Source: Gigantopelta aegis (Eukaryota > Mollusca > Gastropoda > Neomphalida > Peltospiridae). Taken from it: DNA of 64,000 nt. The stretch is taken from assembly GCF_016097555.1 (NCBI RefSeq), contig NC_054699.1, positions 9,336,316 through 9,400,315 on the forward strand, in the 5' to 3' direction. The position numbers and the translations under genes are program-made. Below, piece by piece: positions 1 through 64,000 of this stretch (its first letter is position 1; each line of letters opens with the position of its first letter). Under the pieces are notes generated by a model, which was not told the origin of the DNA, did no database searches, and saw nothing but the letters and a program-made list of their open reading frames with translations.

Positions 1-520
1 TTGTATACAAAATGAGATTTAATCTACATAAATTGATTGTAATTTGTTAAGAAACTTTTTCATTTACGCTGTAAATGTTTTACCAAACTTTATTAATTAT
101 GAACTTAGGCCCTTTCGACGCAAACGGACCATAAAGTGCTGTGCTTGGTTTTTAATCGCCCAACTTATTACTTTACTCTGTTATTCTAAATACGGTTACG
201 TACGCCCCCCCCCCCCCCCATCACCCGCACCCTTCAAAAAAAAAAAATAATAATAATAAATAAATAAATAATAAATAAATAAATAAATAAATAAAATAAA
301 AATAAAAATTTAAATACCAACGGTCCACCTTATTAAATTTAGATAAGGTTACAAAGGTTAGTTTTTTGGGGTTTTTTTTGTTAGCCATTGTTGGTCCTAT
401 CACGAGGAATTCGCAACCCCCAACACCACATTAAAAATTTACAGACGCCGACGTGTTACCGAAGGTTCTATATACCACAGAAGACTTCAGCTGGGGTTTA
501 CGGTCTTTATTCAGGGATCA
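1..520. other. AT-rich intergenic DNA, no gene seen
   Basis: No coding or RNA gene is recognisable. The stretch holds a C-tract near 206-219, then an A-run and a TAAA-type microsatellite to about 305. The short open frames across it consist of low-complexity translation and resemble no family known to me. Confidence 0.6.
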
Positions 521-532
521 CCTGGAGAGATG

Positions 533-848
533 GGGGCTGGACGTAGCCCAGTGGTAAAGCGCTTGCTTGATGCGCGGTCGGTTTAGGATCAATTCCCATC
601 GGTGGCCCATTGGGCTATTTCTCGTTCCAACTGGTGTAACAAAGGCCATGGTATGTGCTATCCTGTCTATGGGATGGTGCATATAAAGATCCCTTGCTGC
701 TAATCGAAAAGAGTAGCCCATGAAATGGCGACAGCGGGTTTCCTCTCTATATATATGTGTGGTCCTTTACCACATGTTTGACGCCATATAACTTTAAATA
801 CAATGTGTTGAGTGCGTCGTTAAATAACACATTTCCTTCCATTTCCTT
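533..848 (+). mobile_element. SINE-A, full copy with target-site duplication
   Basis: tRNA-derived SINE. The head has an A-box-like 'agcccagtggtaaagcgc' and a B-box-like segment near 587-599. It is followed by the core shared by all SINEs here (ATCCTGTCTATGGGATGGTG, then GATCCCTTGCTGCTAATCG) and a tail ending TGCGTCGTTAAATAA plus ATTTCCTTCC repeats. The 12-bp duplication CCTGGAGAGATG lies at 521-532 and 849-860, which marks a clean target-primed insertion. Non-coding; such elements depend on a LINE for movement. Confidence 0.9.
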
Positions 849-1493
849 CCTGGAGAGATGAGAAGATCACGATGTTTATAAAAACATACATTCTTACACA
901 AATAACGACCCGACTGTGGGTCAGGTCGTCCGAATAATGATGCTGGTTGTGTTACATCATTAATAACCTGTGCTGTTAATAATTGTGCTGTGCAGAACTT
1001 GATCACATATAAACTTGCAACGCAGAAAAGCACCTCTGTCTTGCTTGAATGTTTAAAAGTCTCCGACTCCAGAGAACACTAGGCAACAAACAATAGATGA
1101 GCTTCTACTGAACGACTACCTGGCCTGAACACTGAGTTGAGGGTGAATACAACCCAAGCTGACAATACTAATGACACAGGAAAAACAATAGAAACAAAAT
1201 AAGAGACAGCTTTGTACTACATTGTATTAGAGTTAGAAAGAATAAAATATATGTAAACTGTTTCAAAATTGTAGTGTATGTAAAATGCAATTTAAAACAA
1301 GAAAGTGCATTAAATATACATAGATATAGTAGTGGTCAAAAAGGCTAGATGCTACTAGAGAACATGTACAACTGAAGCAAACTCAGGGCAGACTCTTTAG
1401 ATAATTTAAATAATTGTACTTAGAAAATTATCCGCACACAGCACACACAAAATAAAGTAAACAAAACCCATCGCTGTATCGGAACGGATATGA

Positions 1494-1849
1494 GTAAAGT
1501 AAAATTTGATTTATTTAACGACGCCACTAGAGCACATTTTTTATCTTATCATCGGCTATTGGACGTCAAACATATGGTCATTCTCACATATTTTTTTTTA
1601 GAGGAAACCCGCTGTCGCCACATATGCTACTTTTTTACGACAGGCAGCAAGGCCTTTATTGAACCAGTTATGGATCACTGGTCGGTACAAGTGGTTTACA
1701 CCTACCCATTGAGCTTTGCGGAGCACTCACTCAGGGTTTGGAGCCAGTATCTGGATTACAAATCCCATGCCTCGACTGGGATCCGAACCCAGTATCTACC
1801 AGCCTGTAGACCGATGACCTAACCACGACGCCACCGAGGCCGATAAGGG
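1494..1849 (-). mobile_element. SINE-B, full copy with target-site duplication
   Basis: Minus-strand SINE whose tRNA-like head lies at the right end (about 1760-1842; reads CCTCGGTGGCGTCGTGGTTA on the minus strand, with a B-box like GGTTCGGATCCCA). The body carries the shared core and the tail runs to about 1510. The 10-bp duplication ACGGATATGA is present at 1484-1493 and 1850-1859. Confidence 0.88.
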
Positions 1850-1861
1850 ACGGATATGAAG

Positions 1862-2168
1862 AGCGGGACGTATGTAACCCAGTGGTAAAGCGGTCGGTCT
1901 GGGGTCGATCCCCGTCGGTGGCCCAATGGGCTATTTCTCGGTTCAGTGCACCACGACTGGTATATCAAAGGCCGTGGTAAGTGCTATCCTGTCTGTGAGA
2001 TGGTAATATAAAGACCCCTTGCTAAGTACTAATGGAAATTGTAGGAGGTTTTCTTTCAAAAACTATCTATCAAAATTACCGAATGTTTGACATCCAATAG
2101 CCGATGATTAATAAATCAATGTGCTCTAGTGGTGTCGTTAAACAAAAACAAACAAACAAACAAACAAA
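1862..2168 (+). mobile_element. SINE-A variant with tail 2
   Basis: It has the same tRNA-like head and core as the copy at 533. It ends in a different tail (CCGATGATTAATAAATCAAT, then GTGCTCTAGTGGTGTCGTTA) followed by an AAAC microsatellite. Part of the head is missing near 1890, so the copy is somewhat decayed. Confidence 0.8.
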
Positions 2169-2590
2169 GTATTCGAATAACGCGACTAAAAATAATTTGC
2201 ATCTTTTGATCATGAATGCAGATTCAATTAACGTTGTAAATAGAGCTATGTTTTTCCTTTAGGCCTATATTTTTCTAATGTCTACTTAAGTTCACAAAAG
2301 ATAAGGTACTGTAATTTATTTTCATCAATAAAGAAAATAATAATTAACCTAAAATCAAAATTCTAATTACCGGCTGACAGTCAATAATATGGTCTGGAAA
2401 TTTCAGTGGTGGTTTAATTTTTACGTTCTTTTTACAGCGGTATTTTGATTGTAATTATTATTATCTTTATTGGTGAAAATAAACTACCGACATCTTCTTT
2501 ATTGGCGGATTCAGAGGGGGTTGTCACAGATGAAACATCCAGGTTCCTGTGTGATTAATTGCCTTCTTAACATAAGCGTACGAGACAGGA
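2169..2590. other. AT-rich intergenic stretch, nothing recognised
   Basis: Low-GC DNA without an open frame of note and without a repeat I can pair inside this window. Confidence 0.5.
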
Positions 2591-2594
2591 GGGC

Positions 2595-2890
2595 GGGCGG
2601 GGGGGGGGGGGAGCACCCCCCCCCCCCCCCAGTGCTGGAACAAACCTCAAATTTGGGCAAAATTGAAACAGATATTCGGGAAAAAGGTGTTAACTTAAGA
2701 CTTTTTTACCATATATTTCCGTCATTCTACCCTCAAAATTAGTTGTAATCCATTTTAAAATGCGTAGTGATTCGTTTGCAACCCTATATAGCTGTTTGGT
2801 AGTAATGTTAATATAAATAAACGTTATTATTCAAATTCGGGCATTTTCGTTTAAATCGGGCACAAGACCTCTTTACGAAAACAGGAGCCT
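2595..2890. repeat. Dispersed repeat X, copy 1
   Basis: Begins with adjoining G and C tracts. It shares an ordered set of blocks (CCTCAAATTTGGGCAAAA, then TTTACCATATATTTCC, then a CGGGCATTTTCGTTTAA block) with 3380-3640 and with 50100-50306 plus 50871-50945. No coding content; probably a non-autonomous element bounded by the poly-C/G tracts. Confidence 0.65.
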
Positions 2891-3379
2891 GTACGCCTAT
2901 GCTTTTTAATGACTTTTTTAAATACATTATTCTCAACATACAATACTAAATTGTCCAGAAAACGCGTCTTTGGGCATCTTTATTTTAAATATGTTCGGAA
3001 AGCATGCTCCTGAATCCCCCCCCCCCCTCCCCTCCACTTAGATCGTGATCCCTTCGGAAGCTCGGATCATTGCCCTTTTGAAATTTTTTTTAGACTGCTT
3101 CCACCCATTGCAAAAATCCGGATCCACTCGTGTACACATAAAGCCTGCAAGCCATAATATTTCCAATAAAAATGGGTAGTCTGAGGGGGCAACGTTTTAA
3201 AAAAGGACATCTATACAATAATCAAAAGTACTCTAGCAAGCATTATAGCCTATATGCAATACTCTTCCAAAACACAAGCTGGCGAATATATATTACATGC
3301 CTGCCTTCCCTCCCCCTCCTCCCCTCCCTCACGACATACAAATAAATTAATTGCTTTTATTTGCTACACATTGGAGTTT

Positions 3380-3640
3380 TTGGGGAATTCCAGGGCTGGA
3401 GAAAATCCTCAAATTTGGGCAAAAAAGATGGAGATATTTAGGCAAAACTATCTTGCCTATATATATTTTTATCATGGATGTCTGTCATTCTATCCATAAT
3501 ATTAGCTGTAATTCATGTAAAAATGCCTAAAGAATAATTAATGAATCGTTTGAAACCCTATAAATATAGCTGCTTGGAAGTAATATTATTATCCAGATTC
3601 GGGCATTTTGTTTTAACTCTGTCAAAAATCAGCACAACGG
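3380..3640. repeat. Dispersed repeat X, copy 2
   Basis: Diverged second copy of the repeat at 2595, in the same orientation and block order (CCTCAAATTTGGGCAAAA near 3402, CAGATTCGGGCATTTTGTT near 3594). The sequence between the copies (2891-3380) holds C-rich tracts and no gene. Confidence 0.6.
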
Positions 3641-4260
3641 AGATTCAGCGATCGTCACACTGTATTACGGCATCGACAAGAAGCGGTGATCGACCAGTAG
3701 AAGACGGAGGAGGCGACCTAAGACTACCCGGGGGGGGGGCTAACTTGGCGGCTCAACCGCCAGGGGCGGCCCCACCTGTTCCGAAGAGGAGGACGAGACC
3801 GACAGGGACGGTGCAGGGGGATCCAAAGCACCGGGGGCGGTTCCTTCTGCGTCGCTGCCCCCACCTACTTGACCGAAGCACTCGTCGGACATGTGGTCAT
3901 TAGTGACCCACCAGCTAGTCCACCAGCGTCTCCGAGAGTTGTTGTTGCCCCAGCGGCGGTCCGTGGAGTGAGCAACAATGGCACCAGCTTCCATCCAGAC
4001 AAGGGAAGTAAGTACCAGCTACAAGGAGCTCACCACTCGGACAAGCTTTACGTGACAGCAAGTGTTCTTGATGCCATCCATGGACAATACGACCATCCAC
4101 CGTATTTTAAAGATGGTGTTACAAGGCGACTACCTTAGAGTCATCGACAAGTGCCGTGTCGACCTGACTGAAGGATTCCCCAACTTCAGATCAGTTCGCC
4201 ATGAGTCCCGCGACGCAACCTTACCTAGGACAGGTAACCTCCTTTTTTGGGCTTAGTTGG
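3640..4260 (+). other. GC-rich unclassified segment with open frames
   Basis: This block is clearly richer in GC than its surroundings and has overlapping plus-strand open frames (3541-3903, 3869-4138, 4062-4256). Translations are rich in Pro, Arg, Ala and Gly in the first part and look more protein-like later (for example HHSDKLYVTASVLDAIHGQY). I do not recognise a domain. Its isolation in repeat-rich DNA and the LINE-like tail that follows make a decayed retroelement coding piece likelier than a host exon. Confidence 0.35.
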
Positions 4261-4499
4261 ACTTTACATTTTTCGGCCGCGGCTCAAAATTGTTATGTTT
4301 ATTTTTTTTTAAATAGTCCAAGGCACTTTACTTTGGCGCCCGTTCAATTGCTCAAATCACATTAAAACCTTTTAGGCCGAGCACTCAAAAATATTTTTGG
4401 TTTTAATTTCTTAGTCAGGACATGGTTATGATGCAGGTTATTCTCCGTAGGACCTTACTAAATTTTTTATTCCAAATTCCGCCCACTTCAAACTTACAC

Positions 4500-4645
4500 C
4501 CCCCCCCCCCCCCCCCCCCCCCCCCACCCCTGTCCCGGACTTAGTCACTGGCGAAAGTCAGAGATTAAGCCCGTGATAGGCGTGCGTGAAGCCTTCGTGG
4601 CACATATGCACGTAAATACTTTACCATACCATACCATCAAGGATT
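4500..4645 (+). repeat. Retroelement-like 3' tail with poly-C tract
   Basis: A long C tract (about 4500-4525) leads into a block ending CACATATGCACGTAAATACT and a short ACCAT microsatellite. The same kind of ending (TGTGCACGTAAAACCCTATG, then an ATGAC microsatellite) occurs at 23640-23815, so both look like LINE-type 3' ends with simple-repeat tails. Family not identified. Confidence 0.45.
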
Positions 4646-4945
4646 TTGTTTACGTATCTAGAGTTTGATTCTGGGTGAATTTTAGCGTTAGTTAATTGAC
4701 TTTTGTCAGTGTTGTTACTATCAAGCATATCTTGTAAATAAGCATGCTAGACTATTTTGTGTTGTGTTTGTAGCTCTTTGCTACAGGATACTGCATCATA
4801 CAATATAGATCATGATTCTTCTACATTTTCTAGGTACATAAAATATTTACAAATATTTGTATGTATGTTATTTATAAGTGGTTAGCGCCCCAGTTCAATA
4901 CGGCCCAAGATGATCACACTCCACCAAAATGTGGTGAACCGTCAG

Positions 4946-5249
4946 TTAAAGTTTGTTTTGTTTAATGACACCACTAGAGCACATTGATTAAGTAATCATC
5001 GGCTATGGGATAACAAACATTTGGTAATTCTGATACGTAGTTACATTTTCCCATTAGCAGCAAAGGATCGTTTATATGCACTTTCCCACAGACAAGAAAG
5101 CACATACCATGGTCTTTGACTAGTTGTGGTGCACTGGTTGGAATGATTAAAAAGAAGCAATCAGATGAATGGATCCACCGAGGTCGTTCAATCCTGCGAC
5201 ACATGTACCTCAGGCGAGCACTCAACCGACTGAGCTAAATCCTACTACC
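4946..5249 (-). mobile_element. SINE-C with imperfect target-site duplication
   Basis: Minus-strand SINE with a third kind of tRNA-like head (TTTAGCTCAGTCGGTTGAGT on the minus strand, right end), the shared core in the middle and tail 2 on the left. Flanks TGAACCGTCAG (4935-4945) and TGAACCATCAG (5250-5260) match at 10 of 11 positions. Confidence 0.82.
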
Positions 5250-5260
5250 TGAACCATCAG

Positions 5261-5416
5261 CAGGACCGCAGTTGCCCCCCCACCCCCCCCGAAAAAATCC
5301 GGAAAGTATTATAGAAACTTAAAGAAAATTCTCTTCTTAACTGTTTAAGGAGTTTTAGACTATTAACTACTCAGTTGCCCCCCCCCCCCCAAAAAAAAAT
5401 CCTAGCTACGGCCCTG
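5261..5416. mobile_element. MITE with CAGGGCCGTAGCTAG end, copy 1
   Basis: Same family as the intact copy at 22116-22289: poly-C blocks flank a core containing GTTTAAGGAGTTTTAGACTA. The right end CTAGCTACGGCCCTG (5402-5416) is complete, while the left terminal repeat is shortened and diverged. It abuts the right target duplication of the SINE to its left. Confidence 0.7.
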
Positions 5417-5850
5417 ATCGGTGTACACTGCATGACACAAAAATAATTTCTTCCTGCACTGCCTGAAAGAGGACTGCCACTCTCTCAGGACTGGCTTGAC
5501 AGAATGAAGCTTGTTCGTAACCACACCGTTTCAAATACCATGTCAAGTTGAAAAATTATATTGGTTAATATTATTCTTTTAAAAAGATCAATGTAAGGCA
5601 CACCAACTCCGGAGTCTTGGCAGTTGTATCTGCTTTTTATTACCCCTGATGCCAGTGTGACTGGGCACCTCTAACAGAATACAATATCGTTATTATCAAT
5701 AGATTAAATAAAAAACATTTTCATATCAACATCCCAAGTAAGGGATGTTATAGCTTCAAATTTTGTAAAGCTTGCTGACCCGAAAGCAAGTCCGTAAAAA
5801 TTATATATTTGGATTCCACAGAATCCTTAATTTGTTTAACTTTTAGGGAT

Positions 5851-6246
5851 TCAGTCATTGCCCAGGATTCCAAAGTTAAAAAAAATAGATGCCGATAATC
5901 TCATAGAAAATATTGCAACTGATGAAAAAACTGTAGCACAAGTCACATAATACACATCCTGTGATCTGTTCGTATAAACAAGAATGTAACGACGGTGCCT
6001 CTCTTGAATTTCTATGAAGTGCTGTTTATAAATAACTGAATATGTGCGATCCTTTTTCAGATACATGAGATCAAATATAATTTTAGGTGGTTTGATACAC
6101 CAACGAACTAAAAACCTGAAGTAATCTTCTTTTTTGTAAAACAGCTTTGTTTTGGAGCTCACAAGCGATTTGAATCCGTAATTTATGTATACTGATGCGG
6201 ATCGAGGATAGTTAAAGGGATGGTTGAACAATTGTAAAAAGGACAA
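5851..6246 (-). pseudogene. LINE ribonuclease H fragment, decayed
   Basis: A 131-codon minus-strand open frame. Its middle (IYKQHFIEIQERHRRYILVY, then TNRSQD...TCATVF...MRL..SASIF) resembles the start of the RNase H domain of a LINE type common in molluscs. In intact relatives the first catalytic aspartate sits in a YTDGS motif; here it reads YTNRS, so that residue is lost. The reading ends near SASIF, where the domain should continue, so this is a truncated remnant of a plain non-LTR retrotransposon. No poly-A or target duplication was found. Confidence 0.65.
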
Positions 6247-6948
6247 CTGGACGTTTGCCGTATAATAGAGACCCCGATGGTAGTAAGATATTTAGGGAGT
6301 TTGGGAGTATGCAACACCCTCACCCCAACTCCCCGACACATTTTGAAATATAGATGCTCGAAGACGACGTTTTACGGCAATTTAGTGTTGTTTTGCGACT
6401 GTTTTATTTGGGACATTATGTGTGCTAATTGGTGATGTTTATCAATTATATAATATGATTAATGGGCAGGTGATGGCAGATTCAAGAGGGCATTAGAGGA
6501 TTGCTCCTGTGTGTGTGTGTTTTGTGTTTTAAAAAGAAAGAAAAAAAGGGTATGTTCATGTCTGCTACTCAGTATTAGATCGAGGTATGCAACTAATTTA
6601 ATACGTAAAGTATTTTCTTTTATTTCCATCTCTTGTTAAGTTAGACTTATACTTCACCGCCGACTCTTGTCGGCGAGTAGTTGACTCGCCCAGTTCTGGT
6701 TCTGTTCAAACCTAATACTCATTTTTCAGTGAAGTCAGTGGACAGGTCTGACAATTGTTGGTCTGTGGGATGCAGGATCGCGTCCCCGTACTGTATCCCA
6801 GTCATCGCGCCTCGCCTCAACACGGGCAGGAACATTCAGACTCGGAGGCCTCCATCGTATCAGTCGTGTTCGATAACATTAATTTAGGATATCTGAGTGC
6901 TGCCCGATTCGCTTCCCGTGTCATTGCATAGTCCCGTGATTCACCAGT
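6247..6948. other. Intergenic DNA, nothing recognised
   Basis: Contains a short GT run near 6510 and moderately GC-rich sequence from 6650 to 6940 with a short open frame. I see no known family in it. Confidence 0.4.
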
Positions 6949-7080
6949 CAGTGGCGTAGGAAGGTGCCAAAAAGTGGATGGGTGGAGGTGTGTGTGTGGG
7001 GGGGGGGGGGGAGACACACACACACACACATCATAGCAGCAGCAACAAAGGCGCCCCTCGCCCGCGCTTCCTACGCCAGT
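6949..7080. mobile_element. Small MITE with AGTGGCGTAGGAAG termini
   Basis: Left end CAGTGGCGTAGGAAG and right end CTTCCTACGCCAGT form near-perfect terminal inverted repeats of about 14 bp around a G tract and an AC microsatellite. Non-coding. The superfamily is not certain; the CAGTGGCGTAG terminus is of hAT type. Confidence 0.65.
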
Positions 7081-7692
7081 TCCAGTTAATACATCTGCAT
7101 GATTCCAATCATTGACAGTCCATCCAATATTCTACCCAATCTAATTTCTAGAGTGATTTCGGTTCAAAAGGATCCCTACCCGCATATATTAGTCCTTGGG
7201 CCAGATACCGAAACCCTCTCCCCCCCCCCCCCCCCCCCCCCCGGGATTTTTGGAGAGAAGTATTTTTAGATACCTCATTATATATGAATTTAATATCTGC
7301 TTGTCTGCAGCAAAAATGTTGGTGGATTAAAAAAATATCACCATTTGAATGGGGGTACCGTTGCACATTTTGTGTCCCCAAAACACTATATTGAAAAAGT
7401 AAATATAGTGATAAAGTTGTCATCCACATAAATTTTTAACAGATATGAGGCCAAAATGAATGATATTCATCCTATACTAGATGTTAATAGTAAGAAACCA
7501 AATAACAATGCAATATGTGGTATGAATAATCATATACTCATCAGCAAAAGTTAAGCAATGCCTGAAATGCATTATTTTCTATATTTACACATATTTTGGG
7601 CTGCTTGAACCTTTTACTATTAAAAATTGCACTGTATTTAATATATTGAGGCAGCATTATTCAAATATGGTTCAGTATATCTGCCTATACTA

Positions 7693-8079
7693 TACTCAAC
7701 AAAATTAATTAAGGTCCAATAGATATTTTAGCATTTTTCTTTAAATATGGGGGAAAATACAACTTCTTCAGTTGAAAGTTGTCAGCATTGTGGCATGTTC
7801 TTGAACTTAATGACTTAAATAACATTTTTGAGGGAACACAATAACAAAAAACATTCTGAACAAATGTGTAACAAATACTTGCCTAATGCTCATTTCAATA
7901 TTTTTCATAAGTATGTGAAATACCCAGTGTTTTTTGCGTGTATAACCAGTAAAAGTTTACTGAAACAATGTATAGAAGCCATATATATGACCAAAACATG
8001 CTAAAATAATATGACAGTAACAAAGAATTATATTATAATATAAGAAAGTTTACTAGCCCTTAATTAATTTTGTTGAGTA
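7693..8079. mobile_element. TA-flanked MITE (Tc1/mariner-like ends)
   Basis: Perfect 22-bp terminal inverted repeats (TACTCAACAAAATTAATTAA plus GG, mirrored at 8058-8079), flanked by TA at 7691-7692 and 8080-8081. The 387-bp body has no open frame. Inserted into the left arm of the older element. Confidence 0.88.
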
Positions 8080-8746
8080 TACATGTATGTGTATCAATAT
8101 TATGAATATGTCCCTCTTTACTAAACATCAGTGTTAAAAATTTAAAGCATCAGTTTTGTGTACCTACCATAATTTCTTTTGCATTACATGTACAAGTCAT
8201 CTATCTCACAAAAGTTCATCTTATACTAGACTGTGTTTGTAATATTTTTTGATTTGCCGTTATATTTACATTGTGCTTAACTTATGCTCAGGTGTATATA
8301 ATTAGTTTCTACATCAAATATTGTCTAGGAAAGTTTTGACTTCCTTTCATATTCCTTTGCATTTTCATGCAATTAAAATATGTCTGTCATGTTCACACTT
8401 TCTGGTATTCTCCTTCTCCAGACTCTGCTCTGGTTCTCCCATCAATATGTCCATCAGCGTTCATAGTATAATATCACTATTTCATCTCTAGTGTTCCTTC
8501 TAAAATTTCTCAACCATATGACAATTTGGTTGAGGAATAGCCTGGACTGTCTGGCATGACTGATACCAAATGACAACTTGGCAATTTGTTCTCTTTATGT
8601 GCATTGTCAGAGCATTCTCAGTGAATACATACATGTAGAGTAGAGTGGAGAAGGCTGATTTACACTCTACTGTAGTTCAATATTATCATCGTTGGTTTGG
8701 CAACAAACATTTCCAGATATTTCTCAGGTCATGATGTGTTTGTATG

Positions 8747-9203
8747 TTATTCGCTCCTGCACTCCCATAGAGAAGGTATATGAAGTGATCTGCTTCTTAA
8801 ATATATGAACATCAATTTTTGCTGAACTTCATGAGCTAACAACATTTCAAGGAAGTCTTGGTGTTGCTTGAGAATATTCAAAACCTCCAGTTTTCCATTC
8901 TGCATAAAAGCACTGTTGGTATCATAGCCAGTAATGGCAAGCACAGCTGGAATTGCTAGTTGGTATCTTCCCTGCATTCTTAATGATGCTGTGCACATCT
9001 ATAAGATGCCTCTTGTTGCCAAGTTGAGTGTATAAAAAAAAATTGTATCTGGGATGGTGAACTGGCAGCAATGTACAGACATTGAAGTATAATCTTTGTT
9101 TCTGCATCTTCTTGTGTACTTTACAACAGCCCAGATATGTACTTTGTCTCGCAGATAGAACCCTCTTCCCAAGAAGCTGAGGGCAGAGTTTTCTTTTTCT
9201 CAT
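8747..9203 (-). pseudogene. Decayed transposon-associated coding remnant
   Basis: Two overlapping minus-strand open frames share a region reading HLIDVHSIIKNAG in one frame and IPAVLAITGYDTNSAF...GK in the other. The pattern 'P-x-hAhTGxDxxSAF-x-GK' resembles a protein family often found in invertebrate repeats that I cannot name with certainty. The continuous match changes frame near 8960, so it is broken. Further minus-strand frames to about 9660 may belong to the same decayed gene. Confidence 0.4.
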
Positions 9204-9750
9204 TTAAAAGGTCTTCCAGTCTCTTAAGACCTTTGTAGGGATTTCTTGATCAAGTGTGGCTTGGAAGAACCCCTTTCACATGAGAAATTTAGTGCCAAAC
9301 CACAAATGCTGTTATTATGCTACTGTGGATTATTTGCAAACCTTCCATCCAGTAGATATTCCCTGAAAATATGCTGTACCAATAGAGCAAATTGGAAGAG
9401 AGCAAATTGCCATGGTCTCATATTAGTCATATCACAAAGTCCAGGGTATTCTTCAACCACATAGAAATGGCTGAGAAATGTCCAAAGAAATACTGAAGCT
9501 GAATTGGATGGTTTGTGATCTGATAATGCAAGAGCTGTTGACATATTGAGGGAGGAACAAGAGCAAAGGCCCAGAGGAAAAATAAAAAATTACAGATATT
9601 GTGAACATAATAAACATTATATTTGAGTCAGATGATAAGACTGAAATAGGAAAGAAAGTCAAGTGCTAGATATGCCTGATGACTATATCTGATGTCAATT
9701 ATATAAACCTAAGCATAAATTAAGCACAATTTAAATACAAATATGTTTTA

Positions 9751-11350
9751 CTACTCAAAAGAATTTAAGGGTCAGACGATATTTTCGACATTATTTTCTG
9801 AATGTCAATTATATTAGCTAGACCATAATGTCACGCATGGTATTGTTCCATTTTGACGAAAGTGGGTCTAAGCAACCCATAAATGAATAAAATCCACTGT
9901 CATTGACACTGTCGACTAGTTCTAATGGCGAAAACATGCTTACATTTGCACGTAAATTAGGGCGAAAGCGAAAGGTCTGCTAAGTGCCCATAACTTGCTT
10001 TTTCACAAAGCGCTTCATTTGCACGCTTTGCATGTGTATTCCATGTTCCCAATGCTGAATTTCCGTATAATTGGAGCTTGCGTTCGTGTACGGTGCACAC
10101 TCCAAATTCGACAATGGTACGACATCAACTGACTATCGAAAATCGAGGAAGGGTTATTGCTTGGCTTCAGGATGGCAATACGCAAAGAAATGTTGCTCTG
10201 AGACTTGGTGTCAGTCAGAGTGTCGTTGGTCGACTGTGGCAACGGTACCAAGCAACGAATTCTGTTCGAAGTCGTCCACGTTCGGGAAGACCCCGAAGCA
10301 CTACAAATAGAGAGGACCGCTACATCACCAATATGGCTCTACGTCAACGTACAACCACTGCACGCCGATTACGTGACAATCTGCGGACTGCGACTGGAAC
10401 TCGAGTGTCTGATCAAACCATACGCAATCGTCTGAGAGCCAATAATCTACGCTGCCGTCGCCAGGCTGTTCGACCACCACTCCTACCACGTCACAGAACG
10501 GCCAGACGTCACTGGTGCACGCCTCATCTGCGGTGGCAACGTCTTCAGTGGGGTCGAGTGATGTTCACTGATGAGTCCAGGTTTAGTCTCCAGTTCAACG
10601 ACGGTCGGGTTCGTGTCTACAGACGTCCTGGGGAACGCTTCGCTGATGTTAACGTTAGACAACGTCACCGGTTCGGTGGTGGCAGCGTCATGGTGTGGGG
10701 CGGCATCTCTATCCACCACAGGACCCCCCTCTATGTGGTGGATGGCAATCTGAATGGAATCCGCTATCTGAATGAGATTATCCGGCCGTTGGTTCTCCCA
10801 GGCCTTCAGCAGATTGACGGCGGGGCAGTTCTGCAGGATGACAATGCCAGACCCCACCGCGCCAGTGTGGTAACGGACTTTCTCAGACAACAAGGTATCG
10901 CCAGGATGGATTGGCCAGCATATTCGCCTGACTTGGCCCCAATAGAGTACGCTTGGGACGAATTAGGCAGGAGAGTTCGGGATAACCATGCCCCTCCGGC
11001 CAACCTTCATGATCTGGGTCAACTTCTTATGGCAGAGTGGCAGGCCATTCCCCAAGAGTTCTTCAGACGTCTGATCAACAGCATGAGGCAACGATGTGTC
11101 GAGTGTATTCGCGCCAGGGGTGGATTCACACACTATTAAACGAATGTTCTAATGTGTAAAATCCATGTTTGACAACCTTCAACTTTGACAGCATGTCATG
11201 TGACTTTCTTGTATACAGTGACGTTTATTTGTGTTTTTTTGTAAATATGGAACAATAAATTAAATTTTTGGTGTAGTTTACATCATCAATCTAATACACT
11301 CTGAAACTTATTTGGTTATAAATTTTTGACCCTTAAATTCTTTTGAGTAG
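9751..11350 (+). mobile_element. Tc1-like DNA transposon, apparently complete
   Basis: A 1600-bp element with terminal inverted repeats (CTACTCAAAAGAATTTAAGG at 9751, mirrored at 11331-11350; identity extends to about 25 bp) and a TA duplication at 9749-9750 and 11351-11352. It contains one uninterrupted transposase gene. Joining the flanks restores a copy of the surrounding older element's arm, which confirms the boundaries. Confidence 0.93.
10114..11139 (+). CDS. Tc1-like transposase, DD34E, intact
   Basis: Cut-and-paste transposase of the Tc1/mariner superfamily, acting on the TA-flanked element that contains it. The 341-residue frame starts at the first ATG (MVRHQLTIENRG). The N-terminal part is a paired-like DNA-binding region: a first helix-turn-helix around GNTQRNVALRLGVSQSVVG, a basic RPRSGRPR linker, then a second helix-turn-helix around RLRDNLRTATG.RVSDQTIRN. 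The catalytic domain has FTDESRF (first Asp), LQDDNARPH (second Asp) and SPDLAPIEYAWDEL (Glu); 34 residues separate the second Asp and the Glu, and GG.SVMVWGGIS is the expected block between the two Asp. Length is normal for the family. An in-frame TTG extends the frame upstream to 10078, but ATG at 10114 gives the usual start. No stops or frameshifts seen. Confidence 0.93.
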   Translation: MVRHQLTIENRGRVIAWLQDGNTQRNVALRLGVSQSVVGRLWQRYQATNSVRSRPRSGRPRSTTNREDRYITNMALRQRTTTARRLRDNLRTATGTRVSDQTIRNRLRANNLRCRRQAVRPPLLPRHRTARRHWCTPHLRWQRLQWGRVMFTDESRFSLQFNDGRVRVYRRPGERFADVNVRQRHRFGGGSVMVWGGISIHHRTPLYVVDGNLNGIRYLNEIIRPLVLPGLQQIDGGAVLQDDNARPHRASVVTDFLRQQGIARMDWPAYSPDLAPIEYAWDELGRRVRDNHAPPANLHDLGQLLMAEWQAIPQEFFRRLINSMRQRCVECIRARGGFTHY

Positions 11351-12319
11351 TATAGTACAAGCTTCTGTGAGATAGATGAATTGTAAATGTTTTAACACAC
11401 ATGCCGAGGAAAGGTACTTATAATTGGCTGGTACTAAGAACAGAGAGACATCTTCATAAATTTGTGAACATTGTATATAAACTCCATATACTAAACCACA
11501 TTTGAATAATGAAGCCTCACTATGTTAAAAAAAGCCAGGTCTATTTGGGGTTTTTTAATAATAACAGCTTCAGGCAATCCTAAGTATGTGTATATACATA
11601 GAAATTAGTACATTGCTTACTAGTAACTTATTTTGAGAAGTATATAATTATTCATACCTCATATTATATTGTTTTGTAATTGTTATTAACATCTACTTTA
11701 TAGAATAAAAGAAAGGATGTAGAAATAGAAAATTGTAAACTTCACACATATCATATTTGGGTCACATAAAATGATTGAGAATTGGGAATGAAAGTTACAT
11801 TTTTATAGTGCTAGATATTTGCCTGATGACAATATTCTATGTAGATATCAGTTATATACACCAAAACATAAGTTAAGCATAATATAAATAGAACTGCAAT
11901 TCTAAAATATTACAAAAAGCAACAAAAAAACCCTAGCTATTGTAAGATGAACTGTTGTGAGATAGATAAATTGTATATGTAATGCAGACTTGCCTAGAAT
12001 GGTATGTAAATTCACTTTTTATGTTTGTAAGACTTGTGTGTAATATAAAAATATTCAAAATATCCATGTAAATGGTTTAGACAGCATGTACTGCACCATA
12101 TTTAAGTAATGCTGCCCTCAGATATTAAATACAATACAATAATAAAAGGATCACAATGTTTTAGGTACGGTATGTATATATACACATGCACATAGAGAAT
12201 TACATATATCGGGAACTGTGTAACTTTTGCTGGTGAGTATACCCCCAGTATCCATACCACATATATTGCATTACTTTGTGGTTTGTTATGAACATGTAAT
12301 TTAGCAGGAATAGCATTCA

Positions 12320-12872
12320 TAATTTGGTCTTAAACCTGTTCAAAATATGTATGCATGTTAACTTCAACATTGCCATGCAGTTTTTTCATATACTATGTTT
12401 GTAATACTAAGAACATTTCAAATTCATTGACTCACTATACTTAGTCAGATGCCAAACATTCACCAGTAACCCAGCTTTAAAGTAAAAGCAGTGATATAGT
12501 CCAGAATTATTTTCAAATATTTTTGAAAATTATGTGGAACATTCACCTTGATCAGAAATTTGCCCTGTTAAAAATAAATAGGGTGCCTACACTCAAACGT
12601 GCCCTATAGGCACACCCACCAACAGATTGCCTGCAGACAAGCTGATTTGAATATGGCTTCAAAGATATACTCATCTTGAAAAATTCCTAGGGGGGGGGGG
12701 GGGGTATAGTGGGCCGTAAATCCTATCAAATGAAGCCACCTCTGTTTGCGGATCTACGAGAGTGTGCTCGCCCTACATATATACAGTCCGACACGCTCCG
12801 TCAAAATTCCTCTGCTCACTTTATCATGAATGCTCCAAACATTGGTGGAAATCAAAAATAAGAAAAATAAGT
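12320..12872. other. CFAP300 upstream region
   Basis: Contains a 15-base-scale G tract near 12691-12705 and no other gene. The promoter and 5' untranslated part of CFAP300 must lie in or before this stretch, but I see no convincing TATA box. A longer frame opens at 12762 upstream of and in frame with the chosen start, but conservation begins only after 12873. Confidence 0.4.
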
Positions 12873-15800
12873 ATGGCCGATCGTGCACGAAAATTCTCGT
12901 TTCGCTACTTAGTGGACAAGAAATTTAATTCCATCGATGACAAAGAAAAGCAAGAGTGGCTTCTTAAATGGTTAATTATTGTAATTGTTGTTACGATTGT
13001 TAGACTTGATGAAAATGTCATGATAACACTGACGCACAAAGCGTATCACATTTGAAATGTGTCGCCAGGGACGCCACAGCAAGTTTTTGACAAGACTTGC
13101 TTGTTTCCAGAAGGTTCGATCACAGACTTGACTGACCGACATACAATATAAATCGATCGTGATCGAATTGATTATGGTGGATTACTCACATCTTATCGTC
13201 TTTTCCCTTCAAATAAATAAATGTCCATTTGGTAATAATTTTTAGATTACAAAACATTACCATGAATCATGATCACCAAAAGTCAGTTTTGTTTAGTAGT
13301 TGCAGCCATTTTAAGTAAGAGCAACTATTCAGACTCTTACTTTGGGAAAGAGTTCAACCCGTACCCCTCTGTATTACAAGCTCGGAAGGACTTTCCTTTG
13401 GCACTGTCCCTAACCATAACTATTTATTATAAGTATTTATAATGTTCTTTATTATACATGACAGTGCCAAAGGAAAGTTCTACCACAAGCTCTAAAGACT
13501 AACCCTAACCATTGAAAGGGGTATGGGTTGAACTCATGCCTTAACTTGTATAATGTTGCTTTATTATGGTTTTACAAGTCTGTCTCAATGGGAATAAAAA
13601 TGGATAGTGATAATTACTATTGGCTTAGTTTAGGTAAAAAGACCAATACAAGAAACGGCCGAGGCCAGCTCCTCCGTCCAGGAAAGGTGGGGGGGAGGAG
13701 GGACCACATACGCTGGCAGGTGCAAGTAAGCACCAGCAGCCCAACCGTGGTCGGTGGAAGGGGGGGGGGGGGGGGGGGGGCAATGGTGCTATGGAATTTT
13801 GAATGGAGCAAGAATTATGCTAAAAGAGAAAAGGTGTGCAAGTTTGATTGAGGAATTTGGGTGCAAGTTTGATTGAGGAATTTGGGTGCAAGTGTGATTG
13901 AGGAATTTGGGTGCAATTTTGAATGGTCGGTCAAAAAGAAAGTTCCGGAGCTAATATAGGTTTTGACATTAAAGAATCGAGAGTAGCTCGTTAATTAGAT
14001 GTCTATGATGCTGTGGTGTTGCCCATAGGGCCCTTAAAAAGGGCCTTACCTCTTCTGGTCGTTGCATGACAACCCAGGGGAGACTCGTTCAATTGTGTAA
14101 ACACCGGTAGGCAAGGTGCTGTCATACTTATGGTCTGTTTTCTTTATATTATTAAATACCCTCAAATTATTTTCTGTCTAAAAGCCTGACTGTGTGTTTT
14201 ATAATGTTGTCTGTTTTGTAGGTCTATGAAAGATCGTATCAAGGCTCAGATGTTCACATTTGACCAGCCTTTCCAGCCATACGAAAAAGACAATTTTGGG
14301 CTTGTAAGTTCCAGGGTACACCCATATTTAGGGTTATGAGATAACTTAAAAATCACAGTGCCATTATTATCATTATTTACTCTATTTTGTGTTGGAATTT
14401 GATAAAAAATTTTTTTATAAAATTGTTGGTCTTGTCAAAATTTGTAGTTGACCTTAACCAATAAAGGTCACAGTTGGTGTCTGGGTGACTACATTTTTTT
14501 AAAACCCTGCTTTACTGCCAAATGGTAACTGTATTTTAATTTAATATTATAATAAATACAGAAATTGCTAAAATATTATTTGGTAATTTTCACTTATTCA
14601 CCATGTTGAATTTTATTGGTTTCCAATTTTTTTTTAAATGATGTTAGCGCGGTTAATCCATTGCTTCCAGATATTCAAGGGTGGGATTTTGTTCAGTGGT
14701 AGAATGGTAGGCTTTATTAGGTTATTTAACGATTATTGATACATACCGAGGGTTCTAGAGGTAAAGGCATTTTTGATTCATACATGTATATATGTTTATA
14801 CTTTCAGGACTTTATGACAGACCCTGAAGTTGTCAGCTCATTACAAATGTTGTCTTCTCAAGACCGATGGACTCCTGTTGGTGTGTTTTAGTCCATAGAT
14901 TTACATAGTTGTTATTTAATAATGCTTATGTATCAAACAATATTACTTGTATGTTAAATAATAATACTTGTGTAAAAATAATAATACTTGCATATTAAAT
15001 AATGGTTAAAATAGTAAAGATACACACATACAGGTAATTGTGAATTTAAATTATAATCTTGCCAGTGTTTTTGCAAATGGTAAATACATACAGGATTCGT
15101 CACGAGTATTTTTTAATATGGAAAATATCGACCGAGTCTATGTTAATCGGTATTAATACCGATTAACTAGACGAGGTTGATATTTTACATATTAAAAAAC
15201 ATGAGTAGTGAATTCTATTTATCCTATAACACTTCTAAAATAACATTCTAATTACTTTTTTATAATATGACGTTATCACGATTAGCACAGATTAGTTTGA
15301 CGTCACGCATTTTAAACAAATCTTTGAAAACGTTACGCTCAGGTACACGGGTCTTGTTGGCTTGTAAGCAAATGACCCATCCACAGCAACAATTACCTAG
15401 AGACCTTGCAGATTTGCATACCATTATTAACCGGGTTAATAAAGTAAATTATCATATGGGTTTATGACATGGATATCATGGGTAAGTTAGGGGATAAATT
15501 ATGTTACACATTTGGAAATGTTACTACAAGTTTTATATATTAGTGATTATTAATTATTGATACACAGTTTATAAAATCAGGTTTTATTTTTAAATTTTGT
15601 TTTTTACACAGGCATTGTAGCGAAGTCGGTCACTGTTGAACCAGTAGCTTGCTTTGCACTGTCGATGGCGTTCTTTGACAGATTGTATGAGAATCAGATT
15701 GTCCGAGAGTCAGGACACATCCACAAGTGTTTAGACGAATTCTATGAAGATTTCACAATATCTGATGAACTTAGAAAGGTAAAATGTGCAGGATCTAACT

Positions 15801-18800
15801 TAGTCGGTGGCATTAAAGTCTCAGACTATTAAGAGTCTTGAGTCTAGACTCTAAACGTTTGATAAGCACATGGCCGGTTACTGTTAAATCAGGCTGTCTT
15901 GGACATGCTCTGTTACCGTCGATCTCAATTTCTCTCAATATATCTCCCTGCCACTTTCTGTTTGTCTTCCTCCGTCTCTACCTCCATATCTCTCTCATTT
16001 TCTTTTTCTCAATTTCATGTTGAATTAACTATATATGAGACACCAGGTGATATTCAGAGTTAAAATGTGCTGAGGTGTTGTTAGACAAATATCCCGTTTC
16101 TTTCACTCTGGTTTCAGGCGTAACAATGATTCCAGTGAGGATGATACATAACACTATTATTTCCCACTTAAAGGGACAGACCCTAGTTTTTTAACACTAA
16201 GACATATTTTTCACCTAGACTCTAGTTTCAACCCGTATTAATGGACACTAACTTTGGTTAATTAACAAACCTGTAACAAATTTGAATACATCCAAGTGAA
16301 ACAAGGGTCTGTGACATTGAAATGCCCTTAAAAATAGACTAAAACACGACTCTATATCCGTTACTTCTGAGACGCATATGGTTTTTTTAAAATATGAAAA
16401 ATTAATTTCGTTGTATTAGAAACAGCAGGATGACCAGAAACACTCTGGTTGTACGGAAATGAATAATCTAAACAATAAAATATAAGTAATGTTTGATTTC
16501 AGTGATCATAAATGGCTCTAATAGCGAAAAATATGCCTTAGTGTTTAAAAACTAGGGTATATCCCTTTAACAGTTTGCAATATTTTGTTTTAGCTTCTCA
16601 TACAGGAAGACTGTGACAACTTCTGCCTCTTCAATGAATCGGAAAGAAACGAGTTCCTCTTTCTGTTGTTCAAGCATTTCTGTCTGGGAGGTAAAGTCTG
16701 TCAGTACGAGGATTCGATCGATCCATATCTCGACTTCACCAAACAAGTCTACAAGGAGCTCATTTCGTATGTCACTCATTAGTTACTAATTAACTTTTAA
16801 CAGTGGCACGTTTATTACTGATTTAAACAGTTTGTTTGAATTTGTTCATGAATGAAGTCAGATTTGTTATTTAATTAATTACAATCATGAAAAGGTTGAT
16901 TTTTTTATTTTTAAAATATTAGTATTTAGAATGAATGCTGGTCAACTTGCCTCAAAACCAACTCGCCCCCTACAATCTTGCCCCAGTGTTTGGTCAACTC
17001 ACCCCAAACTTTACTGTCCGTAAATAATTGTAACAAAATTAAAAATAGACGTCTACAACTTTGGTGTCATTTTATTTATTAATATTACAGAAAGAAATGT
17101 TATATTTAACGATGGGATGGTGCATATAAAAGATCCCTTGCTGCTAATCGGAAAGAGTAGCCCATGAAGTGGCAACAGCGGGTTTCCTCTGTCAATATCT
17201 GTATGGTTCTTAACCATATGTCTGATGCCATATAACCGTAAATAAAATGTGTTGAGTGCGTCGTTAAATAAAACATCTTTCTTTCCGACTAGTGTGCATA
17301 TTCAACAATATTTAATGCACATTATTCCTTGAAATATTGGTATATTGATTAAGAAAATGGTAATGGTATGAGTTGACTAGACAGTGTGAGGCGAGTTGAC
17401 AAACCGCATTGGGGGTGGGGAGTTGACCAACCGTCTTGGGGGGTGAGTTGACCAACCGCGCTGGGGGGAGAGTGGACCAACCCTGTTGGGGTCAAGTTTG
17501 TTTTTGGGGCGAGCTGATCTTCTCCCTTTAAGATCAGGGGCAGGGTTGTTCTTATTTTATTGGCCTCTGTTTGAAATGTTGGGACATTAAAACATTTAAG
17601 ACAAAATTGGTTTTGTACCAATATATTTCGAAGGATAATCAGAATGAAGCTTTGTGTGGCAGAACATAACAGTAAGGCAGTTTGTCACGTAACAAATGAG
17701 AATAATTTCTTGAGCATGTTCACTGGTAAGCAGTTTTTTTTAGCAGTGACAATGTTTTCTATGACTTATTAAACCAAAAGGGCTAGAAAATACTGCAATA
17801 TCTGGGGAAATATTTGTTTTTATTACAGCATTGTATTAAAAGAGTTATTTATATGTGAATAAAAGTTTCCTGGTGGGTTTTTTTTAATTATGTAATGTCA
17901 TAGTATGTTTATTTATTTATTGTTTTGCATATTTCAGTGTTCAGAAAAATCCAGAGACGAAGGAACTGGGCATTTTATCCAATGTTTTCAAACTGACTGC
18001 TTCAGTGAGTTTATGCATTCAATACAGTACAGTGAATATATATGTGATTTAAAATCTTGTAAACATAAATATTTATTGTCAGAATATAGACAGTAACTAA
18101 TACAGGGCTAGCTCTTGGTCAGCAGAAAATTTTACCAAATTATCTACAAAATATCAGTTATTACATGAAATTATTTCGCCAAATTAAAATAAAATTTGCA
18201 AATTGTTTTTGAAATTTGCATTTGGCAAATTTGGCGATTGCCAGAGCTAGTCTTGTAATATTAAAAAAACCCAATAAAAAAACCCCTTTAAACTTTCAAT
18301 CTCTGTTCAAGCCTCTTTTTCATTTCATTTCAACTTATTGTGGTGCTTAGATCTTGCAGGCTTGTGAAAATGGATAGTTGTTAACAAACTCTAAAATTCT
18401 TCAGCAAAAGGAATTAAACTGCACTGTATCAGGCAGGGGGGCTGGGGGGATTTAGCCCTCCCCTCCCAATAATTATGAATCGAAAATATTATTGGTAGTA
18501 AATCTTTATGAAAAATGCTCTTAAATAGTGTTGCATTTACCAGCATTTGTCATGTTGAATTTTACTTATAGAATGCAGGAAATTGCATTTTAGGACATCT
18601 AGTTTTCAAAATTTTACAGGGGAGCTTTGCGCCCTCAATCTTAATCAGCCCACCACCAATGTCTACTTGTTTCCTCCTTGCCTGTATATTGCACTAATTC
18701 TCAGTGTTTTGGCAAAATGAATTCAGTGTTTCAATAAATTATTCTAAAATGAATGCAATCTGTGTTTTCAGGGTGACAGTGGAGTGTACTACCCATCGAG

Positions 18801-18900
18801 CGTGGCTCATGAACAAACTTTCTCCTATCTCATTGTGGACGCACTCAAGAGACACATCACCATGTTATATCACAGATTCGGAAGTAGTGGATTTTCATAG
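12873..18900 (+). CDS. CFAP300: CFAP300, cilia- and flagella-associated protein 300
   Basis: Seven exons: 12873-12970, 14222-14303, 14808-14880, 15612-15778, 16594-16766, 17938-18004, 18772-18900. Every junction is GT..AG and the phases join exactly, giving 789 bases (262 residues plus stop; human about 267). The protein aligns with CFAP300 (C11orf70) throughout: KFSFRYLVDKKF near the start, DRIKAQMFTFDQPFQPY, ESGHIHKCLDEFYEDFTISD, EFLFLLFKHFCLGG with QYED..DPYL, and HEQTFSYLIVDALKRH near the end. In vertebrates the protein is needed for assembly of outer and inner dynein arms of motile cilia and its loss causes primary ciliary dyskinesia; a cytoplasmic assembly role is inferred here from homology. 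ATG at 12873 is chosen because conservation starts directly after it. The exon 1 donor (GTTAAT) is weak but required by the phase. Introns contain only repeats. Confidence 0.93.
13345..13545. repeat. Foldback (inverted-repeat) element in CFAP300 intron 1
   Basis: Arms with GAGTTCAACCCGTACCCCT and GGACTTTCCTTTGGCACTGT on the left mirror GACAGTGCCAAAGGAAAGT and AGGGGTATGGGTTGAACTC on the right, around an AT-rich loop. Non-coding, probably a MITE. Confidence 0.7.
13655..13775 (-). repeat. Interspersed repeat shared with 23600-23720
   Basis: The reverse complement matches 23600-23720: both have GGGCTGCTGGTGCT, GCACCTGCCAG and CCACCTTTCCTG in the same order. It adjoins a long G tract (13760-13780). 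Likely a fragment of the retroelement-like repeat described at 23485. Confidence 0.6.
13835..13920 (+). repeat. Short tandem repeat, about 3 units of 27 bp
   Basis: The unit GTGCAAGTTTGATTGAGGAA plus TTTGG occurs three times with small changes. Located in CFAP300 intron 1. Confidence 0.8.
15094..15216. repeat. Near-spacerless palindrome in CFAP300 intron 3
   Basis: Imperfect palindrome of about 123 bp centred on CGGTATTAATACCG at about 15148-15161. The arms contain GAGTATTTTTTAATATG on the left and CATATTAAAAAACATGAG on the right. Could be a foldback element. Confidence 0.75.
16169..16570. mobile_element. TTAA-flanked MITE, unexpanded copy
   Basis: Starts TTAA-AGGGACAGACCCTAG and ends CTAGGGTATATCCCT-TTAA. 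The terminal inverted repeats run about 45 bp (also TTTTTAACACTAAGACATAT, mirrored). A TTAA target is typical of Kolobok/piggyBac-type elements. It contains one copy of the ATGGACACTAACTTTGGTTA block that is amplified in the relative at 38216. Lies in CFAP300 intron 4. Confidence 0.88.
16930..17560. repeat. Repeat with mirrored GTTGACCA/TGGTCAAC blocks
   Basis: The left side has GGTCAACTCACCCC-type blocks and the right side has several tandem, reverse-oriented GAGTTGACCAACCG blocks separated by G runs, so the ends mirror each other. A SINE 3' half (17113-17286) sits inside. Located in CFAP300 intron 5. Similar wording recurs near 55450-56900 (GGGTTAGTTGAGCC, CAACTTGCCCC). Confidence 0.5.
17113..17286 (+). 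mobile_element. SINE 3' half (tail 1)
   Basis: 5'-truncated SINE from the GGGATGGTGCATATAAAAGA core to the tail GTTGAGTGCGTCGTTAAATA and CTTTCC. The head is missing, as in a truncated retrotransposition. Confidence 0.85.
18103..18255. mobile_element. CAGGGCTAGC-family MITE, copy 1
   Basis: Begins CAGGGCTAGCTC and ends GCCAGAGCTAGTC(TTG); the ends are inverted relatives of each other. The interior shares TATCAGTTATTACATGAAAT and GCATTTGGCAAATTTGGCG-like blocks with copies at 19165-19358 and 35028-35189. Non-coding. In CFAP300 intron 6. Confidence 0.7.
18420..18700 (+). repeat. Interspersed repeat shared with 32235-32480
   Basis: Blocks GTAGAATGCAGGAAATTGC-like, GGACATCTAG and AATGTCTACTTG occur in the same order in both places. 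No coding content. Confidence 0.6.
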
Positions 18901-18984
18901 TACAAATCAGAACAGCTGTCTGTGTCACAAAATTCTGTAAAAAATCCCCTCTTGAAGATTATTCTATACAAAAGCAAAACGGCA

Positions 18985-19160
18985 GCCACTGAAAGTTTTG
19001 CCTGTGTTTTTGTCCCCCAGGAGATGTCAGTGATGTCGATATGAATAACATAATTGCAATCTAGTATGTGGAATCTGTGTCACTGTAATGCTTTTTTCAT
19101 GGTTTATGTCTGGACAAAATTTGTGCATAATTTAAATGTGGTTAATTAAAGACAGGAGAC
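18985..19160 (+). repeat. CFAP300 3' flank shared with 33800-33985
   Basis: ATGTGGAATCTGTGTCACTG, then a GGACAAAA block and AATTAAAG-AGGAG, recur at 33890-33985 in GST intron 3. It lies 85-260 bases after the CFAP300 stop and may be part of that 3' untranslated region; ATTAAA at 19145-19150 is a possible poly-A signal. Either a dispersed repeat or a copied 3' end. Confidence 0.5.
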
Positions 19161-19164
19161 TGGC

Positions 19165-19358
19165 CAGGGCTAGCTTTGGGTGAGCAAAACAATTCACCAA
19201 ATTGTCTATTAAACTTCAAAAATTGCAGAAATTGTCAGTTATTTTCTACAAAAATGTCAATTATTACACGTAATTATTTTTCCAAACTAAAATATATTTC
19301 GCCAACTGCTTTTAAAATTTGCAATTGGCGAATTTGGCGAGTGCCAGACCTAGCTCTA
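19165..19358. mobile_element. CAGGGCTAGC-family MITE, copy 2
   Basis: Same ends and interior order as 18103-18255 (CAGGGCTAGCTTTGG at left, GTGCCAGACCTAGCTC at right), with a slightly longer AT-rich middle. Confidence 0.68.
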
Positions 19359-19359
19359 C

Positions 19360-20910
19360 TGGCATATGTGGGATTTCAATGGTCGAGACCCTCCCCTGCT
19401 CAAGTAAATTTTCTTCTTTTATTTCAATATATTTTCTAGAGGAGCACGACTTGACCCCCTCTATAAACTTCACCCGCTACAGTCTACACCCAGCCCATGC
19501 ATATATACCTGTGCAAATTTATGTTGTTTTCAATATATTTAGGGACATTTCACAGTTGAACTCGAGGGATAGTTTATGCCTCTCACATCTGAGGATGAAA
19601 ATGTACATTTTGTTCTACTCAATATAGATTCAAAATATGGCTTGTACCCCCTCCCTGCCCCCTCACACTTTGGAGACTTGTCCTCCCATTCCAGATATCC
19701 AGGTAGGGCCTGCACAGAAAAGATGCGGCAGATCCACTAAGTCTAAAATACTGATTACAATGTCTGTCAGCCACACACCCCTCAATGTATTTGGGGGTGA
19801 GGGAGCATGACTCTACCCCCATATAAACATAGGTCACCAGTCTTGACCTCCCCCCTTGCTAAAATTCCTGCAGATGTCATTAAAATACACAGTAGATTAA
19901 TCTACTCATACATATGGGTAATAAAACTTTTGCAAAAATACAAACAAAAAATAAGGTTTAAAATATTATATATTGATAAATATAGTTGGGATTTTCATTT
20001 TCTTAACCCATCTATTTCAATTTTTCTTTTTTACGTGGAAGAGCACATTATTTTTTAAAAACCATATTTATTCAAATAAATGATGTGGATTGGCAAATAG
20101 GCGATATGCCTATACATGTACAATTTAATAAATGCCTCTTCACAAATAAATTGTTACATAAAAAATTAGATCTGCTAAGATGTTATAAATATTATTTGTA
20201 TTTATTTTTTGGTAATAAAAATGATGAATTATGTTGAAATTGGTTCTGGTATGTTGTGTCATTTGTTTATAAGTATAATATGATGACTAAATTAATATTT
20301 AGCCTAACAAAATCTAGAAATGTGTGATAAAATTTGGAAAACCCCGTAAAAATTTAGTTAAAAAAGCCACGATCGATGTTTGTATCACTATTTGAAAGTT
20401 TCTCCCTGTTATATATAGAGATTATTACATGAGCTTGTGCGTCGTACTGATTTTATGAAACGAGTGTCAGAATTATTGTATTGCCCGAGCTTCGTAAAAT
20501 CATTTCTTTATTAATAACAAGGACTGTGTCAAAGCATTTCAAACGTAACTAGAAGGAGACTTCGAAAGTACGTCATTTAGTAAGCGATTACACAGCAGAG
20601 ACAAAAACCCGCATTAGCCTAACTTGTGACATCGCTTCCCAAAATAACGTCATTCGAGGTGCACGTGGAATCATTATGTCACATATGTGTCATACTGGTT
20701 ATATTTCCCCGACTATCGTGAACTATGTGGATAATAAATGTATATATCAGTAATTATATTGGTAGTTGGTCATGTTTTTGGAAGGGGGCTTCTACTTTGA
20801 TCACCTTATTCGCCACACCTACCACCAGAAGCGGCAGCCTGTTTATCAAAACCTTTCTTATTTACATATATGACGATGAATACAAAAATACAAGTCTACA
20901 TACTGTAGAC
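19360..20910. other. Intergenic AT-rich DNA with repeat pieces
   Basis: 19390-19510 resembles a dispersed C-rich repeat (GGAGCACGACTTGACCCCCT) also seen in part at 49045-49140 and 42265-42300. 20370-20720 is richer in CG dinucleotides and has several ACGTCATT-type motifs, but no gene is recognised. The rest is featureless AT-rich sequence. Confidence 0.4.
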
Positions 20911-20917
20911 CGAATAT

Positions 20918-21105
20918 TTTTGTCTGTAAAGATATTTTATATTCTTCTTTTTTTAATGATTTGTCTATTTTATATTTATATCTATATTTTATGACTGTAA
21001 AAAGCTATATTCTATGGGTGTAAAAGCCATAGAATAGAAATAGAAAATAAAAAAATCATTAAAAAAATTAATATAAAATATGACATAGCTTTACAGACAA
21101 ATATA
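20918..21105. repeat. Foldback element next to the promoter
   Basis: Imperfect inverted repeat with arms of about 80 bp: TTGTCTGTAAAGATATTTTA at left, TAGCTTTACAGACAAATAT at right, and a loop around GGGTGTAAAAGCC. Ends about 45 bp before the CRE cluster. Confidence 0.72.
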
Positions 21106-21148
21106 TTAGTAGTAAGGAGGCCTGTATGGGGCCATGACCTACTTTCCG

Positions 21149-21390
21149 TGACCTTGACCTTGATGACGTCACGTGACCTCGTCCTACTGGCCCATTTAGA
21201 CTGTCCTTGACCTTGATGACGTCACGGACTACTGTGCCGTGTGCAACATCCTACTGGCCCTGACCTACTTAGACTGACCGTGACCTACTTAGACTGGCCT
21301 ACTGTGCAGTGTACAACGTCCTACTGACCCGGCCCTGACCTACTTAGACCGGCCCCTGACCTACCTAGACTAACACGAAAGAGTATAAAA
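21149..21390 (+). promoter_or_regulatory. Candidate RNA polymerase II promoter with CRE pairs and TATA box
   Basis: Two copies of a composite site, each a CCTTGACCTTGA block directly followed by TGACGTCA (CRE palindromes at 21164-21171 and 21217-21224; the first copy reads TGACCTTGACCTTGA). TCAAGGTCA, its complement, is the extended half-site of monomeric nuclear receptors. Four or five copies of CTGACCTACTTAGACTG-like repeats follow (21257-21370). A TATAAAA box is at 21384-21390, with an initiator-like TCATT (A at 21414) 30 bases downstream. Motif recognition only; binding is not shown. Confidence 0.55.
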
Positions 21391-21413
21391 AGGCTAGATA
21401 CGGTTTCATTGTC

Positions 21414-21556
21414 ATTCGCAAGCCAAAAACGACCACATCTACTACGTCATTGTTATTCGTTTGTGATATTTCGTCATTGTTAGAAGAAGATTCATTTGGA
21501 TCATTGTGAGAGATTTTGTCACTGTTAGAAATCGACTGGATCAAGACTTGAAAATA
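21414..21556 (+). other. Candidate untranslated first exon
   Basis: Begins at the predicted start of the TATA promoter and ends at a strong donor (AATA|GTAAGT, 21557-21562). It has no useful coding frame. The next plus-strand gene is the GST, and a possible acceptor (TTGGACTTTTCAG at 24188-24200) stands 14 bases before its start codon, so this may be exon 1 of the GST. It could equally belong to an unseen transcript or to a repeat-borne promoter. Confidence 0.35.
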
Positions 21557-21888
21557 GTAAGTTAATTTTCTTATACTGATTTAGTTTGAAGATCTATGTG
21601 TTTGCAGTGGTGGACAACGTTTTAACAAATGGTACTTTTTGAAAATCGTTCTTTCTTCAAACACGGTGAAATAAATAACAATTTTACATTGAAAGTGTTC
21701 TAAACACGGAAGCAGTTGTTCTTGTATGCAACGTCATTCAAAAACTGACGTCATTCAAACATTATAAACGTCTTATACTCTCACCCTTGTTGAGTCGTTG
21801 TCTCTATTAAGTCGTGTCATTTCACCTCTTTTTAAAGTACCTACCGTTTGTTTACGTTCTAAGTCTCACAGTAAGATGTGTAGACAGT

Positions 21889-22088
21889 NNNNNNNNNNNN
21901 NNNNNNNNNNNNNNNNNNNNNNNNNNNNNNNNNNNNNNNNNNNNNNNNNNNNNNNNNNNNNNNNNNNNNNNNNNNNNNNNNNNNNNNNNNNNNNNNNNNN
22001 NNNNNNNNNNNNNNNNNNNNNNNNNNNNNNNNNNNNNNNNNNNNNNNNNNNNNNNNNNNNNNNNNNNNNNNNNNNNNNNNNNNNNNNN
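21889..22088. other. Assembly gap of 200 N
   Basis: Exactly 200 unknown bases, probably a scaffold join of arbitrary length. Order and distance across it are not certain. Confidence 0.98.
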
Positions 22089-22115
22089 TCTTATCTGGGG
22101 TTTTCTACAGGGTAG

Positions 22116-22289
22116 CAGGGCCGTAGCTAGCAGGGGGGCAAGGGGGGCAGTTGCCCCCTACCGAAAAAATTCGGAAAGCATTATAGAAACTTAAAGAAAA
22201 CTTTCTTCTTAACCGTTTAAGGAGTTTTAGACTATTAACTACTCATTTGCCCCCCCCCCCCCCAACAAAAAATCCTAGCTACGGCCCTG
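22116..22289. mobile_element. MITE with CAGGGCCGTAGCTAG termini, complete
   Basis: Perfect 15-bp inverted termini (22116-22130 and 22275-22289) flanked by the 5-bp duplication GGTAG (22111-22115 and 22290-22294). 174 bp, non-coding, with poly-G/C blocks inside. Sister of the copy at 5261. Confidence 0.9.
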
Positions 22290-22439
22290 GGTAGATGATT
22301 TGTAAGATCACCAACCTTGTACGGATCAAGAATCAATACTCTCATTGGTGCCCTTGACATCCAAGAATATTTCTTGGGTAGAACAAATTTGCATTGCATA
22401 AATATGCTGGTCATGACATAAGGTCATTTTATTTGATAG

Positions 22440-22918
22440 CTATAAAGATATGAAAATTACCACCATCTTGTTTGCACCAACTTTGTTATCATTTGATACT
22501 TAGTAACTATCAAAACGTTAGTAATACACAATTTTAACAATATATTTTATTGAAAAAAGCAGCCATTTTTCAGTCATTTTGAATATTTGTGTTCTATATA
22601 TCTAACCGTAAAACAAACTCAATGATGTTACCATAAACCAAGGTTTTGACACTAAAAGTCAGCTTCCTAAGAGTAGGAATTCAGGGTATATAAATTTCCA
22701 ATGATTACTTGTTTGGACCAGCTTTAGAAAATGTAATCTTATATTTTCATGAAATCTACATCCCTAAGATACATTTTATACTTATTAATCATATAAAAAA
22801 AAACAAGTAACAAAATCAAACCTTTATTAATATACAATATATTATAGATTCTAATTCAACACATTTGTAAGCACGAATCTGACTGCAGGGGCGTAGGCTA
22901 GGGGGGTTCGGGGGGTTC

Positions 22919-22960
<42 letters not shown>

Positions 22961-23455
22961 CGCTGAAGCAAATGGTCCGCTTTCAGAACTAAAACATAGG
23001 CCTACAGGTTTATACATATGGAGTTTCTGGTGGTGCAAAAACAAAATAGAAAAAGGTCCACTTGGTTCATATTCGCTGTTCAATACACACACCCCACACC
23101 CCCTCCCCCCACACCCCACCCCCTTGTAACGCCACATAACGCAAAAACCAAAAACCAAAGGTTACGGATTATATTTCGGAAGACATACAACTTCAGTGAT
23201 TAATTAGCGGCCATTTTGAAATTACCGCCATCTTGTTTGGAAATGTCATCTTATATTTTCATGAACGCTATATCCCTAAGATTAATTTTATACTCATTAA
23301 TTATCAAAAACTAAGTTAAAACATTGTCTTTTAAAGTTTATTAATAAACAATTTATTACAGAGTTTAATGCAAAAAGCTACAATTTTAGATGGCCATTTT
23401 GAATATGTGTGATCCTTTTAATTTGATTGTATCAAAACCAATCTTAAGGAACTTA
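22440..23455. repeat. Diverged repeated blocks and AC microsatellite
   Basis: The blocks ATTACCACCATCTTGTTTG (22457) and ATTACCGCCATCTTGTTTGG (23221), each followed by CTTATATTTTCATGAA-type and TTTATTAATA-type sequence, show two diverged copies of one unit. Between them are a CAGGGGCGTAGGCTA terminus-like motif (22886), an AC microsatellite (about 22919-22958) and C-rich tracts. No gene seen. Confidence 0.5.
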
Positions 23456-23484
23456 GGGCCTAGTACTTTATCTGGCAGCATAGA

Positions 23485-23815
23485 CAGTGGCGGATCCAGA
23501 AAATCCTTCTCATTTTTTTTTTTTTAAATTTGGGGGTGGGGGGAGTGGAGTGCAATAACATGAGGCGGAATGCCAAGGGAACTCCCCACCCGCCTGCTAC
23601 CGATTTAATCGGGCTGCTGGTGCTCCCTTGCACCTGCCAGTGCAGGCGGTCCCTCCTCTTCTCCCCCTCCCCCCCCCCCACCTTTCCTGTCGTGGACGGA
23701 GTAGCCGGCCAAGGCCGGCTCTTGTGCCCACGACAGGCGTGCGCTACAACAGCTTGTTCTGAATGTGCACGTAAAACCCTATGACATGACATGACATGAC
23801 AAGGGAACTTTGGGG
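23485..23815 (+). repeat. Retroelement-like repeat with ATGAC tail
   Basis: GC-rich repeat ending AATGTGCACGTAAAACCCTA and four ATGAC units. The middle matches 13655-13775 in reverse. The simple-repeat tail is typical of some molluscan LINE 3' ends, but no coding part is present. A short SINE-A tail in reverse (23822-23885) follows directly. Confidence 0.55.
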
Positions 23816-24214
23816 AGGTCTGGAAGGAAGGAAATGTTTTATTTAACGACGCACTCATCACATTTTATTTACGGTTATATGGCGTAGAAGGGGAGGTTTG
23901 GAAGGAGATCGTAAAAAAAGAGAAAATTAATATGCCTATATAATAAAAATATTACTGTCGCAAAATTTAGGGGGGGGGGGGGGTGTGTGTGTTGATAGAT
24001 TTGGGTGCCATTTCAGCCAACGTTAGGTTACGTTTTAGCTTTGGTATGGTTCAACGTCTGAAATAAATAAAAGTTGTTATCCATATTCAGGTATTTTCGT
24101 AAAACGCATCCTCATCATGACTTGCATTGACCATGGCTCAAATTACGTTTGCTTGCTCGCTAGTATTGCTCGGGATTTCCCGCCAAATTGGACTTTTCAG
24201 CGGTGATCAAGAAA

Positions 24215-27200
24215 ATGTCGTCTTACAAGCTGTACTATTTTGATGCTCGTGGTCGCGCTGAACTGATGCGCCTGATATTTGCCTACAAGGATGTGACGTA
24301 TGAAGATGTCAGGTACACTAGAGAGACATGGCCAAGTGTGAAACCATGTGAGTATAATTATTTATGCCATTGTTATTCAGAGCAGGTAACTCGGAACGTG
24401 ACTGAAATTGATTAGTTTACGAAGATAGCCGAACAATTCCGAAATATTTCAGACGCGAAGAAAATGTAGAAATTTTTTAGAAAATTATTTAAAAAGTAGA
24501 TATTACTTCTTTGTTTTGGTTTTATTTGTTAGATTTCTCTTTCTGTTATGATGTTGGCCAGTTTAAGTAGAAGATTATTGTATGAATATAAAAAAAGCGC
24601 ACAAATGAAACGCCTGTGAACGTGCCATTGCGAGATGGTAGCTTCAGACCATAATGATAATGTTTGGCTAATTCAGAAGATACAAAAATCATAATAGTTC
24701 ATCTTCAAGACAGATTCAGTGGGAGGTTTTTAAACTACAAAATATATATTATTATTAGAAGCCAGCTTCACTATTAACAAAACAAGTATGCTAAATAATA
24801 AATTAGTAATTGCATTATTGTTTTTAACATATGCACGTTAGTAAACCCCTTTTAAGTGACTAAGAATATACTATGTTAATGATAATGGCTTGTAATTTAA
24901 TAGAAGGAAAATTTACTCCCAATTGCAATGCCACTGCTATTATTTTGATAGTGAATGATAGTAGCCTAGCAAATGGGTAGAAAAATCTGGGATTAGAAGC
25001 AACCTGATTTGTTTTTGTAATCAATGTTGTGCCGAAAACCCAGAACATTTTTTAAATTTGAAATAGTAAAGTTTGTTTTATTTAACGACGCCGCTAGAGC
25101 ACATTGATTTTTTATATTATCATCGGCTATTGGACGTCAAACATATGGTCATTCTGACACTGTTTTTAGAGGAAACCTGCTGTCACACATAGGCTACACT
25201 TTTACGACAGGCAGCAAGGGATCTTTTATTTGCGCTTCCCACAGGCAGGATAGCACAAACCATGGCCTTTGTTGAACCAGTTATGGATCACTGGTCGGTG
25301 CAAGTGGTTTACACCTACCCATTAAGTGTTGCGGAGCACTCACTCAGGGAGCACTCACTCAGGGTTTGGAGTCGGTATCTGGATTAAAAATCCCATGCCT
25401 CGACTGGGATCCGAACCCAGTACCTACCAGCCTGTAGACCGATGGCCTGCCACGACGCCACCGAGGCCGGTTAAATTTGAAATAGATGATGTGAGATAAT
25501 GTTAGTAATTAATAGTAATACTAACTTAATATGTTATTTATAGGATTTGAAATGAGCTTCTATTTCATACCATGTTTATGTCCCAGAATGAGATAACTTT
25601 CATTTGTTACAAGCCTTGAAATTATTTCACAGGGGACATAACATGATACTAAATGGTAGTGAGTTTAATATCCTATTTATTCCCTATAATCGATCTTAAT
25701 TTATGTTTATCATATAATATCTTACATTTTCAGTGCAATCAAAGTATGTGATATTTTTCAGATCACATATATTAAGAATTATATAACTTTGCAAATTAGA
25801 TGTAAATTAGTCGAGGTCTTGGCACTAGGTTTATTGACATTTAAGCAAACATACTTGGGTGACACTCCATAATTGACGTATGCATTCATAGTTATCAAAT
25901 AAAAACATTTCAATGACAATTTGACACTGAAAGCTGTCCAGCATTCAGAAAACAAAAAACGTTAGGCATAACTTTATTTTGATGTAAGGACATCCAAAAT
26001 GACGTCATTCGGGTTTGACGCCATTTCCATTCAAAAATACACTGCGACACATATTCTTACGTCATTTGAATATCTAGTAATGGCGGACTGGAATTAAAGT
26101 TGCGTGTACAGTTTACAAAAACACGTTGTAATAAGCTTGAGCTTATATGATAAAGAGATTATTACCCCCGTGTATTTCGGTATCATCAATATCATATATT
26201 AGGAATAAAAATAATGTATTATGCTCGCCAGAGGCTCGCATAATACAATTTTTATTCCTAATATATGATATTGACGATACCGAAAACCACTCTGGTAATA
26301 ACCTCTATATAACACTCAACTCATTTGGTTCCTGGCCCGTGCTTATTTAGAGTCCAGACTAAGTCGCTAATGATGTCACACACATACAATTTATATGGCT
26401 TAGAGTCTCGAGTCTAGACTAAAAGTTTTATAAGTACCAGGCCATATGTTTATGTTCTGAGTGAAATAATTTTCAGTTATCATGAGACATAAACATGATA
26501 TGAAATGGTAGCGAGTTTACTTTAATATCATATTTATTACCCATAATCGATCTTAATTTATATCATTGAACTCATTTGGTTGACCTTCATGTATGGTTGT
26601 AGTGCGCCAATCGATGACGTCATGTACGGTCCTACTTGACGTTCTAATGGGACGTATCAGTTTGATATGTATCAAGATAGTTTTATCCATATAGGTAAAT
26701 ATAGAATATCAGGTTACTACGTTTTGATATCGTGGTTATTTGGCAAGGTTTAGATAATGGTGTAACAGGCGAGATTCACAAATAACCACGATATCAAAAC
26801 GTAGTAACCTGATATTTTTTTTATCATACAACCCCTTTCAAGTTATTTTTTTTAATATGTTTCAGTCAAAAGCGGTATAGAAACTATTAGTTTTATCATG
26901 TAGAAACTAGTACTGGAAGTCGCACATAGCAAGTGTCTAAAAGCATCTTGGGAATGACATAGCCAGCTTAAAAGTTATATATGTTTTCAAATTTTAAATA
27001 AACTACTTTGATTATATTTCAAAGTCTGTTGTGTCACAACATTACAATTTAAAAAAAAAAATTCTGTGAAAATAAACTCAAGTTTATGTGTGACCTAAAG
27101 AAGATCTACATCACTGGCTGCTAGTGACTGTGACGTCAGACGCTGTTCCAATGTAAACATTCTTTGCAGGAAGCTACTTGTGTTTTTGTTTCAAAATGTT

Positions 27201-29764
27201 TAATTCAAAATGCTGGCTAGTTCCGAATGGGAGCAAATAATGGAGAATTGAAAAATAAGAGGTAATTTGACGTTACAGGAAGTGTAAATGTTATATTTAT
27301 TTATGCAGTTCAACAATTATTGCTGTAAATGGATGTTTGAAAAATGAGAAAAAAATCTACCTGAAAATTGAGCAAATATCCGTCATATGCGCACAACTCA
27401 TTTCCTAGTGAACTGATAACACTTCAAATTAGGCCTATCATGTAGGGGTTATCAGGTCAATAGGAAGCATGGTTGCATGATAATAATATATAGAGGTTAT
27501 TACCCTTGTGTGTTTCGATATCGTCAATATCATATATTGAGAATAAAAATTATATTATTGGAGCATAATACATTATTTTTATTCCTAATATATGATATAG
27601 ATGATACCGAAACACACAAGGGTAATAATCTCTTTAAATCATATAATGTTTATTTTTTCTATAATTTTAGTAGTTTTCTTCCATTTTTGCTTTCAGCGTT
27701 TCCTACTGGTCAGCTGCCGTGTCTTGAGGTCGATGGGAAGAAACTGTCACAGAGTATTGCTATTACAAACTTCCTAGCTAGGAAATATGGTACGAATTAG
27801 AGATGTAATGAAATACATACATGTATGGTGACCAATACGATACATATATATATATAGAACTTCATATACATTGTTTTCGCTTCCTATTTATGTTCATCAA
27901 GAATATATATACCTGAGACCACGTAGTAGTCGAGTGGTATGTTCTTGCACAAAATAAACTAGTGTAATACTAATAAATAGGAAGCGAAAAAACAAAGTGT
28001 GGAGTTCTGTATTTATTACATACCTTCTTTTATGCTTTACAAAAAACGTTTTTTAATTTAACATTGTAACAACACTTTGTTAAATCTATGATCAAAACAC
28101 CTTTCATGGATTTACTTAATGTTAAGAATCGTACTCTGAGGCTAGTGTTTTCCCTAGCTTGTTTTACCATGGTGCAGCACCATGCCTCAATAATCTAGCA
28201 CCATCTTGCCTTAATCAGTGCCATGCTGCCCTGAGATTAAACAAGCCTTTTCAATAATTAATTCTAAAATTGCCTTTATAAAACACCCAAAAAGGTATTA
28301 TTAATTAATAAAATGTGCCTTTTATATCTTTTGCCATTCATTTATTAAAGCAAGCACATAAATTACATTACTGTTTATTTCAATTAATCTTTGTGTATTT
28401 TTAATGAAAAACAAGTGCCCCGAAAATGGTGAGAATGCCCCAAAAGTGTTTGGTCTACCATGCCTTGCCTAATTTCCAGGGAAATCACTAGAGGCAATCT
28501 TGTATAATATTTCAAATACGATGTGACGTAATTTGTAAATCATACATGACGTCAGTAACAAAAGGGTGGGAACTCCCAATAAAACTAAAAAGGGAATAGA
28601 CCTCTTTCACATTCCACTGAGCATGTGCCCGTTGTGGGGTAACTCGAGGACGCAAACCGCGAGATCTCGCAGAAATAGACCTGTGGACAAGTTGGGGTGG
28701 GGGGCATAGATAATGGGAGGCCACGCAATAGGAATGTGAATATCTCCATGATTAATTATTCCATCAGTAGGGAACCCGAAAATTCTGTCGACATCCAACA
28801 AGACTTATTGAAGACATTTATGAATTATTGCTTATCACAAAATATTTTGTTGTTAATGCCCGACAAACCATCGGTTCGGATTCGTACGCAATAAATATCA
28901 GATATGGGCTGAAATATTATTAATGTGTGCGCGTGTATGTATGCAGATATTTATTGTATTTAACATAATTTAAATATTTATAAAGCATTATACAGATAAA
29001 TACATTCAGGATTCTTGTCGGGATTTCTTTTCACCAAGTTATTTAAAATTTTGTTCGGTATTTGGAATAAAATTAAATGATACATATGAAAGTTGAGCTA
29101 TGGTATATAAAACATTAGAATCAGGCCCGTAGGAATGATATCTGGAGTTGGGGGCACAATCTGTAGTGGAGGGACACAGTCTAGTTGGGGGGGGGGGGGG
29201 GGAAAGCCATATTTTAAACCGGGTTTATAAAAGTGGGCCTATAGTCTCTCTCCCCCCCCCCGACTTCTTGGTTGCTACCGACCTGAGAATGGTCAGAAAT
29301 GTAACTGTATTGCATATACCTAAGAAAGATGTAAGTTTTATTTATAACAGATTAGACTAGCCGAAAGCTTGATAATATAGCTACAAATTCAGGATGATCT
29401 CTTTATTATAAACTCATGAGGGTTTATTATGCGCAGTCATAAGGTACTGTGTTTGAAGCAAACATATTAAGTACCATGTCGGGCCCGTAGCCAGGGGGGA
29501 TCGGGATTGAGAGTTCCGCTCAAATGAATTCTTTTTCCGGATTTTACATATAAAAATCCTTGTCCCCAAATGACCTGGATAATGTAACAAGTGCGTCTGT
29601 CTGAGGTTCCATTTGCTGAAAGTTCGATCCTCCTCAGTGAGCCCGTTTGATTATTTCCCGTCCCAACCAATGATCCATCAAAGGACGTCGTGTATGCTAT
29701 CCTGTTTGTGGGATGTGAGAAGTATGCCATGTATCATTTATTATAAATACATTATAAATACATT

Positions 29765-29809
<45 letters not shown>

Positions 29810-32800
29810 GGGGGACCCCTCCCCCCCACCCCCCCTCCCCCTAAATACTCATTAGTCCTTAAGGCTCCAACTGACGGGTCCTTTTGGTTTGTCTGCCAGT
29901 CTAGCAGTCCGTCTGTCTGTCCCACATAGTTTTTCAGACATTGTTATGGTGATACTTCAGAATATTGAGCTGAAACTTTGTGTAGGCTTTGTGTAGAGCA
30001 AATTGGGAACAAACGTGCATCCGATGTCTGAAAACACCTCTTTACAATGACATTATATAATCACAGATGCTGTAGCACATTGGCAGTACACACAGCCGTT
30101 TGTCATCCTTGATTTCGTCACCAGCCGACAGTGTCACATGATGTCAGAGTTACTGATGTCGGCTAAATCTGTGGACGTGTATTGCTTTTGATAATACGTC
30201 TTTAGTCTTTTTTTTTTTTTTTTTTCTCTTTCACAATTTAGACCAATAGTCCAGTCTGTAAGATAAAATGAGCTGTTTTTTCCAGTTCGCCTCTCTTTCC
30301 ATAGAGTTTGGTGTGTATGGCAGTTTCGATTGGCCACTCAGCTTGTCTCAGGTCTTGATGAATTGGACACGCCTGTAAGATGTGTTCTGCTGTTTGGTCT
30401 TCCAGGCCACAACTGCAGGTTGGTGTTGCTGCAAGTTTAAACTTTCTGAACATGTGAGCATTCAGTCGGTTGTGGCCTGTCCGGAGTCTCAACAGAGTTA
30501 CTTGTTCCAAGCGACTGAGAAGGTGGTAATCATCTTGTTCTGTCCTGGGTCTGTTGGCTGCCTTTATCAAGGTTTTCTTCTCTGAGAAGCTAATGTTGTT
30601 GCTGGGCTGTACATGATTAGCTCCTAGCTTGGCTAGCCTGTCTGCTTCCTCATTTCCTGGAATCCCACAATGTGCTGGGATCCACTGTAGAGCTACTCGT
30701 CTTTCCTTTGCTACCTCTTGCATGGCTTCATTCAGGTGAGGAAGTTTTTCCCCTTGCAAGGCTTGTAGGACTGAGAGAGCATCTGTGAGGAAGACAACTT
30801 GTTGACAGTCTTCTTTTGCATCCTTGATCATTGTAGCAGCCTGAATAAGTGCATGGGTTTCTGCATTGTAGTTGGAACTGTGGGTGCCGGTTGGTACTTT
30901 TGCAGTTAGGGTATTTCTTGAAGGGAGCTTGATAAATATGCCTGCCCCTCCATTGGCCACAGTCTTTAGTCTCATTCAGTTAAAGGATTAACTTCAAACA
31001 ATCAAGTCTACTAATTTTATGACATTTTGTAAACGAAGTAGGTACCAATCAGTTAGATTGACAGTAAATGTGCTATGATTAATAATAATATACTTAATAT
31101 TTAATAATGGTCTGTGATGCATCCCCGTTGGTGGGCCCATTGGGCTAGTTCCAGCCAGTGCATCACGACTGGTATATTAAATGATGTGGTATGTGCTATC
31201 CTGTGTGGGATGGTGCATATAATTATAAAATATCCCTTGCTACTATTGACAACTGATAGCTGATGATTAAATGGTGTCATTAAATAAAAAAAATATTTAT
31301 AATGGCAATTTCGATATAACGACAATTCAAATGTGGTCATTGTAACGAGGTCTGACTGTATATGGTTTTTCTGACACGATGGTTGAAGCTCAGGGCTCAA
31401 ACTTAACGAGGGCACCGACGACAATTGCCGTCGTTGAGATATAAATTGCCGTAGGTAGAGATATAAATTGTCGTAGGTAGAGATCATCACCGGTGGCACT
31501 TTTCTGCCATCGGTAAAACTCCTCAACAATGGCAATATATATAGACCTGGTGTACATTGTCTGCCAATATTTAACATTTGCACATTTGAAATATGTCTAC
31601 AAACAGCAAAATAGCCTTTCAGTCATGTTTATTGTCACTTTTAAAAAATTGCCATAGGCAGGCTCACAATGGCCGTCAGTGGGATGTTTCACCCATGTTA
31701 ATTCTTTTAAAAATTGCCATAGGCAGGCTCACAATAGCCGTCAGTGGGATGTTTCACCCATGTTAATTCTTTTAAAAATTGCCATAGGCAGGCTCACAAT
31801 AGCCATCAGTGGGATGTTTCACCCATGTTAATTCTTTTAAAAATTGCCATAGGCAGGCTCACAATGGCCGTCAGTGGGATGTTTCACCCATGTTAATTCT
31901 TTTAAAATATTGCCATAGGCAGGCTCACAATAGCCAATATGTTAATTCATTTGCCACATTCACAATGAAATATGTCTACAAACCAGCAAAATGTTTCACC
32001 CATGTTAATTCTAGCCATTTCAGTCATGTTTATTGTCACTTTTAAAAAATTGCCATAGGCAGGCTCACAATAGCCATCAGTGGGATGTTTCACCCATGTT
32101 AATTCTTTTAAAAATTGCCGTGGGAGACAAATTCTTATGTTCAAGCCCTGAAGATACTGAGTAGAAATTTGTGTATAAATCAAGTTTGAATACCAATTAT
32201 ATTAAAAATGTTTGCAAGATTGAAATAAAATTTGGCAATTGTTAGGCAGGGTTGGCTGGATAATTTTGAATCAAAACTATTATTGGTAAAAAATCTTAAG
32301 GCAGAGATGAATTTTACTTGTAGAATGCAGGAAATTGCATTCAGGACATCTAGATTTCAAAATGTTATGGGGGAGCACACGCCTGAATGCCTTAGAAATG
32401 TTTCTTTGCGCTCTCGATCTCAGTCAGCGACCTCAATGTCTACTTGGTTCTACCGTGTCTCATTGGTGAATTTGGCAAGTGCCAGAGCTAACTTAGCTTT
32501 GCCTAAGGCCCAAAACACACCAAAGCTGGGTTTGGCAGGGTTGCTGCCAGCGGGTAAAAAGGGTATAGCGCTATACCCAAAATATTTTGCAGATTTTTTT
32601 AATTTTAAGTTAACCTTTTGACAAAATTAATTACTTTTTATCATTACTGCATGATTTTCTTAACCCTAACCCTAAACTTAACCCATTTTCTTTCAGAGGG
32701 AGGCCTCCCATAATCCCTGTTGACTATGGTTGCATTCAGTTTCATAGTGGCATTATCAAAAATGTTTTTCTAGCAGAAACACTGTTTCCATGGTGAGGTG

Positions 32801-35800
32801 AATGTGACAGAATGCGAATGCTTTATATCATCTGTTGCCAGATCTGTGTGTTTTATCACATTCGATTCTGTGCATTTTGTGTGTTTTGTCATAATTGGCC
32901 CACTATGTGTACATAACAGGGCTTGAACTTAAGAATTGCCATGGGTGAAACAGCCCACCGATGGCAATTTTGAGCCTGCCTATGGCAATATTTTTTTATA
33001 AAGTGACATTTACAGAAAATAAATATGATTAAAACGTTACTTTGCTGGATGTAAACATATTTCAAATAAAAAAATGTTATATATTGGCAGATTATGTATA
33101 GCAGGTGTATACATTTTGCCATTGTTAAGGAGTTTTACCAGCGGCACAAAAATGCCATCATTAATTATCTCTACCTACGGCAATTTATATTTATTAGCAA
33201 CAGAAGTTGCCGTTGGTGCCGTCGTTAAGTTCGAGCCCTGCATAATGTTTGAAGCTAGATATTTACCAATGTTTTTACAGACTTGTATGGTGCTGACATC
33301 TGGCAACAGGCGAGGATTGATGAAGTCATTCAGTCCATAATGGACTTCATCACTGCGTGGGTCAGAGCTGTCCATGAGAAAGATGAGACAAAGAAGGTAC
33401 TTTATTACTTTGTAGTTATGGTCAGGGGTCGAAATTTTATTAATTGGGGCACAGCAAATGTTATTGTCTTCAGTTTTATAACAAAAACTTGGAGGGTCAC
33501 CATGGTGAAAGTGGTTTCAAGCCTGATTGGTTACTAAAAATTGAAATTAAAAAACTTTCGCAAATTGTTTTGATGAACCATCAATTCATTCACAAATTTT
33601 AAAATATTTGTTTTGCAATTAAGGATACATATTATACAGGGCTTGAAATAATGACCTGTGAAAAGCAGTCCACATTTTAGATCTTGCAACTGGCAAAGAA
33701 TCGCAGGTGGCAAATTATGTAGGGCACCATGGCATTTTTATTGCGGTCAACAATGTCTGATTTTTTAAGGCACAAATTCGAACCCTGACTGTTCCCATAA
33801 ATAAGCAAAATGGCAGATGGCAGAAAACTGCATGTATTTTGCCCTATGCGATCTCAGCTAAGTCGATACCAGTGACATTGTTACAGTCTCATATGTGGAA
33901 TCTGTGTCACTGTAATAGTTTTATCAAGATTTGTATCAGGACAAAACGTGGGGGAAATCAAACAGTAATTAAAGGTAGGAGAGTAATTTATCATAGTTGT
34001 TAACAATTTAGTTTGGACTTTTAATTGAAAAAAAGTAGTCCATTGAGTGGCTGCAGCAGGTTTTCTCTCTACAGTAAGAGGCAGGACGTAGCCCAGTGGT
34101 AAAGCGCTCGCTTGATGCATGGTTGGTTTGGGATCGATCCCCGTCGATGGGCCCATTGGGCTATTTCTCGCTTGAGCCAGTGCACCACGACTGGTACATC
34201 AACGGCCGTGGTATATGCTGTCCTGTGTATGGGATGGTGCATATAAAAGATCCCTTGCTGCTAATCGAAAAGAGTAGTCCATGAAGTGGCAACAGTGGGT
34301 TTCCTCCCTCAGTATCTGTGTGGTCCTTAACCATATGTTCCGACACCATATAACCGTAAATAAAATGTGTTGAGTGCGTCGTTAAATAAGCCATTTCCTT
34401 CCTTCTCTCTACAGTAATTATCTCTATGATCCGTAACCATATGTCTGAAGCAATATAACCACAGTTAAAATATGTCGAGTGCATCATTAAATAAAAACAT
34501 TTCTTCTTTTTGTTTAAATGATTCCAGGAAGAGTTGAAAAAGAAGGTGGGTGAAGAGGACTACCCGAAGTTCTGCGCCAAGATGGAGATGTGGCTGAAGG
34601 AGAACGGAGAACATGGAGTCTTTGTCGGCAACGATGTGAGTCTCTGCAAAATACTTTTTTTTTCTTAGGAAAAGTGAATTTTAAGAAGCACTTTTCCTTC
34701 ATCCAGGGAGGTTGCGGGACTAGCACAGTGGTAAAGCGCTCGCTTGATGCACAGTCGGTTTGGGATTGATCCTTGTCGGTGGGCCCATTGGGCTATTTCT
34801 CACTCCAGCCAGTGCACCATGACTGGTATATCAAATGCCGTGGTATGTGCTATCTTGTCTATGGGATGGTGCATATAAAAAATCCCTTGCGACTAATGGA
34901 AAACTAGCAGGTTTGCTTTCTATGACTATGTGTCAAAATTATCAAATGTTTGACGTCCAATAGCCGATGATTAATAAATCAATGTGCTCTAGTAGTGTCG
35001 TTAAACAAAACAAACTTTAACTTTCAGCAGGGCTAGCACTAGATAAGAACATTATCGCCAAATTATTTCTTAAACTTAAACAATTACAGAAATCCAATTA
35101 TTTTCAAGCAAAATATCAATTATTATAGGAAATAAAATTTGCCAATTGATTTTAAGAAGTTGCAATTAGCAAATGCCAGAGCTAGCCCAGCTTCAGAGAA
35201 TGCAATATCCCATTTCATTTATTTCAACTTACTTTCATGCTTAAATCCAATTAAGGTTCAAGCACACTGTCCTGGGCACACACTGGGTTAGTTGTTAGTG
35301 GTTAGTGAAAGACGAGAGGGTGTAGTGGTCTTACACCTACCCATTGAGTTGTTAAAAATCTCTCTAGGTGGAAGCCGGTACCGGGCTGTGAACCCTGTAC
35401 CTACCAGTCTTATGTCCAATGGCTTAACCACAACGCCACCGAGGCCGGTTCTATTAAAGAACTTTAGTACCATGCTACCTGCCTATCCACTTACTTTGTT
35501 ATGATACACCGGCCTCGGTGGCGTCGTGGTTAGGCCATCGGTCTACAGGCTGGTAGGTACTGGGTTCGGATCCCAGTCGAGACATGGGATTTTTAATCCA
35601 GATACCGACTCCAAACCCTGAGTGAGTGCTCCACAAGGCTCAGTGGGTAGGTGTAAACCACTTGCACCGACCAGTGATCCATAACTGGTTCAACAAAGGC
35701 CATGGTTTGTGCTATCCTGCCTGTGGGAAGCGCAAATAAAAGATCCCTTGCTGCTAATCGGAAAGAGTAGCCTATGTAGTGGCGACAGCGGGTTTCCTCA

Positions 35801-38101
35801 TAAAATCTGTGTGGTCCGTAACCATATGTCTGACGCCATATAACCGTAAATAAAATGTGTTGAGTGCGTCGTTAAATAAAACACTACACAAAACAGCTTC
35901 ATGGTCAGGCAAGTGTGTGTCAGTGTACTCAACAACGAGAACTAGAATTGAAGACACCTGGTGCTTTAGTTTCGTTAATAAAGTTGTTTCATTTGTAAAT
36001 TTAGTTTTTTTCTTCTTCTAGAATAGCGTTGGGGCATGATCGAGTGAAGATGGAATAGCTAAATGTGAATTTCGCTATTCCGTGCTTTATTGCACCTTTC
36101 ATTGCGCCACACTGGAAGATTTGATTTGCTATTCCGTTTTAAAACATGAGTATTTTAGGAAAAGCAGAATAAGATATATCTTGACTTCTGTCTGATATTG
36201 TGCGAATGGTCGTTTCAGTTGCCCATTACTCACACAAATCTAATAAAAAAAAAAAAATCCTCTTGATTAAAACAGCATTAAATCAATCGATAAATTATTA
36301 TTTTGTCCGTATACTGTAATTTTTAATTACGACACATTTATCATGTTTACATTATATTACTATAAAATCCCACAGCACTAGGACCTCCACGAGTACTCGT
36401 GCATGGGTCGAGTCTAGCAAGACTAGAGTCCGTTCACAGGACTCTGGTACCCGTGCAAGGAATAGGATAGGATAACATTTTAACGTACCTATATCCAATT
36501 AAGGAAGAGCATTCTCATTTAATCATAATTCATACGTCATTTTGCCATATGCTTGCAGCCGGTTACATTAGAGGGCTATGAGAACGTCTGGAATGCAATA
36601 CAATGGCATGATTTGCCATCCATGTTGAGTGCTGGAATTAAGATGCATAATACTATGTTATTTTATTCCTCAGTCTCATTATCGTCTACCGGGTCCGGGT
36701 TGGGTTTTACCCTCGAGTACTCGAGTCTAATATTTTGGACTCATAGACGCCCTACACAGCACACACTGATATTTGATTATGACTTTCTTACCTCCTGGTA
36801 ACCTGAACGACCGTTCTCGACTTACTTGACATGTGGTAACCTCCTGGTAACCTGAACGACCGTTCTTGTCTTTCTTGACATGTGGTATCCTGGTAACCTG
36901 AACGACCATTCTCGACTTTCTTAACATGTGTAACCTCCTGGTAACCTAACCTAAAAGACTATTCTCGACTTTCTTGACATGTGGTAACCTCCTGGTAACC
37001 TGAACAACCGGTCTCGACTTTCTTGACATGTGGTATCCTGGTAACCTGAAAGACCATTCTCGACTTTCTTAACATGTGTAACCTCCTGGTAACCTAACCT
37101 AAAAGACTATTCTCGACTTTCTTGACATGTGGTAACCTCCTGGTAACCTGAACAACCGTTCTCGACTTTCTTGACATATGGTAACCTGGTAACCTGAACG
37201 ACTGTTCTCGACTTTGTTGACATGTGGTAACCTCCTGGTAACCTGAACGACAGTTCCCGACTTACTTGACATATGGTAACCTGGTAACCTGAACGACTGT
37301 TCTCAACTTTCTTGACATGTGGTAATTACCTGGTAATCTGAACGACCATTCTCAACTTTCTTGACATGTGTTAACCTCTTGATAACCTGAACGACCGTTC
37401 TCGACTTTCTTGACATATGGTAACCTCCTGGTAACCTGAACAACCGTTCTCGGCTTTCTTGACATGTGGTAACCTGGTAACCTGAACGACAGTTCCCGAC
37501 TTACTTGACATGTGGTAACCTCCTGGTAACCTGAATGACAGTTCCCGACTTACTTGACATGTGGTAACCTGGTAACCTGAACGACAGTTCCCGACTTACT
37601 TGACATGTGGTAACCTCCTGGTAACCTGAACGACCGTTCTCGACTTACTTGACATGTGGTAACCTCCTGGTAACCTGAATGACAGTTCCCGACTTACTTG
37701 ACATGTGGTAACCTGGTAACCTGAACGACAGTTCCCGACTTACTTGACATGTGGTAACCTCCTGGTAACCTGAACGACCGTTCTCGACTTACTTGACATG
37801 TGGTAACCTCCTGGTAACCTGAACAAACATTCTCGATTTATTTCGATGCCTGCATACTACATACGGAAGTTTAATGGATTGCCTGGAGCCTGAAGGAAAT
37901 TTTATTTTGTCGTTTTGTTTTCAGATAACGGTTGCAGACATGGCAGTGTTTGATGTGATGTGGAGCACCAGGAAACATTCGGTCAACAACAGTGTGTTTG
38001 ACGACGACAAGTACAAACTGCTGATGGCCAACTTCAAGAAGATCGAAACACATCCCAAGATAGCCGCCTGGATCGAGAAGAGACCCGACACTACAGTCTG
38101 A
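24215..38101 (+). CDS. Glutathione S-transferase, sigma class
   Basis: Five coding exons: 24215-24347, 27697-27789, 33281-33396, 34528-34635, 37925-38101. All junctions are GT..AG with matching phase, giving 208 residues, normal for the class. A cytosolic dimeric enzyme that conjugates glutathione to electrophiles; some sigma members act as prostaglandin D synthases or lens crystallins. The thioredoxin-fold part has [14 protein letters not shown] with the catalytic Tyr at residue 8, Trp39, the cis-Pro motif QLP at 50-52 and QS at 63-64. The helical domain runs from about residue 83, with the N-capping segment around TVADMAVFD (152-160). The first in-frame ATG is used; the open frame extends to a TTG only. 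A poly-A signal AATAAA lies at 38135-38140, just 34 bases after the stop. Introns are large (up to 5.5 kb) and full of repeats. Confidence 0.93.
25067..25470 (-). mobile_element. SINE-B with 15-bp target duplication
   Basis: Minus-strand copy in GST intron 1 with a complete head at the right end. The duplication TTAAATTTGAAATAG is at 25052-25066 and 25471-25485 and is perfect, so the insertion is recent. The body carries a small internal duplication of GAGCACTCACTCAGG (about 25335-25365). Confidence 0.92.
25545..26700. repeat. Repeat complex Y/Z in GST intron 1
   Basis: About 25735-26320 is the reverse complement of 50307-50870 (element Y: CACATACTTTGATTGCACTG, CGCAACTTTAATTCCAGTC and a hairpin end in the same order). 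The flanks 25545-25735 and 26440-26680 match 51190-51490 (repeat Z: TGTTTATGTCCCA, CATGATATGAAATGGTAG, CCAATCGATGACGTC). The arrangement suggests element Y entered a Z copy with duplication or rearrangement. Confidence 0.6.
26155..26312. repeat. Hairpin terminus of element Y
   Basis: Arms of about 65 bp (GAGATTATTACCCCCGTGTA, then TATCATATATTAGGAATAAA, mirrored after a short loop near 26225-26240). Relatives stand at 27487-27640 and 50307-50440. Confidence 0.8.
26705..26816. repeat. Foldback element with perfect 37-nt arms
   Basis: Left arm 26705-26741 and right arm 26780-26816 are perfect reverse complements (ATATCAGGTTACTACGTTTT at the outer end), around a 38-base loop. No internal frame. 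Identical arms imply youth or gene conversion. Confidence 0.9.
27487..27640. repeat. Solo hairpin related to element Y
   Basis: Same arms as 26155-26312 (GGTTATTACCCTTGTGTGTT and mirror), without the rest of element Y. About 50 bases before GST exon 2. Confidence 0.75.
27855..28008. repeat. Foldback element in GST intron 2
   Basis: Imperfect arms: GTTTTCGCTTCCTATTTA at left, TAAATAGGAAGCGAAAA at right, with GAACTTC/GAGTTC at the outer ends. Confidence 0.65.
28010..29100. other. GST intron 2 sequence, nothing firm
   Basis: AT-rich. 28600-28830 is somewhat richer in GC and has short frames on both strands that match no family I know. 28140-28470 may be a diverged repeat (ACCATGGTGCAGCACCATGC, GTGCCATGCTGCC). 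Confidence 0.35.
29105..29810. repeat. G/C-tract repeats, decayed SINE-A and TA microsatellite
   Basis: 29120-29260 has G and C tracts after an AGGCCCGTAGGAA motif. 29480-29560 starts with GGGCCCGTAGCCAGGGGGG. 29570-29730 keeps SINE-A wording (CATCAAAGGACGTCGTGTAT, CTATCCTG). A TA microsatellite spans about 29765-29806, followed by C-rich sequence. Confidence 0.55.
30208..30961 (-). mobile_element. 5'-truncated LINE with target-site duplication
   Basis: Minus-strand non-LTR retrotransposon 3' end. The poly-A tail is seen as a T-run at 30208-30225, followed by coding sequence for an RNase H domain. The 10-bp duplication GTCTTTAGTC lies at 30198-30207 and 30962-30971, so the insertion is a clean, 5'-truncated copy of about 754 bp. 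It lies in GST intron 2, antisense to the gene. Confidence 0.88.
30238..30961 (-). pseudogene. LINE RNase H domain and zinc-knuckle-like C terminus
   Basis: About 240 uninterrupted codons. Seen: NAETHAL (catalytic Glu), [13 protein letters not shown] (catalytic Asp), [19 protein letters not shown] (His and Asp of the last motif), then a C-terminal [20 protein letters not shown]. The first catalytic Asp and everything before it, including reverse transcriptase, were not copied. The frame opens with MRLKT, which is encoded by the flanking duplication, so this start is not genuine. Same general LINE type as the fragment at 5851, but clearly a different family. Confidence 0.85.
31108..31294 (+). 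mobile_element. SINE-A, 5'-truncated and decayed
   Basis: Begins inside the head (GGTCTGTGATGCATCCCCG), keeps the core (GTATGTGCTATCCTGTGTGG) and a shortened tail 2 (CTGATGATTAAATGGTGTCA). Confidence 0.75.
31391..32150. mobile_element. CAGGGCTYRAACTTAA-family MITE with internal minisatellite
   Basis: Ends CAGGGCTCAAACTTAACGAG (left) and TATGTTCAAGCCCTG (right) match the unexpanded sister at 32917-33240. The interior holds about six tandem units of about 65 bp (ATTGCCATAGGCAGGCTCAC, GGGATGTTTCACCCATGTTA), the fifth and sixth rearranged. Flanks AAGCT and AAGAT are a probable 5-bp duplication with one change. Confidence 0.85.
32235..32480 (+). repeat. Interspersed repeat shared with 18420-18700
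   Basis: Shares GTAGAATGCAGGAAATTGCA, GGACATCTAGATTTCAAAAT and AATGTCTACTTGG in order with the copy in CFAP300 intron 6. It ends next to a GCCAGAGCTAAC motif of the CAGGGCTAGC MITE family. Confidence 0.6.
32917..33240. mobile_element. CAGGGCTYRAACTTAA-family MITE, unexpanded
   Basis: Termini CAGGGCTTGAACTTAA and TTAAGTTCGAGCCCTG are inverted repeats, flanked by a perfect 5-bp duplication CATAA (32912-32916 and 33241-33245). Contains one unit only of the sequence tandemly repeated in 31391-32150. The right end lies 40 bases before GST exon 3. Confidence 0.88.
33637..33787. mobile_element. Short CAGGGCTTGAA-ended MITE
   Basis: Left end CAGGGCTTGAAATAATG, right end CAAATTCGAACCCTG; inverted with a few mismatches. 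The interior differs from the two larger family members. In GST intron 3. Confidence 0.55.
33800..33990 (+). repeat. Copy of CFAP300 3' flank sequence
   Basis: Ordered matches to 18985-19160 (AAGCAAAATGGCAG, ATGTGGAATCTGTGTCACTG, GGACAAAACG, AATTAAAGGTAGGAG). Too diverged to be recent. Confidence 0.5.
34025..34500 (+). mobile_element. Older SINE-A 3' half, split by a younger SINE
   Basis: 34025-34077 (TAGTCCATTGAGTGGCTGC...TTTTCTCTCTACAGTAA) continues at 34418-34500 (ATATGTCTGAAGCAATATAA, GTCGAGTGCATCATTAAATA). The two pieces form the end of one SINE, interrupted by the full copy between them. Confidence 0.8.
34078..34402 (+). mobile_element. SINE-A, full, nested in an older SINE
   Basis: Complete head (GGACGTAGCCCAGTGGTAAA), core and tail 1. 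The 15-bp duplication TTCTCTCTACAGTAA is at 34063-34077 and 34403-34417. In GST intron 3, close to exon 4. Confidence 0.92.
34711..35022 (+). mobile_element. SINE-A with tail 2
   Basis: Head GGGACTAGCACAGTGGTAAA, core, and the tail CCGATGATTAATAAATCAAT ending TTAAACAAAACAAACTTT. In GST intron 4. Confidence 0.88.
35028..35189. mobile_element. CAGGGCTAGC-family MITE, copy 3
   Basis: CAGGGCTAGCAC at left and GCCAGAGCTAGCC at right, with the same interior order as 18103 and 19165. It directly follows the SINE tail. Confidence 0.7.
35208..35455 (-). mobile_element. SINE-D
   Basis: The minus-strand head at the right end is like SINE-B (CCTCGGTGGCGTTGTGGTTA), but the body is different (AGGTGTAAGACCACTACACC, then GCTTGAACCTTAATTGGAT). 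Relatives stand at 43890-44125 and 63155-63430. Confidence 0.75.
35505..35887 (+). mobile_element. SINE-B, full, tail 1
   Basis: Complete head from GGCCTCGGTGGCGTCGTGG, B-box GGTTCGGATCCCA, body, core, and tail 1 (GTTGAGTGCGTCGTTAAATA). The SINE-B copies at 1494 and 25067 end in tail 2, so head and tail are interchangeable. Confidence 0.88.
36379..36754. mobile_element. hAT-type MITE, copy 1
   Basis: Termini TAGGACCTCCACGAGTACTCG and GACTCATAGACGCCCTA are inverted repeats; perfect 8-bp duplication CACAGCAC at 36371-36378 and 36755-36762. Non-coding; no autonomous partner in the window. In GST intron 4. Confidence 0.9.
36783..37846 (+). repeat. Minisatellite in GST intron 4, units of about 46-49 bp
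   Basis: About 22 tandem units built on CGACTTACTTGACATGTGGT and AACCTCCTGGTAACCTGAAC, with long (49-bp) and short (45-46-bp) versions lacking part of the CCTCC block. From about 37475 on, the units fall into a three-unit higher-order pattern of about 144 bp (GAATGACAG variant near 37533 and again near 37677). Ends 78 bases before exon 5 and does not copy the exon edge. Confidence 0.93.
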
Positions 38102-38215
38102 TCCCGAAACCTGCAGCGGGGAAAAAGGATGACAAATAAATTAAAAAACTGTCGGATCGCATGAAACCAAAACCTTTTACAGCATTACCACCTAAGATGA
38201 AGAACAGTTGATTTC

Positions 38216-39420
38216 TTAAAGGCCCAGACCCTAGTTTCAGCCCATGAAAATGGACACTGAGTTTAGTTAATCTACACACCTGCAAATGGACACTGAGTTT
38301 AGTTAATCTACACACCTGCAAATGGACACTGAGTTTAGTTAATCTACACACCTGCAAATGGACACTGAGTTTAGTTAATCTACACACCTGCAAATGGACA
38401 TTCAATTTAGTTAATCTACACACCTGCAAATGGACACTGAGTTTAGTTAATCTACACACCTGCAAATGGACACTGAGTTTAGTTAATCTACACACCTGCA
38501 AATGGACACTGAGTTTAGTTAATCTACACACCTGCAAATGGACACTGAGTTTAGTTAATCTACACACCTGCAAATGGACACTGAGTTTAGTTAATCTACA
38601 CACCTGCAAATGGACACTAAGTTTAGTTAATCTACACACCTGCAAATGGACACTTGGGTTTAGTTAATCTACACACCTGCAAATGGACACTGAGATTAGT
38701 TAATCTACACACCAGCAAATGGACACTGAGTTTAGTTAATCTACACACCTGGAAATGGACACTTGAGTCTAGTTAATCTACACACCTGCAAATGGACACT
38801 GAGTTTAGTTAATCGACACACCTGCAAATGGACACTTGAGTTTAGTTAATCTACACATCTGCAAATGGACACCGAGTTTAGTTAATCTACACACCTGGAA
38901 ATGGACACTTGAGTCTAGTTAATCTACACACCTGCAAATGGACACTGAGTTTAGTTAATCGACACACCTGCAAATGGACACTGAGTTTAGTTAATCTACA
39001 CATCTGCAAATGGACACTGAGTTTAGTTAATCGACACACCTGCAAATGGACACTGAGTTTAGTTAATCTACACATCTGCAAATGGACACTGAGTTTAGTT
39101 AATGTACAAACCTGTAACACACATAGGGATAAAGTTATAACAGAGAGAAGCCAAAGTCTGTGATGTTTAAACGGGGAAATACCGTCTAAAAATAACTAGA
39201 GCTTGTCTCAATAACCATTATTTCTTTGATGACCGTGCGTTTTTAGAATTATGAAAAATGCTTTTTTGGGTATTACAAAAATCTGGATGACCAGAACCAC
39301 TTAACGTTATAAAAATGAAAATTTTAAATAATAAAATGTAAGTACTTCAAAGTTAAATGATCAGTGAGAAATATGTCCAAGTGTTTAAAAACTAGGGTCT
39401 GTCACTTTAATACTTTAATA
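38216..39420. mobile_element. TTAA-flanked MITE with internal 36-bp minisatellite
   Basis: Starts TTAA-AGGCCCAGACCCTAG and ends CTAGGGTCTGTCACT-TTAA, the same family as 16169-16570. Inside, 38247-39115 is about 24 tandem units of about 36 bp (GGACACTGAGTTTAGTTAAT, CTACACACCTGCAAAT). Outside the array the interior matches the sister copy (GGATGACCAGAA, AATAATAAAATGTAAGTA). It starts 115 bases after the GST stop and 76 bases after its poly-A signal. Confidence 0.92.
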
Positions 39421-39648
39421 CGTGAACTGCATTTTTTGCAACTTATATGTAACTTAAAAAAACCTGAAGGTAACTTGATTCAGTGTATTTAGAATTTTAT
39501 GTGTATGTTTAATGCATTGCTTGATAATAAAATTTAATGTGTGCCATTTCCGTTTCTTTTTTACTTGTACTGTTTTAATTATATATACATGTATATTAAA
39601 TGTGTTTTCTCTTTATTATGCAATCTAACAAATACTAAAATAAAGAAG

Positions 39649-39757
39649 AATGTTTTATTTAACACACTCAACACATTTTAATTACGGTTATACATGTGTG
39701 GCATTGGACATATTGTTAAGGACTACACAGATATTAAATGAAAGAGGAAACCCACCT
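39649..39757 (-). mobile_element. SINE tail-1 fragment, reverse
   Basis: ATGTTTTATTTAACACACTC and ATTTTAATTACGGTTATA are the reverse of the SINE-A tail. Only the 3' part is present and it is decayed. Confidence 0.65.
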
Positions 39758-39759
39758 AG

Positions 39760-41100
39760 CAAATAATAAGTACCATTGCTCCACTGATGTCACAAAAAAA
39801 CTTTACATATTACATTTTTTTTTATAAATATTGTTGCTAATAGAAAAGAATCGATTTTAAAATCACCTTACAAACATGTTGCATGTATCATGAAATAGTT
39901 AAATTTCCGTTGCATTAATTACAATATAACGTCGTCCCATTGGTCCAGCTGTAGCAACAGGAGTTTGTTCATATCTCGATGAATGTGAAAATTACTTCAT
40001 CAGGGAATGTCATTTTATATTAGTAGTTTGTCTTTCTGAGTGTTATTGTTTTAACCAAAACAAATATTAATTATAACTATTGTCTGTTGTATCCTTTACA
40101 TTCATCTGGGTATGAAAAAAAAAAATTCATCCGCAAACTTATGTGAGAACGTCTTCGCTGATTCACAGTTTAAAGTGATTTTTTTTCGTACCCAGATGAA
40201 CATAAAAAGTAAAAGTGCATTGTGACGTTTAGATGTTGATACTTTCATATCCCACCGTACCGTTTGTTGGTTTTCTATAATACAATTTCAAGCCTAGTAA
40301 AGTTTCTTTTGCATGGCGGTATATTTTCTCCACTTGTGTCAATTCCCTCAATAGGTGCAGGTATGTAATTCCAGGGACTGGAAATACTGCACACTGAGCA
40401 TCATAAATCTTTAAAGGATAAACATATTTAGTGGGTTTTTTGCCTATTAAAACAAAACAAGACCACTGAAAATCAGAAATTTAATATAATTATATTAAAA
40501 TGGTCTAAACTATAGGTAGTACTAAACCAAATAACTTCCGGCTAGGTCAAAGTGCACCAAACTTTTGATAGAGAAGTGAACACCACAAGTCCTGTGATTG
40601 GTTTTAAATGTGTGTGGGTTGTAAAAAAAAAAAAGTTTCATCTGGGCAAAAAATGTATGCAGTTTTATTTCATCTAATGCCACTGTGTCAAGTAACCTTG
40701 TGCTTGAAACATGTATGGGGTAACTGTAAGAAAAAGTACTCTTAATTTTGTGTGGAACTAGGGTAGACATAGATGCTACCAGTTATCTCAGAAGTAAGCA
40801 GCTTGACCCCCACTTTTCTCTGATTCACTTTAAGGGTGAAGGGTGGTAGTATTTATATCCATGGCGTTTATGTCCATTGATATGCTGCAGGTAGGATTTT
40901 TAGCCACATATGTTACTATTGTTGTCTATGGGATTTGATTTGGTAGTATACCCCCCATAGAAGCTACTTGTTATTTCCCTTTCCAAAGTGAATGTTCTTT
41001 GATCATTTACCTGTTCACACGTTAGTCTGTTTAGGAGGAAATTAACTTGCTGAATAACACTGCAATAATTATGTAACTGCAATATATAACACTAACAAAA
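39760..41100. other. Intergenic AT-rich DNA with two repeats
   Basis: 40105-40205 is a foldback (TTCATCTGGGTATGAAAAAA and mirror TTTTTTTCGTACCCAGATGA). 40500-40700 is a repeat shared with 52740-52920 (TTTTGATAGAG, GTTTCATCTGGGCAAAAAAT, GTATGCAGTTTTATTTCAT). No gene seen. Confidence 0.5.
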
Positions 41101-41102
41101 CA

Positions 41103-41345
41103 ATGGGGCGGTTGTAACCATGGGGTAAAGTGCTCATTGGATATTTTTCATGTAAACCAATGCTCCACAACTGTTGTCACAAAGGACGGTGGTGCTATCG
41201 TTGCATATAAAAAAAATCCCTTGTTGGTAATTGGAAAAAAGAAAAGAAAAAAAGAATAGCCTTTAGTGTCGTAACAGCAGGTTTCTTCTCTCATTATCTG
41301 TGTGGTCCTTAACTATATGACTGCATATAAATAAAAATGTTGTGG
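41103..41345 (+). mobile_element. SINE-A, heavily decayed
   Basis: Keeps GGGTAAAGTGCTC from the head, CCAATGCTCCACAACTG, CATATAAAAAAAATCCCTTG from the core, and AGCAGGTTTCTTCTCTCATT with GTGTGGTCCTTAACTATATG from the 3' part. Confidence 0.65.
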
Positions 41346-41445
41346 TAAGTAACCGGTCTTCCTTGAAGGTCCTTCCCTGCTCCCACCTGATATCCTCATC
41401 ATCTAATGAAGCTGCTCTGACCCATGGCGCTAACTAAAGATCACT

Positions 41446-41630
41446 GGTACAGTGAAACCCCTCTAAACCAAACACCCTTGGGACCAATAAAAATGTGCGG
41501 TATTAAGAGGGATCCAGTTTAGAGAGGTTAAGTTCTGTACAGGTTTTAAAAAGGGACTAAAACGTCCGGTTTTAATGGAATTCTGGTTTACAGAGGGTCG
41601 GGTGATTACAGGAGCTTCGTAACAATGCCA
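41446..41630. repeat. CTCTAAAC-type MITE remnant
   Basis: TACAGTGAAACCCCTCTAAA at left, an internal mirror TTTAGAGAGGTTAAG and a GGTTTACAGAGGGT end. This wording is typical of mariner/Tigger-like MITEs in animals, but the ends are too decayed for certainty. Confidence 0.4.
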
Positions 41631-41827
41631 TATGTAACCACTACTTTCACAAGTGCTTAGACGGGTTCACAGCAAAAGCTGATGGGTCCTGGCAGGAATG
41701 TGAGACAAATGGCCACAAGAGGCAAGCACTTGTTTTAAATATTTAGTTTAAGAGGACTGGGATGTGGACGTGGAAACCAAAAGAAATTGAAAAGGAAGAG
41801 ATGAAGGAGAGAAAAGAAGAGGATAGT

Positions 41828-41873
<46 letters not shown>

Positions 41874-42182
41874 ATACATAGGTAAATGTTATTATCTTGA
41901 CCCATGTTGTGTGAGCTCACAGTATCCCATGGCAAACTTGTTATCTTGAATTACTGTTATCTCCTATTTCAGGGCCATACCCTCGGGGCGTGTGTTACAG
42001 TTGCCCCCCTGAGAATCTCACTTTTTTTTTTTTCAACTCCAGAAAATAGCATACACATCTCGGGGTTTAATTTGTATAGTGTTTCATTTGTTTATAAAAA
42101 GTAGTGACCCCCCACCCCCCTGGGTTTTTGATCAGGGGAACAGCCCTGTATTTGGTTCAGTCCCTTCAACATCCAAGACAGG

Positions 42183-43386
42183 TTCAACTATGTGTGCAGA
42201 AATTGGGTTTCACAGGTCAGATGCCCTCCACCCTCACTGCTGAAAGCAAATTTTCTCTTAATATATTTCCAGGGTGAGCATGACCTGAAGATCCCTAGAA
42301 GCTCACCAGTCTAGAATCTGCATAATTTTCTGCACTCACACCAAATATGGTGTATGCGTGTGTGGTGTGTGTGGTGTGTGTGTGTGTGAATATAAATTTA
42401 TTAAAAAACCACACGACCAACTGTTGAATTGTTTTATTAAACTTTTTGCCTTTTTCAAAATCAACTATATATAAATAATACTTACAAAATGTTATTCAAA
42501 TGATTAGTGACCAAACTGGCTTCATTAGTTCTGTGTATTATGATACAGATATTATTTAATTATCTCAAACACCAAACAACAGTTTTTAAAACAATTTTTA
42601 TTTTGTTTTGTTTTAAACTCAAGTAAATAACAAATGTAAGATACTAAATATGCACTCTGTTGACAAACTGTATTCCACAATAAACCCAAAGCCTATAACA
42701 TTTTCTAGAATAGGTAAAAGGAATGCTACATGTAAAAATATCAATGCAGTTATTCAGAGCCGGTTTAAGGATCCGCGGGGTATGTTCAACTATGTGTGCA
42801 GAAATTGGGTTTCACAGGTCAGATGCCCTCCACCCTCACTGCTGAAAGCAAATTTTCTCTTAATATATTTCCAGGGTGAGCATGACCTGAAGATCCCTAG
42901 AAGCTCACCAGTCTAGAATCTGCATAATTTTCTGCACTCACACCAAATATGGTGTATGTGTGTGTGGTGTGTGTGGTGTGTGTGTGTGTGAATATAAATT
43001 TATTAAAAAACCACACGACCAACTGTTGAATTGTTTTATTAAACTTTTTGCCTTTTTCAAAATCAACTATATATAAATAATACTTACAAAATGTTATTCA
43101 AATGATTAGTGACCAAACTGGCTTCATTAGTTCTGTGTATTATGATACAGATATTATTTAATTATCTCAAACACCAAACAACAGTTTTTAAAACAATTTT
43201 TATTTTGTTTTGTTTTAAACTCAAGTAAATAACAAATGTAAGATACTAAATATGCACTCTGTTGACAAACTGTATTCCACAATAAACCCAAAGCCTATAA
43301 CATTTTCTAGAATAGGTAAAAGGAATGCTACATGTAAAAATATCAATGCAGTTATTCAGAGCCGGTTTAAGGATCCGCGGGGTATG
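42183..43386. repeat. Near-identical 602-bp tandem duplication
   Basis: 42183-42784 and 42785-43386 read the same apart from one visible change (GTATGCGTGTG against GTATGTGTGTG). Each unit holds a GT microsatellite and ends inside the left part of a CAGAGCCGG MITE. Very recent event or assembly duplication. Confidence 0.95.
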
Positions 43387-43555
43387 TAGCACAAATAACA
43401 GCGGGGCCCCCTTCCCAGGATATACATTTTGCAATCATCTCGGGGAGAGGGGGAAAGTGACCAGAGGAAAATAAATGTACACATCACGGCGGGGACCCCT
43501 GAAGCACGGGGCCCGTAGCACATGCTACATGTGCTACTAGGATAAACTGGCTCTG
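43357..43555. mobile_element. MITE with CAGAGCCGGTTTA ends
   Basis: Left CAGAGCCGGTTTAAGGATCC, right GGATAAACTGGCTCTG; inverted termini around GC-rich sequence. The left 30 bp are repeated at 42755-42784 because the tandem duplication ends inside the element. Confidence 0.75.
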
Positions 43556-43889
43556 TTGTAATATTAGCACTTTTCAAAATATGTTACCGGTACAACGCCA
43601 GGATTATTTACTTGAAGAACAAAGATAAAAATCTGTAATGCTAATACTATACACAAAAAAAAATACACGCATAATTACAGATGCATTTACATTTCGTAAT
43701 GTAAATATGAATGATGATCTCACATACCTGTTTATGGGGCTAAGCAAATGTACAATAACTTGTGCCACTTGTCATGTTTAAGAGTCCAGTTAAGAGTTAA
43801 ACTGCAGTTATACTGTGAACTTTGAAATATTTTACCGTAGACACATTCGTCGAGGATCTGAGAATGTGCCCTCGACAAAGGTTTGAATT

Positions 43890-44125
43890 TCATTTCATTT
43901 ATACTTACTTTCATGCTTATATCCAATTAAGGTTCAAGCAAGCTGTCCTGGACACACACACACCTTGGCTATCTGTCCAGTGGATTAGTGGGAGAGAGAG
44001 AAGTCGGTGTAGTGGCTTTTTACCTACCCATTCAGTTATTAAATTCAATCTGGCTGGCAGACCGTACCGGTATGCGAACCCAATACCTACCAACCTTTAG
44101 ACCGATTGCTTAACCACTTCAGTGG
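43890..44125 (-). mobile_element. SINE-D, copy 2
   Basis: The reverse-oriented body (ACTTTCATGCTTATATCCAA, TTAAGGTTCAAGCAAGCTGT) and the tRNA-like head side (CGAACCCAATACCTACCAAC) match 35208-35455. Confidence 0.72.
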
Positions 44126-44559
44126 ATGTAGGCCTCAGTCAAATGGTTAATCGACTTTACATTTAAATACACAGTAAGGTAAAGGAGAGTGGCAGTAAAG
44201 GAGAGTGGCAGTCGACCTACAGCAATTTAACCCATTACTGGTGATTCTTCCGTTCGGTGTTTACTTGATGTACGCGATCACGGAGGACGTTTAGATATGT
44301 ATTTAAAGCACTTTCATAAATTATCTCAATAAAAATTGGCCACAACCAATAGTGATGCTTCTTTGCACTGAACTTACCAAATGCAATATTTTCCATATTG
44401 AAATATATTTTCCATATTGAAATAATCTATGTCCAAAAGACATGTCATAACATTTTGAAGACCTATACTGATGGAGAGAAATAAGAGAATGCTCGAGTAC
44501 CAACAGTAAATACTGACTTCAACCAACACCCTCATTCATTGTTTCAGGAAGCTAACCAT

Positions 44560-45000
44560 GTTACTGACATTCAACCCCATATTAGTGACATTCAACCCCA
44601 TATTAGTGACATTCAACCCCACATTACTGACATTCAACTACATATTAGTGACACTCATCCCCACATTACTGACATTCAACCCCACATTAGTGACATTCAA
44701 CCCCACATTACTGACATTCAACCCCACATTACTGACATTCAACCCCATATTAGTGACATTCAACTCCATATTAGTGACATTCATCCCCACATTACTAACA
44801 TTCAACCCACATTAGTGACATTCAACCCCACATTAGTGACATTCAACCCCATATTAGTGACATTCAACCACATATCAGTGACATTCAACCCCACATTAGT
44901 GACATTCAACCCCATATACTGACATTCAACCCCATATTAGTGACATTCAACTCCCATATTAGTGACATTCAACTCCCATATTAACGACATTCAACCCCCC
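44560..45000 (+). repeat. 21-bp minisatellite
   Basis: About 20 units of ATTAGTGACATTCAACCCCA plus T, with ACTGACATT and CATCC variants. The 21-bp length keeps two frames open by chance, giving ISDIQPH- and LVTFNPI-type translations; not a gene. Confidence 0.93.
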
Positions 45001-45364
45001 ATTATAGCCTGCTATTTTATACAGAAATTAATTAAATTGAATTAAAAAGTTCTCTTATTTCTTTCCATCAGTATAACAAATATATTGGGCCACAAAAGAC
45101 AGATAGTTATCATAAAAGTGGCAATTTTAAGTTACTATTAACTGAGATTCTGTATTTAATGAGATTGTCATTGTATGAATTATGAATGTCTTCCACAGAC
45201 ACCCTCCTCTCCCAATGTTTATGATATTTTCATAATGATTATGCCCATTTCTTCAATACTAACATAAACTAAATGCATTACTTATTCTGCTTTTGCGTAT
45301 TTCTAAATAATGTGAATATCTGACCAGTTCTCTCACACACCCATTCATACTCACTCACCCATTC

Positions 45365-45755
45365 TAGGGCCTCCAAGAGTCCAAAATATTGGACTCGAGT
45401 ACTTGGGGGTCAAAGTCGACCCGGACCCAAGTACCCGACTCTTACACTAGATGATAATGAGTCTAAGAAATAAAATAAAATAGCATTAGGCATCTTAATT
45501 CCAGCACTGAACATGGATGCCAAATCATGTCATTGTATTGCAATTAGAAACCGGTCGATACGTTCAGTATTATGACGGACGGATAAACAGCCAGATTAAA
45601 AGAGAGAAACTGGCACATGGTTATATAATTATTGTGTAACTTGTATTGTTGAATAGTTACTGCTGAAATTAATGCTCTACATTGTCTCACTTGTATGACC
45701 CCCAAGTCCTGTGAACGGATTCAAGTCTTGTGCGCGAGTACTCATGGAGACCCTA
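45365..45755. mobile_element. hAT-type MITE, copy 2 (reverse)
   Basis: TAGGGCCTCCAAGAGTCC at left and GAGTACTCATGGAGACCCTA at right. Perfect 8-bp duplication ACCCATTC at 45357-45364 and 45756-45763. Opposite orientation to copies at 36379 and 55997. Confidence 0.9.
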
Positions 45756-45763
45756 ACCCATTC

Positions 45764-47985
45764 ATACTCTCTCTCCGTCTTTCTGTCTCTGTCACTCTGT
45801 CTCTCTTTCTCCCCTCTTCCTCGCTTTCTTCATTTCATTTGTGCTTGTTTATTCTACATTAGCAATTTATAAATATCAATTTATTATATTTGTCATCTTG
45901 TATACAAAACATTTGTATGTTTTAAACATTTATGGAAAGACCTTAATGTAAATTTATGCTGATCCCAAAACCGCATTTATGAGATAGCAAATAAATATTG
46001 TTTAGACCAAACTGATTCAGTGAATAAAGAAATAATTAGTGATATTCAGGTTACTCTAGTTGTCAAAAAAAAAAAGAGGAAAGAAAAGCAAAGATTTAAG
46101 GTGGAAGATAAAAGTACCAATAATATAATACTTTTTTTCTTTCTTTTTTAAACATTCATTAAGATGAACATTAACAGATGCAACTATAAATCAAATTTCA
46201 TTTATCTTGGAATTACAATTTGTGTGAAATGGAATGAAATGCTAAACTTTCACATTGAACAAGTACTTGGCTGTATATATCATGCCTTTTCATTTGAACA
46301 AGGCAAGACAAAAATAACTGCAAAACTCGAACATGTATACCCTCGTAACATTTTAAATCTGTATATCAGAAAATAGAAGGGATCTTATTATTACAGTGGA
46401 TCCTTTTATTCAATGTCTGATATGACGACCTTGCTAAAGATTTATGTCGTTAATAGGTCACTTATTTGGATTTCCCTAAATTTTAATTTTGATGTATTTT
46501 TACATTATGTAGCTTGCAGACAACTTAAATTTAGTAGGAAATTACAGCAATGTACATGCTAATTAAATATTGTTTGTCTGTAACCATTGGCGTATGTTCG
46601 GTTAATCACTGACGCACAATGCACACAAAAGTTTCTTAGAACAGTCTATTGTCCGTCTCTTTAACTTTAATAACTAAGTGTTTTCTCTTTTTTTTTTTAA
46701 TACTTATCCTGATCTCTGACCGTTGTGCATTTCCCCCCCTTATCCACCTTACAGTCTGAACATTCAACAGCCGAATGGCTACGAAATCTTCCGGTGTACA
46801 CCTTCCTAGGTTAGGACAGAGTAATAGCATCATGAAATATTACCTTCTTGTATGGGTTCGTTAAATGTCTGTGATTTACAGAAAGTTATTAGTGGTTTAC
46901 TAAAATACAGTAGCATACTCAATTCGGAACTAGTTAAAGCTGCAGTCTCAACCAAGCATTTCACAACTTTGTTTACTAATCTAAAACACAAACACCACAA
47001 ACTTTAATAGGCTTGCATGTCTTCACTATTAAAGGGACTTTCCTGAGTTTGTAGCCATTTTAAAAGTTTTTTTGCAATAAATATTTTTACATTTTTAAAA
47101 TTACAATTTTTTTACATTTTCATGCTTAGAATATTAATCTCTCTTTGAGCAATGCATTTCTGAACATGGTAATGTTTTATAGTATCTCAATATTAAAATT
47201 ACTATTTGTTAACATTTTCTTGTTTGGCATAGGAATATATCTATAAACAATGCATTTCTGAACATCGTAATGTTTTATAGTATCTCAATATTAAAATTAC
47301 AATTTGCTAACATTTTCTTGTTTAGCATATGAATATCTCTATAAACAATGCATTTCTGGATATCATTTTTGTCTAAAATAATTTCATATGTACAAATTTA
47401 ATATTTCTCCCAACGACCAAAATTAAAAAAAAAAAATTTGTTCAAACGTCCTTCCAAATATATTTATCCACATAATGCTTTTATTTAAAAAATGTTAAAG
47501 CAAGACCATGTTTTAAAAAGTCAGGATATGTGTTTATTTTGTATGGGGAACAAAAAGAAGTCTTGCTAGGGCTGAAAAACCGGGATAATCCATTTAACAA
47601 ATATCAAAAAGTTGCATTCAACTCGTAACTGATTTCTAAACATGGCTGGAATTAAAGTAACTGATTCCAATATTCCTGGGCATGCATCTTTCCTGTTTTC
47701 ACATACACACACCAGGAACAACAAAAAGTCATTAATAAGTACCACCCCCCTGAGACAGGGCAGCACATATAACAGTCTTCGATATATATCGGCTATAGTG
47801 CAATGATTGGAAAACTCCAGTTTAAAGGACCACTGGACTAACGGATCTGTCAAACTGTCGAGCGAACTTTCCCTATGAACTAATGCAGTTCTTCCTAAGT
47901 ATGCTAACTGTTATAGTATGGCACATAGCACCAATATTGAGGGTTTTGTCAAATAGACTGGAACACAGTTGCTGGCAAAGACTGT
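45764..47985. other. Intergenic and PCCA 3' flank, no gene
   Basis: AT-rich, with a CT-rich run near 45770-45830. 47110-47360 is a tandem repeat of about 109 bp, 2.3 copies (ATGCATTTCTGAACATGGTA, AATGTTTTATAGTATCTCAA). The PCCA 3' untranslated region should lie just below 47990; a minus-strand AATAAA at 47533-47538 is one possible poly-A signal. Confidence 0.5.
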
Positions 47986-47989
47986 TCTA

Positions 47990-50900
47990 TCACTCTAGCT
48001 CAATGATCAAGTCTTCTTCATTCACTGTGTCACCGGTCTTGAAATTCACTTTTTTAACCTGAAAAAAATATTTGAAAAATCAGATAAACCTGTTTGAACA
48101 AACACTGTTTAAAGGTGATAACATACAATACGAGTGCGTCGTACGAGAATAGCTCATTGTGACATGACAACATTACAATTTAATCAGTTGCTATGCTATC
48201 GGTTATTCTCGTATGAGACACTTGTACCGTGTGGTGTCGTCTTAAAGTTACATTCTCTAGTTACCATATTATAACATCATGTACAAATATGAAATACAAG
48301 CTCAAATGCACTTTTAAAAAACTCGTGTGTGTTCGCTATGAACGGAGATCGTCAAAAGTATACGCTCAATTCGTCGCCTGTGCTGCCATAGCTCGGCAAA
48401 GTACAAACGACAGCCTGTTGTCAGTTTCAGTTAACACGTGCTTTTTGCCGATTTCAAATTGTAGGGTTCGTCTCAAAAAATTAAAAGAGAAATCTTGCAC
48501 TGTACGAAGAATGTTCGGTTGAGGATATGGTACTAGAGTCTTTTGTTAAAACCGGTTTGATCTTGAAAACGAATTATCAACAATCGTACCTTCCTATTTC
48601 AGAATTAGTATTTTATAAAGTGTTAGTAGAACTTTTAAAGTTTAGTTTGTATACTAGTAACACATTAATCATTTTTATTTTTTAATAAAATATACTAAAG
48701 TAGACAATGAATGTTTTCACTTCTTAATTTTACGTGTTAAAATCGACAAATTCAAATAAATATTCTTTTGTTTGGAAAGGGTAAAGTTGGAGGGGGGGTG
48801 GGGGTGTTTAACGACATCAAAGTTAGAGCATATTGATTTAATAATCATCTGACACCATACAACTGTAAATAAAATGTGTTGAGTGCGTTGTTAAATAAAA
48901 CATATTCTATCCTTCCTTCCATCTGCTGTTGGATGTCAACCATTTGGTAATTTTGACATATAATCTTAGAAAGGAATCGGGTGCATGTGCAGGGGGAGGG
49001 TATTGGAGGTCGAAACCCTTACTTGCCCAAGCTTAATTTTTTTTTGAAATGTATTTTTTGGGGGAGCATGGCCCCATATAAACTTCGCTTAACACAATCT
49101 ATAACCCCAACACCGCTGAAATCCCTGCACACGCGCCTTGGAAACCCGCTACATTTTTTTTTAGCAAGGGATTGTTTATATATACCATCCCACAGACAGG
49201 ATATCACATACCATGGTCTTTTTGTATACCCGCCGATGGAGATCGATCCTAGACTGACTGCGCTTTTCAAAAAAACACCTTTTCAGGTCTAAGTAATGAA
49301 TAAAAAAAACATATAGTCTTGAAAAATGTTACGTAAATCGAACACAGTACCCTCTTCCTCTACCCGTAGAGCGTTACGTAATTAGTAACACCCCCTTACA
49401 TGTAACGCGTATGCCAACAGCTGGCCACTATCAAAATTTCAAGGCAAATCCCCCACTCACCGACCCCTGGAAAGGTGTTGTACCATACCTCTATGGATAT
49501 AAATATGTTTTGGAGATATGAGACGACCGCTCAATCAAGACAGTTAAATTTGTTCAAAAATTGCGAAATCTCACGTGATAGCTTGTTGGGGAATTCTATA
49601 CTTGTGATAAGCCAATGAAAACCGAGATCGGTACGAGCCCGTCAAAGGTGTTCCACTTTCAAAATCATGGCTTTGTTTTTGACCTGGATAAGCCAGCGTA
49701 GTGAAACCAATGCGGAGTGTGGCGTCATATATGCACCAAAGGTAATTGGATTTTCTGTTCTATATGCTTAAATCATAAAAATATTCCAGGGAATGTATTT
49801 TTCACTGTAAATTGTTTTCAAGATCTGTGATTTTAATGCCTTTTTATTAATCACAATACATTAAGAAAAGTTAGTATATTTTATAAAAAAAAATTTTTTT
49901 AAGGCATACCAAAAATATAGTCATGTAAACATTAATTAAAGGTCACTTTGTTAGAATATTAAAAACATCATGAATAAACAGGAAGTCATCATCACCGGTC
50001 ATGTTTAGCTAACGTATTCATGTGATGATGCCTGACATATAGAAATGATATAGAACTGTTGGTACACAAGAGTAAAAGGCTGTGGGGGGGGGGGGAGGTT
50101 TTTTTGGGAGAGACGACAACTGCCCCCCCCCCCCCCCCCCCCCCCCAACCCCCTGCTGGAGCAAATACTCAAATTTGATTATTTGGGCAAAAATTATGAA
50201 GATATTTGGGCAAAATGAGCTGGCTTGAAACCTTTTTACCATGTATTTCCATCATTCTGTTCACAATATAAAATTGTGTAGTTTGACAGTAATGCTAATA
50301 TGAATAAATAGAGGTTATTACCAGGGTTTTTCGTTATCGTCAGTATCATACATTAGGAATAAAAACTGTATTATTGTGAATTGTATCATAATATATGATG
50401 ATATTGACGATACTGAAACACACAAGGGTAATAATGTCTTTATCATATAATGTCAAGCTTAACACAACATGTTTTTCTGTAAACTGTATACGCAACTTTA
50501 ATTCCAGTCAGCCATTATTCGATATTCAAATGACGTAACAATATGTGACGCAGTGTCTTTTTGAATGAAAATGATGTCAAACTTGAATGACATCATTTTG
50601 GATATCCTTACATAAAAATAAACTAGTGCTTAACATTTTTTTTTCCTAAACACTGGACAGCTTTCAGTGTAAAGTTGCTATTGAAATGTTTTTGTTTGAG
50701 ATGAGTGTCACCATAGTAAGTTTGCTTAGTGTCAATAAATGTAGTGCCGTGACTTCAATTAATTTACATCTAATTTGCAAAGTTATCAAATTCTGAAAGT
50801 GTGTGATTTGAAAAACATCACATACTCTGATTACACTGGATATGCTAGCTATTATATGATCAATGTTCTTATCCAGATTCAGACATTTTCATTTAATTCG

Positions 50901-53900
50901 GGAAAAATTCAGCCTGCCTCCCTCCCCCTTACAATTGTGGTAGCTAGTATGCCTATGTGTGTGTCTAACATCTTGTCTGTTCGTTTCAGTGTGTCGGAAA
51001 TGGTAACTTACTGTGGCACTTTTCCCGGCAACCAGACTGTTTTGCATCTTCATAGCTTCGAGAACACACACCTCCTGACCCTCAGCAACCTGAACAAGAC
51101 ATGTACACATGTTATAAACAATACTCATTTTTTTATCCTATAACTTACTCACAAACATAACTTTTTTTCAAACCTATAACGTACCCATGTCATCCATGTC
51201 ATAAACCCATTTGATATTTATGGGATATTAAACGAGCTTCTATTTCGTATCATGTTTATGTCCCAAGCTTTAGCGAGTGACAATTAAAATTGTTTCACGA
51301 GTGACATATACATGATATGAAATGGTAGTGATTTTAGTATCCTATTTATTACCCATAATTGATCTTAATTTATATCACTCAACTCCTTTAGTTGATGTTC
51401 CTGTAAGGTTGTAGTGTGCCAATCGATGACGTCGAACTTGGCGTTCATTTTGATATGCACCAAGATATTTTTAACTATATGGGTAATAATTTGGTTTCTT
51501 ACAAACCCATTGGTGAGAACACTATTAATTAATTATTTATGATAACACATATTAATAATACATATATGTGTGATAACAATTTAAGGACATATGATTGGCT
51601 TCTCCTAGGTGATGACCCGATTGTGACAGCCATACTATCTAATGAAAAAAAGCAAAGATCAAAATAAGATTGATCTGTAATCTATCTCATGGTCCATTCC
51701 TTTACGTGTTGAGGTAGCTTGAATGTTTCAATGACTCGAAGAGCTATGCCAGCTGGAGCATCAGCTCCTGGTAGAGTCACCCAAGCTGGACTGGTCAAAG
51801 GGTAGAGACTAGACTAATATGGACCAGACAGAGGATGTGAGTCGAGAAAGACAACTGTCTAGGAGAAGCATACTCCAAAATCAAAACTGGGCTGGAGAGG
51901 CTCAGAATCCTAGTAAGGAAACTCCTAGGAGAAGGAAAACTCCAAACTCAAACCAAGTCCACTGAAGTCAGAGTACAGAAGCTATGCATCAGCATTAGCG
52001 TGGAAACCGAAAGGAAATGTCTGTACATGCACCAAGCTGTATGATCATGAAACAGATGGACATATCGAAGTGGTGTCGCCCCCATGGACCAAAGCCAGGT
52101 GGGTATGGTGCCGGGCCTCCAGCCTCGAAGGGGTCCACTCAAGCAACTGGTGGCTCTGTCATGAAGCCAGGATAAAGCACTGGCTGAATGGAGCAAAGCA
52201 TGATCAACTATAGCTTGAACGCAGCAGAAAGAAGATCTGTGATGTATAGTTAACCTGAAACTGATTAACAAGCGCAAGACTATAAATAAGTTTTAGTTTA
52301 ATTTTGTTTATAACCTGGTTTTTCAGGATATGTAAGAAATTGAATACTACTTTTGTGTCCCATTAGATACCATTTGTCATACAACTTATTGTTTAAAAAC
52401 GTATCCAACTTGCTTTCACTTGTTAGATACATTTTAAAACAACTTGTGAGATAAATGTTACCTATCATGTACTCATGTAGTATTCTCTATGTATTAACCT
52501 AGTTAAAACACCTTTAACTGTTGCTGGGGTACCTATTTACAACCAAGGAGCCACTTTCACAAAACATTTTACGTTTATGGTGAGCAGACATTAAGTCTAT
52601 ATGTAGAACAATACATCAATATCGAAGATGAGACACGGTAAGGACAGTAGAAAGTAACTGATGTCTATTTCGAACTATTATTTGTACTGTATGCAATGAT
52701 AACAATAGTTTAACAGCTGTAAATTCATGTTTATGTGCAAAACTAGGCTACTAAAATCCACAATTAAAAAACAGTGTGCTCAAAACACACTTTCTTTTGA
52801 TAGAGCAGTTAATACCGCAGGTCCTTTCAATGGTGATAAATGTAAGTGTGTTTGTTGTGAAAGTTTTATCTGGGTGAAAAATGTATGCAATTTTATTTCA
52901 TCCAGTACCAAAACCTTTTAAATATGTGTAGTAATGTATCCTGTGGGTGGGCACTGTAGGCCACAAGTGGGTGATGTTCAATTGGCACTATATCAGAAAA
53001 TCTTCAATTACTCAAGTAGCATATGCATTCAAAATGGCAAAATTCTGTCACAAAATGCACAATCCTGTCTTTTTTATGTCATTGATGCACAGTTGGTGTG
53101 GGATCAATCCCCGTCGGTGGGCCCATTGTGCTATTTCTCGTTCCAGCCAGTGCACCATGACTGGTATATCAAAGGCCATGGTATGTGCTATCCTGTCTGT
53201 GGGAAAGTGCACATAAAAGATCCTTTGCTGCATTAGAAAAAATGTAGCGGTTTCCTCTAATGACTACAAGTCAGAATTACCAAATGTTTGACATCCAATA
53301 GCCGATGATTAATTAATCAATGTGCTCTAGTGGTGTCAATAAACAAAACAAACTTCTTCTTTTTATGTTGTTTTCCGCCTCACTATAACCTGTGCCCCAT
53401 GACTGGTATACGAAAATCTCTAGATCATACATAAACAAAGGTAATTTTTCAGCATTTTAGATGAAATTTAATCTATTTTGTAAAGAAGAAAACAAAGCTG
53501 AAAAATTCCATCACTGTACATCGTCTCCAGGCTTGACTGTGATGGATTTCAAGATGCCGGGCATGGGAGCCAGGATCGACGAACTGACGTCCATCACCAT
53601 TTTCTCTGGCATGTACTTATAGAGCCTGGCCGCTGTTTCATCTAGAACTCGCAGTGGAAACTGAAAACAAACATACAATGTATGACTGACAGTTTATATA
53701 GAACTCGCAGTGGAAACTGAAAACAAACATACAATGTATGACTGACAGTTTATCTAGAACTCGCAGTGGAAACTGAAAACAAACATACAATGTATGACTG
53801 ACAGTTTATCTAGAACTCGCAGTGGAAACTGAAAACAAACGTACAATGTATGACTGACAGTTTATCTAGAACTCGCAGTGGAAACTGAAAACAAACGTAC

Positions 53901-56900
53901 AATGTATGACTGACAGTTTATCTAGAACTCGCAGTGGAAACTGAAAACAAACATACAATGTATGACTGACAGTTTATCTAGAACTCGCAGTGGAAACTGA
54001 AAACAAACATACAATGTATGACTGACAGTTTATCTAGAAGTGGAAACTGAAAACAAACATACAATGTATGACTGACAGTTTATCTAGAACTCGCAGTGGA
54101 AACTGAAAACAAACATACAATGTATGACTGACAGTTTATATAGAACTCGCAGTGGAAACTGAAATCAAACGTACAATGTATGACTGACAGTTTATATAGA
54201 ACTCGCAGTGGAAACTGAAAACAAACGTACAATGTATGACTGACAGTTTATATAGAACTCGCCGTGGAAACTGAAAACAAACGTACAATGTATGACTGAC
54301 AGTTTATCTAGAACTCGCCGTGGAAACTGAAATCAAACGTACAATGTATGACTGACAGTTTATCTAGAACTCGCCGTGGAAACTGAAATCAAACGTACAA
54401 TGTATGACTGAGAGTTTATATAGAACTCGCCGTGGAAACTGAAATCAAACATACAATGTATGACTGACAGTTTATATAGAACTCGCCGTGGAAACTGAAA
54501 ACAAACATACAATGTATGACTGACAGTTTATCTAGAACTCGCAGTGGAAACTGAAAACAAACGTACAATGTATGACTGACAGTTTACCTAGAACTCGCCG
54601 TGGAAACTGAAATCAAACGTACAATGTATGACTGACAGTTTACCTAGAACTCGCCGTGGAAACTGAAATCAAACGTACAATGTATGACTGACAGTTTACC
54701 TAGAACTCGCCGTGGAAACTGAAATCAAACGTACAATGTATGACTGACAGTTTACCTAGAACTCGCCGTGGAAACTGAAATCAAACGTACAATGTATGAC
54801 TGACAGTTTACCTAGAACTCGCCGTGGAAACTGAAATCAAACGTACAATGTATGACTGACAGTTTACCTAGAACTCGCCGTGAAAACTGAAATCAAACGT
54901 ACAATGTATGACTGACAGTTTATATAGAACTCGCCGTGGAAACTGAAATCAAACGTACAATGTATGACTGACAGTTTGTATAGACCTCACAGTGGAAACT
55001 GAAAACAAACATACAATGTATGACTGACAGTTTACCTAGAACTCGCAGTGGAAACTGAAAACAAACGTACATTGTATGACTGACAGTTTATCTAGAACTC
55101 ACAGTCGGAACTGAAATAAAATGTACAATGTATGACTGACAGTTTATCTGGAACTTGCAACTGGAAGTGAAATCAAATGTACAATGTATGACTGACAGTT
55201 TATCTAGAACTTGCATTGGGAAGTGAAATCAAATGTACAATGTATGACTGACAGTTTATCTAGAACTCGCAGTGGAAACTGAAATCAAATGTACAATGTA
55301 TGACTGACAGTTTATCTAAAACTTGCATTATGAAGTGAAATAAAATGTACAATGTATGACTGACAGTTTATCTAAAACTTGCATTGGGAAGTGAAATAAA
55401 ATGTACAATGTATTAGTACAGACTGACAAATCATCTAAAAAGTGAAATATAGGGGAGGGACGGGTTAGTTGAGCCACTGAGTTAGTTGATCCACCCCTTC
55501 CCATTGGTTTCTGAATAGAGACATGTGACATTTGGTACAATATTTGGAAAGGTCATGCTTCCATGATGTAATGGTCAGGCAGCAGGCACACTTATGTAAA
55601 TTTTGCCTTGAAAAAGACATTTTAACACAGGAGAAAGTACATTTCATCACTCAAGGTATATTGATTTATATGAGAAGAATCATAAATATTTTGCATGTTC
55701 CCTGACTTGTGAATAAAACATTGTTTTACTGTGTATTTCCATGAACAGTTTGGGTTAAGTTTGTGGCACCCTTTTAACAGCATGGATTAAAATATTAAAA
55801 TGGCCAGTATGGGGCAAGTTGTGCCAGTCTGATTAGGATATGTTCATCCATAGAACAACTTACCCCACTGTGTTTTCTAACCATGATCAACTTACCTATA
55901 TTGTCTTTTTTTCCAGTATGTTTTTTCCATATTCAAAATGACCGTTTTCAGTCTTACTCACAACATGTTTATCAGACATTCCTATATGCTTAATATTAGG
56001 GTCTCCACGAGTACTCGAGTACTCGAGCACAGACTGAGTCTAGCAAGACGCGAGTCCGTTCATAGGACTCGAGTACCCGTGCATGGTGGAATATAATGAT
56101 CAACTATTACTATAATACAATGGACAATGTAGGACAATAATTTTAGCAGTAAATAATAAACAATATAATTTACACAATAGTTATAAGATCATGTGCTAGT
56201 TTCTCTTTTTAAACTCGCTGTTCGTGCGTCACAACATATCAACTGGTTTCTAACTGCAATACAATGGCATGATTTGGCATCTATGTTTAGCCCTAGAATT
56301 AAGATGAATAATGCTATTTTACTTTATTCTTTAGTCTCATTATCATATAATGTATGTATTGGGTATTTTGGACTTGTGGAGGTCCTACTTAATATGTTTG
56401 GATTTTAAAATTACGATGTTTATTATGTTTGAATTTGTTTGCGTTCGAATAAAACAATCTTCATGTGTGATCTTACCAAGTGGGACTTATAGAGATACTG
56501 AATAACATGTGTCAAGATAGAATTTTCAAGTAACTTATGTTTGAGACAGGATTTGAAGTTAGTTCTTAAATGTTAATGCATTCTTATTGACTTTATTCTA
56601 CGATTTAATGTGATTGATGATATGTTATATAGTCATAAAAGTATATTATTATTTGTGAGATATGTTCTCGAGAAATCTCTCGTAGTAGGCTATTGTAGAT
56701 AGACATATTCAAAATAAACGTTTTCAGTCTTACTCACAATATGTGTATCAGAAATTCCTATATGCTTAATATGTTTGGAGTTTCAAATTACGATGTTTAT
56801 TATTTTGAATTTGTTTGCACTGGAATAAAACAATCTTCAAGTAAAGTACAGTATATTGATCAACTTGCCCCTTGACCTGGCACATCTTACCCCAGAAGGC

Positions 56901-59900
56901 GGGTTATTCGAGCCATTTTTTATAAAATGTTTGATAACCCACTATTATGCAGGGACACGACTAACTTTAAGATAACTTGACTAGAATGTATGCACAACTG
57001 TATACTGCAAACATTAGACTATAAACCATCACCTAGCATATCTTAATTCAAGCACAGGACTTGTTAGACTAAACATTGGCTAACTAACCCATTCCTCACC
57101 TACTGTAGTTGTGTTTTGCGTTAGCTAAAATTGCTAAATGATGAAGTGGCAATCACGGGGTTTTAAAACTATTGTGTTTTGTATTAGTCCAAATAAAAGC
57201 AAACACGTTGATGATGGGAAGGGAAACTTGGCTTTAAAATGTAGTTCAATGACTACTCAACACCATTCCAAATGGGAGGGGAACCATGGCTTTAAAATGT
57301 ACCGTTCAGTGACTACTCACCACCGTTCCAAATGGGAGGGGAACCTTGGCTTTAAAATGTACAGTTCAATGACTACTCAACACCGTTCCAAATGGGAGGG
57401 GAACCGTGGCTTTAAAATGTACCGTTCAATGACTACTCACCACCGTTCCAAATGGGAGGGGAAACTTGGCTTTAAAATGTACAGTTCAAAGACTACTCAC
57501 CACCGTTCCAAATGGGAGGGGAACCTTGGCTTTAAAATATACAGTTCAAAGACTACTCACCACTGTTCCAAATGGGAGGGAAACCGTGGCTTTAAAATGT
57601 ATAGTTCAAAGACTACTCACCACTGTTCCAAATGGGAGGGGAACCTTGGCTTTAAAATGTACCGTTCAATGACTACTCACCACCGTTCCAAATGGGAGGG
57701 GAAACTTGACTTTAAAATGTACAGTTCAAAGACTACTCACCACCGTTCCAAATGGGAGGGGAAACATGGCTTTAAAATGTACAGTTCAAAGACTACTCAC
57801 CACCGTTCCAAATGGGAGGGGAAACTTGGCTTTAAAATGTACAGTTCAAAGACTACTCACCACCGTTCCAAATGGGAGGGGAACCTTGGCTTTAAAATAT
57901 ACAGTTCAAAGACTACTCACCACTGTTCCAAATGGGAGGGAAACCGTGGCTTTAAAATGTATAGTTCAAAGACTACTCACCACTGTTCCAAATGGGAGGG
58001 GAACCGTGGCTTTAAAATGTACCATTCAAAGACTACTCACCACTGTTCCAAATGGGAGGGGAAACTTGGCTTTAAAATGTACAGTTCAAAGACTACTCAC
58101 CACTGTTCGAAATGGGAGGGGAACCTTGGCTTTAAAATGTACCGTTCAATGACTACTCACCACTGTTCCAAATGGGAGGAGAACCTTGGCTTTAAAATGT
58201 ACAGTTCAAAGACTACTCACCACTGTTCCAAATGGGAGGGGAACCTTGGCTTTAAAATGTACAGTTCAAAGACTACTCACCACTGTTCCAAATGGGAGGA
58301 GAACCTTGGCTTTAAAATGTACAGTTCAAAGACTACTCACCACTGTTCCAAATGGGAGGGGAACCGTGGCTTTAAAATGTACAGTTCAAAGACTACTCAC
58401 CACTGTTCCAAATGGGAGGGGAACCTTGGCTTTAAAATGTACAGTTCAAAGACTACTCACCACTGTTCCAAATGGGAGGAGAACCTTGGCTTTAAAATGT
58501 ACAGTTCAAAGACTACTCACCACTGTTCCAAATGGGAGGGGAACCTTGGCTTTAAAATGTACAGTTCAAAGACTACTCACCACTGTTCCAAATGGGAGGG
58601 GAACCTTGGCTTTAAAATGTACCGTTCAATGACTACTCACCACTGTTCCAAATGGGAGGAGAACCTTGGCTTTAAAATGTACAGTTCAAAGACTACTCAC
58701 CACTGTTCCAAATGGGAGGGGAACCTTGGCTTTAAAATGTACAGTTCAAAGACTACTCACCACTGTTCCAAATGGGAGGGGAACCTTGGCTTTAAAATGT
58801 ACAGTTCAAAGACTACTCACCACTGTTCCAAATGGGAGGAGAACCTTGGCTTTAAAATGTACAGTTCAAAGACTACTCACCACTGTTTCAAATGGGAGGG
58901 GAACCTTGGCTTTAAAATGTACAGTTCAAAGACTACTCACCACTGTTCCAAATGGGAGGGGAAACATGGCTTTAAAATGTACCGTTCAATGACTACTCAC
59001 CACTGTTCCAAATGGGAGGGGAAACTTGGCTTTAAAATGTACCGTTCAAAGACTACTCACCACTGTTCCAAATGGGAGGGGAACCTTGGCTTTAAAATGT
59101 ACAGTTCAAAGACTACTCACCACTGTTCCAAATGGGAGGAGAACCTTGGCTTTAAAATGTACAGTTCAAAGACTACTCACCACTGTTCCAAATGGGAGGG
59201 GAACCTTGGCTTTAAAATGTACAGTTCAAAGACTACTCACCACTGTTCCAAATGGGAGGAGAACCTTGGCTTTAAAATGTACAGTTCAAAGACTACTCAC
59301 CACTGTTTCAAATGGGAGGCGAACCTTGGCTTTAAAATGTACAGTTCAAAGACTACTCACCACTGTTCCAAATGGGAGGGGAAACATGGCTTTAAAATGT
59401 ACCGTTCAATGACTACTCACCACTGTTCCAAATGGGAGGGGAAACATGGCTTTAAAATGTACAGTTCAAAGACTACTCACCACTTCCAAATGGGAGGGGA
59501 ACCTTGGCTTTAAAATGTACAGTTCAAAGACTACTCACCACTGTTCCAAATGGGAGGAGAACCTTGGCTTTAAAATGTACAGTTCAAAGACTACTCACCA
59601 CTGTTCCAAATGGGAGGAGAACCTTGGCTTTAAAATGTACAGTTCAAAGACTACTCACCACTGTTTCAAATGGGAGGGGAACCTTGGCTTTAAAATGTAC
59701 AGTTCAAAGACTACTCACCACTGTTCCAAATGGGAGGAGAACCTTGGCTTTAAAATGTACAGTTCAAAGACTACTCACCACTGTTTCAAATGGGAGGGGA
59801 ACCTTGGCTTTAAAATGTACAGTTCAAAGACTACTCACCACTGTTCCAAATGGGAGGGGAAACATGGCTTTAAAATGTAGTTCAAAAGACTACTCACCAC

Positions 59901-62900
59901 TGTTCCAAATGGGAGGGGAAACTTGGCTTTAAAATGTACCGTTCAAAGACTACTCACCACTGTTCCAAACAGTCTTAGGTGGTACTGGCCTCCTCCAAGT
60001 CTCACTGTCAACTGCAAAATAACATTAAACATTATAAATAAAATTAAAACAAATACATATAAATAAGATTAAAACAATTTTAACTGAGCAGTAGCACATT
60101 TGGTTATGTAAGGCTGGTAAGAACCTAGGGTTGATAGCTTTAAAGACCAAACAAATTCAAAGACTTTCAAAGATTTTTACACAGCGGTCAAGGACAATAG
60201 AATGCGATAAAAATACCAAATCAGTTCGTGTACGTTGCTATCCATGGCAAAAAAGTTACCTTTTTTACATGTATCATGACAGATTAAACCTTGTAACTGG
60301 AAAATCTCAAATGCATGGAGCTGTAAAATATATCATCATTGCTTTGGCTATGATTTGTGAGAATTTAAAGACTTTTAAATACTTTTATTACAATTCAACG
60401 ACTTTCAATGAGTTTAAAGACTGCTATGAACCCTAAGAACCAATTTCCAGGGCCCATATTTTCACAGCTATCTTACAGCTATGATAGCTTCGAAAATCTG
60501 TAGTCGGGGCATAATATTTCAAGTGAATCTTTGTTCTGTTCACATGTCGGTTTTGCAACTTTAAAAAAAAAAAAACTGCAAAACTGTTACATTCTAAAAT
60601 TAAAATTTGCTAATAGCCGAGTTTTAAACAGATCTTTGAAGAGTCTGTTAATTTAGTCTTAAAATACATATAGAACATCAGTGTATTACAGAACCACTGT
60701 TCAAGTGTTTTAAACAGGTGTTTGAAGAGTCTGTTAATGTAGTCTTAAAATACATATAGAACATCAGTGTATTACAGAACCACTGTTCAAGTGTTTTAAA
60801 CAGGTGTTTGAAGAGTCTGTTAATTTAGTCTTAAAATACATATAGAACATCAGTGTATTACAGAACCACTGTTCAAGTGTTTTAAACAGGTGTTTGAAGA
60901 GTCTGTTAATGTAGTCTTAAAATACATATAGAACATCAGTGTATTACAGAACCACTGTTCAAGTGTTTTAAACAGGTGTTTGAAGAGTCTGTTAATGTAG
61001 TCTTAAAATACATATAGAACATCAGTGTATTACAGAACCACTGTTCAAGTGTTTTAAACAGGTGTTTGAAGAGTCTGTTAATTTAGTCTTAAAATACATA
61101 TAGAACATCAGTATATTACAGAACCACTGTTCAAGTGTTTTAAACAGGTCTTTGAAGAGTGTTAATTTAGTAATTTTTTACACTGACCCCCCCCCCCCCC
61201 CCCCCCCCATATACATACATACATAGATGCTACCACTCCCAAAATCCTAGATCTGCTGCTAAAGTTGAATTGGTTTATACATCATACCAACTTTTTTATA
61301 CCATAAATTGAGGAGCAAACCCACCCACTGAGTTGACTAATACTCAACGATATACAATACCTTCTGTATGACATACCTGTAATATCCGTTCCTGGCCATT
61401 CACCAGTGTATGCATGATGGGCAATACAAAACTTATATTACCAGTCACTGTCATAGTGTCTCCCTCCACATCAACCTGTTAAATACAAAACATATTACCA
61501 GTCACTGTCATATTGCCTCCCTCCACATCAACCTGTTAAATACAAAATATATTACCAGTCACTGTCATATTGCTTCCCTCCACATCAACCTGTTAAATAC
61601 AAAATATATTACCAGTCACTGTCATATTGCCTCCCTCCACGTCAACCTGTTAAATACAAAACATATATTACCACTCACTGTCATAATGTCTCCCTCGACA
61701 TCGACCTGTTAAATACGAAACAAATATTACTAGTCACTGTCATAGTGTCTCCCTCCACATCGACCTGTTAAATACAAAACATATATTACCAGTCACTGTC
61801 ATAGTGTCTCCCTCCGCATCAACCTGTTAAATACAAAACATATATTACCAGTCAGTCATAGTGTCTCCCTCCACATCAACCTGTTAAATACAAAACATAT
61901 ATTACCAGTCACTGTCATAGTGCCTCCCTCCACATCAACCTGTTAAATACAAAACACATATTACTAGTCACTGTTATAGTGCCTCCCTCCACATCAACCT
62001 GTTAAATACAAAACATATATTACTAGTCACTGTTATAGTGCCTCCCTCCACATCAACCTGTTAAATACAAAACATATATTACTAGTCACTGTTATAGTGC
62101 CTCCCTCCACATCAACCTGTTAAATACAAAACATATATTACCAGTCACTGTCATAGTGTCTCCCTCCACATCAACCTGTTAAATACAAAACATATATTAC
62201 CAGTCACTGTCATAGTGTCTCCCTCGACATCAACCTGTTAAATACAAAACAAATATTACCAGTCACTGTCATAATGTCTCCCTCCACATCAACCTGTTAA
62301 ATACAAAACATATATTACCAGTCACTGTCATAGTGTCTCCCTCCACATCAACCTGTTAAATACAAAATATATATTACCAGTCACTGTCATAATGTCTCCC
62401 TCGACATCAACCTGTTAAATACAAAACAAAACAAAAGACAATTTTTTTTTTTTGATCAAGTATATCAGTAGAATCTCATTGGGTCGAACTTGGAAGGGTC
62501 GAATACACCATGATGCTCAAACCAAAAACGAAGTCCCGAATTACACTTACACGTTGTTGACTGAATGGTTAGGTTGAATTGCCCAATGAGTTGCAACATT
62601 TTTTCCAAGCACCAACGGGGTTCAAGCCAACGTGATTCAACTGTATTTGAAAAAGGACCATAAAAACAATTATTATATTAGTTGTTAAAGACATCTCACG
62701 TACCTCGTAACTATTTTCAAATTTTCTGACAACTGCTGGAATCTGTTTGTTCAGCACCTGCACACTGACTGGCCACTCTGATCGAGTGTCAGGATGACTG
62801 GGTAATCTGCGTTTTAAAAAAACAAGAGACATAATATTTAGGACACAAATTCTGCAGAATGAACTGTGTCTCACCTTCTATTTGGAGAATAAAGAAATAA

Positions 62901-63902
62901 TCTGCAGTAATGTTGTTAAGAATAGAAATAGCAGGTGAACATGAAAATATATTATACATGTCATGTGACCAAAACAGGAATGACACAATTTCATCGGTTT
63001 ATCTTAAATATTAACACCATATATTAAAATTGCAGGCCCCAACCCTGACATTACAGATGTGTTCTGGGACAATAAATAATTAAAAAAACAACAGTGTTTG
63101 ACAGTACAGGCCTGGGGACTAATTCACAATGGTCTCTTAGACTCTTGTTATTTCTTATACTTATTTCTGTACTTATATCCAATTAAGGTTCAAGCACCTG
63201 CTGTCCTGGGCATAACACCTCAGCTATCTGGGCTGTCTTTCCAGGACAGTGGGTTAGTGGTTAGTTGTTAGTTTAAGTGAGAGAGAAGTAGATGTAATGG
63301 CCTTACACCTACCCATTTAGTGGCCTTACACCTACCCATTTAGTGGCCTTACACCTACCCATTGAGTTGTTAAACTTGCTCTGGGTGGAAGCCGGTACCA
63401 GAATGCGAACCCAGTACCTACAAGCCATTTGTGTCAGTATTCAGCAAAAAAAAGAAAAAAGGTTTGTTTTGTTTAACGACACCACTAGAGCACATTAATT
63501 AATTTATTAATCATCGGCTATTGGATGTAAAAAGTAATTTTGACATATAGTCTTAGAGAAGAAACTTGCTACATTTTTTCCATTAGTAGCAAGGGATCTT
63601 TTATATGCACCATCTTACAGACAGGATAGCACATACCATAACCTTTAATATACCAGTCATGATGCACTGACTGGAACGAGAAATAGTGCAATGGGCCACC
63701 GAAGGAGATCGATCCCAAACCGACTGTGCAACAAGCGAGTGTTTTACCACTGGGCTACGTCCCGCCCCCAGTATTGAGCAACTGATGACTGACACTGACC
63801 GTGTTTGATTGGTGTATGTGGAGTATCGGAGATTATCCTTGATGTACACCACGGAGGCAAGAGCTACCAGTTCCTTTTCCTCCATAGGTGATAGCTGTTT
63901 GC
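47990..63902 (-). CDS. PCCA: Propionyl-CoA carboxylase alpha chain, C-terminal part
   Basis: Seven 3' exons on the minus strand: 63800-63902, 62704-62806, 61377-61475, 59958-60011, 53520-53660, 51012-51089, 47990-48058 (stop at 47990-47992). Sites are GT..AG and phases agree, giving about 214 residues. The mitochondrial enzyme carboxylates propionyl-CoA to methylmalonyl-CoA using biotin, with PCCB as partner. This part covers the linker domain ([48 protein letters not shown]) and the biotin carrier domain ([37 protein letters not shown] with the biotinylated Lys, [15 protein letters not shown] at the C terminus). The closest family is PCCA rather than methylcrotonyl-CoA carboxylase, judged by this tail. 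The ATP-grasp and carboxylase domains lie beyond the right edge. Three introns-exon edges are extended into tandem arrays (see separate entries). Confidence 0.93.
48105..48250. repeat. Foldback element upstream of the last PCCA exon
   Basis: ATACGAGTGCGTCGTACGAGAATAGC-type left arm (as two blocks, ATACGAGTGCGTC and GTACGAGAATAGC) mirrored by GGTTATTCTCGTATGAGAC and a GTGTGGTGTCGTC end. 48250-48800 holds nothing else I recognise. Confidence 0.6.
48800..49262 (-). mobile_element. SINE-A (reverse), interrupted twice
   Basis: Reverse SINE pieces at 48807-48850 (tail 2), 48921-48975 and 49165-49260 (core and head side, CCATCCCACAGACAGGATAT). A forward tail-1 fragment (48847-48915) and a G-rich repeat (48980-49150, GGGGGAGCATGGCCCCATAT) split it. 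Confidence 0.65.
49265..50055. other. PCCA last-intron sequence, nothing recognised
   Basis: 49320-49740 is CG-richer than its surroundings but has no open frame or repeat partner in the window. The rest is AT-rich. Confidence 0.4.
50080..50945. repeat. Repeat X copy 3, split by element Y
   Basis: G and C tracts (50084-50145) followed by repeat X to 50306; repeat X resumes at 50871 (ATCCAGATTCAGACATTTTC). Between them, 50307-50870 is element Y, about 564 bp, the reverse complement of 25735-26320. In the last PCCA introns, antisense to nothing known. Confidence 0.65.
51190..51490. repeat. Repeat Z
   Basis: TGTTTATGTCCCAAGC, CATGATATGAAATGGTAG and CCAATCGATGACGTCG match the segments flanking element Y at 25545-26680. 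Non-coding. Confidence 0.6.
51640..52290. other. GC-richer segment of unknown nature
   Basis: Stands out from the AT-rich intron and contains short frames on both strands, none like a known protein. It may be a fragment of an unrecognised repeat. 52290-52730 is AT-rich without features. Confidence 0.3.
52740..52920 (+). repeat. Repeat shared with 40500-40700
   Basis: TTTTGATAGAGCAGTTAAT, AGTTTTATCTGGGTGAAAAA and GTATGCAATTTTATTTCATC correspond block by block. Confidence 0.6.
53083..53356 (+). mobile_element. SINE-A with tail 2, 5'-truncated
   Basis: Begins in the head (GATGCACAGTTGGTGTGGGA), has the core and the tail CCGATGATTAATTAATCAAT ending AAACAAAACAAACTTC. Lies 164 bases from PCCA exon E, antisense. 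Confidence 0.88.
53661..55437 (-). repeat. 56-bp array copying the 3' splice site of PCCA exon 53520-53660
   Basis: About 31 extra tandem units adjoin the real acceptor. On the minus strand each unit has TGTATGTTTGTTTTCAG followed by the first 20 or so exon bases (TTTCCACTGCGAGTTCTAGA, coding FPLRVLD) and then TAAACTGTCAGTCATACAT. Most units keep the AG; the outermost ones (55140-55430) are diverged and several have lost it. A direct repeat TAGATGA stands in the exon (53638-53644) and at the outer end of the array (55431-55437). Confidence 0.95.
55450..56990. repeat. Repeat-rich intron block with duplicated 140-bp segment
   Basis: GTTAGTTGAGCC at left and GGGTTATTCGAGCC at right with CAACTTACC/CAACTTGCCCC wording between. 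A segment of about 140 bp (55920-55996 plus 56398-56462) is repeated at 56705-56840 (CGTTTTCAGTCTTACTCACA, TTCCTATATGCTTAATATGT). The first copy is interrupted by the hAT MITE. Confidence 0.65.
55997..56397. mobile_element. hAT-type MITE, copy 3
   Basis: TAGGGTCTCCACGAGTACTC at left and GACTTGTGGAGGTCCTA at right, with the perfect 8-bp duplication CTTAATAT at 55989-55996 and 56398-56405. The duplicated segment at 56705-56840 preserves the empty site, with a single CTTAATAT. Confidence 0.93.
57217..59957 (-). repeat. 60-bp array copying the 5' splice site of PCCA exon 59958-60011
   Basis: About 45 extra tandem units follow the real donor. On the minus strand each unit has TTTGGAACAGTG (last 12 exon bases, coding FGTV) directly followed by GTGAGTAGTCTTTGAAC, then ACATTTTAAAGCCAAGG and TTCCCCTCCCA. 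Nearly all units keep GTGAGT; only two near the outer end (about 57255 and 57375) do not. Unit length 60 = 20 codons leaves a long plus-strand frame open (57138-59513) that is not a gene. Confidence 0.96.
60100..60620. other. PCCA intron sequence, nothing recognised
   Basis: AT-rich; a short A-run near 60564. A 101-codon plus-strand frame (60131-60436) has no recognisable similarity and no codon character. Confidence 0.45.
60621..61165 (-). repeat. 86-bp minisatellite in PCCA intron
   Basis: About six units of 86 bp (TTTGAAGAGTCTGTTAATTT, AGTCTTAAAATACATATAGA, CATCAGTGTATTACAGAACC). Strongly homogeneous. It does not include an exon edge, unlike the arrays around it. A C tract follows at 61179-61208. 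Confidence 0.95.
61476..62430 (-). repeat. 59-bp array copying the 3' splice site of PCCA exon 61377-61475
   Basis: About 16 extra units upstream of the real acceptor. On the minus strand each has GTTTTGTATTTAACAG followed by about 40 exon bases (GTTGATGTGGAGGGAGACAC, then TATGACAGTGACTGGTAATA; coding [13 protein letters not shown]). The 10-base word GTTTTGTATT occurs in the intron just before AG and again inside the exon (forward 61423-61432), flanking exactly one unit. Confidence 0.96.
62465..62646. mobile_element. Tigger/pogo-like MITE
   Basis: CAGTAGAATCTCATTGGGTC and GCCAACGTGATTCAACTGTA are imperfect inverted termini of about 25 bp. Non-coding; in the PCCA intron. Confidence 0.55.
63155..63430 (-). 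mobile_element. SINE-D, copy 3, with internal triplication
   Basis: Body and head side as in 35208-35455 (ATATCCAATTAAGGTTCAAG; GCGAACCCAGTACCTACAAG). A block GGCCTTACACCTACCCATT is present three times at about 63299-63362. Confidence 0.78.
63447..63768 (-). mobile_element. SINE-A, full, reverse, next to a PCCA exon
   Basis: Head at right (reads GGGACGTAGCCCAGTGGTAA on the minus strand), core, and tail 2 at left. Flanks CAGTATTCAGCA (63435-63446) and CAGTATTGAGCA (63769-63780) match at 11 of 12. It ends about 30 bases from the exon at 63800-63902, in sense orientation to PCCA. Confidence 0.9.
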
Positions 63903-63921
63903 CTGGAAACAAAAAACAGGT

Positions 63922-64000
63922 TTAAATTGCAGACCCGAGTTTTAAAATACTAAGACATATTTTTCACTATTAGAGCCATTTAGTATGATTCAACCTGCCT
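63922..64000. mobile_element. TTAA-family MITE, start only
   Basis: TTAA, then GCAGACCCGAGTTTTAAAAT and ACTAAGACATATTTTTCAC match the left end of 16169-16570. Cut by the window edge. It begins 20 bases before (upstream of) the PCCA exon at 63800-63902. Confidence 0.75.

What the first reader, a model, noticed from the sequence alone, without database searches (positions are those of the whole stretch)
53661..59957. One PCCA intron starts with about 46 tandem 5' splice sites and ends with about 32 tandem 3' splice sites
Seen directly: the intron between exons 59958-60011 and 53520-53660 is bounded by two different minisatellites. The donor-side array (60-bp unit) repeats the last 12 exon bases plus GTGAGT. 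The acceptor-side array (56-bp unit) repeats TTTTCAG plus the first 20 or so exon bases. Both begin exactly at the real exon edge. Known: splice choice depends on competition between nearby sites. Inferred: the transcript offers very many donor-acceptor pairs. In frame, a decoy donor adds V-S-S-L then TGA, and a decoy acceptor leads to a TAG in the next unit, so only the outermost pair gives full PCCA. This could reduce or regulate output, form a U1-binding decoy RNA, or be tolerated through strong exon definition. I know of no description of such a double-ended arrangement.
Basis: partly seen in the sequence, partly recalled or inferred. Interest (0 to 1): 0.9.

Follow-up and report, generated by a model that had tools for sequence, protein, structure and literature searches.

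The report
Splice-site minisatellites in a vent snail
In a gene of a deep-sea vent snail, one intron begins with dozens of tandem copies of its start signal and ends with dozens of copies of its end signal; sampled genes suggest that repeats at exon edges are common in this genome, a kind of structure reported before in a few lancelet genes.

Summary
The window matches Gigantopelta aegis; the gene is PCCA, and my 667-residue exon model is 100% identical to the database protein. The intron (59957-53661, minus strand) has 46 donor units (60 bp; 44 intact, the real one included) and 32 acceptor units (56 bp; 28 with AG). Three more exon-edge arrays lie in the same gene (5 of 40 junctions in all). 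In myosin and CCT genes 9 of 138 scored junctions had at least two tandem copies. An array flagged in neighbouring DNA by its donor motif abuts a USP9X-like exon.

All 104 PCCA decoys with GT or AG would give a premature stop, yet decoys drift like the rest of their units (mean rank 0.50, 11 arrays). The protein implies use of the exon-proximal sites. Array ends cluster at exon edges (16 within -60..+20, none in 21-120, 12 in 121-320; p 4e-5; small sample).

Best reading: independent minisatellites born across splice junctions, tolerated because exon context picks the true site. Lancelet "mirages" are the same kind. New: phylum, copy number, double-ended intron, frequency estimate. Two independent arrays explain the double end. 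No RNA or read data were available.

The parts
59958..60011 (-). PCCA exon (54 nt, [18 protein letters not shown]) upstream of the focal intron
   Evidence: in-frame join, identical to database protein
57214..59969 (-). donor-side array, 60 bp x 46; unit carries the last exon bases plus GTGAGT; 43 decoy donors keep GT
53635..55413 (-). acceptor-side array, 56 bp x 32; unit carries (T)TTCAG plus the first exon bases; 27 decoy acceptors keep AG
53520..53660 (-). PCCA exon downstream of the focal intron ([14 protein letters not shown]...)
61423..62428 (-). third array of the gene, acceptor side, 59 bp x 17, TTTAACAG plus about 44 exon bases; 16 decoys, all with AG
61377..61475 (-). PCCA exon whose acceptor is multiplied by the 59-bp array
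60621..61171 (-). 86 bp x 6.4 array inside the intron between 61377 and 60011, about 205 bp from the nearest donor; carries no junction copy
62704..62806 (-). PCCA exon, no array at its edges
63800..63902 (-). PCCA exon, no array at its edges
51012..51089 (-). PCCA exon with the biotin-attachment motif EAMKM, no array at its edges
47990..48058 (-). last PCCA coding exon with the stop codon

Best explanation
These are minisatellites born by tandem duplication of a segment that spans a splice junction ('mirages' in the lancelet literature). Each copy carries a short piece of exon and a whole splice site. The two arrays of the focal intron arose independently. The exon-proximal site is used because only it lies next to the full exon (exon definition); the copies are tolerated and drift like other intron DNA. 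Shown: the arrays, the local origin of the units, an intact gene, a stop for every PCCA decoy if used alone, divergence of decoys at the rate of their units, the same structure at other junctions. Inferred: exon definition as the selector, and rare or cheap decoy use in vivo.
For: Units contain their own exon's sequence. 667-aa exon model identical to the database protein and all five array-bearing PCCA junctions join without a gap in an alignment with 13 relatives. All 104 decoys with GT/AG in PCCA give a premature stop when used singly. Decoys: 132 of 148 keep GT/AG, 105 of 148 score within 1 bit of the real site, 17 score above it, and divergence of the splice-site block ranks 0.50 on average in 11 arrays, so site strength alone cannot mark the true junction. 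Junction copies at 9 of 138 scored junctions outside PCCA. The two focal units are unrelated. In lancelets such copies are reported not to disturb splicing (PMC3087553, PMC3902484, passages).
Against: No RNA was examined; the database protein may be a prediction. Individual arrays depart from the mean: splice-site blocks look conserved in two of the largest (ranks 0.10 and 0.07) and fast in another (0.95). The splice-site scores use recalled, human-like weights. The clustering of array ends at junctions is not explained by random births.
Confidence: 0.74

Rival explanations
1. Regulatory array: use of decoys makes stop-containing transcripts that are degraded, or decoys bind U1/U2 factors and hold the intron back, tuning PCCA output.
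For: Every PCCA decoy yields a stop (104 of 104) and most keep a full splice site. Splice-site blocks are better conserved than the rest in the 60-bp and 59-bp arrays.
Against: No net conservation of decoy sites over 11 arrays; similar arrays on unrelated genes (myosin, CCT, USP9X-like) speak for a general process.
Confidence: 0.1
2. Assembly artefact: copy numbers, or one of the arrays, are inflated or misplaced.
For: No reads could be inspected. In lancelets one such array was reported as wrongly assembled and copy numbers differed between assemblies (PMC3087553, PMC3902484; passages).
Against: Units differ from one another in a patterned way and independent loci on several chromosome-size contigs show the same structure. 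Affects the numbers more than the existence.
Confidence: 0.08
3. Introns in the making: repeat copies are recruited as new exons or shift intron positions, as proposed for lancelet globins.
For: The model is proposed in PMC3087553, and tandem repeats at exon-intron boundaries are linked to new introns in human paralogs (PMC2812944) (passages).
Against: In PCCA all five array-bearing junctions still give the protein expected from relatives, and every decoy used singly carries a stop.
Confidence: 0.05
4. A dispersed repeat inserted at the exon edges and then expanded.
For: Intronic arrays are abundant here (28 arrays cover 7.4% of 264 kb).
Against: The units contain the local exon sequence and the focal units are unrelated to each other. 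Genome searches with the units did not complete.
Confidence: 0.03

Closest known systems
Lancelet 'mirage' minisatellites (Adh3, TnC, globins BflGb6 and BflGb9, PGBD5)
   Same: Tandem repeats that span an exon-intron boundary and copy splice sites, on donor or acceptor side, with normal splicing reported for some (PMC3087553, PMC3902484; passages).
   Different: Copy numbers given there are 2 to 7 in the cases whose numbers I saw (globin and PGBD5); here up to 46. Other phylum. One intron with arrays at both ends and five array-bearing junctions in one gene.
Internal tandem repeats at exon-intron boundaries of human paralogs
   Same: Minisatellite expansion at boundaries of exons (PMC2812944, passages).
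   Different: Those are linked to altered exons and new introns and average 4 units; here the encoded protein is unchanged.
Splicing decoys in intron retention
   Same: Extra splice sites inside an intron that could compete with the real ones (search listing only; otherwise recalled).
   Different: Those are described as functional (recalled); here the copies show no net conservation and are tandem repeats.

Membership tests
Lancelet-type 'mirage' minisatellite | tandem repeat whose unit spans an exon-intron boundary | tested here: met
Lancelet-type 'mirage' minisatellite | many copies carry usable-looking splice signals | tested here: met
   132 of 148 decoys in 12 arrays keep GT or AG
Lancelet-type 'mirage' minisatellite | regular splicing is not disturbed | tested here: inconclusive
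   protein-level evidence only; no RNA
Lancelet-type 'mirage' minisatellite | length instability between haplotypes or in the soma | not testable with these tools
   one assembly, no reads
Regulated splicing decoy | decoy sites conserved above their surroundings | tested here: not met
   mean divergence rank 0.50 over 11 arrays, single arrays 0.07 to 0.95
Introner-like or other dispersed element | unit sequence present at many other places of the genome | not tested
   searches not answered

The most novel reading that the evidence does not exclude
In this genome minisatellites are preferentially born at splice junctions, so that thousands of introns carry multiplied donor or acceptor sites. 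Array ends cluster at exon edges more than uniform births predict, which points to a duplication process tied to the junction (its sequence, chromatin or RNA processing), and to splicing that ignores tens of identical neighbouring sites.
Probability: 0.35. Interest if true: 0.78.

Novelty: new member of a known kind. Interest (0 to 1): 0.62.

Why it matters
How the spliceosome chooses among several identical sites is usually studied with a few engineered copies (recalled). Here one genome offers many natural cases, with up to 45 further copies at either end of an intron or at both, and the drift data suggest that the copies are harmless. That makes exon definition testable from existing RNA reads. 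It also shows that boundary minisatellites are not confined to lancelets, and gives a first rough frequency (9 of 138 scored junctions outside PCCA).

Tried and rejected
Rejected: that the arrays are peculiar to this intron; that the two ends must be linked, since the units are unrelated and PCCA rates of 2 of 20 donors and 3 of 20 acceptors predict 0.3 double-ended introns in 20 by chance (arithmetic); that the window is lancelet.

Against or weakening: 277 of 2000 random 30-mers from PCCA introns also have at least 5 copies, so copies at 5 of 40 junctions are not an excess in themselves; the position of array ends is the informative measure. Tandem-array coverage is lower at junctions (about 6%) than deep in introns (10 to 17%). 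Comparing only with 121-320 bp and leaving out PCCA weakens the clustering to p 0.013. A scan of 28 arrays in 264 kb for strong donor motifs found 3 against 0.9 expected from shuffled units: the focal array, the USP9X-like exon, and one just past the stop of a GST-like gene with no exon recognised there. The 68-bp array at L013:8834-9455 was read by eye and no exon was recognised. No match in phage records.

Sampling slips: my list of 'first 20' uncovered myosin matches had passed over one (C8:45240176-45240352) and taken the next instead (L048, which carries a junction array). On checking I fetched the missed one: no copies at either edge; both are now counted. In strict list order, without L048, the count outside PCCA would be 8 of 136. 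A script returned zero decoys for the 59-bp array through my index error; the corrected run is. An earlier count gave the PCCA model as 660 aa; it is 667.

Literature: the listings of searches showed no mollusc case; one search listed 20 of 11,655 papers and is a weak test. The lancelet Adh paper of 2002 is not held (the id tried was recalled wrongly).

Full report
What is there. The window lies at G000:C1:9336316-9400315 of a 1.149-Gb genome. The PCCA exon model (667 aa) is identical over its whole length to a database protein named propionyl-CoA carboxylase alpha chain, mitochondrial-like [Gigantopelta aegis] (730 aa), whose contig length, 47317128, equals that of C1. 167 residues translated from five exons in the window (the last one in part) match human PCCA structures at E about 4e-24. 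I mapped 21 coding exons, from 92076 down to 47990 in coordinates extended past the window; the first exons of the 730-aa protein were not mapped. The joined reading frame is open to its stop.

The focal intron, 59957-53661, is bounded by a 60-bp x 46 donor array and a 56-bp x 32 acceptor array. Of 46 donor units 44 carry GTGGTGAGT, the real one included. Of 32 acceptor units 28 carry TTTCAG; the 4 without AG are among the five furthest from the exon. Exon overlap by Tandem Repeats Finder is 12 nt (donor) and 26 nt (acceptor).

More in the same gene. A 30-mer spanning each junction (12 exon and 18 intron nt, up to 7 mismatches) was counted at 40 internal junctions. Five had copies, the real one included: acceptor 78917 (17), donor 77199 (5), acceptor 61475 (17), donor 59958 (45), acceptor 53660 (29); the other 35 had one. 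As a check, 277 of 2000 random 30-mers from the same introns also had at least 5 copies: intron arrays are common here, so the count alone is no excess.

Elsewhere in the genome. From 64 CCT matches I took 34 of the 38 that had no internal stop and lay on contigs C1-C14, with flanks of about 400 bp (two flanks are only about 55 and 200 bp). Of 186 possible junctions 8 were dropped for want of an acceptable splice site near the match end; the 7 of these that could be probed had a single copy, though an array ends close to one of them (L038). At least two copies: PCCA 5 of 40, myosin 4 of 35 and 2 of 39, CCT 3 of 64; in all 14 of 178, without PCCA 9 of 138. The rate is rough: some match ends are domain ends rather than exon edges, short flanks miss long arrays, one junction (L023 near 3768) is ambiguous, one (L027) has two copies only, and three gene families are not a random sample.

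A further case came from 264 kb around PCCA: among 28 arrays scanned for strong donor motifs, the 76-bp x 5.1 array at L009:8712-9096 abuts an exon that matches USP9X (FAF-X) at E 4e-18 and repeats its last 23 or so bases plus the donor. Of the two other arrays so flagged, one is the focal array and one has no recognised exon.

Array ends cluster at exon edges. Among arrays of 20-250 bp with at least 2.5 copies near the 176 junctions, the exon-side end lay within -60..+20 in 16 cases, within 21-120 in none, and within 121-320 in 12 (binomial p 3.7e-5 against uniform). Without PCCA it is 11 versus 9 (p 0.001); without the focal intron 14 versus 12 (p 2.7e-4). With only 121-320 as the comparison, p is 0.0016, or 0.013 without PCCA. 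Of the 16, ten overlap the exon and carry junction copies; six stop 2 to 11 bp inside the intron, and of these only acceptor 78917 shows junction copies. One array appears from both sides of an intron; dropping that row changes little. In PCCA alone, 5 crossing arrays of 9 compare with 1.3 expected from random unit placement (P 0.0025, intron lengths entered by hand). Numbers are small and junctions of one gene are not independent. The gap at 21-120 bp may partly reflect selection on branch points and tracts; this was not tested.

Decoys look neutral on average. In 12 arrays 132 of 148 decoys keep GT or AG, 105 score within 1 bit of the real site and 17 above it (recalled human-like weights; for L023 five of six decoys count as lost, probably through a one-base offset). 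Divergence of the splice-site block ranks 0.50 on average among windows of the same unit (11 arrays; 0.07 to 0.95). So decoys are neither clearly purged nor clearly kept, although the 60-bp and 59-bp arrays taken alone look conserved there. In PCCA all 104 decoys with GT or AG would give a premature stop if used singly (15, 16, 27, 3 and 43). Together these suggest that decoys are seldom used or that their use costs little. In an alignment of the database protein with 13 relatives, all five array-bearing junctions join without a gap, for example [11 protein letters not shown] at the focal intron.

How it most likely works. A segment across the junction is duplicated and expands into the intron. 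The original site stays beside the whole exon and remains the one used. Classical work on duplicated splice sites (recalled, not looked up) found that exon context and proximity decide between copies; a unit with only a few dozen exon bases would lose to the full exon. This step is inference.

Comparison. Lancelet 'mirages' are the same kind of structure (PMC3087553, PMC3902484; passages). The Adh paper cited there for the term is not held. The listings of searches showed no mollusc case. New here are the phylum, the scale, the double-ended intron, the rough frequency and the clustering of array ends. As the two focal units are unrelated, the double end is best read as two independent arrays.

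Noticed in passing
L009:8712-9096 (C1, about 79 kb beyond the window): 76 bp x 5.1 donor array on the exon of a USP9X-like gene that holds the Cys-box motif GLKNAGATCYMNS (motif name recalled).
   Followed up: partly
window-extended 79637-79864 (L003:5637-5864): A second array (36 bp x 6.3) further up the same intron as the 78917 acceptor array, with a similar unit (TTTCAAGAAATGT), as if one junction array had split into two.
   Followed up: no
L026:1-503, L077, L055, L043, L024: Arrays that stop 2 to 9 bp short of a junction without copying the splice site itself; why they end there is unexplained.
   Followed up: no
36790-37840 and 38248-39114: Two large arrays (49 bp x 21.6; 36 bp x 24) on either side of the last exon of a GST-like gene on the plus strand; the first ends some tens of bases before the exon and shows no junction copy by eye.
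   Followed up: no
9994-11139: Long open frame (381 aa) that resembles a Tc1/mariner-type transposase by eye (not searched).
   Followed up: no
30238-30975: Open frame of 245 aa that resembles an RNase H domain of a retrotransposon by eye (not searched).
   Followed up: no
63440-63770: tRNA-derived SINE-like sequence of a type I recall from molluscs, inside a PCCA intron (recalled, not searched).
   Followed up: no
about 21880-22150: A masked or unknown stretch (N) in the window.
   Followed up: no
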